Shown here: positions 1-31,928 of the stretch, in pieces
Layout: every line of letters starts with the position of its first letter
How positions within the stretch are numbered: the stretch's first letter is position 1
The notes under the pieces: generated by a model
Told to the model about the DNA's origin: nothing
Seen by the model: the letters and a program-made list of their open reading frames with translations, nothing else
The model's database searches: none
Source: a virus
Length of the DNA: 31,928 nucleotides
Virus record (IMG/VR): IMGVR_UViG_3300032797_000633
Location: 1 to 31,928 of that record
Reading direction: 5' to 3' (one strand)
Program-made: the position numbers and the translations under genes

Positions 1-2410
1 ACTCGCGGCTCAGGTTCTCCAGCCTGCAGAAGGCATACCCATCCGCCGTATTAAACTTCGCGATCCCGGCGATCAGAGGCTGCTGGCCGAGTTCCGCCAC
101 CATCGTCGCGGGCTGGAAGCTGTTCTTAGCCGGGAACGAGAGATTCGGAAGGCCCAGGTAACCCCTGGTGAGTGCGTTCTGGACGGCCAAGGCGTCCCGA
201 AGCGCCGGTCTCCTCTCCTGCAACTCCTCAAAAGCAACCTGGGTCAGGTGCTCCAACATCCCCTTGATCTGCGGCTGGGTCACCTTCGTGGCAAAGGTTT
301 CCAACAGTTTGTACTTGGCCATGAGGACATTGTGGATGGCGGCATCCTCGAAGACCGGGACCCCCTGGATGGCTTTCAAATACTGGTCCCAGAGAAGGCG
401 CTTGATCGGGTCGAGGTTCCTGGTCAGCGGATTGGTGTCCACCCCCTTTATCCTGGCTCCCGCGAATGGTCCGAGGAGGCCCTTCATCCGTTGCTCCTCG
501 ACTTCGGTGAGTCGGAAATTCGTAGGCGTGACCGCCTCGTACATGGGTTCGAGATACAGTTTCCTGGAGAAACTCCTGACGTAGGTATGAGCCACCTTGT
601 CAAGGTCGAAGGAGTAGCCAGGAACGTCCTTCCGTGCCAGGAGGAAGTTGGCCCTGGTTGCCGTTCCTGTGGGCTTCCCGATGTCGTCCGGTGCCAAGGC
701 GATCTCCCAAGCCCTGTAGGCGTCCAAGTTCGGGAAGGTATGACTCATGTACCACCCGAAACTGCGGTCACCCTGACCGAGTGTCTGCAATTCCTTCCAT
801 CCTACGGACTTGCCCATCATTCCAAGGGCGTCGGCGGTTCGGTGCCAGCGGCGGACGGCTTCGGACACCTGTGCTCTCTGCTCGGGCGTCAGTCCAGCCT
901 CAGTGGTGTGCATGATCTGAGACTGCTCTTCCATCCATTGCTGTTTCAGTTCCCAGAACCTGCGGGTCTTCTGGGCCTCGATCAGAGCCTGATCGGCAGC
1001 GTCATAAGCGTCCATGCCAGGGGTGATGCCCATCTCGGGGAGGATGCGCAGGGCCTGGATCCTGGCGGTCTCCTCCGTCCGGGCCGCAAGCATGGCATCG
1101 GCCACCCTCTTCCGGTGCGTGGGATTGAGGTCGGCGACCCTTCCAGCGTGCTGGAGCAACTTCCGGTTGAGGGGCGCGAACGCCTCCTGAAGATAGGCGA
1201 GGCACCCATGGGCCAGGTCGCTGTAGTTATCCGCCGCGACCAGCACCCTCTGGATCAGCGGCTTTGGAAACATCCAGAAAGCGGGCCGGAAGAAGCCGAC
1301 AGCCGACCAGAGTTGTGCGCCGAGGGACGGGTAACCGCCCCCCCTGCTCGGGGGATCAGGCGGGACGGGTGGAGAGGGTGGCGGGGCGAACTCGCCCGGA
1401 GGCGCTGGCGGTTCGGCCGGCGGCGGAGAAGGAACCGCAACCTTCCGCGCATCTGGGGGCCTTGGCGGAGCCTTCTCACCCCTCAGGAAGGCACGGAAAT
1501 GGCCCGTCACCCTCTGAAAATAGCTCAATGCCTCCGGATCGCCAGCGGCCATTGGCTCGACTAAATGGGCACCGAAAGTCGCCGCGGGTAGCACGGGGTT
1601 GGCTGCCCTGAGTTCCTCGTTGAGATTGCTGGGGACAGCATGGAGCGCCAACTCATCGAGGGTCGGCGTGGCCTCGTGGATCATGCGGGGCTCACCCTGG
1701 CCGGTGATCGTCACCTTCGCGTTCTCTATCCGGTTCTGCAACTCCTCGTTGAGGGCCGACCCGGGCTGCCCGTAGAGGTCCTCCACGGTCGTCTCGACAG
1801 TGATCCTGCCCGTCCCCCTGGCCCTCTCCTGAAGGCGCTTGCCTTCCAGGTAGGAGGCGATGTCGCCCGCGACGACCTTGGCGTCTACCTGAGATCCGAT
1901 CCCACCTGTTGCCTGTAACTCCTCGTCGCCGAGGTCCACAGACGCCCGAATCAGGTCGGCCATGCTGGGGTTCCCCACGGTGTCCTCGGGACGCCCGTGG
2001 AACAGGTCGTCGGTGTAGTTTCTCAACGCTTCCTTGGCATCGAAGGCAATGACGCGGTCAGTTGGTTGGACGGTATCCAAGTGCCCAAGGACCATCCTTC
2101 CGAAGTCCGGGACTCTGGCCCCCGGACGCGGTTCCCTGGCGAGGGCGTCGGACGCTGTCTTCATGAATCCCGTGAATCGTTCCGGGCTCGCCCGGTTCGC
2201 CAGGAGAAGCTCAGCCATTGCCTTTTCCCCCGAGGTGGCTCCGACCAAGATCTCCTCAATTGGGGTTCCTGCGGCCAGCCCGCGTTCAACCTGCATGGCC
2301 AGTTTGATCCCCGGCTCCATCTCGGCGAGTCTGGTGCCCCGCTCGACCTTTGAGAGATTGCGCACATAAGGTGCCGCGGCAGCCAGCAACTTCGCGATCG
2401 CGGCGCTCAC
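1..2410 (-). CDS. Very large phage protein, polyvalent/ejection-associated, 3' end outside window
   Basis: The reading frame is open from a GTG at 2410 to the left edge (803 codons, no stop), so the protein is C-terminally incomplete. The GTG shares four bases (GTGA) with the stop of the upstream gene, which fixes the start and implies translational coupling. Residues 1-310 are mostly helical and charged. Residues about 314-359 are a proline-rich linker. Residues 360-803 are again helical, with a segment near 750-770 (GYLGLPNLSFPAKNSFQP) that resembles the N..QP-type motif I associate with very large phage polyvalent-protein domains; that likeness is from memory and weak. No catalytic motif was recognised. 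As the last visible gene after the ejection-type genes and the ParB-like gene, it is probably a virion-delivered or virion-internal protein. Function unknown. Confidence 0.72.
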   Translation of the reverse strand, partial: MSAAIAKLLAAAAPYVRNLSKVERGTRLAEMEPGIKLAMQVERGLAAGTPIEEILVGATSGEKAMAELLLANRASPERFTGFMKTASDALAREPRPGARVPDFGRMVLGHLDTVQPTDRVIAFDAKEALRNYTDDLFHGRPEDTVGNPSMADLIRASVDLGDEELQATGGIGSQVDAKVVAGDIASYLEGKRLQERARGTGRITVETTVEDLYGQPGSALNEELQNRIENAKVTITGQGEPRMIHEATPTLDELALHAVPSNLNEELRAANPVLPAATFGAHLVEPMAAGDPEALSYFQRVTGHFRAFLRGEKAPPRPPDARKVAVPSPPPAEPPAPPGEFAPPPSPPVPPDPPSRGGGYPSLGAQLWSAVGFFRPAFWMFPKPLIQRVLVAADNYSDLAHGCLAYLQEAFAPLNRKLLQHAGRVADLNPTHRKRVADAMLAARTEETARIQALRILPEMGITPGMDAYDAADQALIEAQKTRRFWELKQQWMEEQSQIMHTTEAGLTPEQRAQVSEAVRRWHRTADALGMMGKSVGWKELQTLGQGDRSFGWYMSHTFPNLDAYRAWEIALAPDDIGKPTGTATRANFLLARKDVPGYSFDLDKVAHTYVRSFSRKLYLEPMYEAVTPTNFRLTEVEEQRMKGLLGPFAGARIKGVDTNPLTRNLDPIKRLLWDQYLKAIQGVPVFEDAAIHNVLMAKYKLLETFATKVTQPQIKGMLEHLTQVAFEELQERRPALRDALAVQNALTRGYLGLPNLSFPAKNSFQPATMVAELGQQPLIAGIAKFNTADGYAFCRLENLSRE

Positions 2411-3168
2411 AGATCCTCCGATAGCCGGAACAGGAGTTCCCGATCGGAGATGAGGCCGGAAATCTGAGCCAACCGAAGCCTCTCCTGGCCGGTGGTTGTG
2501 AGTCGGAATCGGGTATCAGTCGGCACGGCCAAGTCACTGATCGACTCGGGCGGAAGGGTCTCAAGGATCTGCGTGAGGAGACTGCTGTTCTCAGGACGGT
2601 CCAACCCTTCCGCAGCGTCTTCCGTGGGAGCACAGCGGACCCTGTCCAGAAGGTCGGCGCAGGCGGCGCCGTCGGACTCGGCCTGCCCGAGAATCCGGTT
2701 CACATCCTCCGGCGTGTAGTTGGACAGTCTGGAGAACAGAACCCGATCCTTCCAGGTCTCGCAGCGGCCGTCCCGGACCCTCACCAGGACCGGGGCTTGG
2801 CGGCTTTCCAGTGCCCAGCGGGGCATTCCGTACTCCGCGACCTTTTCGCTGAGGTAACGAGAGTAGACATCATATCTCCTTTGGTCTCTCAGAATCCGCA
2901 AAGCCTCGAACCTCTTGTTACCGGCTTCCACCAGACCGTCCGGGCCGAGAACTGGCGGGCCGACCCAAGGCGTTGCCGCCCTGCTTACCAGAAGGGATGG
3001 GTCGAGGCGATCCGCCAGCGCGAAGATCGCTCGCTCCCTGTCCTCCGGCGTCAGATCCCTCCGGGTCATGTCTGGGTGCTGAAGGCCAGAGGAGATGTCG
3101 ATCAGTTCATAGTGACACGGCCACTTCTGGCCGAAGAGGTCATAGAGGATGGTGTCGCTGCCGGTCAT
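2407..3168 (-). CDS. DdrB-like ParB-superfamily domain protein
   Basis: The 253-residue product has the layout of the DdrB-like ParB domain found in phage and conjugative-element polyvalent proteins. Residues 71-91 (PPVLGPDGLVEAGNKRFEAL) carry the GPDG..E.GN.R..AL signature. It is followed by a Y..YL.E....YG segment (102-114) and the PVLVRVR strand (126-132). The GN-R motif corresponds to the ParB nucleotide/nuclease motif, but the usual GNGR or GNAR is GNKR here. ParB-superfamily domains bind or hydrolyse CTP or cut DNA; which, if any, applies is unknown. In known polyvalent proteins the domain is usually fused to others, whereas here it stands alone with a short helical C-terminus. Both ends overlap neighbours by four bases (ATGA with the 1283-residue gene, GTGA with the next), so it is part of one translated block. 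A GGAGGGG ribosome site precedes the ATG. Confidence 0.8.
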   Translation of the reverse strand: MTGSDTILYDLFGQKWPCHYELIDISSGLQHPDMTRRDLTPEDRERAIFALADRLDPSLLVSRAATPWVGPPVLGPDGLVEAGNKRFEALRILRDQRRYDVYSRYLSEKVAEYGMPRWALESRQAPVLVRVRDGRCETWKDRVLFSRLSNYTPEDVNRILGQAESDGAACADLLDRVRCAPTEDAAEGLDRPENSSLLTQILETLPPESISDLAVPTDTRFRLTTTGQERLRLAQISGLISDRELLFRLSEDL

Positions 3169-6100
3169 CGCGGCCCCTCCGCCGCCTCGATGCCAGCGTC
3201 GAGTTTCGGATTGGTGCCGACCTCCGGTCGGGGAACTCCAGCCCAGGTCCCGGCGTGCGCCGCGCCAACCTCCGGCTTCTGCCCGATAAGGGCTGGTCCG
3301 ACTTCCTCCGGCGGCCTCAGCGGCATCATGGCCGCGACCGGGATTCCACCACGCTCGAAGATCAGGGGTTTCATCGGCCCTCCCGGAACTGCCCGGATCC
3401 GATCCGGCTGCATTTTCGTTAGGACGATGTCGAGGTAGTCAGGATTCGCAGCCCAGAACGTGTCGGCCGCCCTGTTAGTAAACAGGACCATCGCCGGTTC
3501 AAGTCCGCGTTTCGGTACCTTGCCGATAACCCTGACCTCCATAGTCGCGGCATCGGCCATCTCACCAAAAAACTTCGCCAGCTGGTCCGCTGGCATCTCC
3601 GCGGCTTGTGGGCCTGCAAACCAGTCCCCAGGAATGACTCTCTTCGCCTGGCTGACATCGAGAAGTACGTGGCCATTCGTCACCCAGCGGTTACCAGGGA
3701 TGTAGGGACGGTTCTTCGACTTCGTGAAGTAACTGCCCTTGACGGTTCCCTTCACATAGGGCTCGAACGGCAAGGCGGAAATTTTCTCCGAGATAGTCGT
3801 CTCCTGCGCCTGCTGTTCCGCCAACTTTTTAGCCGCCGCTCTCTCTCTCGCTCGCGGCTGGTCTGGAACCGGAGGGGGCTTCGGGACGCGAATTGGCGCT
3901 GGCTCTGGCGGAATCGGGGGCGGTTCCTCTGGCGGCTTCGCCGCGGTCGCGGGCAACGGCTCAGGACCCGCCGGAGGGGGCGCGGCACCTTGCGTCTCGG
4001 GAGGGCCAGGAAGCCGAAGCCCCTCTCCAGTGACTGCTTCCGGCTTGGTGGGAATTTTCCTTCCCGCCCCTCGGAGCCTGACCTCTGTCCGCGACTGGAC
4101 TATCCGCACATCCTTAGGGTCAAAAATAACCAACTGGTCGGCCTTGAACTGTCCGGAGAATCGGGTCCACTTGACGAGGTTGGTCATTTCGACGCCAGCG
4201 TAGTGCTTTCTCGCCCACTCCCAGAGCCTCGGATCGTCCTTGGGGTACACCGCAACGCCAAGGTCCTGCCTGGCCTGATCGACCGCCCTGACCAGGTCCT
4301 CCGCAGACCCGATCTTCAGTATCGCCAGTTCCCCGAATTTGGGCACGGTAACCGGGACCGCCGTGAGGCGCCTGACCTTCTCTGGCCGTTCGATCCAAGT
4401 CTGGCTGTCGTAGTCAAAGTAGTTCCCACCAAGGGTCTGCTTGGACCACTCCTTATCCTCCAAGGAGAGGTAGACAGCCTCGCCCATTATGCCCCGGCCT
4501 ACCTTTTCTTCGGGTCCCAATCCGCCCACGGCCCAAACCGGCGGTCTCGTCGGATCATAGACACCCGACTCCACGATGGATTTAGCGTTCTCGGGAGTGG
4601 TGAAGTGGTAGAAGATCCTACCTTCGCCCTCAACCTCCATGGCTGCGCCCGGCACCTTTGCTGGGACAGGAGGTACGGCCTCGCCCCGGGCGGTCCGGGC
4701 CTCCCTCGACGAGAGAACCTTGTACCCCATCCTCTGACCGGCGGCCTGGGCGGCCTGGGAGGTCACGAACCCACCTTCGATCGCGTCTTTCGTCTTCGCG
4801 TTGATGATGACGTAGTTGGGATTCTGCTCAGTGTGCCCCAAACCCTTGGCGACGGTCGTCACCAAGGGCTTTTCGCGGTCCCTTCTCAATAGTCTGAGGC
4901 GTTCTCCCTCATTACGGACCCAGGACTCCCCAGCCTCCTGCGTGGTGAAACTGGGGATGTCGGGATACGTCTCACCGCCTTTGCCCCGAATCTGCCAAGT
5001 CCCGGGGTTGAACGGGTCCTCTGCAACGGTGAGTCCGCGCCGAAAGAGAAGCGCCTTCTCCACGTCCCCCAGCGGCGGAACCGATTCGGGGACTTCAACG
5101 AACTCAGAGGGGTGAGCTGGCGGCGGTTTCCCTGGTTCGGGCCCGGCGGCGGGGGACGGAGTCTCAGGAGGCATCAGTTTGAGGCGCTTCTGCCGGAGCT
5201 TCTCGGCGTACATGGCGTCCACGTCCTTGTAGAACGCAGTCTTCATCTCCGCCGTATACCCGGCCTCGTCCAGACCGACTTCCAGATCGCCTAGGACGCG
5301 GTCGTAGACGTCCATCCGGCCCTTCTTGGCCACTGCACCCTCGACCATCTCCCCTATGGCCTCTGGGAGCTTGCCCGCCTTCCGCAGAATCGCCCGTTCT
5401 GCTAGTTGCTGAATTGGCCCGTGACCAGCCTCGGCCCCCATAGTCCCCGTCTTTGCTAAGTGCTCAAGCGTTTCAGCCTCCTCATACAGCTCGTTGAGGT
5501 GGCGGATGGAGGATCTTGAAGACGCCAAACGATCGAGCGTTTCCAGGCTCGGCTCGTGGCCGGCCGTCGCCATCCGGACTTGGGTGAACCCTCCGATCCC
5601 CTCCTTGTTTGGGATCAGATATGTCGCAAAATCGGCCTGTGGGAGAAACAGGCGGGAGTCCCTCAACTGCCCTACATCTTTCATCATCTGGATGCGCCGG
5701 ATCTCCCGCTCCTTCGCCGGCATCCTCGCCCACTGCACCCCCTGGATTCCCTCGAAGGCCCAGAAGAGCGGATCGACCACCGGCATCATGTACTTGTAGA
5801 ACATTTTGCCGGGCTTCCCTGCCGAAGCGTTATCCAGGCCCCAAGTGGTGGTCACCGCATTGATGGCGCTCTCAAGTTCCGGGTTCCAGACCTTCTTGGT
5901 GACATCCCATTCCAGGAGGGTTTTGAGAACCGGATTGTGCCTGATAGCCACCTGGGCGAAGGCTTCTGGCCCCATGCTGGCGTAGGAGTCAGGATGCAGG
6001 AAGGCATCCTTGAATCTGGCGATGTCGTTGTAGGCCAAGGCAGCGTTGGCCGCGAGATAGGTCCGCATCGAGGTCTGGGTGATGGTTCCCTGAGCGGCCC

Positions 6101-7016
6101 GGGCGATGTGACCGAGGGTAAGCCCACCTTTCTGACCCGGAGGTCCGATCTCGACTTCAGGCAGTCCGAGCTTCTCGGCGGCCGCCATCGGTTTCTGGAT
6201 CATCCAATACGGACTGCCCCCACCCGCGGCAGAACCGAGAAGAACCGCGACGTTGAACTTGTTCCACGGGATTCCGACCAGCACCCTGCCTAGGGCCTTT
6301 TTGCTGAGGCCGTATTTCACTAGCGTGCCGAGGGTATTGAAGGGAAAGGGGAAGTTCGCGGCCGGCACCGGCGTCTTCGAGGCGATCCAAGCAAGGGCAC
6401 GGGGGACGGCCATCCTTCCGGCCCCGCCTAACATGGCAGAGACGCCGGAGACGGCAGCGCCAGCCAGGGTTGCGGGAACTGCCTGCCCGGCCACCGTGGG
6501 AAGATTCTCGAAGAAGGTCGGACGGATCAGTTCGTCGTCGGTTGCTCCCAGTTTCTTGAGACTCTCGTTCGCCGCGACCACGGCCTCCGGGGTCTTGTCC
6601 CACGCGGACGGCGCGAAGGCCATCTGCATGATTTCCTTCGCCGCGCCCCAGTCTCGTTCCGGGACGGCAGCCACGGCCTTGCGGATGGTCTCGGGGTCGT
6701 ATCCGTGACAGGCCCGATCAAGGAACCCCAGGGGCGTCGCCGCGTACTCCTCGTCCAGCGGTTCCCGCATGACCCACGTCTCTGCCCTACGCGGCGGCTC
6801 TGGTAGGTCCGGGTACTTCTCGCGGAACCCTCCCGTGATGGACTCGAACCAGTTCTCCCTGCTGGTGAAGTTCCTCACGTACTCCGGGTCAGCGGTCCGC
6901 TTGGCTACCCGATCGATGTAGGCATCGTAGGCCGTCGAATCCGGCGTGGCCGGGTCCAAGCGCATTTGGCGTTTGAGCAGCGCGGCAACCGCCGGATCTG
7001 TCCGAATCGCTGCCAT
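3165..7016 (-). CDS. Large multidomain ejection/polyvalent protein: ART-like and sliding-clamp-like domains
   Basis: A 1283-residue protein in the position of the largest podovirus ejection protein. Residues 1-610 are helical, with hydrophobic stretches at 174-212 and 254-273 that could insert in a membrane. A proline-rich spacer lies at 615-648. Residues about 655-770 hold two small alpha/beta segments I do not recognise. Residues about 799-976 look like an ADP-ribosyltransferase fold: IFYHFTTPENAKSIVESG (His804), GEAVYLSLED (Tyr849) and a final strand LVIFDPKDVRIV. The third catalytic residue could not be assigned. After a long proline-rich linker (1004-1053), residues 1072-1236 resemble one domain of a DNA-polymerase sliding clamp: WVTNGHVLLDV near 1111-1121 and a closing KPLIF...VAAMMPLR, like the VMPMRL end of bacterial DnaN. 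No lytic transglycosylase motif was seen. It starts directly after the stop of the previous gene (TAGATG). The domain calls are by eye. Confidence 0.85.
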   Translation of the reverse strand: MAAIRTDPAVAALLKRQMRLDPATPDSTAYDAYIDRVAKRTADPEYVRNFTSRENWFESITGGFREKYPDLPEPPRRAETWVMREPLDEEYAATPLGFLDRACHGYDPETIRKAVAAVPERDWGAAKEIMQMAFAPSAWDKTPEAVVAANESLKKLGATDDELIRPTFFENLPTVAGQAVPATLAGAAVSGVSAMLGGAGRMAVPRALAWIASKTPVPAANFPFPFNTLGTLVKYGLSKKALGRVLVGIPWNKFNVAVLLGSAAGGGSPYWMIQKPMAAAEKLGLPEVEIGPPGQKGGLTLGHIARAAQGTITQTSMRTYLAANAALAYNDIARFKDAFLHPDSYASMGPEAFAQVAIRHNPVLKTLLEWDVTKKVWNPELESAINAVTTTWGLDNASAGKPGKMFYKYMMPVVDPLFWAFEGIQGVQWARMPAKEREIRRIQMMKDVGQLRDSRLFLPQADFATYLIPNKEGIGGFTQVRMATAGHEPSLETLDRLASSRSSIRHLNELYEEAETLEHLAKTGTMGAEAGHGPIQQLAERAILRKAGKLPEAIGEMVEGAVAKKGRMDVYDRVLGDLEVGLDEAGYTAEMKTAFYKDVDAMYAEKLRQKRLKLMPPETPSPAAGPEPGKPPPAHPSEFVEVPESVPPLGDVEKALLFRRGLTVAEDPFNPGTWQIRGKGGETYPDIPSFTTQEAGESWVRNEGERLRLLRRDREKPLVTTVAKGLGHTEQNPNYVIINAKTKDAIEGGFVTSQAAQAAGQRMGYKVLSSREARTARGEAVPPVPAKVPGAAMEVEGEGRIFYHFTTPENAKSIVESGVYDPTRPPVWAVGGLGPEEKVGRGIMGEAVYLSLEDKEWSKQTLGGNYFDYDSQTWIERPEKVRRLTAVPVTVPKFGELAILKIGSAEDLVRAVDQARQDLGVAVYPKDDPRLWEWARKHYAGVEMTNLVKWTRFSGQFKADQLVIFDPKDVRIVQSRTEVRLRGAGRKIPTKPEAVTGEGLRLPGPPETQGAAPPPAGPEPLPATAAKPPEEPPPIPPEPAPIRVPKPPPVPDQPRARERAAAKKLAEQQAQETTISEKISALPFEPYVKGTVKGSYFTKSKNRPYIPGNRWVTNGHVLLDVSQAKRVIPGDWFAGPQAAEMPADQLAKFFGEMADAATMEVRVIGKVPKRGLEPAMVLFTNRAADTFWAANPDYLDIVLTKMQPDRIRAVPGGPMKPLIFERGGIPVAAMMPLRPPEEVGPALIGQKPEVGAAHAGTWAGVPRPEVGTNPKLDAGIEAAEGPR

Positions 7017-8348
7017 CTACTTCTTCTTCGTCGCCATGATCCTGTCACCAATGGGATTGTCTACAGGACCGAGGCTATCCTCGGGAGCCAACCCCTCGAT
7101 CGGCCCCGGAGTCCATCCCCTGGTCAGACCGCTGTTCAGAAGTCGGTCCCACTGAGTGCTGCCGGGCATCCCGTACTGCCCGACTCCGCCGACCCCCGGC
7201 GCGAACAGGTCCTCCATCTGCAACCGGAGTTCCTCCACCAGCCCCGGCCTCTCCGTCGCGTCATTCCAGCGCTCCCACGTCCGGTAACCGGGCGTACCGG
7301 GAAGGTTCGCCGAATCCCTGGCCTTCGTGATGATCTGCATGGTCGCGTCGCGGATGAACTGTTCCTTTCTCGCCGCATCCTTCCCGAAGTTGAATTGTAT
7401 GAGCGCCTTCACGGAGGGGTCCAACTTTGTCACGTCCCCCCCGCAAACCTGTATCTGCGCCGCGATCTCACCTGGGTAGGCGGCCACCGGCAATCCCCTG
7501 AAGTCGTCGATCGTTCCCGTTCGACCCCGGACCCGAGGTTCTTGCTGCGCCAGAGTCCCAAGAAGGGCGGGAAAACCGTGCATCGCCAGTTCCGGATTCA
7601 TCGCGTAGAGAGTGGAGAACATTTCCTGCGGTGTCTTCGCCTTCTTGAACTGCTCTGCTTGGGCTGCGCTGACGGCATCCTTGGAATCGAGCGCGGCGTG
7701 CATGGTAGCGCCGATGGCCCTGATCTCGGCCTCGAATCCGGGGTTGCCGCGAACCAAGAATCCGACTCCGGTGTCCAGTTCGGCGTGCGTCTTCCCCGCT
7801 CTGATGACGTCCATTCCCATGGTCGTCAGCATCTGTCTGGTCCGCACAGCCTCCGCCTGCTTCTGGGGGTTCACCACTTCGGCTCCGGGGGCCAGGCTGG
7901 CGCCTACTTCCCGGGCCATTAGCCCCAGATTCGCCTGCTGACTCTCCGGCGTGAGGGCCCCAAAAACCGTTTGCAACATCCCGAATCTCTGACCACGTTC
8001 CTGGGCGGCAAGTTGCCTCTTGGCGATCTCCACCCTCTGCCGTTCGATCTCTTGCTGGGCTGCGAACTCCGCAGCGGATCGCGCTCCCTTGAGGTGCCCC
8101 GCCAGGAACGCCGCAGCCGCCTCTGGCCCTTGCTTCGTCCTGCTCCCTAGGGCGTAGGCCAACCCGGTCAGGACGATGGGCAGTCCCCAAGACAGAAGGG
8201 CATCGTGATGCCTCTGGCGCTCCCCCTCTGGGAGGTTGTCGCCGGTGGTTGCTGCCCTGACCCCGCTGGGGAGGGAACCCCACGGATCCTGAACCGCAGA
8301 TCCGGGAGACTGAGCCGCCAGAAGAGGCAAGTTCACTTGCTTAGCCAT
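7017..8348 (-). CDS. Putative internal virion / DNA-ejection protein, medium size
   Basis: I place the start at ATG 8348 (MAKQVNLPLL), 7 bases after the upstream stop and preceded by GAGG at proper spacing. An upstream in-frame start at 8396 would run into the previous gene. The 443-residue product has one hydrophobic segment at about residues 50-69 (LLSWGLPIVLTGLAYALGSR), then an alanine/glutamine-rich amphipathic helix region (about 75-125). The rest is helical, and the C-terminus is lysine-rich (ATKKK). No enzyme motif was recognised. Its size and place between a roughly 200-residue gene and a very large gene match the ejection-protein trio of podoviruses (P22 gp7/gp20/gp16, T7 gp14/gp15/gp16). 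Such proteins sit inside the capsid and form a channel in the cell envelope during infection. The assignment is by gene order and composition only. Confidence 0.8.
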   Translation of the reverse strand: MAKQVNLPLLAAQSPGSAVQDPWGSLPSGVRAATTGDNLPEGERQRHHDALLSWGLPIVLTGLAYALGSRTKQGPEAAAAFLAGHLKGARSAAEFAAQQEIERQRVEIAKRQLAAQERGQRFGMLQTVFGALTPESQQANLGLMAREVGASLAPGAEVVNPQKQAEAVRTRQMLTTMGMDVIRAGKTHAELDTGVGFLVRGNPGFEAEIRAIGATMHAALDSKDAVSAAQAEQFKKAKTPQEMFSTLYAMNPELAMHGFPALLGTLAQQEPRVRGRTGTIDDFRGLPVAAYPGEIAAQIQVCGGDVTKLDPSVKALIQFNFGKDAARKEQFIRDATMQIITKARDSANLPGTPGYRTWERWNDATERPGLVEELRLQMEDLFAPGVGGVGQYGMPGSTQWDRLLNSGLTRGWTPGPIEGLAPEDSLGPVDNPIGDRIMATKKK

Positions 8349-8355
8349 GACGACC

Positions 8356-8973
8356 TCACAGGGCTGCCTGGCCCATGGTTTGCCCGAGGGATGCAAAGAA
8401 ACTCAGCCAGTCGTAGGGTTCCTCGGTCTTGGCATATCCGGTCGTCCGAGTCGTCCCAAGCACCCTGGCAGTTCGCAACCGCAGCTCCGTCAGGTCCCGC
8501 AGGAGTTGCGGATTCGCCGCCCACTGGGCCATCTGCAACCTCGCCGCCCGGTTGGCCGTCGAGCCCTGGTAAATCTGCTCGGCTGTGCCCGCCTGCGCCC
8601 TCGCGGCCAGCGAAGCATACTGCCGGAGAAGTTCCCTCTGACCGATGCCAAGGGCCCTCCCGTAGTTGCTCGATCCTAGAAGCCCTCGGTTGGCCATCTC
8701 GGCCGCGGTCTGCCTCTGAAAATCCTCGAACACTCCGCCCATCTCTTCCCTGGCCGCCCCGAGGGATGTCCTCTCCGCCTGCGCCGCGAGGCTCAAAAGG
8801 TCCTGACTAGGCCCCAACCCGAAGAGGTCGCCACCCCGCAGGCCCCCGGCGATGGACCTGTAGATTCCCAAAGCCAACTGCCGCAAAAGGACCTCTTCCG
8901 GCGACTCTGCCGCCGCCTGAATCTGCTGTTCTGTCCTGACAGTTTCGTCGGTCCATTTCTTGGTAACAGGCAT
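8356..8973 (-). CDS. Putative small internal virion / ejection protein
   Basis: 205 residues, ATG at 8973 preceded by AGGAGG five bases upstream; this site overlaps the region just after the stop of the spike gene. The protein is almost entirely helical and rich in Ala, Gln, Arg and Leu. Its central glycine-containing patch (ANRGLLGSSNYGRALG, near residues 93-108) is of the type seen in small podovirus internal proteins. The C-terminus (DWLSFFASLGQTMGQAAL) is amphipathic. There is no signal peptide and no catalytic motif. By position and length it corresponds to the first member of the ejection trio (T7 gp14 or P22 gp7 class, about 200 residues). This is inference; no specific family signature was identified. 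Confidence 0.78.
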   Translation of the reverse strand: MPVTKKWTDETVRTEQQIQAAAESPEEVLLRQLALGIYRSIAGGLRGGDLFGLGPSQDLLSLAAQAERTSLGAAREEMGGVFEDFQRQTAAEMANRGLLGSSNYGRALGIGQRELLRQYASLAARAQAGTAEQIYQGSTANRAARLQMAQWAANPQLLRDLTELRLRTARVLGTTRTTGYAKTEEPYDWLSFFASLGQTMGQAAL

Positions 8974-8982
8974 GTCGGCCTC

Positions 8983-11877
8983 CTAAGCGTCGATGTCTCG
9001 GAACGGATCGACGGTTGCGTTGATGATGTTCATTCGTGGTCCATACCGGTTGTCGCCCTGGGCGTAGCCGAAGAAGTCCCCGCCCATCAGGAGGATCTCG
9101 TCCCTGCTCGTCGGAACAATCGCGGCGCAGTAGGCGTTGCCCGCAAAAGAGGTCCCCTTGTAAAGCGTGGTCGGCAGCAACTTCCGAAGGACCTCCCGGT
9201 TGATGACCGTCCCTTCGATGGGCGCGGAGAAAAGAGCGATTGCAGAAGCGTGGCCGGTGCCGCCGACGAAAATCAACTTCCGCTGCCTGCCGCCAATGTT
9301 CACCGTGGCTAGGTTGACTACCCAGAGGGCGGACATCCAGTCGGACGAGCCGACGATGAAGAAGGCCAGAGGATAGCCGAGGCCGTCTTGCTCTCCAATG
9401 CCCCCCAGCCAATGCTGCGGCCTGGTGCTCTCGTTCGGCGAGAGAATGATCGGGAAGGGATTCGTCTCCGTCCTGATGATACGCGATCCGGGGTCGCTTT
9501 CCCCGCCCGTACCCCAGTGATAGATGATCCCGGAGACGGAGAGGCCCCCGACCATGATGCCATCTCCCAAATCGGTCGCACTCCAGACCTCCGCCACGGG
9601 GTCCCGGAACCAGAATCCGTGTCTGTTTGTGTCGATCGAAAAGACGGTTCCGGAGACTCCCTCAGTCCTTGTCATGTAGGCAATGTTGGTCGGACAGGTG
9701 GCGGGGATGTCATAGTCCCTTTCGTGAAGGGAACCCGCCCGTGTCAGCACGTCCTGGAATTGCCCCCCTATCAGCAGGGAGGCCCCCATCGGCAGGAGGC
9801 AGTTGACTTCGGGCGGTATGCCCCTGCAGGGAGGATTGTACGGTCCGCCGACTCCGGTCTCGTTGGAGAACACGCCGGTGATCGGGTCGTAGAAGAGGAT
9901 GTGATTCAGATCCCTAACCCAGGTCCCGCCCTGTGTCCTCACCTCATTGAAGGTTCCACCGAAAACGATGTACCTGCCCCACTCGGCGGCGCAGTTGATG
10001 TGCCCGTTTTTCGTGATCCCACCGAACGTATACCTCGTTTCCAAGAGGAGGCGCCCGATGGTCACCAAATCGTCCGTGTAGGCCAGGTTCCCCATCGTGC
10101 TGGCACCGTCCCCGGACTTGGTGAAGGATCCATAGATGTAACACCTGCCCCCCACCTTGGTGACACCGTTGACATAGCCGTCAAACCCGGTGCCGATCGG
10201 CGAGAATCGGCTTCCGTCCCACTTGGCGATGCGCCTCGTTGTGGCTGCGCCGCAGTAGTTGAACATGCCCGCGAGAACGACCCTCGATCCCTCTTCGCCT
10301 TCCGGGAACACAGAGATGCTGCGGACGGTATAGGATGCACCCGAACCGATGGGCTTCCAGGAGAAGGCCGGCTTGCCCTCCACGAACGCGGTCAGTTCGT
10401 CCAGGGTGCAGTAGGCGAGGTTGTTGATCGCCATCCCGGTCCTTGTCCTATCGTTTCGGTAGGTCAGTTCGAACTCGTGACCCGTGCGAGCCACGGTTCT
10501 ACCCTCGATCCAGGAGCACTGCGGACCGATCGTGTTCAGGGCAATCACGTTGCGGCCTGAGAGCGTCGGCTCTGACTGGGACAGCGTGCGGATCCCGCCC
10601 GTAATCCCGTAGGGAGCATTGGTCGGGCCGGCCACCATGTTGGCCACGATGACACCACCCGGTTTGTTGCAGGTGAGGCCGTCCGGGATCTGGCCTGCCG
10701 CACCGTGCATGTCGGGCAGGATCGAGTTTCCGTAGAAGATCGGATAGTGGGAATCCGAAAGAACATGCGAGGTTGATAGCGCGCCCCTGGCTTGTATCAT
10801 GCACCCGCTGACCGTGTTGTGCGCGTTCGGCGCCTGAGTCGTCCCATGGAGATATATCGGATTGCCCACGACTGAACTCTTGCCCTTCATCTTCAGTCCG
10901 ATGACCGAAAACGAATCCTTAGCCGCGGGCTGGCCACAACCCATCGTGACTATCCCGTACCAGGCCGTGCCGAACTCTCCGCTCCCCACGCCGTCCATCA
11001 TTCCCCCAAGAACGGCGCCCGCACAATTCTCCACCAGAAGTCCCTTTGGCGTCTGAAACCCCCAATAGCAGTCCGACAGGAGGCACCATTCGACGTTCTT
11101 AAGCCTCACCCCGTACCTGCTGCCGGGGAAACCCGGGAAGACCTGGTTCCCACAGTAGTGGAAGTTGCACCTTTGGAAGAACAGCGTGGCCGAAGGCACG
11201 TTGCTCCGGGCGGATTCCTCCCAGCACACTCCGGAGTACGCTCGCGAACCGTAGAAGGTCAGATCGATGAAGGAAGTGCAGGTGTGACCAACGGAGTAGC
11301 TCTGCAAACCCACCACGGCCAGTTTGTCATTGTCGCTGTCCGCGAGGTAGTCCCTGACGAGGTAAACGCCCGGGGTGCCTATGTAGGTCAGGTTCGGCTC
11401 CAGGGGTAGGTACTTGTAACCGGACCCCACGGGCACCTTGAAGTGGTAGGCCTTTCCCGCGGCGGTCCTCGGAAAGTACACGATCCCGGCGGTGTTGCTG
11501 TTCTTGGCTGCGGTGATCGCCGCCAACAACCCGGTCCAGTTGTCGGTCGTGGGGTCCGGACTGCAACCATACGCGGTCACGTCCACAACATCATCCATGA
11601 CGTTGCAGGCGTTCATGAGCATCTCGCCGCCTATGTCCAGGTCGGCATCGAGATCGGGCGACCAGCAGATTTCCTCTGGAAGAATGCCTACGGCGCCCGG
11701 GACCGGCGTTCCACCCGCGTCCAGGCAGTTCAGCTTCGTGGCCAGACTGTAGGGAAAGTCAGTCAGGGCGGGCGTGAGTTCCGCCGTGCCCCCGAAGATC
11801 CGATTGAGGAAATCGGCCGTCAGGTACTTCCTGTAGTTCAGGTCTTCCAGAACCTGCGGATCAATCTTCCAGGCCAT
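8983..11877 (-). CDS. Tailspike-like protein: beta-helix followed by propeller-like repeats
   Basis: A 964-residue protein. Residues 1-95 form a short head-binding-type N-terminus. Residues about 95-170 (VVDVTAYGCSPD..., GIVYFPR..., YLPLEPNLTYIGTPGVYL) follow the pectate-lyase-like pattern that begins many phage right-handed beta-helices, and beta-helix-like coils continue to about 470. From about residue 500 the pattern changes to repeated units such as VVLAGMFNYCG, RIAKWDGSRFSPIGTGF, CYIYGSF, YIVFGGTFNEV and LLIGGQFQDV. This is the 'gG.F ... WdG..w' rhythm of beta-propeller or Kelch-like repeats. Expected role: receptor binding or polysaccharide depolymerisation at the tail tip. No catalytic residues could be assigned. 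The start is two bases after the upstream stop, with GGAG as ribosome site. Confidence 0.88.
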   Translation of the reverse strand: MAWKIDPQVLEDLNYRKYLTADFLNRIFGGTAELTPALTDFPYSLATKLNCLDAGGTPVPGAVGILPEEICWSPDLDADLDIGGEMLMNACNVMDDVVDVTAYGCSPDPTTDNWTGLLAAITAAKNSNTAGIVYFPRTAAGKAYHFKVPVGSGYKYLPLEPNLTYIGTPGVYLVRDYLADSDNDKLAVVGLQSYSVGHTCTSFIDLTFYGSRAYSGVCWEESARSNVPSATLFFQRCNFHYCGNQVFPGFPGSRYGVRLKNVEWCLLSDCYWGFQTPKGLLVENCAGAVLGGMMDGVGSGEFGTAWYGIVTMGCGQPAAKDSFSVIGLKMKGKSSVVGNPIYLHGTTQAPNAHNTVSGCMIQARGALSTSHVLSDSHYPIFYGNSILPDMHGAAGQIPDGLTCNKPGGVIVANMVAGPTNAPYGITGGIRTLSQSEPTLSGRNVIALNTIGPQCSWIEGRTVARTGHEFELTYRNDRTRTGMAINNLAYCTLDELTAFVEGKPAFSWKPIGSGASYTVRSISVFPEGEEGSRVVLAGMFNYCGAATTRRIAKWDGSRFSPIGTGFDGYVNGVTKVGGRCYIYGSFTKSGDGASTMGNLAYTDDLVTIGRLLLETRYTFGGITKNGHINCAAEWGRYIVFGGTFNEVRTQGGTWVRDLNHILFYDPITGVFSNETGVGGPYNPPCRGIPPEVNCLLPMGASLLIGGQFQDVLTRAGSLHERDYDIPATCPTNIAYMTRTEGVSGTVFSIDTNRHGFWFRDPVAEVWSATDLGDGIMVGGLSVSGIIYHWGTGGESDPGSRIIRTETNPFPIILSPNESTRPQHWLGGIGEQDGLGYPLAFFIVGSSDWMSALWVVNLATVNIGGRQRKLIFVGGTGHASAIALFSAPIEGTVINREVLRKLLPTTLYKGTSFAGNAYCAAIVPTSRDEILLMGGDFFGYAQGDNRYGPRMNIINATVDPFRDIDA

Positions 11878-11879
11878 GT

Positions 11880-14789
11880 CTACTCCAGCACGATGTTGAA
11901 GTTGCCGAACTCGACGGTTCCCGATCCAGTGTTCCTAAAGCAGTTGTCCGGATGGTACTTGTCGGCGATGACCGGGGAGTCGGGGCCGTTGTTCGGGCAC
12001 AGGCTGTTGCAGGCCACCATGTTCTCCTTGCCTCCGTTGATCTCCAAACCGTAGGTCTGGTGGGAGACTGCCAACTCATCGTTGTTCAGGGTGCACGCGG
12101 TGATCTTGCAGCTTGAGCAGCCATCCATCAGCATCCCGGCCAGTCGGTTGGCGTTGTTGGCTCCATAGCAGTTAGCCACGGCTCTGGACCCCACGGCACT
12201 CACCGCGTTGCAGGAGCCCAATTTTATCCCCGACTTCCCGTTCTGGTGGGCGTTGGCCAGGATCGTCCCCCGGGTGCAGGCGTGCAGGTAGAGGCCATTC
12301 CCGAGGCAGGTCACGGCTGAGCATCCGTTGATCTGAAAATCGTGACTGTCCGTAAGGTAGAACCCGTCTTCGATACACTGGTCGGCCTTGCATCCCACCA
12401 TGTCCAGACCCTCAACGTCGGCCGTCGCGTAACCGTACTGACAGTGTATGGCCCGGCAGTGTTCTACCGAAAGGTTCGTGGCCCCGGCAACGTCCAGGAG
12501 ACAGTACAGGTCCCGGCCAAAGGCCCTCTCGATGTGGGCATTGGTAGTGTTGCTGAGGTTCAGGCCCGTCTGCTTGCGGTCCGTCCCCAGGAACTGGAAT
12601 CCTGCGACGTAACTGCCAGCCCCACTGAGGACGAACCCATGGGACCTGTCCGTGGAGGAGTACATCTGGACGATAGTCTTCCAGCCCGACCCGATGAGAG
12701 AGAGGCCGGAAGGCACGACCACGGCGTCGGAAAGCCTGTAGTACCCCGCCCCGAAGTAAGCCGCTCCGTATCCCTCCGAGGCGATGGCCTTCAGGGCCGT
12801 GTAGATGGCCTCGGTCTCATCGATCGTCCCTGAGCCGGCCACGCCTTTGGATCTGACATTGCAGACCCCGGTCATGACATTTTTCGCGCCGATGAGAGAG
12901 TGGCCGTTCAGGTCCAGATCGACGCTGAGGATCAACTTGCCGCCCTCGACGTGGAGGTCGTTGACGCTGACCATGTGCATGAACTTTGCTTCGATGGAGG
13001 CTAGGACGGCCCTGAGGTCGGAGGCCCTCAGGGCATCGCCGTCTCCCCACTGAACGGGTGATCTCCAACCTATGGGACTGCCTGGCATGGTTGCTTCCTC
13101 CGTGGGCGCTGGTACGGTAGGCACCGGCGGCGGTGGTATGGTGATGACTCCGGCCCGGGCCATGGCGAAGGCCGCAGCGACTCCTAGGGTAAAGGCACCG
13201 CCCACGAGATCGGCGTGAGCCGCCTGGGCGGTGGCGACCGCCGGGTCGAGGAGGAGGGAATACGGTCCCGGGGAGACGGCCATCTGCGGGGCTGCGGCGA
13301 CGCACGCGGCCGAGGATAGACTCAAAGAGTAGGCCCCGCCCGAGGGCGTGACCGATGGAGCGGAAGCCGTCGCAACCGCCGGAGACAGTGAGACCGAATA
13401 GGGACCGCCCGATGGACTCGCCGTTGGCGCCGCGGCAGTTGCGGAAGCGGAGGAAACCGAAACCGTGCATGGACCCCCGGACGGTGCCACGGTCCCAGCA
13501 CTCGCCGTGGCCGCAGCGGCGCTCATGTAAACCGTGGTCGGAGCCGGCTGGCTGTAGTACACCAGAATGACTTCGATGTAGGGCGGATAGGCCGCCCCGG
13601 AGGAACAGGCCGCGATGTTGATGTTCGTGGTCGCACTGGAGGTAGAGTCGCTCCCGACGGTCCAGGTGTGCGTGTGCGTGCGGCGGGAGTGAATGTCGGA
13701 CATGGGAGTGTTCACGGACACCATGTCCAGATTGCCCTCACCTACATCGAGAACCGTATGGGCATGCGCGTTCTGCGCATGATAGTGATTCAGGGTGTGC
13801 GTATGCGTCAGGGAACCCCCGGACGTGGGCGAAGTATCGGCCGCTCCGTTCGCCGTGAGAATCATATCCTGGGTCGCGTTGCGACGGGCCCAGCCGCTAG
13901 GAATATCGACAGCGGCACCCAACCAGAGTCCGATGACTCCGGTAGGGGTGCTGGACCCGCCGGTGTCGTTCTGGATCAGGAGGAATTTCTCCCACTTGGG
14001 CAGGGCGTCGGTAGCGCTGGTGGCATCCGAGTTCGCCACGTTCGTTGCCGTCGCATCCAATACGCTGACCTCATGGGCGTGACCATCCTGCGTGTGCAGG
14101 CCATCCGTGGTCGTATCCAGCAGATGGTCGGGATGAGCAGCGACGGAAGAGGTCCAACTGGCGTGGCCATGACTACCCTGGGTGTGGTTATGGGGGGCGG
14201 ACTGGGCATGGGTCTGAGTAGCGTCGCCGCCGGTGGCGTTGCCGTCGGCGCCCGTGGCCGCACCCTTCAGTAGGTAGTGATTCTTGGAAACCGCGGTCCA
14301 GTTCGTCGGGAGGGCACCGGCGTTAGCCGTCTCCCAGATGGCCCAGCAGAGGCTGGGAATGTCGTTCGTCCCCGCCGACTCGATCCAGATGACGTTCAGG
14401 TAGGAGGGCGCGTTGTTGGCAGCCGACAGGGTCACGGCCTCGGTGGTGTTCGTAGGCAAACTGGTGACCTGGCTGGATGGGGCAGAGCCGTGAAGGTGGG
14501 CGGTGCCGCAGAACCAGTAACCCTTGGTGCTGGCCGAGGCGTCGTGGTTCCTCCCCTGCCCGTCTCCCGCAGCCGAGGTTGGGTGAGTATGCTGCTGGAC
14601 CATATGGGTGTGGTTCGCCGGATTGGCATGAGTGTGGGTGGCGGTTCCGCCGGTCCCCCCGCCAGCGGTTCCGGTCGTCGTGTAGACGTATAGACCGTCC
14701 ATGGCGGTCTTCCTGGACCACCCGGCCAGTCCAGCAACGGCCGCGTGGGTTCCGGGCCAGGGGAAGATGATTCCACTGGGGACGGCCAC
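11880..14789 (-). CDS. Tail fibre/spike with three collar-like His-rich domains, 23-residue repeats and a beta-helix
   Basis: A 969-residue protein starting at GTG 14789, with AGGAG eight bases upstream. Residues 1-415 contain three successive collar-type units. Each has a Trp-containing start (GIIFPWPG, LCWAIWE, GVIGLWLG), a His-rich loop (THTHANPANHTH; THAQSAPHNHTQGSHGHA; THTHTLNHYHAQNAHAHT) and a closing strand (YLNVIWIES; FLLIQND; YIEVILVYYS). HxH clusters in phage fibres bind iron or other metals along the trimer axis. Residues 419-549 are tandem 23-residue repeats. A Pro-rich hinge (551-562) leads to residues about 570-969, which contain a pectate-lyase-like entry (YFGAGYYRLSDAVVVPSGLS) and a right-handed beta-helix with N/C-rich coils. 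It is likely a trimeric receptor-binding fibre or spike. Confidence 0.88.
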   Translation of the reverse strand: MAVPSGIIFPWPGTHAAVAGLAGWSRKTAMDGLYVYTTTGTAGGGTGGTATHTHANPANHTHMVQQHTHPTSAAGDGQGRNHDASASTKGYWFCGTAHLHGSAPSSQVTSLPTNTTEAVTLSAANNAPSYLNVIWIESAGTNDIPSLCWAIWETANAGALPTNWTAVSKNHYLLKGAATGADGNATGGDATQTHAQSAPHNHTQGSHGHASWTSSVAAHPDHLLDTTTDGLHTQDGHAHEVSVLDATATNVANSDATSATDALPKWEKFLLIQNDTGGSSTPTGVIGLWLGAAVDIPSGWARRNATQDMILTANGAADTSPTSGGSLTHTHTLNHYHAQNAHAHTVLDVGEGNLDMVSVNTPMSDIHSRRTHTHTWTVGSDSTSSATTNINIAACSSGAAYPPYIEVILVYYSQPAPTTVYMSAAAATASAGTVAPSGGPCTVSVSSASATAAAPTASPSGGPYSVSLSPAVATASAPSVTPSGGAYSLSLSSAACVAAAPQMAVSPGPYSLLLDPAVATAQAAHADLVGGAFTLGVAAAFAMARAGVITIPPPPVPTVPAPTEEATMPGSPIGWRSPVQWGDGDALRASDLRAVLASIEAKFMHMVSVNDLHVEGGKLILSVDLDLNGHSLIGAKNVMTGVCNVRSKGVAGSGTIDETEAIYTALKAIASEGYGAAYFGAGYYRLSDAVVVPSGLSLIGSGWKTIVQMYSSTDRSHGFVLSGAGSYVAGFQFLGTDRKQTGLNLSNTTNAHIERAFGRDLYCLLDVAGATNLSVEHCRAIHCQYGYATADVEGLDMVGCKADQCIEDGFYLTDSHDFQINGCSAVTCLGNGLYLHACTRGTILANAHQNGKSGIKLGSCNAVSAVGSRAVANCYGANNANRLAGMLMDGCSSCKITACTLNNDELAVSHQTYGLEINGGKENMVACNSLCPNNGPDSPVIADKYHPDNCFRNTGSGTVEFGNFNIVLE
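13143..13535 (-). repeat. Tandem 23-residue (69-bp) repeats inside the fibre gene
   Basis: Five to five and a half imperfect copies of a 23-residue unit lie end to end at residues 419-549 of the fibre protein. Copies read like TVSVSSASATAAAPTASPSG plus GPY, and SVSLSPAVATASAPSVTPSG plus GAY. Each has an alternating small/hydrophobic strand, an AxATAxAP core and a turn ending in GGPY, GGAY or GGAF. Copies diverge in DNA sequence, so the repeat is old or under selection at protein level. Confidence 0.85.
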
Positions 14790-14792
14790 CGG

Positions 14793-15053
14793 TCACTTCT
14801 CCTTTGGGATCCTGGTCTGAATGGCCATTTTGGTCTTCTCGTCGATCTCTGCGGCCATCTTCTGGTGGATCACGCTGACCTGGCCGAAAAGATACTCCAG
14901 CGTCCCGCTCCAGTATTGCGGGTGGACCACGCAGACGCCTTCGTGCACGGCCAGGGCGATGAGTAGAAACTCCCGGGCGTCGGCGATCACCACCTCTCGG
15001 TTCTTGATCGCCACTTCCTCTTCGGGACTCGTGGCTGTCAGGACGATCCGCAT
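14793..15053 (-). CDS. Small hypothetical protein
   Basis: 86 residues, ATG at 15053 three bases after the upstream stop, with AGGA as a modest ribosome site. The N-terminal part (MRIVLTATSPEEEVAI) is alpha/beta; the rest is probably helical, ending in a charged tail (RIPKEK). I recognise no motif, signal peptide or membrane segment. It sits between an unknown structural gene and the His-rich fibre gene with spacing of only a few bases, so it is co-translated with virion genes. It could be a fibre-assembly factor or a minor tail protein, but nothing in the sequence decides this. Confidence 0.7.
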   Translation of the reverse strand: MRIVLTATSPEEEVAIKNREVVIADAREFLLIALAVHEGVCVVHPQYWSGTLEYLFGQVSVIHQKMAAEIDEKTKMAIQTRIPKEK

Positions 15054-15056
15054 GGC

Positions 15057-15494
15057 CTATCCTATGTAGAGAATGCCCGCAGGCGGGGCCGCCCACGCGA
15101 CCGTATAGTCCCCGCCATTCGGGAAATTGGTGTCTATCAGCCAGTAGGCGATAACGACGTCGTTGGGGTCGTCGTCATCGTAGAGGTAGGCGTAGGAGAC
15201 CTGAGTGGCGCTTGGACCGAGAGAGGCCCAGACAACATCCTGGCCGTCCACATAGGCCCGATCGCCAGCGGGTGTCGTATCGTACTGCGTCACGGAGGGC
15301 GTCCCGAGGGTCTTGATGGAGTAGTTAGCTCCGGTGAAGTTCACCACGTGATGCGCATGAAAAGCCCCATCGATCCCTGGAACGGCACCCGTGCCCAGGC
15401 CGACCTTGATGGTGTGGGTCCCGGTGAAAGAGATGAGACCGGAGAGAAAACATACCTTCGCCTCGTTCCTGACGTATCCGTCGCCCTGGGCCAT
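15057..15494 (-). CDS. Putative minor tail/structural protein
   Basis: 145 residues, ATG at 15494 with GGAGG about five bases upstream. The sequence is predominantly beta, rich in Gly, Thr, Tyr and Asp. It contains an N-terminal stretch HTIKVGLGTGAVPGI and a C-terminal NFPNGGDYTVAWAAPPAGIL, a type of ending I associate with small phage structural proteins near tail genes. No catalytic motif, signal peptide or transmembrane segment is present. It lies directly downstream of a signal-peptide-bearing protein and upstream of the fibre genes. A role in the virion is likely from context; the exact role is unknown. Confidence 0.72.
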   Translation of the reverse strand: MAQGDGYVRNEAKVCFLSGLISFTGTHTIKVGLGTGAVPGIDGAFHAHHVVNFTGANYSIKTLGTPSVTQYDTTPAGDRAYVDGQDVVWASLGPSATQVSYAYLYDDDDPNDVVIAYWLIDTNFPNGGDYTVAWAAPPAGILYIG

Positions 15495-15502
15495 TTATCC
15501 TC

Positions 15503-16834
15503 CTACGGACTGCGCCGGAAGATGAAGTAGGCGTAGTCCCAGCGTTCTGTCGCGGCGGACGCGAGGTGGACGATGACCATTCCGTTGCGCAGTTCCGCAA
15601 TCGGCGGCACGTCCCAATCCCTGCCCGGATGGGCTAACCTGTAGATCGGCTGTATCAAGACAGAAAACGCCGTGGAATCGAACCCGGCAATAGTCAAGGT
15701 GTCGAACGTAGCTAGGGAGTCCAGATAGGCAACCCCAGACCACGGCGTTGAAATCCCCAAAGGAGCGTCAAAAGTCTGCAGGGTGTCGTAGACCCCGAGG
15801 CACCTGACCCTGAGGGAGTCTTTATGCGTCTCCTCGGTGCCGATGTCCACGTCCCCCAGAAACTCTCCGGCCCGGTCGAGGGAGGATCGGGTCGTGTCCG
15901 TCTCGGCGTGAAAGGCAATGTTTTTGCCGTGGTGGGTCGTCACGGTCTTGGCCGAGACATGAATCCCGAAATTGACGCAACTGTCGGTGACCGCCGGATC
16001 ATTGCTTTCGCATTTGAGGCCGTAGACGTCGCTGACCCTCGCGCTCCCCAAACGAGCCAGATAGGCGCCGCCGACCTTTCCGGTCGCCCCGTAGTTGACC
16101 TTGACCCCGTAGACCTGGGTCCCGCCGGTCTCACCGGACATATTCAGGTCCACGCCGTTGGCCGTCCCCCCAGCGTCCCTGGTGTAGGTCAGGGCCGGAC
16201 CGACCCAGGGATTCACGCTGATGGCCGTGCCGGTTGTCAGGACGCCACCGGCGATGTCGATGACCCTGGAGGCGGAGGACCCGACGCCTCGATACGCGGA
16301 AAAACCGGCCTGACCCGCCGGGACTTCTCCCAGGACCATCTGGTCGCCTCTCAGGAACTCGGCATTGACCGTCGTCGTCGTATCTATCCTGGTTCCGGGA
16401 AGGCCATAGAGGGCAACTGCCAAGGAATCCACGCAGTTCTGGCCCGGCTTGGACATGTCGAAGCGGAGGTTCTTGACCACGAGAGTATCAGGGCCGGTCG
16501 CGGCTACCAGATAGATGGAGCAGGACACTCGGGACCAGTTAGACAGGGGGCTGAGTCTTGCCGGGTCCGGTGCCCAACTCTTGCTCACGGTGTCGTAGAC
16601 GGCGTTGGTGCAGAACCCGGTGGTATCGGCTCGCAGCATGGTACCCACGGAGTCCTGGCAGATGCGGACGCCAAGGCAGTTGTCGTCCGTGACCCTGGTC
16701 GTGACCGCGTACTCGTCCGTGCGGTATATGGGCAGGTGCCAGACGGCGACCTGCTGGTCGGCCGTGACCGTAGCGCCGAGAGGACTACTCGCCAGGAGTA
16801 ATAGCAGGGCCGTCGCCAATGCTGATCGTAACAC
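15503..16834 (-). CDS. Secreted-type (signal peptide) beta-rich protein in the tail module
   Basis: I choose GTG 16834 as start. A perfect AGGAGG lies six bases upstream, and the resulting N-terminus is a textbook signal peptide: VLRSALATALLLLLASSPLG, then ATVTA as a possible signal peptidase I site. A longer in-frame version to 16918 would add an Arg/Pro-rich stretch that only shadows the neighbouring gene. The protein is 443 residues and overlaps the end of the nozzle-like gene by 50 bases. The rest is beta-rich with many Thr, Ser, Asp and Gly. It contains phrases such as DTLVVKNLRFDM, GGTQVYGVKVNYGATG and DSLATFDTLTI, but no enzyme motif that I recognise. A cleavable signal peptide is unusual for a phage tail protein. 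It may be an exported decoration or adhesin, or a host-derived fibre whose leader is kept. Confidence 0.8.
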   Translation of the reverse strand: MLRSALATALLLLLASSPLGATVTADQQVAVWHLPIYRTDEYAVTTRVTDDNCLGVRICQDSVGTMLRADTTGFCTNAVYDTVSKSWAPDPARLSPLSNWSRVSCSIYLVAATGPDTLVVKNLRFDMSKPGQNCVDSLAVALYGLPGTRIDTTTTVNAEFLRGDQMVLGEVPAGQAGFSAYRGVGSSASRVIDIAGGVLTTGTAISVNPWVGPALTYTRDAGGTANGVDLNMSGETGGTQVYGVKVNYGATGKVGGAYLARLGSARVSDVYGLKCESNDPAVTDSCVNFGIHVSAKTVTTHHGKNIAFHAETDTTRSSLDRAGEFLGDVDIGTEETHKDSLRVRCLGVYDTLQTFDAPLGISTPWSGVAYLDSLATFDTLTIAGFDSTAFSVLIQPIYRLAHPGRDWDVPPIAELRNGMVIVHLASAATERWDYAYFIFRRSP

Positions 16835-18554
16835 CCTCTTCCTCCTCTCTGGTTGTGGGCAAGGCGATGACCTCGGTCCCCAACTCGGCAGTCTCCTCGT
16901 ATCCCGTCTCCACAACATAGTGGAGATCCCAACCGATCAGCTCGAACCTGCGACTTGGGACCATCATGGCCAGTTTGATCTCGAAACCTGATCCCTGGAG
17001 CGGTATAGACAGTCGGAAGTCGTTTTCCGAACTTTCCCCGAGGTAGATGTAGGACCCGGTTCCGGGATTGCTCAGGTACGATCCGGTGGCTCCGCCGAGA
17101 GTCGGGAAAGCGTTCCCGGGGTTCAGAGTAAACTGGATGGACCTCATGGACCGATATCCGGTGGTTTCCACCGCCCTACCGTCGATCTGCCAGTACAGCG
17201 TTCCCTTGTCCGCACATCCCGACCTGAATCTGAGGGTCACGCCCCGGAAGTTCTTTCTGACCGAGTGGTCCCCGCAGTTCATCCAGGGGGTGGAGATGCG
17301 GAGGTTGTAGAACTCGATCGGGTACATTCCCTTCTGGCGGCCGATGGGGTCCACGATATTCGAATCGAAGGGGTCCCCGGTGTCTATGGGACCGGCCGTG
17401 AGCGTGTCCAAGGTCGTCAGTCCCGCCACGAGAAAGGAGGGAATCCCGGCTGTGAACCGTCCTTGGGAACCGCAGATGGCTCTCGCCGGCCAGTCCCAGA
17501 TGGCCCATCGGCCGGAAGGAAGGTGAAGAACCAGGATCTTCCAGGCGTCGGTCACTGAGGAATCCCTCATCCAGACTGCATCCGCCATCGGCAACCTTAC
17601 GCAGAGGGCATAGAGTTCGTACTTCGGATGGTAGGCGGCCCAGGCGTCGGCCAAGGCGGACGGATCGAGAATGTCCCAGAGGCGCCGGATGGGGGCCGAC
17701 AGATAGGTCTTTTCAACATCGCCGTACCTGTTGGTCGTCTGGAGGCTGTGGACGCCCTTGTCGGAGGCCCATACCAGGTCGTTCCCGCAGGTCCTGAGCG
17801 TCTGCCGCCCAGCCAGGCCGATCGACTGGCTGACCACGTCGTACTGAAGACCATGGGGATCGGGACTGATCCGGTTAATCGTGGTCTTCGTGAAGGCGTA
17901 GACGTTCCCGTAGAACGGATCCGAGAGGCCGACCACCTCTTCCTGCGAACGGTCGGAGAAGGTGAGGGTCCCGGATTCCTCCGGGTCCTCAAAGCTGAAG
18001 GCGTTGCCCGGGGCGCTGTACTTGACCACGGTTTCGGCGTTACGGAGGTTGCCCACTAGGACGCGTCCGTTGTAGTAGCAGAGGATGGAGCCTGCGGGCA
18101 CGTCCGGGCAGCCCCTCGGACCACTGCCATCGACGTAGATCACGGTTCCGCCGTGGCCTCCGGCGATGAAAAGGGTGTTACCGACAAGGCAGTAGTCCGG
18201 GATGGACGTTCCGGACGCTTTCACCACATAGGAGAAGTTGCCCCGGTCGGTGAAGAGCAGGTGGATGAGGCCGCCGCCCGATGAGGCCGGGCGGTCCGCC
18301 GAGACCACGGTTATCTCGGACCGTCTCGCTGAGAAGTGGCCGGAGAAGATGCCGCGGGGAATGTGTCCCGTAACCCACGTCAGCGGGATGGTCCTGACAA
18401 AGCCTCCTCGGATTCTGGTCGTACCGTGTTCCGTGGGGACGCAGTTGAGCATTTCCTGAGCGCAACGGGACGGATCGAGGATGGTCTCCGGACCGGCATC
18501 CGTCAGCCCCGGACTCCAGGGAATGGCGGAAAGTTTTAGGAGGCCGGAGGGCAT
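16785..18554 (-). CDS. Tail nozzle / tail tubular protein B-like (hub or stabilisation protein)
   Basis: 589 residues. The N-terminus (ETILDPSRCAQEMLNCVPTE, then a Thr/Arg turn and RGGF) resembles the start of podovirus nozzle or stabilisation proteins (T7 gp12, P22 gp10). These typically begin with a bound-loop 'N..p...G...RpG' phrase and form a propeller-bearing hexameric tail tube. The middle contains propeller-like blades, for example YSAPGNAFSFEDPEESGTLT, FYGNVYAFTKTTINRI and LVWASDKGVHSL. The C-terminus is beta-rich. The ATG shares one base with the upstream stop (TGATG), so it is translated by coupling from the connector gene. Its position directly after two connectors and before the fibre genes fits the tail nozzle. 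The family call is by order and pattern, not by a search. Confidence 0.75.
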   Translation of the reverse strand: MPSGLLKLSAIPWSPGLTDAGPETILDPSRCAQEMLNCVPTEHGTTRIRGGFVRTIPLTWVTGHIPRGIFSGHFSARRSEITVVSADRPASSGGGLIHLLFTDRGNFSYVVKASGTSIPDYCLVGNTLFIAGGHGGTVIYVDGSGPRGCPDVPAGSILCYYNGRVLVGNLRNAETVVKYSAPGNAFSFEDPEESGTLTFSDRSQEEVVGLSDPFYGNVYAFTKTTINRISPDPHGLQYDVVSQSIGLAGRQTLRTCGNDLVWASDKGVHSLQTTNRYGDVEKTYLSAPIRRLWDILDPSALADAWAAYHPKYELYALCVRLPMADAVWMRDSSVTDAWKILVLHLPSGRWAIWDWPARAICGSQGRFTAGIPSFLVAGLTTLDTLTAGPIDTGDPFDSNIVDPIGRQKGMYPIEFYNLRISTPWMNCGDHSVRKNFRGVTLRFRSGCADKGTLYWQIDGRAVETTGYRSMRSIQFTLNPGNAFPTLGGATGSYLSNPGTGSYIYLGESSENDFRLSIPLQGSGFEIKLAMMVPSRRFELIGWDLHYVVETGYEETAELGTEVIALPTTREEEEGVTISIGDGPAITPGE

Positions 18555-19498
18555 CAGCGGTAGCTTTCGGGTTGGACCGCGACTCTCTCGCTGGTGAGTT
18601 CGGTCTGGCCGAGCATCTGGGCCATGATGGCGTCAAAACTCGCCTGGCAGGCGGCTTTCTTCACCTGATCCACCTGCTTGTCCCGATACCACATCTGGAG
18701 GACCCGCTCGATGAGGGCGTGCTGGTAGCCTTGCGGGATGAGGGGGACGTCGGTGGCGCCGGTCATTTTCGCGGGGCGCTTGAAGTAGCTCAGCCGGACC
18801 GTGGCGTCCTTCTCCGGGAACGGATAGACGTGGAGGTAGGGCGCTGGATAGGTGGTCCCGGAAGGATCGGCCTGGCCCCAGACGGTGCAGACGCTCGGGA
18901 TCCCCACAGCCAGTCCGGTGGGTGAAAGGTAGAGATCCTCCTGCCTGGTCTGTAGGAATCGGGCCGTGTCTAGGCCTTTGATGAGCCAGGGCGTGGTGAT
19001 GAAGGACGTCTGGTCGATAGGCCGGTCGAAGTCGGCCGGGAGCTGGTACTGAGGCTGGACGACCGTGGCGATCAACGTGGTGTCATACCCAGTCGGCCAA
19101 ACGGTCTGGAAAGCTCCGCTGAGGCCGTTCGCCGCGAGAGTCTTGAGGACCATCACGTCTTTGTAGCTTCCGGAATCCGGAATGGCCCAGGCACCCAGGT
19201 ACGGGGCCGAAGTCGCGGCGGTTGTGGTCACGATGGCTGGGGTGCAGGTGAAAGTTGCCAACGTAGGCGTCACCGTAAAGGTCGTGCTGATCTTCTTGAG
19301 GATGTTGATGTTGGCTTCGGCTCTGAGCCAGTCCCAGTCCCCCATTCCAGAGAGTTCGGCATAGGCCAGATTGAGGGCGTCCAGGACGAACTGAGCGTCC
19401 GTCGAAAGGCTCCCGAAGGTAACCGGAAACGGCCTCGGGATCCTCTTCAAAATCATCTGCACGAGTTCCAGGGCTGAGTAGCCGGTCTGGGTGGCCAT
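18554..19498 (-). CDS. Head-tail connector / tail tubular protein A-like adaptor (second copy)
   Basis: 314 residues. It has the adaptor layout of T7 gp11-type proteins: N-terminal helices with LSTDAQFVLDALNLAYAELS, a beta insertion, then YQLPADFDRPIDQ, YLHVYPFPEKDATVRLSYFK, RPAKMTGATDVPLIPQGYQH, and C-terminal helices (ALIERVLQMWYRDK onward). The 'LPxDF ... PFP ... YxxRP ... lIP..y..al' order is typical of phage connector proteins that join portal to tail. The start codon overlaps the preceding stop (TAATG). It shares the same order of motifs with the gene immediately upstream, so the two may be ancient paralogues forming successive rings. I am fairly sure of the connector class and less sure of the exact subtype. 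Confidence 0.78.
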   Translation of the reverse strand: MATQTGYSALELVQMILKRIPRPFPVTFGSLSTDAQFVLDALNLAYAELSGMGDWDWLRAEANINILKKISTTFTVTPTLATFTCTPAIVTTTAATSAPYLGAWAIPDSGSYKDVMVLKTLAANGLSGAFQTVWPTGYDTTLIATVVQPQYQLPADFDRPIDQTSFITTPWLIKGLDTARFLQTRQEDLYLSPTGLAVGIPSVCTVWGQADPSGTTYPAPYLHVYPFPEKDATVRLSYFKRPAKMTGATDVPLIPQGYQHALIERVLQMWYRDKQVDQVKKAACQASFDAIMAQMLGQTELTSERVAVQPESYR

Positions 19499-20493
19499 TA
19501 TAGGATCCTCCCGAACTCTTCGCGGTAGATCGTCCTGGTGACGGATGCCGGGTCGAACGAAGATACGGCATCCTGAGCCCTAGGCTTGTTGAGGATGCGT
19601 CTGGTGGCTTCCACGACGTCTTTTTGGACTTCGGCGATGCGGTTGGGAAGATCCGGGCCAGCGGGGGATCCCGCCGGGGCTCCCATCCCCAGGGTGTTGT
19701 AGTAGTCGTAGACGGCCATGTCGATCAGGAGTTTCTCGAAATCCGGCGGCAGATCGGGGTAGACCGAGGCGGTGCCATACAGGGTCACGGGCACCTTGAT
19801 GTATCCGTAGATGAGGCTGTTGTTGGCTACCGGGAACGGATCCACGACGATGTAGCGGAGATGTGTGGCCGCCGCGCCGTGCGTGGGCACGCAGAAGACC
19901 GTGGGCTGATCCAGGGTGATGTAGGTGCCTCTCCGGGCGCGGATGTCATGCAGCTCGTTCATGGACACCGGCCGCAGAACGACATGGCGCAGGGTAGAGA
20001 CGGTGTTCTGGTTACAGACCGCCCAGAGGACCTCCTTCACGTCCGAAGGCAGCACGTACTCGTCCTGCCCGTACTCCCAGGCTTTGTTAGTCACCGTGGC
20101 CCGGTAGGGGACGGTCCCCAGGACCGTGGCAGTGGTCCCACTGGCGTAGGTCACCTGGTAGACATCGTCGGAAGAGGCCTCACCGGCCGTTCCGACGCGG
20201 AATTTCCCGTTCGTTGAGGTCCCGGAAACGAAACAAGAGGAGCCGGCGGTGACCGTCGGTCCGGTGACATTGTACCCGCCGCCGCTTGCGCCCGTCGCTC
20301 CCGGCAGGAGGTTCAGAAATCCTATCCGCCGGAGGAACCACCACGGCTTCATCCCGCAGATTTGAGCATGGCGCTCGTCCAGGAACCTGAGAAGTTGTTG
20401 CTGCTCTTGGGTGAGGGCAGAGAGTCCCGTGGGCACCTCCACGTTGATCGACCTCGCCAGGTGTTGGAGGAGTTGAAGACTGGTTGAGGGCAT
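19498..20493 (-). CDS. Head-tail connector-like adaptor (first copy)
   Basis: 331 residues starting at ATG 20493 (MPSTSLQLLQHLARSI), with AGGAGG seven bases upstream. A longer frame exists to 20736, but its first 81 codons only shadow the signal-peptide gene in another frame. Motifs: N-terminal helices, a beta insertion with Gly/Thr/Ser runs (GATGASGGGYNVTGPTVTAG), VLPSDVKEVLWAV, YIVVDPFPVANNSLIYGYIK, PDLPPDFEKLLIDMAVYDYY, and a final helix. This parallels the neighbouring connector motif by motif (LPxD, PFP, hydrophobic strand, P-F helix). The context is between the head and nozzle genes. It probably forms a ring below the portal. Confidence 0.75.
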   Translation of the reverse strand: MPSTSLQLLQHLARSINVEVPTGLSALTQEQQQLLRFLDERHAQICGMKPWWFLRRIGFLNLLPGATGASGGGYNVTGPTVTAGSSCFVSGTSTNGKFRVGTAGEASSDDVYQVTYASGTTATVLGTVPYRATVTNKAWEYGQDEYVLPSDVKEVLWAVCNQNTVSTLRHVVLRPVSMNELHDIRARRGTYITLDQPTVFCVPTHGAAATHLRYIVVDPFPVANNSLIYGYIKVPVTLYGTASVYPDLPPDFEKLLIDMAVYDYYNTLGMGAPAGSPAGPDLPNRIAEVQKDVVEATRRILNKPRAQDAVSSFDPASVTRTIYREEFGRIL

Positions 20494-20504
20494 GGGAAAT
20501 CCTC

Positions 20505-20966
20505 CTAGTAGGCGAGTCCCTCGTAACGGCCGGTGGCCCCGACGGCTCGGAGACGCAGGGAGTCCAGTTTTCCTGGGTAGATCACGCTGGAGAGGACGCT
20601 GTCGGGGTTTGCGCTCACGGCCGTCCATAGGGTATCGCCGACACTGGGGCCGTAGACCATGACCTTGAAGGTGCCTCCGAGCGCCACGACTTGGGTCCAA
20701 CTTGGCTGGAAGCTGGAGGTGTCGCCGGCCTGCCATCTCCTGAGGTAGAAAGGCACGACCGTCACTACCTCCGAGCTGTCCAGGAACCCCTGGAAGTGGA
20801 AGACGACGTCCTGGCCGAAGAGGTCGCTCCGGGGATTGATACGGACGGAGGAGTGGATCTTCGAGTTCGTGAGTTTGCCGTATCTCGTGGGGGTAACTCC
20901 CCAGAATCCCCAGGCGATGCCAGCCAGGGCGGCGGAAACAGCTAAGGCAAAGAGAAATCTCCTCAT
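20505..20966 (-). CDS. Small secreted-type protein with signal peptide
   Basis: 153 residues; the ATG at 20966 overlaps the stop of the coiled-coil gene (ATGA), with an AGGAGT site upstream. The N-terminus is a classic signal peptide: MRRF, a hydrophobic core LFALAVSAALAGIAWGFWG, then polar sequence. The mature part is beta-rich, with FGQDVVFHFQGFLDSSEVVT and TFKVMVYGPSVGDTLW. No cysteine lipobox is visible, and no enzyme motif. Like the 443-residue protein downstream, it would be exported through Sec unless the hydrophobic N-terminus serves to anchor it. The mature part shares the 'DTL / DSLRLR' style of the 443-residue protein. Its position between head and connector genes is unexpected for an exported product. 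Confidence 0.75.
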   Translation of the reverse strand: MRRFLFALAVSAALAGIAWGFWGVTPTRYGKLTNSKIHSSVRINPRSDLFGQDVVFHFQGFLDSSEVVTVVPFYLRRWQAGDTSSFQPSWTQVVALGGTFKVMVYGPSVGDTLWTAVSANPDSVLSSVIYPGKLDSLRLRAVGATGRYEGLAY

Positions 20967-21541
20967 CGTCTGACTCCTGGGTAGAGTGGGCCGTTGCCTC
21001 TGATGGTCATGACCTCGATCTTGGCCCTCAGAGTTCCGTTCTGGTGGGTCAGGTCTTGAATGATCTCGCAGGCTTTGGCTTCGCGTTCCCTGGCCCGGCC
21101 GAGGTCCTGGAGGATCCTGCTGTTCTCCTCCGTAAGTTGCCTCGTTCTGAGTTCCATGCCGTTGATGACAGACTGAAAGTTCTTGGCGGCCAGGTTCATA
21201 GGTTCCAGCCGACCTGAAAGGTCCCGGGCGATGGACCGGGAGGCTTCCAGGTCGGCTCGAAGTTGTCGGTTCTGTTCCAGAAGGGTTTTGAGTTCCTGAT
21301 CGGTCTTCTGGGCGAGCTTCTGGATCTCGGCCTCGTGCCGGTGGTCCCGTTCTCCTGCTTCCAGAGTGAGGATGCTGGAGTGTTCGGACTGGGATCTGGC
21401 GGCGTCCTCTCGGACGTCCAGTTCCTCTTCTCGCCTGGTGACTTCGGTTTCGCGGCGCAGGAGTTCCTGTTCCCTCATCTGGGAGGCGAACTTCTCCGCC
21501 GCTTCTGCGGTCAGGAAATCAGTGTCCCTCTGGTCTGGCAT
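20963..21541 (-). CDS. Coiled-coil protein of the virion module
   Basis: 192 residues, ATG at 21541 one base after the upstream stop. Residues about 15-170 are strongly charged with heptad-like spacing of Leu and Ile (REEELDVREDAARS, LAQKTDQELKTLLEQNRQLR, RQLTEENSRILQDLGRARER). A long, probably dimeric or trimeric coiled coil is expected. There is no Cys, no membrane segment and no enzyme motif. Coiled-coil proteins in this position can be scaffolds, chaperones or minor tail parts. Because a scaffold-like gene lies elsewhere (24.1-24.8 kb), I leave the function open. Confidence 0.78.
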   Translation of the reverse strand: MPDQRDTDFLTAEAAEKFASQMREQELLRRETEVTRREEELDVREDAARSQSEHSSILTLEAGERDHRHEAEIQKLAQKTDQELKTLLEQNRQLRADLEASRSIARDLSGRLEPMNLAAKNFQSVINGMELRTRQLTEENSRILQDLGRAREREAKACEIIQDLTHQNGTLRAKIEVMTIRGNGPLYPGVRR

Positions 21542-21542
21542 T

Positions 21543-22169
21543 CTACCAAGCCTTGTAGCGGACCTTGTACCGCATCCTGATCGCCAGGAGTTGGGGGCTG
21601 AAGGCCGCGGCCGTGCCGATGGTGAACGTCGATCGGTGGATCAGGGATTTGCTGTTCGTGGTAAGTGTCCCTGCGGCCAAAGATCCGGTCATCCTCTTTC
21701 TGCTGGCCGACGAGGCGGCGGCGAGGGTATAGGTGGTGGGGTTGGTGACGCCGGTCGCTGCCAGGAGTGCGGTGTCGATCTCGCTGGCCGCGACCGTCGC
21801 CTCTACGAGTTGCTGGTAGGTCATGGCCACGGCGACGGTTCCCGCAGTCACCCCAGCGAGGATGGCCACGTCGTAGTCGAAGTAGATCACCTCGCCGAGA
21901 TCCACGTCCTCCATGTCGGGGATGTAGAGGTCGATCAGATCGGTGGAGGTGATGCACAGTGCGGGCATTCCGGCATAGGTGTAGGACGACTTCCCCGTCG
22001 CTCCCATCAGCTTCGGGGTGCCGCCGCCGCCACCGTAGATGAGGTTCCCAGTGTCCTCCGAAGAGATACAGAAATCAGCCGGTCGGAAAACCTTGCAGCC
22101 TTGGTGGCTCGGAGTCGTCCAGGTGACGACGTCGTGGGTGGCCCGAGCGGCCACTGCTGTGTGTGCCAT
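21543..22169 (-). CDS. Putative minor structural protein downstream of capsid
   Basis: 208 residues, ATG at 22169 with GGAGG eight bases upstream. The composition is rich in Ala, Thr, Gly and Ser. There is a Gly run (YGGGGGTPKLMG), an acidic strand-loop region (LIDLYIPDMEDVDLGEVIYF) and a basic C-terminus ending RMRYKVRYKAW. It is likely mixed alpha/beta with no export signal. It is encoded just after the major capsid protein with 15 bases between, so it is probably a virion component or a head-completion factor. No family was recognised. Confidence 0.75.
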   Translation of the reverse strand: MAHTAVAARATHDVVTWTTPSHQGCKVFRPADFCISSEDTGNLIYGGGGGTPKLMGATGKSSYTYAGMPALCITSTDLIDLYIPDMEDVDLGEVIYFDYDVAILAGVTAGTVAVAMTYQQLVEATVAASEIDTALLAATGVTNPTTYTLAAASSASRKRMTGSLAAGTLTTNSKSLIHRSTFTIGTAAAFSPQLLAIRMRYKVRYKAW

Positions 22170-22184
22170 TTCTCGGTCCTCCCC

Positions 22185-23108
22185 TTAATCGTTTCCGCCG
22201 ATGAATCCACGCCAGCCGTTGTTACCAACGGCCCACATGGCATCGACCTTAGCCTTGATTGACTCGTCATCGAAATCGGTCGTAGCCCGGGATTCGATGG
22301 CCTGCCCGACCAGGACGTTCAATTCGTGGTCGTTCGAAAGCACATCCCACTGAGAGGTGCTCAGGTAGTAGTGCCAGGGAACGATCCGCAGATTGTAGTC
22401 CCGGTTCAGGACGTTGATGGCGTTGTCCGGGGTGTCCGACCGCTGGATGGAGTTCAGGATCTCGGAGGCCAGGGGCCCGAGGGTTGGATGGACCACCAAG
22501 CGGGTGGCCGTCCGCATCTCCGGGAATCCCCGGTCGTCCGGGGTCATGTCCATCATGACCATGGCGTCCACGAGGGTGTCATGGTCGAGGGTCGCGTCGA
22601 TCTTGTTGTCGTAGGTGACGGCTCCGCCGATCTGGTTGTCGTAGAGCGGGTGGCTGTCCGAGGCCAGAGCGGCGGCATCCGGGCAGACGTAGGCGGCGGC
22701 GGTGGAGAACTTGTTGATGAGTTGGTCGGCGCAGTAGAACTCCATGGTGGCTTTCGCCGCCTTGACGAGTTGGACACCGCGCTGGGCACCGAGGTCATCC
22801 ATCTCCCACTTGATGAACGGCTTGGAGAACTGCATCCCGGTTCCGTACCAGACCTGGGTGTAGGTCTTCGGGAATCGGTTGATGAGGTCCTGGTAGGGCC
22901 AGGTGGGAGGGATGTCGGTTTCGATCTTCTGCATTAGGCCGATACCGGCGATGGACCGGCGTTCGACGATGTAGCGATCGGTATTTTCGACGTTGAAGAT
23001 TGAGCGCCAGATTTCGGGAATCCGGCGGCCCGCATCGACCATGACCGTCTGTAGGGCGGCGGTCCGAGAGGCGATGAAGGCAGGCCAGTTAGAGACTACC
23101 ATTGCCAT
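22185..23108 (-). CDS. Major capsid protein (HK97-fold type)
   Basis: 307 residues. The features match phage major capsid proteins. The N-terminal region has helices (MAMVVSNWPAFIASRTAALQ) and DAGRRIPEIWRSIFNVE. A middle segment contains ALASDSHPLYDNQIG (SHP loop, residues 152-154), the motif usual for the 'SHPL..g...SN' family. Then come a DALVDAM-like helix (LVDAMVMMDMTPD), RLVVHPTLG and the C-terminal strands. It lies after the decoration-type gene and before minor structural genes. The ribosome-binding site is exceptionally strong (see separate entry), as expected for the most abundant virion protein. A second in-frame ATG lies two codons downstream. Confidence 0.88.
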   Translation of the reverse strand: MAMVVSNWPAFIASRTAALQTVMVDAGRRIPEIWRSIFNVENTDRYIVERRSIAGIGLMQKIETDIPPTWPYQDLINRFPKTYTQVWYGTGMQFSKPFIKWEMDDLGAQRGVQLVKAAKATMEFYCADQLINKFSTAAAYVCPDAAALASDSHPLYDNQIGGAVTYDNKIDATLDHDTLVDAMVMMDMTPDDRGFPEMRTATRLVVHPTLGPLASEILNSIQRSDTPDNAINVLNRDYNLRIVPWHYYLSTSQWDVLSNDHELNVLVGQAIESRATTDFDDESIKAKVDAMWAVGNNGWRGFIGGND

Positions 23109-23112
23109 CTCA

Positions 23113-23125
23113 GATCACCTCCTTA
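23113..23125 (-). promoter_or_regulatory. Full-length Shine-Dalgarno sequence of the major capsid gene
   Basis: Read on the minus strand the sequence is TAAGGAGGTGATC. It is complementary without mismatch to the 3' tail of 16S rRNA (GAUCACCUCCUUA). The core AGGAGG is nine bases from ATG 23108. Its first three bases are also the TAA stop of the decoration gene. Confidence 0.9.
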
Positions 23126-23650
23126 AGCGACATGCTGGACGCCGATGACGGCGGCAGCGAGGAAATGGCCGATGAGGATCGGATAATCCGAAGCCGACAG
23201 GAGCGCAGCATCGTTACCCGGAACGTTGGAACCTCCATCCACCTGGAACATGCCATTCGTCGTAGTGTGGGTGAGGGACGCCTTGGAACGGAGGGCCGTC
23301 GTGTCCGCTGCGGTGGACAGGGTGAGTCCATACGACTCCCCTACATCTCCTGGGATGGCCCAGGTGGTTCCCACGACGTTGGACTGCACGGCGAACTGCT
23401 GTCCGCCAGCGGCCTCGGAAACGAGGATCCAGCCTCCACTGTTGGCGGCCTTGTACTCCTCCGCAACCCCGTAAATGTTGATCTGGCTCCCGGGCGTGTC
23501 GGTGACGCAAGCGTCGCCCCCGGACCCGGCCTCATAGACGGGTTGGCCGGGGTAGATGGCGGCGTTCGCAGCCGCGAGTCTGACTCGTCGGTACCTGAGA
23601 TTCTTGCCCCCCAGCGCCCGAAGGCCAAAGGGGGCGGCGGCAATAGCCAT
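23123..23650 (-). CDS. Capsid decoration / minor head protein-like
   Basis: 175 residues, ATG at 23650 preceded by AAGGAG six bases upstream. The N-terminus MAIAAAPFGLRALGGKNLRY is of the 'APFGLRPV' type seen in phage proteins encoded directly before the major capsid protein. Further on, AIYPGQPVYEAGSGGDACVT and a beta-rich Gly/Ala/Thr composition fit a small capsid-surface protein. The stop codon TAA is embedded in the ribosome site of the major capsid gene. Likely role: stabilisation or decoration of the capsid lattice. This is from sequence style and position rather than a specific motif. Confidence 0.78.
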   Translation of the reverse strand: MAIAAAPFGLRALGGKNLRYRRVRLAAANAAIYPGQPVYEAGSGGDACVTDTPGSQINIYGVAEEYKAANSGGWILVSEAAGGQQFAVQSNVVGTTWAIPGDVGESYGLTLSTAADTTALRSKASLTHTTTNGMFQVDGGSNVPGNDAALLSASDYPILIGHFLAAAVIGVQHVA

Positions 23651-23671
23651 GTATAACTCCTTCCCCGCCTT

Positions 23672-24127
23672 CTATCGCGTCAGTGGCGGGGCCTTGACTA
23701 TTTTACTGCGGATCACCTGTCCGCCTTGGACCGCTTGGATGGTCCCCGAAGCCCCCTGGGGGATCTCCCCCTTGATGGTTTCCAGGATCTCCGTCCGGGC
23801 CTTGATCTCCGCCTCCCGGACCTTTTTCGGAAGCCAGATCAGCCAGTGCAGCTTGCACCGGATTCTCGGTTCCCGATCGTCGATCTGGGCGATGGCCGAG
23901 AGTTGGGTTCCGTACTTCGCCTGGTCTTCCCGGTACATCTGGGGAGTGTAGATTTCCCAATGGTAGTAGTTGCCCAGGGCGCGGTCGTAGGTGACTTGAC
24001 TGACCCATTTGAGCGACTTATCGGCCGGCGGGTTCTTGATGGCCCAGGCGTTGGCGCTCATCTGGTAGGTCTGGATCACCTCTTCGGCAGGTGTGTCTTT
24101 CTTTTCTTCGATCTTCTCGGCCATCAT
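23672..24127 (-). CDS. Small head-module protein of unknown function
   Basis: I take ATG 24127, which overlaps the preceding stop (ATGA) and has GAGGGG just upstream; a second ATG follows at 24124. A longer frame to 24214 only shadows the previous gene. The product is 151 residues. It has a charged N-terminus (MMAEKIEEKKDTPAEEVIQT), a central mixed region (SLKWVSQVTYDRALGNYYHW) and a basic helical segment (PKKVREAEIKARTEILETIK). No motif or export signal was recognised. It lies between the scaffold-like and decoration genes, so a head-assembly role is probable. Confidence 0.75.
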   Translation of the reverse strand: MMAEKIEEKKDTPAEEVIQTYQMSANAWAIKNPPADKSLKWVSQVTYDRALGNYYHWEIYTPQMYREDQAKYGTQLSAIAQIDDREPRIRCKLHWLIWLPKKVREAEIKARTEILETIKGEIPQGASGTIQAVQGGQVIRSKIVKAPPLTR

Positions 24128-24756
24128 GCACCCCTCGGGAGTTTCGCGGCCTGCTCTTGCAGGTTGCGCTTGAAGTCGGCCCGGGTGACGGGATCGTTCA
24201 GGTCCAGGGCCCATCTTTCGGCCAGTTTGATCTGGCCTGGGGTGAGGGCCAGGTCCTCGGTCTCTTCGCGTCTTCCCGGAGTGGGTTTTTCGAACCGGCT
24301 GGCGGTTTCGACGCGGCGGTCCCGGGCCTTGGCTTCATTCCGTTCCTTGGCTACGCGGGGGTCGGCGGCGGCTTCCGCGGCGGCTCGATACTCGATGTCG
24401 TCGCCGGTGTATCCTCCTTGGACCAACTCCGCCAGCTTGGTCAGGTGCATGTGGGAGAAAAGTCCGTCCTCCAGGGCTTCCGGGAACTCCTGGATCAGGC
24501 GCAGTTGGAACTTTTCCCGTTCCGGGGAGACAGCCGGCGGAGGTAGCGGTGCCGGTGCCTTTCCTTCCAGCGCGTCCTTGGTCCGGTCCTGGAGTTTCTG
24601 TAGGGAAGCCGCGTCCGGTGCCGGTAGGCCCGGCTCTTCAGGCTTGGGCGTTTCCGGTTCCGACGGCGTCACCACAGGCAGGATCCCTCCGGTATCGTCT
24701 GCGTCCGCCATGGGATCGGCTAGCGGATCGGGTTTGAGGATATTCTCGTCCATCAT
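24124..24756 (-). CDS. Putative scaffolding protein
   Basis: 210 residues. The N-terminal third is acidic and proline-rich (PSEPETPKPEEPGLPAPD). The remainder is highly charged and helical, ending in KRNLQEQAAKLPRGA. Position between portal and major capsid, an acidic, disordered N-terminus and a basic, helical C-terminus are the usual features of phage scaffolds. ATG at 24756 overlaps the upstream stop (ATGA). A second ATG at 24753 is better spaced from GGAGG, so the true start may be one codon later. There is no protease motif. The call rests on gene order and composition. Confidence 0.65.
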   Translation of the reverse strand: MMDENILKPDPLADPMADADDTGGILPVVTPSEPETPKPEEPGLPAPDAASLQKLQDRTKDALEGKAPAPLPPPAVSPEREKFQLRLIQEFPEALEDGLFSHMHLTKLAELVQGGYTGDDIEYRAAAEAAADPRVAKERNEAKARDRRVETASRFEKPTPGRREETEDLALTPGQIKLAERWALDLNDPVTRADFKRNLQEQAAKLPRGA

Positions 24757-25082
24757 TCCTCCATAGCCCGGAGGATGTTTTCCAGGCTGAGGGTTTGGTC
24801 TTGATCGGCGTTGCTTCGGGCCAAATCGTTCAGCAGGTCGCCGATTCCCAAAAACTCACGCAGGACTTTGACTCGGGCTCGGTCGAGGATCACGTTTCTC
24901 TCATCCTGATCCTCCGAAGTGAGTCGGTTGATTACCTGGGTGAGCAAGAATCTATGTACATCTCGCAGGACCTGCCACCCTTCGGTGGCCATGGTCTGGG
25001 AGAGAGCGGCCAACTGTCCGGGGGTGAGTTGGTCCAGGGTTCCCGGGAGCTGGCAGGCGCAGAAAGGACAAGGCGCGGTCAT
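24753..25082 (-). CDS. Small CPFC-motif protein
   Basis: 109 residues, start overlapping the portal stop (ATGA). The N-terminus MTAPCPFCACQLPGTLDQLT holds three cysteines in CxxCxC spacing, then TPGQLAALSQTMATEGWQVL and helical, charged sequence to the end. A CxxC pair could bind zinc or form a disulfide, but only one pair is present, so a full zinc finger would need a partner. It lies between the portal and scaffold genes, where small portal-associated or head-completion proteins are common. Function unknown. Confidence 0.72.
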   Translation of the reverse strand: MTAPCPFCACQLPGTLDQLTPGQLAALSQTMATEGWQVLRDVHRFLLTQVINRLTSEDQDERNVILDRARVKVLREFLGIGDLLNDLARSNADQDQTLSLENILRAMEE

Positions 25083-27331
25083 GGGGCCTCCTGGGGCATT
25101 TGTTGGGCCTCCAGGAGGGCCTGGGGCTGCTGCTGGAGTGAGTTGGCCATGGGTAGAGCGCCACCGGCTAAGCCGTAATCTGGCGTGATTTCCGCGCCCT
25201 GTGGGATGCCCATGGCCTTTTGCTGGGCCAGTCTCTGGGCTTCGCCCATCAGCCTTTGGGTATGATCGATGTGCTGGAGCAGAAGTCTCGTGGTATTCGG
25301 TTCCTCCGCGGCCATGCCCAGGAAGTTCTGATGCGCGTTCAGATGGAATTCATAGTCCTCGCCGGGATGGGGTTCAAAGGCGATGCCGTGGACGAACAGC
25401 AGATTTTCCCGGTCCGGCCCGATCTGGGGATGTCTCGTCTCCTCCGGTTCGGGTCCCACCAGCTGGATCCAATCCTTCTTCTCCTGGCTCTTGAGGAGGT
25501 CGCGGACCAGGGCGTACTGCCTGGCCTCGGATTGGAAGAGCGGATGGCCGGCGAGCATCTGGAATCTCAGGGCGGCGTAGGATCTCTGGATTTCCTTATT
25601 GGTCAGCAGCGATGAGGTGCGGACGCGGAAGTCGTATCCGGCGCGGAGGTCCTCGCGGGTGATTCTCTTCAGCGCGTTGGACCCCGTGACCCTGAACTCC
25701 TTGTAGGCGGTCATGTTCGCGCCGTAGTATTCCGTGAACAGTCTTCCGGTCGCCTCGATAGCTTCTCCGTAGTTCCTCAAGAACTTGTCCCAGATTTCGC
25801 GGTTTTGCTGGACGAGCATGGCCATACCGCCTGCGGTGCGGTTGCCTCCCGATCCCCGGCCCATGGCCACGTCGCCGGTGGGGATCGACCGCTCGTAGAG
25901 ATCCATGAGAAACTGCACGGTCATGAAGTCGGAGGCCGAACTGGAGGGCCAGGCCGGGAACCTCACCGAGGCGGGATCGTCCACCGGAATCCCTTGCCCT
26001 GGGGAAATGCGCAGCTTTCCGGGTGCGAGGGAGGACCCGGCGCGGTAGAGGAAGAACGGGGTGTTCCGGATCTGGTTGGCATCGACGATCTGGTTATGGA
26101 GGGCGTTCATCTCGGCCTGGACGGCCCTGATGTATTCCGGCACGCCGATGGCTGACGGAATGTCGTCGATGAAAATGAAGTCGGAGAAGACGATCGGCCT
26201 TTTGGAGTATTTCGACGGGCAGAGCTGTTCGAGGTACTCGGCCCGCAGTAAATGCTTCTTCGAATCCGCGGTATACAGGACGGAGAAGACGCATTCTTCC
26301 TGGTTGCCGTCGCCATCGGCGTCGTATCTGGCGAAGCACTTCTGTACGAGGAACCTGTTCCTGCGTCTGGCCGAGGTGGCCATGACGCTGGAGTAGGTTT
26401 CCTGAAACGACCTGGTGGGAGAGGCAAGTTCCGACTCGTCGGCGGTCTGGCGTTTCGCGTACTGTTCCCTCAACTCCGTCAGGACAGAGGGTTCCAATTT
26501 GTAATACTTCTGGGCAACCTGGTTTTCCAGTTGTGAAAGTGAAACCCAGAGATTGTAGAAGTGGCATTCCGCGTCATCGGGGGTCTGGCCGTCGGCGCTG
26601 GCCAGGAGATCCTCGGGTGCGGGGATTTCGAGGGTGGGGCAGTCGCGGGTAACGACGGTCTGTTCGACTTCGAACTCCAGTTCATCTTCCGCCGGATCCA
26701 CCCGGTCTTCATCATCCAGGATGGTGATTTTGGCTTTCCGGGCGCGGCCGTGATCCACGTAATCGACCAGGGCTTCGCCGCCGGAGACATGGATGGCTCT
26801 TTCCTTTCCTTGGAAGAAGTATTGGGCGACCTTGCGGACATCGCGGGACCGGCCGATCTCGGAGAGGGTTACGGGCCAGCATTCCCTGGTCCGGTTCTGT
26901 TCCCGGCGCCAGAGGACGACCATGGGGCAGCGGCCGTACATGACCGTCTTGTGGGAAGCACGGCGGTAGGCTTGGTGGGCGTTGATCTCGGAAAAGCAGG
27001 CCCAGTTCAGAAAGTCCTGGGTGTTCTCGGCCGAGGCGACATCCGTCCCCTCCTGGGGGAGGACGCTGAAGAGGCCGTCCGGCTGGTCGATCACACCGAG
27101 GAGCGCGCTGTCCGTCCGCTCCACGGCCATGGGGGTGAGGGGCAGGAAGAGGTTGGAACACCCTTCCCAGGGACTGGTTTTCGGACTGACGATCCCGCGG
27201 TAAGCCCTGGCCCAGCGGGGCAGGTTATTCATCCAGGACTGCCAGTCCGATTTCGTTTCCAGATACAGGTCCTCGATCCAGCGTAGGAGTTCCTCTTCGC
27301 GTTCTTTGGAGAACTTTATGGCTCTGGGCAT
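25079..27331 (-). CDS. Portal protein
   Basis: 750 residues from ATG 27331 (MPRAIKFSKEREEELLRWIE), two bases after the terminase stop. A longer frame to 27553 would overlap the terminase and is a shadow. The size is close to P22-type portals. Features: PKTSPWEGCSNLFLPLTPMA near the N-terminus, a wing with charged helices, PIVFSDFIFIDDIPSAIGVP, an AEMNALHNQIVDANQIRNTP helix (typical of the portal crown/stem transition), FMTVQFLMDLYERSI, and a Gln-rich helical C-terminus (ANSLQQQPQALLEAQQM). Such portals form the dodecameric DNA gate at one capsid vertex. The gene lies directly after the large terminase. No strong ribosome site is visible, so translation is probably coupled to the terminase gene. 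Confidence 0.85.
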   Translation of the reverse strand: MPRAIKFSKEREEELLRWIEDLYLETKSDWQSWMNNLPRWARAYRGIVSPKTSPWEGCSNLFLPLTPMAVERTDSALLGVIDQPDGLFSVLPQEGTDVASAENTQDFLNWACFSEINAHQAYRRASHKTVMYGRCPMVVLWRREQNRTRECWPVTLSEIGRSRDVRKVAQYFFQGKERAIHVSGGEALVDYVDHGRARKAKITILDDEDRVDPAEDELEFEVEQTVVTRDCPTLEIPAPEDLLASADGQTPDDAECHFYNLWVSLSQLENQVAQKYYKLEPSVLTELREQYAKRQTADESELASPTRSFQETYSSVMATSARRRNRFLVQKCFARYDADGDGNQEECVFSVLYTADSKKHLLRAEYLEQLCPSKYSKRPIVFSDFIFIDDIPSAIGVPEYIRAVQAEMNALHNQIVDANQIRNTPFFLYRAGSSLAPGKLRISPGQGIPVDDPASVRFPAWPSSSASDFMTVQFLMDLYERSIPTGDVAMGRGSGGNRTAGGMAMLVQQNREIWDKFLRNYGEAIEATGRLFTEYYGANMTAYKEFRVTGSNALKRITREDLRAGYDFRVRTSSLLTNKEIQRSYAALRFQMLAGHPLFQSEARQYALVRDLLKSQEKKDWIQLVGPEPEETRHPQIGPDRENLLFVHGIAFEPHPGEDYEFHLNAHQNFLGMAAEEPNTTRLLLQHIDHTQRLMGEAQRLAQQKAMGIPQGAEITPDYGLAGGALPMANSLQQQPQALLEAQQMPQEAP

Positions 27332-27333
27332 GG

Positions 27334-28791
27334 TCAGTACCCGCAGTGGGTGCCGTCGAGGGCGTAGTCGGCGACCTGGTCTTCGTCGGGGGATTCTCTG
27401 ATGAACTCCCGGCCGGCGGACTGGCGTAGGCGATCGACGTTCGGCCCCCAGGTGGCCAGGTACCGCAAGCAGGCGACCATGTCGTCGGGATAGGTCGGCC
27501 TGCGGGTCTGGGAGATGTCGGCGCCGCGGGAAGGCCAGGAGAGGAAGTGGCACTGGTTGATTGTCTGCTCGCAGTGGCGCATGACCTGCAAAAACGGCCT
27601 TTCGTTGGCTTGCAGGGAAAACCAGCCGTTGACCAGATTCATCCCCTTATCGATGCCGATTCCGGGCGCGGCTTCGGCCTGAATGCCGTAGCGGGCGAAC
27701 TCGTCCTGGTAGGTCCTTTCGGTGGCCACCAGGAATTTGCGGGCTGCTCGGGGGTCCATGAGGCGGCGATGCGGAGGGCCGCCCGACATCGTCTCCAGGG
27801 CGCGGATCGTGGCTGCGGTTCTCTCCACGGACCCCCGACTGCGTTCGTCCATGACCTCGTCGTAGATCACGGATCTTGAGCCTTTCGGATCGCAGGCCCA
27901 CCAGAGGATGGCTGCGGGCCGCCTTTCGTGGGGGTCGATCACGGAAACCCGATACCAGTCTCGGGGGACGGGGAAATCCTCGACCACCCAGGGTTCTCGG
28001 GAATCGAAGTGCGGCAGGCAGCGGCCTCTGGAGGAGCCTCGGGATCCCATGAGCATGATTTCGCGTTCGGCCGGGCTGAGAACGGCTTTCAAGTTCTCGA
28101 AGACGGCGTCGTCGAGGACACCACCGCGGCTTTTGAGATTATCCTGCGTCTCAATTCGAAAAACATCCACTTTGCGGCCATCGGCCCGGTCAAAAACGTC
28201 GGGGAAGAGGTAGGGTTCAACCACCGGGGTCATGGTGAACCATTCGGGGCCGGAATGCCTCATCAACCCTCGCATGCAGGCCAGCCGGACGGGCCGTGGC
28301 GGAGCTTCGTCGTGATGGACCCAGTGTCCGGTGCCGGAATGGAACTTCATCGGTTCCTGATCGTGACTCATGAACCAGGTCTCGGACCCCCAGCGGGTTA
28401 TGAGATGAGTCGGGTATCCCTGGGCGTTCTTCTCCAGGTCGTAGAAGCCCTTTGGGGCCATTTCCAGGAATTTCGGCAGAACGGCCTGCATGAGGCCGCT
28501 GGGGAAGTCGGTGCAGGTGACCCGGCCTATGTTGGGCACGGTGATCGGCTTGCCATCGACGCGGCGGACCAGGAAATCGGGGTCGTCTGGACTCATCCAG
28601 GGGTGGAATCCGATCATGGCGGACCAGTCTTTCGCGCACCCCCAGGTCGTCTTCCCCGCCTGCCAGCCTCCGGAGAGCATGATGATTCCGGCGTGGCTGC
28701 GGAAGGCGGTGTCCTGCTTGGGGGTAGGCCGGAAGGCGAAGATCCCCCAGGTCTCTTTCAGCCGCCCATAAAGCTCTAGGAGGTCACTCAT
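27334..28791 (-). CDS. terL: Terminase large subunit (TerL), ATPase and nuclease
   Basis: 485 residues. The N-terminal ATPase has a Walker A at residues 41-49 (GGWQAGKTT), a Walker B at 156-162 (HWVHHDE, D161/E162) and a motif III-like WFTMTPV at 184-190. The C-terminal RNase H-type nuclease has VSVIDPH (D286), IYDEVMDE (D311/E312), RLMDP (D346) and YPDDMVACLRYL (D436/D437). The protein powers DNA packaging into the prohead and cuts the concatemer. The start ATG lies inside the end of the upstream small gene (8-base overlap), with GGAG just before it. All key residues appear present, so the protein should be active. Confidence 0.95.
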   Translation of the reverse strand: MSDLLELYGRLKETWGIFAFRPTPKQDTAFRSHAGIIMLSGGWQAGKTTWGCAKDWSAMIGFHPWMSPDDPDFLVRRVDGKPITVPNIGRVTCTDFPSGLMQAVLPKFLEMAPKGFYDLEKNAQGYPTHLITRWGSETWFMSHDQEPMKFHSGTGHWVHHDEAPPRPVRLACMRGLMRHSGPEWFTMTPVVEPYLFPDVFDRADGRKVDVFRIETQDNLKSRGGVLDDAVFENLKAVLSPAEREIMLMGSRGSSRGRCLPHFDSREPWVVEDFPVPRDWYRVSVIDPHERRPAAILWWACDPKGSRSVIYDEVMDERSRGSVERTAATIRALETMSGGPPHRRLMDPRAARKFLVATERTYQDEFARYGIQAEAAPGIGIDKGMNLVNGWFSLQANERPFLQVMRHCEQTINQCHFLSWPSRGADISQTRRPTYPDDMVACLRYLATWGPNVDRLRQSAGREFIRESPDEDQVADYALDGTHCGY

Positions 28792-29227
28792 CGACTCCGA
28801 CCTCCCGGGCCCGATACTGGTTCTCCAGATCGTCTATCTCGGACTGAGGGATGGAAGCCTTTGCCCTACAGAATTTCAGGAACATCCCTATGACGTCCTC
28901 ATCAGCCAGCTTGCCCTTCCTGGCCTCTTCCTTGTCCAGTTCCAAAGCTTCGCGCTTGATCTGAACCTCTTCTAACCTCACCCCAATCTTAAGCATGTCC
29001 CGGTAGATATTCCCCGCCCACTCGGCCATCCGTGGTCCAGGCCGCCAGTCCGGACCCTCCTCGTCCGGGTTCGGCATCATCCGATCCACTACCGCCCACG
29101 CCCTGCGAACCAGGGTGGCCATCCGGTCCCGAGTCTCGGCATCCAAAATGGGCTCGGAACGCTGATACGCCGATACCGCCCGATCCACGGGCTTCATGAG
29201 TCCCCGCGCCACAAACCCTCCTACCAT
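28784..29227 (-). CDS. Putative terminase small subunit (TerS)
   Basis: 147 residues, overlapping the TerL start by 8 bases, as is common for terS-terL pairs. The N-terminus has SAYQRSEPILDAETRDRMAT. A long charged helix, LEEVQIKREALELDKEEARK, follows, then ADEDVIGMFLKFCRAKASIP. Helical small proteins directly upstream of TerL usually bind the packaging site. I see no clear helix-turn-helix. Start choice is uncertain: ATG 29227 has no good ribosome site, whereas AGGAGG at 29217-29222 lies four bases before an in-frame GTG at 29212 (142 residues). Either gives the same protein core. Confidence 0.65.
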   Translation of the reverse strand: MVGGFVARGLMKPVDRAVSAYQRSEPILDAETRDRMATLVRRAWAVVDRMMPNPDEEGPDWRPGPRMAEWAGNIYRDMLKIGVRLEEVQIKREALELDKEEARKGKLADEDVIGMFLKFCRAKASIPQSEIDDLENQYRAREVGVDE

Positions 29228-29296
29228 CTCACAATTTCAACTGAGATCAGGTGATGCAAGCCCCAGGAGTACATAGGACTAGATACGGAGCCTGGG

Positions 29297-29308
29297 CTGT
29301 CCGGACAG
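29297..29308. promoter_or_regulatory. 12-bp perfect palindrome upstream of terS, possible operator
   Basis: CTGTCCGGACAG is its own reverse complement and is flanked by CCTG and CAGG half-sites. It lies about 70-80 bases before the small terminase start. It could be an operator for a dimeric repressor, for example the nearby ribbon-helix-helix protein, or a packaging signal. No direct evidence decides. Confidence 0.35.
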
Positions 29309-29406
29309 GAACAGGTGCAGACCCGGTTGAGCTGGCCCCAGGGGTTTTGGGGGTTTCTAGGGTTTTTTCTACCGTACCCCACACGGAAAAGTTGGAAGAG
29401 GAGGGT

Positions 29407-29442
29407 CCGGGACTCTCGGAGCCTGCAACTCCGGCACATGCC
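29407..29442. repeat. 36-bp direct repeat, left copy
   Basis: Identical over 36 bases to 31607-31642. Begins CCGGGACTCTCGG and ends CCGGCACATGCC. Inside lies an inverted repeat CGGAG-(7)-CTCCG. This copy is followed by another hairpin (GCCTC/GAGGC). Confidence 0.9.
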
Positions 29443-29560
29443 TCCGGCTGAGGCGATCCGGCCCGGAGAGTGCGAACAGAAAAGAGACGGGCGACTGCTG
29501 AACTGCCTCGCGAAAGCCGCCAGCAGTCGCCCTAGGATCCACGGTCAAAGGTAGGTTCGT

Positions 29561-29628
29561 GGGGCACGGAAGGTTCCCAGACCGGGGTTTACACTCGGGA
29601 CTGCGGGGTCCGATCCCCCGGCGCTCCA
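29561..29628 (+). other. tRNA-like structured element, D-arm degenerate (not called as tRNA)
   Basis: A T-arm-like hairpin is clear: stem CGGGG/CCCCG with loop TCCGATC at 29604-29620, one mismatch from the TTCRANY consensus. It is followed by GCGCTCC and A. Upstream GGGGCAC can pair with GCGCTCC in six of seven positions, counting one G-T pair. CCGGG/CTCGG can form an anticodon-like stem with loop GTTTACA. Only 14 bases lie between the acceptor and anticodon stems, so there is no normal D-arm. It is probably a degenerate or accidental structure; GACTG/CAGTC offers an alternative outer stem. Confidence 0.2.
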
Positions 29629-29648
29629 GTCGCCTAACGAGCCAAAGC

Positions 29649-29846
29649 CTACCACAACCTGGCAGGTCTTGAGAAGAGGGACTTCCGGAGAGTATCACGA
29701 ATCCACTTCGACAGGGTCTTGCCCGCTCGTTTCGCGGCTCCTCGAAAGGCCATACGGTCCTCTTCCGTAACCCTAATTGGGACAATAAGTTTCTTCCTGG
29801 ACTGATCTGCCAGTCGCGGGCGCCCCCTGGGTTTCTTCTTCTTCAT
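29649..29846 (-). CDS. Ribbon-helix-helix DNA-binding protein
   Basis: 65 residues from ATG 29846 (MKKKKPRGRPRL); an in-frame TTG at 29858 could extend it by four residues. A basic N-terminus is followed by the RHH pattern: a strand (RKKLIVPIRVTEED), helix 1 (RMAFRGAAKRAG) and helix 2 (KTLSKWIRDTLRKSL). 'TLSKWIRDTL' is typical of Arc/MetJ/CopG-type and MobC-like proteins. RHH dimers bind DNA through the paired strands. No Shine-Dalgarno is visible before either start, so it may be leaderless or weakly expressed. It is divergent from the small gene at 29908 and could be an autoregulator, an orphan antitoxin or a phage regulator. No toxin partner lies on the same strand. Confidence 0.75.
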   Translation of the reverse strand: MKKKKPRGRPRLADQSRKKLIVPIRVTEEDRMAFRGAAKRAGKTLSKWIRDTLRKSLFSRPARLW

Positions 29847-29877
29847 GAGGATAAACAATGCAGACCGCGCCAGTGTG

Positions 29878-29886
29878 TGCTAGAAT
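29878..29886 (+). promoter_or_regulatory. Possible extended -10 promoter
   Basis: TGCTAGAAT matches an extended -10 element (TGn plus TAtAAT, five of six). It lies just upstream of the strong ribosome site of the small gene at 29908. No good -35 was found, as is usual for extended -10 promoters. The expected 5' leader is only about 15 bases. The TAGAATCTA core is near-symmetrical and could also serve the divergent gene. Confidence 0.4.
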
Positions 29887-29907
29887 CTAACCGAAGGAGG
29901 ACGGATT

Positions 29908-30138
29908 ATGGAGACCAAAGTCGGTAAGCCAGTAACCGGTCAAGACTACCAACGACTCCCAAACGGTCCTGCGCCGCGTCGCCTACTACCAGTCCAAAAC
30001 GAGTTAATCCAGAATGGTGAGGCCGTTCCGCAGATTTGTGACTGCCACGGATATGTACAGAAACGCCTGATCGCACTTCGGGAGCCAAAGCTTGGTACTG
30101 TCCTAATTCGCCGTGCCCAACGATTTGTGAGACGATAA
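29908..30138 (+). CDS. Small hypothetical protein with strong ribosome site
   Basis: 76 residues, ATG 29908 preceded by AAGGAGG seven bases upstream, which strongly supports translation. The sequence is polar, with basic and proline residues near the N-terminus (NGPAPRRLLPVQNELI), a pair of Cys (ICDC) in the middle and an Arg-rich C-terminus (LIRRAQRFVRR). No family was recognised. It is the first gene of the plus-strand group and is divergent from the RHH gene. It may be a small nucleic-acid-binding or accessory protein, but nothing in the sequence proves this. Confidence 0.65.
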   Translation: METKVGKPVTGQDYQRLPNGPAPRRLLPVQNELIQNGEAVPQICDCHGYVQKRLIALREPKLGTVLIRRAQRFVRR

Positions 30139-30214
30139 TCTCAATTGTGGATTTCCTGAAACAAGATGAAGTCTAGGTTGTATTGTCACGACACATTTGG
30201 TAGAGTTAGGTTTC

Positions 30215-30514
30215 GTGGACCTGCGAGAGGCAAAGAAGAGGATTCGAGAGGCAATCGAATCTGACGAGCCGCTCACTTATAGCCCGCACGGATGTGAAAA
30301 GGCAGATGCGCGCGAGGTTCTGCATTCGGATGTACGCCGCATCCTGAAAACCGGGTATTACCCGGAACCACCCGTCAGCAGCGGGTTGAGCGGCTGGTGG
30401 GATCTCACAGCCCACGGGGTTGACTGCGACAATAGACGTGTGGCGGTTGTGGTGGCTGTCCACGAGGAGCGTAACCGCCCAATCAGGATCCGCACTATTG
30501 TCGTAAAAACCTAG
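30215..30514 (+). CDS. DUF4258-like putative toxin of a type II toxin-antitoxin pair
   Basis: 99 residues from GTG 30215 (VDLREAKKRIREAIESDEPL). An in-frame TTG at 30197 would add six residues but has no ribosome site, while TTAGG precedes the GTG. The pattern LTYSPHGCEKADAREV, SDVRRILKTG, RRVAVVVAVHEE and IRIRTIVVKT fits the small DUF4258 fold: a strand, H near an arginine-bearing helix, 'dv..iL..G', then two closing strands. DUF4258 genes are often followed by an MqsA-type antitoxin, as here. In MqsR-like systems the toxin is an mRNA endoribonuclease; whether this one cuts RNA is not known. It starts about 76 bases after the previous plus-strand gene and ends 24 bases before the antitoxin. 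Confidence 0.7.
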   Translation: MDLREAKKRIREAIESDEPLTYSPHGCEKADAREVLHSDVRRILKTGYYPEPPVSSGLSGWWDLTAHGVDCDNRRVAVVVAVHEERNRPIRIRTIVVKT

Positions 30515-30538
30515 GGGAGACAACTGGAGGCATAGGTC

Positions 30539-31093
30539 ATGGCTTGTCCGATTTGCGGAGATCAAAAGGCTCGCGAAGTCCAAGAGCCATACAAGTATGA
30601 AGGTTGTGGCCTGGACTACGTCTATCTCATCGGAATCCTGCAGACGGAATGTCCGAACTGTGGACTGACAGTAACTATTCCGAGGGAACATCAACTTCTC
30701 AATCTTATCGGCTTCGAGCTGGTGCGGCGCGAGGAGCGCCTTGGCCCGCGAGAGATTAGATTCCTGCGTAGTATGGCCGGTTGGACGCAACAAGAACTTG
30801 CGGGTACGCTACGCGTGGAGAGAGGCACAGTAACGAATTGGGAGTGCCTTAGTGACCCAACCTCGCCCGAGAAACATACAGAAGCACTATTTCGGTTGGT
30901 CTGGGCACACGAGATGGCCAAGCGGTTTTGCGAAGAATGCGGAGAGCAAATGCCCGACCAACTCAGGAGAGTCACAGATGATCTTCTCGACACCATCTCC
31001 AAGCTCATAGACGCCATCCAAATCCAGGCAAAGTCGTCGATCAAGATTGATGTCGAATCCATGCAGGTCCTTCAGGCCGCATGCGACACCTAA
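30539..31093 (+). CDS. MqsA-like antitoxin: zinc finger plus helix-turn-helix
   Basis: 184 residues, ATG 30539 with GGAGG eight bases upstream. The N-terminal zinc site is CPIC (residues 3-6) with CPNC (about 38-41). A central linker is followed by a Cro/C1-type helix-turn-helix at about 75-105: REIRFLRSMAGWTQQELAGT, then LRVERGTVTNWE. The C-terminus has a third Cys pair (CEECGE) and a long helical tail. This is the MqsA arrangement: zinc domain binds the toxin, HTH binds the operator. It is longer than E. coli MqsA (131 residues), so it has an extra C-terminal region. Gene order toxin-then-antitoxin matches mqsRA. Such modules in phage can act in plasmid-like maintenance or in defence against other phages. 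Confidence 0.85.
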   Translation: MACPICGDQKAREVQEPYKYEGCGLDYVYLIGILQTECPNCGLTVTIPREHQLLNLIGFELVRREERLGPREIRFLRSMAGWTQQELAGTLRVERGTVTNWECLSDPTSPEKHTEALFRLVWAHEMAKRFCEECGEQMPDQLRRVTDDLLDTISKLIDAIQIQAKSSIKIDVESMQVLQAACDT

Positions 31094-31254
31094 ATCCCAG
31101 TCAGATCAGCGAAGCCCCGCATTCATTTATCGGTTGGGAAGTCGGGGAAATGCAAGAGACTATCCCCTATCAAACTGCCTTCATTGACATACGGCCGCTG
31201 ACCACGGACGAAGAAGCCTATGCGGATACATTAGTAGCGACCCACCGTGCGTAA
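31081..31254 (+). CDS. Possible third small gene overlapping the antitoxin end (57 residues)
   Basis: An open frame from ATG 31081 to TAA 31252-31254 overlaps the last 13 bases of the antitoxin gene. The 57-residue product starts MRHLNPSQISEAPHSFIGWE and continues with hydrophobic and acidic segments (TAFIDIRPLTTDEEAYADT). Only a weak ribosome site is seen (CAGG nine bases before). The overlap suggests translational coupling and a third element of the toxin-antitoxin operon, but the frame is short and could be chance. No family was recognised. Confidence 0.4.
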   Translation: MRHLNPSQISEAPHSFIGWEVGEMQETIPYQTAFIDIRPLTTDEEAYADTLVATHRA

Positions 31255-31406
31255 CTGTGGTAAGCGTAACCCGGTAACACCCCTATATCACCCTCCCCAA
31301 AATGCCAGCCCGTATAAGAACGAGAAAGAGTCGCAAAAGGAAGAAAGATCAAACGATACTCTCTCGAAGGGAAGCATTCTTTGTAAGATAGGGGGCGGCG
31401 GCTTCG

Positions 31407-31433
31407 GCCCCCCCCGGGGGGGCTTTGGCTTTT
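31407..31433 (+). terminator. Possible rho-independent terminator
   Basis: GCCCCCCCC followed immediately by GGGGGGGC forms a very GC-rich stem, which must open a few pairs to make a loop. It is followed by TTTGGCTTTT. It could end transcription of the plus-strand toxin-antitoxin operon. The broken T-run lowers confidence; an overlapping UUCG stem gives an alternative fold. Confidence 0.3.
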
Positions 31434-31606
31434 GCCTGGATGGGCCTCTTGTTCGGTGGGGCTGGTTTCGGCCTTGGTGATTGTTTGGGCGATACCTCTG
31501 TGGCTTCACAGGGACGCGCAGGGCGAACGATCTGGGGTTGGGCTATGCTGGAATACCCATTCGTGGAGATCGAGGCTTCTGGGGGCATCTGGCAGCGTTT
31601 GCCTAG

Positions 31607-31642
31607 CCGGGACTCTCGGAGCCTGCAACTCCGGCACATGCC
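31607..31642. repeat. 36-bp direct repeat, right copy
   Basis: Exact match to 29407-29442. Together the copies bracket about 2.2 kb that contains the RHH gene, the small gene at 29908 and the toxin-antitoxin genes. The right copy runs directly into a stem-loop (CGCAGTTCCC...GGGAAACTGCG, with one bulge). Confidence 0.9.
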
Positions 31643-31712
31643 GCAGTTCCCTTACAGGGAAACTGCGTGCATGCCGTAGTTCCAGACCATGGCTAGGTGC
31701 TTGCCGCAGTTC
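31637..31712 (+). repeat. Three spaced CATGCCG(C/T)AGTTC repeats
   Basis: Near-identical motifs begin at 31637 (CATGCCGCAGTTCC), 31670 (CATGCCGTAGTTCC) and 31700 (CTTGCCGCAGTTC), 33 and 30 bases apart. The first overlaps the end of the 36-bp repeat. Such spacing, three helical turns, would suit a multimeric DNA-binding protein, or the motifs may be parts of hairpins. Confidence 0.6.
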
Positions 31713-31825
31713 TCCTGGTGCCGCCGACATAACCCCTGGCTAGTCGTCGTGCTACGCCATCTCCGGCATGTCTCCGGCATGGACTCCTGCTCGCCGGAGT
31801 TGGTAACACTGCCCCATAGGAACTC

Positions 31826-31875
31826 AGAAGAAGAGAACTACTTACAAAAGGACACCTAGAAGAAGAGAACTACTT
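31826..31875 (+). repeat. 18-bp direct repeat pair
   Basis: AGAAGAAGAGAACTACTT occurs at 31826-31843 and 31858-31875, 32 bases apart start to start. The flanking DNA is purine-rich. Iteron-like or regulatory repeats are possible. Confidence 0.8.
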
Positions 31876-31928
31876 GCATATCCTAGTAACAACCCTAGAA
31901 CATAAGAAAAAGAAGACCTATTTCTCTC

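What the first reader, a model, noticed from the sequence alone, without database searches (positions are those of the whole stretch)
3165..7016. Ejection-position protein that carries an ART-like domain: a possible virion-delivered effector
The largest gene of the ejection trio encodes, after a membrane-interacting-type N-terminal half, a segment (about 4089-4622) with His804 in YHFTT, Tyr849 in GEAVYLSL and a closing LVIFDPKDV strand. This is the layout of ADP-ribosyltransferase folds. Polyvalent phage proteins that mix such effector domains and enter the cell with the DNA have been proposed (Iyer, Aravind and colleagues). Here the effector appears fused to the ejection protein itself.
Basis: partly seen in the sequence, partly recalled or inferred. 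Interest (0 to 1): 0.82.

Follow-up and report, generated by a model that had tools for sequence, protein, structure and literature searches.

The report
Phage ejection-cluster protein with ART-like domain
A large protein of an uncultured short-tailed phage, encoded where such phages encode the proteins they push into the host with their DNA, carries a very diverged segment that looks like an ADP-ribosyltransferase but lacks the usual third active-site acid; this is an odd, unproven member of a kind of phage effector already described.

Summary
No Pfam, PHROG, NCBIfam, PADLOC or PDB profile recognises the segment, and no homologue was found in any collection searched. Three weak signals agree on an ART-like domain at residues ~797-975. 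(1) The beta1-alpha1 motif YHFTTPENAKSIVESG occurs elsewhere only in DarT ARTs among 2.2 million residues. (2) The end, RLWEWARKHYAGVEMTN...LVIFDPKDVR, scores best in the window against an ART-PolyVal profile, at single-test P about 0.002. (3) With 88 ART-PolyVal rows AlphaFold rises from pLDDT 34 to 57; the strand-5/6 end reaches ~86, and the nearest known structures are MbcT and PARP ART domains, only weakly. Against activity: the family's strand-5 Asp (85/88) falls on Ala940. D966 of the 'closing strand' is not a conserved position. Context supports virion cargo: the next gene, overlapping by 4 bases, is a ddrB-ParB polyvalent-type domain, and the cluster order matches podovirus ejection genes. 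In the best-placed distant relative the equivalent large ejection protein resembles the following gene instead, so this protein may be added cargo. Verdict: plausible new member of a known kind, not established.

The parts
3165..7016 (-). 1283-aa protein P0001: helical N-terminal half, Pro-rich linker, globular 650-790, ART-like 797-975, Pro-rich linker, globular 1071-1283
   Evidence: no profile hit
4077..4628 (-). ART-like domain, residues 797-980
4560..4610 (-). beta1-alpha1 motif YHFTTPENAKSIVESGV, residues 803-819, with H804 (codon 4605-4607)
   Evidence: DarT profile aligns here in register; pattern otherwise only in DarT ORFs
4461..4484 (-). beta2 motif GEAVYLSL, residues 845-852, with Y849 (codon 4470-4472)
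   Evidence: falls on the F/Y column of ART-PolyVal (77/88); one search shows such column matches alone are not above shuffles
4101..4232 (-). helix plus beta5/beta6, residues 929-972: PRLWEWARKHYAGVEMTN...ADQLVIFDPKDVRI; A940 (codon 4197-4199) at the family's Asp position, E943 nearby
   Evidence: pLDDT about 84-87
5067..5189 (-). Pro-rich linker, residues 610-650 (32% Pro)
3807..4076 (-). Pro-rich linker, residues 981-1070 (29% Pro)
6228..6482 (-). hydrophobic stretches 179-197 and 245-263, possible membrane-interacting part
   Evidence: sub-transmembrane hydropathy
2407..3168 (-). solo ddrB-ParB gene, 253 aa, start overlaps the stop of P0001 (ATGA)
   Evidence: PF18763 58.5 bits, E 9e-16; junction
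2..2410 (-). last gene of the cluster, 803+ aa, start overlaps the ddrB-ParB stop (GTGA), cut by the contig end; weakly like the large ejection-position protein of relative G818
7017..8396 (-). 459-aa gene in gp15/gp20-like position
   Evidence: order and size only
8356..8973 (-). 205-aa gene in gp14/gp7-like position
   Evidence: order and size only

Best explanation
P0001 is a polyvalent-type virion cargo protein of a podovirus. It is made with the late structural genes, packed in the head with the ejection proteins and passed into the host with the DNA. Residues ~797-975, hung between two Pro-rich linkers, form a very diverged ADP-ribosyltransferase-like domain with a His in strand 1 and a Tyr in strand 2 that would bind NAD+ and modify a host macromolecule early in infection. 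The ddrB-ParB protein translated from the next, coupled gene would act beside it on DNA. Shown: the sequence motifs, the ddrB-ParB neighbour, the gene order. Inferred: the ART fold, packaging and ejection, NAD+ use, the host target. Catalytic activity is the least certain step because the usual third acid is missing.
For: N-terminal end: the DarT profile aligns YHFTTPENAKSIVESGV (803-819) to its His motif, and the pattern occurs in 2.19 million residues only here and in six DarT ORFs. C-terminal end: an ART-PolyVal profile picks 929-972 as its best place in the whole window (4.7 bits against 1.1 for the next protein; single-test E 0.0024), and hhalign beat all 200 shuffles (23.9 against 20.3). 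AlphaFold: pLDDT 34.0 alone, 57.5 with 88 ART-PolyVal rows, strand-5/6 end about 84-87. Best structural neighbours are MbcT and PARP/tankyrase ART domains, Z 3.4 and below, and viral PolyVal ARTs, E 0.011. Context: ddrB-ParB next door; three ddrB-ParB records also carry ART-PolyVal, for example InPase + ddrB-ParB + ART-PolyVal in one protein; ddrB-ParB lies inside epsilon15 gp16-like ejection proteins.
Against: No curated family reaches even E = 10 on the segment, nor any PDB sequence. No homologue exists to test conservation. About 50 of several thousand non-ART pieces score as well on the profile. The deeper hhalign profile chose a false register. Column matches in a family alignment do not exceed shuffles. 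The AlphaFold gain may come from the supplied rows; Foldseek against the PDB found nothing significant. The conserved strand-5 Asp (85/88) is Ala940.
Confidence: 0.55

Rival explanations
1. The domain has the ART fold but is no longer an enzyme: having lost the strand-5 acid it serves as a binding or scaffold module of the ejected protein (NAD+/ADP-ribose binding or protein contact).
For: The family's strand-5 Asp (85/88) is Ala940 in the best register; the divergence is extreme.
Against: H804, T806 and Y849 are kept; E943 lies close by; 3 of the 88 family domains also lack Asp at that column; which acid would serve cannot be settled from one sequence.
Confidence: 0.25
2. The segment is not an ART. 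It is an unrelated alpha/beta domain of a fast-evolving ejection protein, and the motifs are coincidence.
For: No profile hit in four libraries; chance-level MAFFT columns; about 1% of unrelated pieces reach the same profile score; low-confidence model.
Against: Two different ART profiles mark the two ends of the same pre-named segment in the right order; motif specificity.
Confidence: 0.2
3. P0001 is the gp16-like ejection protein itself, with the ART-like domain fused to the part that crosses the inner membrane (the reader's reading; a variant of the best explanation, not exclusive of it).
For: Third and largest of a 205/459/1283-aa series, sizes and order like P22 and T7 ejection operons (PMC8954989); two hydrophobic stretches.
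Against: In relative G818, with the order 247/520/1416 aa, the large protein resembles the window's following gene 2..2410 (phmmer E 2.4e-5 in a one-to-one comparison), not P0001. So P0001 plus ddrB-ParB could be extra cargo placed before the true large ejection protein.
Confidence: 0.35
4. P0001 is a structural or tail protein that is not delivered into the cell.
For: The cluster lies directly after the fibre genes (8983-14789), and nothing here shows where the protein sits.
Against: The coupled ddrB-ParB gene and the parallel with epsilon15-type gp16 followed by gp17.
Confidence: 0.12

Closest known systems
ART-PolyVal (PF18760; Iyer et al. 2017, PMC5512222), e.g. in the Roseovarius Plymouth podovirus 1 virion RNA polymerase
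   Same: H in strand 1 (YHxT), Y/F in strand 2, final strand [VI]FDPxx[VI][KR]; sits in a large protein encoded with virion genes and near ddrB-ParB
   Different: Below detection by the Pfam model; GxDG of strand 5 is YAGV (Ala940); longer H-Y spacing and a longer strand 2 to 5 insert; beta1-alpha1 looks like DarT, not YHGT
DarT (PF14487)
   Same: beta1-alpha1 motif YHxTxxxNxxSI[LV]xxG in register
   Different: No match beyond that motif; DarT is a stand-alone toxin paired with the antitoxin DarG (general knowledge), and no such pair was looked for or seen here
epsilon15-type gp16 ejection protein with SLT and ddrB-ParB (phages Piluca, MD-2021a)
   Same: ddrB-ParB unit directly before the last large pilot/ejection gene of the late cluster
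   Different: There ddrB-ParB is inside the protein with a transglycosylase-like domain; here it is a separate gene behind an ART-like protein; no detectable homology of P0001 to gp16 or gp17
Phage T4 Alt
   Same: Concept only: a virion ART injected with the DNA
   Different: Different ART clade (R-S-E active site) and a different kind of virion; taken from PMC5512222, not compared here

Membership tests
ART-PolyVal (PF18760) | Model score above the curated cut-off | tested here: not met
   no hit up to E 10
ART-PolyVal (PF18760) | Catalytic His in strand 1 (YHxT) | tested here: met
   H804 and T806
ART-PolyVal (PF18760) | Tyr/Phe in strand 2 | tested here: met
   Y849 on the F/Y column, 77/88; alignment control weak
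ART-PolyVal (PF18760) | Asp in strand 5 (GxDG) | tested here: not met
   A940 on the Asp column, 85/88 Asp; E943 only in a poorer register
ART-PolyVal (PF18760) | Closing strand with FxPxQIK | tested here: met
   FDPKDVR, residues 965-971, with Q replaced by D
ART fold (superfamily) | Predicted structure matches ART structures | tested here: inconclusive
   pLDDT 57.5 with family rows; Z 3.4 to MbcT and PARPs; Foldseek against the PDB not significant
DarT (PF14487) | Family model match over the domain | tested here: not met
   Only residues 803-819 align, -0.3 bits; no Pfam hit
Polyvalent protein | Large multi-domain protein in a late/virion gene context combining several effector domains | tested here: inconclusive
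   Context met; only one domain of P0001 is tentatively named; ddrB-ParB is in a separate gene
Podovirus gp16-like ejection protein | Third gene of a gp14-, gp15-, gp16-like operon with matching sizes | tested here: met
   205/459/1283 aa; compare the sizes in PMC8954989 and relative G818
Podovirus gp16-like ejection protein | Sequence homology to a known ejection protein | tested here: not met
Podovirus gp16-like ejection protein | Present in virions and ejected | not testable with these tools
   needs virions of this uncultured phage or a relative
ddrB-ParB (PF18763), neighbour gene | Model score above cut-off | tested here: met
   58.5 bits against cut-off 27.6

The most novel reading that the evidence does not exclude
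A previously unrecognised ART clade, with a DarT-like first motif, a PolyVal-like last strand and a changed third catalytic residue, carried as cargo by podovirus ejection clusters and invisible to present family models, so that virion-delivered ARTs are more common in short-tailed phages than surveys count.
Probability: 0.3. Interest if true: 0.6.

Novelty: new member of a known kind. Interest (0 to 1): 0.38.

Why it matters
If true, it adds a diverged ADP-ribosyltransferase to the proteins that short-tailed phages may send into the cell with their DNA, and it shows that family models miss such domains. A published survey finds components of the NAD+-ADP-ribose network in only 18% of podoviruses against 60% of myoviruses (PMC9503650); undetected members like this one would narrow that gap. 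It would also give a small, testable case of an ART with an altered active site next to a coupled ddrB-ParB gene.

Tried and rejected
(1) Homologues of P0001 or of the domain: none in IMG/VR, phages (the domain alone at E up to 10 gave only chance matches), plasmids, bacterial and archaeal genomes (395 genomes), or the records of portal and terminase relatives. The phiTY18 match is a GIY-YIG-like homing-endonuclease ORF read partly across a stop. The matches are chance: different short parts of unrelated proteins. (2) A degenerate DNA pattern for the H...Y motif gave one chance match in IMG/VR and 15 in genomes, none in a fitting reading frame. (3) Single-sequence AlphaFold was useless (pLDDT 34). 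(4) hhalign with a deeper profile aligned the segment's start with the family's tail, PENAKSIVESGVYDP against PEQIKSAIGNRGTFDP; this false register inflated the first Smith-Waterman test. With trimmed tails the excess fell to 32.9 against 28.9 +/- 1.0, with a shuffle reaching 33.7 and other window proteins reaching 32.0, so I do not rely on it. (5) MAFFT placing H804 on the invariant His looked striking, but shuffled sequences match as many conserved columns, so it is not used as evidence for homology. (6) An alternative register in which FYHFTTPENA is strand 2 and AVYLSLED is strand 3 was judged less likely: it leaves no strand-1 His. (7) A Tox-ART-HYD1 profile could not be built (no match in 321 genomes). 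(8) A beta-clamp-like look of residues 1085-1240 (from memory) found no support.

Full report
What is there. The window is a 31,928-base IMG/VR virus record. Its main genes lie on the minus strand: terminase 27334-28791, portal 25079-27553, a coat-protein-like gene 22185-23108, an SU10-adaptor-type protein 18554-19498, a gene similar to a P22-type stabilisation protein 16785-18554, and two large fibre-type genes. After the fibres come 8356-8973 (205 aa), 7017-8396 (459 aa), P0001 at 3165-7016 (1283 aa), a 253-aa gene at 2407-3168 and an ORF of at least 803 aa that runs off the contig at position 2. P0001 starts right behind the stop of 7017-8396. The next two genes overlap by four bases each (ATGA, GTGA), so the last genes look translationally coupled.

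YHFTT begins at residue 803, GEAVYLSL at 845 and LVIFDPKDV at 962, as stated. Two Pro-rich linkers (610-650 and 981-1070) separate a mostly helical N-terminal half, a globular part (650-790), the segment in question and a C-terminal globular part. Two N-terminal stretches are hydrophobic, but not at transmembrane level.

Is the segment an ADP-ribosyltransferase? No curated family or PDB sequence recognises it, and no homologue was found. I therefore fetched members of the nearest family that the literature names. Polyvalent-protein ARTs (ART-PolyVal, PF18760) have His in strand 1, Tyr in strand 2 and Asp in strand 5 (PMC5512222). A set of 124 copies came from IMG/VR and other loci. Against a trimmed profile of this family the segment scores 4.7 bits, single-test E 0.0024. 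It is the best place in the window by far (next protein 1.1 bits), but about 50 of several thousand unrelated pieces do as well. The aligned part is residues 929-972, the helix plus strands 5 and 6. An hhalign run with a 13-member profile chose the same part and beat 200 of 200 shuffles. A DarT profile, built from 24 sequences fetched, aligned residues 803-819 in register with its own His motif (YhithidnlpsIlakgl). The pattern [YFL]H.T-x(6,9)-I[LVI]..G occurs seven times in 2.19 million residues: here and in six DarT ORFs. A three-part ART motif occurs in 22 ART-PolyVal places and here, and never in 3.36 million shuffled residues. These patterns were written after seeing the sequence, so the counts describe specificity and are not unbiased P values.

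Controls that weaken the case. MAFFT puts H804 on the family's invariant His and Y849 on its F/Y column, but shuffled sequences match as many conserved columns. A deeper hhalign profile chose a wrong register, and a Smith-Waterman test lost most of its strength when the family's tails were removed.

Structure. Alone, the segment gave pLDDT 34. With 88 ART-PolyVal rows it gave 57.5, with 84-87 over about residues 931-970. VIA-align lists MbcT and then PARP and tankyrase ART domains, all at Z 3.4 or less. Foldseek against viral models lists PolyVal ARTs first (E 0.011); against the PDB nothing is significant.

Active site. In the family alignment the conserved strand-5 Asp (85 of 88) falls on Ala940, with Glu943 three residues on. 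The domain may therefore use another acid, or be inactive.

Delivery. The neighbouring 253-aa gene is a ddrB-ParB domain (PF18763, 58.5 bits). In the related loci examined this domain mostly lies inside much larger proteins. In epsilon15-type phages it lies in the gp16-like ejection protein, behind a transglycosylase-like domain and directly before the pilot gene. Three of the ddrB-ParB records also carry ART-PolyVal, one of them as InPase, ddrB-ParB and ART-PolyVal in one protein. The published view is that DdrB-like ParB domains and ARTs of this kind are packed in heads and injected (PMC5512222; PMC9503650). The order and sizes 205/459/1283 fit podovirus ejection operons, for example P22 229/471/609 and T7 196/747/1318 (PMC8954989). 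Relative G818, found by its terminase, has the order 247/520/1416. Its 1416-aa protein resembles the window's last gene, 2..2410 (one-to-one phmmer E 2.4e-5), and not P0001. P0001 and ddrB-ParB may thus be cargo inserted between the second ejection protein and the true large one. This similarity is weak and needs the missing end of the contig.

How it would work. Most likely P0001 is packed with the ejection proteins and enters the cell with the DNA, and its ART-like domain binds NAD+ and modifies a host target early in infection. Motifs, neighbour and order are shown; fold, packaging, activity and target are inferred.

Novelty. ARTs in polyvalent virion proteins, including one fused to an ejected virion RNA polymerase (PMC5512222; ejection of N4-type vRNAP: PMC12633501 abstract), are known. 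This is a diverged new member of that kind with a separate ddrB-ParB gene and a changed active site. The idea that the effector is fused to the ejection machinery itself is neither shown nor new.

Noticed in passing
2-2410 (-): Open-ended gene, 803+ aa, no Pfam hit; YVRSFSRKLYLEPMYEAV resembles YGRFMYRKIYLEPAFESV in the 1416-aa protein of relative G818. Probably the real large ejection protein, cut by the contig end.
   Followed up: partly
2407-3168 (-): ddrB-ParB as a solo 253-aa gene coupled by 4-base overlaps on both sides; in the relatives examined it mostly lies inside larger proteins.
   Followed up: partly
L028, L029, L032: epsilon15-type phages (Acinetobacter MD-2021a, Alcaligenes Piluca) carry ddrB-ParB inside the gp16-like ejection protein behind a weak SLT transglycosylase match; annotated only as tail or phage protein.
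   Followed up: partly
L160:3527-4015: An ART-PolyVal copy whose strand-5 Asp is Val (GYVGAT) and whose end, NQAVVFDPKNIR, resembles the window's ADQLVIFDPKDVR; it lies in a protein with a second, intact-looking ART copy.
   Followed up: no
3807-4076 (-) and 3168-3806 (-): Second Pro-rich linker followed by a C-terminal domain with WVTNGHVLLDV...NPDYLDIVL...AAMMPLR, which recalls a sliding-clamp half; from memory, no search supports it.
   Followed up: partly
30539-31093 (+): The only clear plus-strand gene: CxxC zinc ribbon plus helix-turn-helix (GWTQQELAGTLRVERGTVTNWE), MqsA-like in layout; reading by eye, not searched.
   Followed up: no
16785-18554 (-): Matches the stabilisation-type protein of Manatee Spring phage MW202601 (23% identity) although its best PHROG is labelled lysis/amidase (phrog_5107); that label looks misleading.
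   Followed up: no

Follow-up and report, generated by a model that had tools for sequence, protein, structure and literature searches.

The 1283-residue open reading frame P0001 raises the question of whether a phage protein can carry, near one end, a diverged piece of a DNA sliding clamp. The original prediction had placed a sliding-clamp-like domain at the C-terminus of this protein on account of two motifs. We examined the locus computationally within its window, which covers the entire virus record (31,928 bases) and is possibly a fragment of a larger genome. The likeness to clamps is better than chance, is unproven by standard search or unguided fold, and is a testable lead, not a finding.

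The minus strand carries almost every long gene. The terminase (27334-28791) comes first, followed by the portal, capsid and tail proteins, the two beta-helix spike proteins P0005 and P0004, two smaller ORFs, P0001, P0002 and an open ORF. The right end of the record (29228-31928, about 2.7 kb) holds scattered short ORFs with a convincing gene on neither strand, and the rest is densely coding. The candidate domain belongs to the first of three adjacent genes:

3165..7016, minus strand: P0001, the 1283-residue ORF with the candidate domain, assigned to no Pfam or PHROG family
2407..3168, minus strand: P0002, a stand-alone DdrB-like ParB protein (PF18763, E 9.1e-16)
2..2410, minus strand: an ORF of 803 residues that runs off the record; no family match

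The end of the P0001 gene and the start of P0002 overlap by 4 bases. Relatives of P0002 are phage P1 DdrB and podovirus proteins of tail or ejection type, and the DdrB-ParB domain sits inside large proteins of the latter kind in podovirus ctype202 and phage Piluca. DdrB-ParB is a domain of phage-type polyvalent proteins, which enter with the DNA (PMC5512222). Because of this neighbour, and because the same domain lies inside the ctype202 and Piluca proteins, P0001 is probably an internal (ejected) virion protein of a podovirus-like phage, as judged from gene order only. The 803-residue ORF is presumably a further internal virion protein. P0002 is itself a separate gene, with a ParB domain and a C-terminal tail as in the podovirus proteins; the relatives examined carry the domain within much larger proteins. 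Around the DdrB-ParB genes of 80 phage loci, no ORF resembled a clamp or P0001, so DdrB-ParB is not regularly accompanied by a clamp-like protein.

The terminase shared only 22-28% identity, over most of its length, with environmental podoviruses and actinophages, and single-protein scans of IMG/VR with the terminase (TerL), the capsid protein, P0001 or the candidate domain returned no relatives. The phage thus stands apart, and any argument from conservation is limited accordingly.

Positions 3309-3803 on the minus strand, for which the clamp-like domain had been proposed, correspond to P0001 residues 1236-1072, and both motifs cited in its favor (WVTNGHVLLDV and the KPLIF...VAAMMPLR ending) are present as described. 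The stretches KPLIFERGGIPVAAMMPLR and MKPLIFERGGIPVAAMMPLR both end at residue 1234, and 49 residues follow MMPLR; the domain is thus near the C-terminus and not at it. Clamp likeness in P0001 was confined to residues 1085-1238, behind a proline-rich linker at about 1000-1070. Listed with their apparent counterparts in bacterial clamps (DnaN) and in phage mini-clamps, the elements of this segment are:

3303..3764, minus strand: candidate clamp-pocket module, residues 1085-1238, proposed from the block chain and the guided fold, homology unproven
3693..3710, minus strand: RPYIPG, residues 1103-1108, like RYYLNG / RPYLSG of DnaN domain II and mini-clamps, and corresponding to pocket residues Arg152 and Leu155
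3654..3686, minus strand: WVTNGHVLLDV, residues 1111-1121, like ATDGHRLA, and corresponding to pocket residues Thr172, Gly174, His175 and Leu177
3630..3644, minus strand: KRVIP, residues 1125-1129, like the RRVLP/RRVIP behind the DGRFPD linker
3411..3446, minus strand: NPDYLDIVLTKM, residues 1191-1202 (the NPDYL block), like FNxxYLLDALKAL of domain III, and corresponding to pocket residues Asn320 and Tyr323
3357..3380, minus strand: GPMKPLIF, residues 1213-1220, like SGPLSPVxI of domain III
3315..3329, minus strand: MMPLR, residues 1230-1234, like VMPMR (pocket residues Met362-Arg365)

Two further regions of P0001 drew attention by eye. Residues of about 790-990 (window ~4050-4650, minus strand) read YHFTTPENAKSIVESGV ... 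GEAVYLSLE ... ADQLVIFDPKDVRIV and resemble an ADP-ribosyltransferase, with no match in Pfam. At about 660-770 (window ~4700-5040, minus strand), NPGTWQIRGKGG...FTTQEAGESWVRNEG and NPNYVIINAKTK...FVTSQAAQAAGQRMG look alike and are possibly a repeated small domain.

Ordinary homology searches gave no support to a clamp relationship. The domain had no match in Pfam at E<=10, only an unrelated match (0.25) in PHROGs, and no clamp among its phmmer matches to PDB sequences. A search of the whole record with PF00712, PF02768 and PF02767 found nothing, and the positive controls were detected. Neither tblastn, which covered 50,697 phages and 72,556 plasmids, nor genome scans with P0001 or the domain recovered any relative. 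Our own profiles, built from 25 DnaN and 33 mini-clamp sequences and run with all filters off, scored P0001 at a non-significant -2.1 and -1.9 bits, respectively; a broader DnaN profile gave -2.5 bits, hhalign about 2% probability, and domain II profiles no match. At these non-significant scores, the best place of full-length DnaN profiles over all 1283 residues was 1191-1221, in the right register to domain III, and that of the mini-clamp profile was residue 1113, with TNGH on TDGH. Mean local alignment z to the mini-clamps was only 1.06 for the module; elsewhere in P0001 it ranged from -0.33 to 0.57. With no homologue in viral contigs, phages, plasmids or genomes, conservation is unreadable.

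A viral scan with the pattern NGH...NxxY...MP[LM]R returned nine loci, the pattern having coded Asn as AAC; the window uses AAT, so relatives bearing AAT (and the window itself) escape it. All nine were set aside as chance: one was open in frame, in a helicase/methylase-like ORF without the motifs in frame, and the others were broken by stop codons.

These uniformly negative standard tests are what would be expected if the segment had nothing to do with clamps and were a polyvalent-type orphan alpha/beta domain with some other binding or enzymatic role and with TNGH and MMPLR as chance likenesses. Polyvalent proteins contain about 40 uncharacterised LPD domains (PMC5512222), and reading about 10,000 residues by eye against all familiar families was bound to yield some likeness. 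We give this explanation somewhat less than an even chance; against it stand the order and spacing of the motifs, the residues of the docking pocket and the guided fold.

Motif order was assessed with five blocks (RYYLNG, TDGHRL, FPDYRRVIP, GFNxxYLLDALKAL and VMPMRL) and generous spacing. P0001 reached an ordered score of 40.6 bits, with blocks at 1101, 1112, 1121, 1189 and 1228, and, with the known clamps excluded, came out on top of 2,349 ORFs; the next ORF scored 33.1. Shuffled sequences averaged 19.3 (sd 3.9), and none of 3000 reached 40.6 bits (Gumbel p 4.6e-4). When the two motifs of the original prediction were held fixed, the other three blocks (RPYIPG, KRVIP and NPDYL) fell in the right order with p=0.0002 for a short linker block, and with p=0.04 for the full linker block including DGRFPD. 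RPYIPG, block A, had p of about 0.007 on its own given its place. Both the block set and the gap ranges were fixed after the domain had been seen; the p-values are therefore optimistic and amount to a modest gain in likelihood, not proof.

Taken one at a time, the blocks were less distinctive, which speaks in favor of an unrelated orphan domain. The TNGH block (13.9 bits) took its best place in P0001 here and was the sole block well above noise. The others occupied first-to-third best places within P0001, at noise level, with A, D and E second or third. The best places of the five blocks clustered no more than in shuffles (2/5). Of the two likenesses to DnaN first proposed, that of TNGH is thus clear of noise, whereas MMPLR is only the third-best place of its block.

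The second line of evidence concerns the pocket itself. In E. coli DnaN it is formed by Arg152, Leu155, Thr172, Gly174, His175, Arg176, Leu177, Pro242, Arg246, Val247, Asn320, Tyr323, Val344, Val360 and Met362-Arg365 (PMC11139829). With Val344 left unscored, 12 of 17 pocket residues were identical in P0001. In sets of 5000 shuffles, this count came up once when the C-terminal region was shuffled (2e-4) and 53 times when the whole protein was (p 0.011). The alignment is ambiguous in the middle of the module, where NPDYL can also be aligned to the FPDYRRVIP linker instead of FNxxYL.

Fold prediction had been proposed as the check, with an unrelated fold as the outcome that would speak against a clamp. 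Unguided AlphaFold2 (no alignment) failed, with a pLDDT of 33.5; the C-terminal half of this low-confidence model ran helix, strand, helix, three strands, which is the order of a clamp half-domain. A guided model of residues 1085-1238 was built with alignment A5, composed of mini-clamps and DnaN fragments, and gave a pLDDT of 65.5 and a pTM of 0.58, and residues 101-150 of the model had block means of 78-89. In VIA-align, DnaN, PCNA and 9-1-1 chains filled the top 21 places for this model, with Z up to 5.7 (DnaN), although a Z under 8 may reflect nothing beyond a common arrangement. Foldseek against PDB gave no E below 0.4; against BFVD it matched an uncharacterised siphovirus protein (E 0.003) and, among others, phage proteins named as clamps (E 0.05-0.07). 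Because the alignment contained clamp rows, a clamp-like guided fold is partly circular, and because A5 was picked among several sets of clamp sequences on the ground that all motifs fell in register, the model is a threading exercise. An unrelated fold was therefore not what emerged, but the agreement with DnaN is not independent of the clamp sequences used to obtain it. The proposed relationship to clamps has thus gained three further blocks in order, a pattern of pocket residues and a DnaN-like guided fold, but no significant match, homologue or unguided fold.

A search of phages with E. coli DnaN recovered full clamps and also a family of proteins of 170-230 residues annotated 'DNA polymerase III beta subunit'. 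These mini-clamps are widespread in IMG/VR (463 loci) and are collected in phrog_3007, with examples in Serratia phage Eta gp10, Escherichia phage rolling gp39 and Vibrio phage NVP1237B_49. In alignments they appear to have retained domain II of DnaN together with the C-terminal half of domain III, where the pocket residues lie, and we infer that they are portable docking pockets. The family is named 'RusA-like Holliday junction resolvase', a name copied in many phage records. Its members (L009:1483-2022, L010:1477-1989, L012:1444-2022, L013:1564-2238) have TDGH and MPMR motifs and match the DnaN central domain (PF02767), though weakly, as well as phrog_947 'DNA polymerase processivity factor'. 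They look like mini-clamps, and the resolvase name is probably a mistake. The mini-clamp gene of some siphophages adjoins a ParB-type (ParB HTH) protein (L009:649-1470, L011:151-966), and an ORF like Eta gp11 occurred in 19 of the 92 mini-clamp and clamp loci searched.

In our reading, the closest kind to the P0001 module is the single-pocket mini-clamp of phrog_3007 rather than full DnaN. Both measure about 150-200 residues and agree in the order of the motifs [TS][DN]GH, R-x-Y-[LI]-x-G, N-x-x-Y-L and MP-[LM]-R; in P0001 the TDGH-type motif is TNGH at 1113-1116 and the MPMR-type motif MMPLR at 1230-1234. The phrog_3007 proteins, however, are small and stand-alone with a clear family signature, whereas the P0001 module is fused into a large presumed virion protein, is not matched by their profile (the -1.9 bits given above), and lacks the conserved DGRFPD linker that they have. 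With bacterial DnaN the module would have in common 12 of 17 pocket residues, the partly circular guided fold (Z 5.7) and a best, non-significant profile position in domain III; DnaN, in contrast, has three domains and about 365 residues, and its Pfam families found no significant match in P0001. P0001 also resembles the phage polyvalent proteins, being a large phage protein beside DdrB-ParB that presumably enters with the DNA. Those proteins have several recognised effector domains including DdrB-ParB, whereas P0001 has none and the DdrB-ParB domain lies in the adjacent P0002.

The proposal of one clamp-like domain is better stated, if the likeness is real, as a pocket module like the mini-clamps, equivalent to about 1.5 DnaN domains. 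That such a domain could not close a ring by itself holds, since about 150 residues provide the structure of a single pocket, whereas six domains make up the ring of DnaN. It is conceivable that several copies, or one copy together with host DnaN, form a working sliding clamp; the possible fold is all that speaks for this, and the size of the module and its place in a 1283-residue protein behind a proline-rich linker make it highly improbable. With one pocket only and no ring closure, the module would instead be a docking mimic or a recruiter. Capping of the host clamp, suggested in the original prediction, is as hypothetical as a decoy or recruiter role.

The clamp reading overall stands about evenly balanced. 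In its specific form, that P0001 is a probable internal virion protein whose final stretch of ~150 residues is a clamp module, much diverged, with the docking pocket kept and the ring not, we place it a shade short of even. The working that we infer for this module, in fold, delivery, binding and effect, starts from what is observed, namely the motifs, their order and the gene neighbourhood. P0001 would be delivered into the cell together with the DNA, and the pocket would bind host proteins of replication and repair by their clamp-binding motifs (QLxLF type). The proteins so bound would be either kept off the host clamp, as by a decoy, or held near the incoming genome and the DdrB-ParB neighbour, as by a recruiter. 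That a clamp-derived pocket delivered by the virion captures host clamp-binding proteins at DNA entry, before phage gene expression, is possible but doubtful.

Within the clamp reading, the module may serve to bring host polymerase, ligase or clamp loader, or else phage proteins that have clamp motifs, to the entering genome, and not to poison host replication as a decoy. The neighbouring DdrB-ParB protein and pocket residues that are preserved, not altered, are consistent with such recruitment. A decoy is equally compatible with all the evidence, however, and the record, being a structural module, shows no replication genes by which to judge partners. We consider recruitment unlikely.

The words 'Clamp', 'DnaN' and 'PCNA' are absent from the main text of the survey of polyvalent proteins (Iyer et al. 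2017, PMC5512222). If the clamp-pocket reading is true, this phage would, along with its DNA, deliver to the cell a finished mimic of the hub on which host replication centers. Injected phage proteins would then gain a further type of domain, and a clamp-pocket binder active at time zero would be at hand. The analysis also draws attention to the widespread and uncharacterised phage mini-clamps, which seemingly keep just the docking pocket and are of interest for how such a pocket may be used without its ring.
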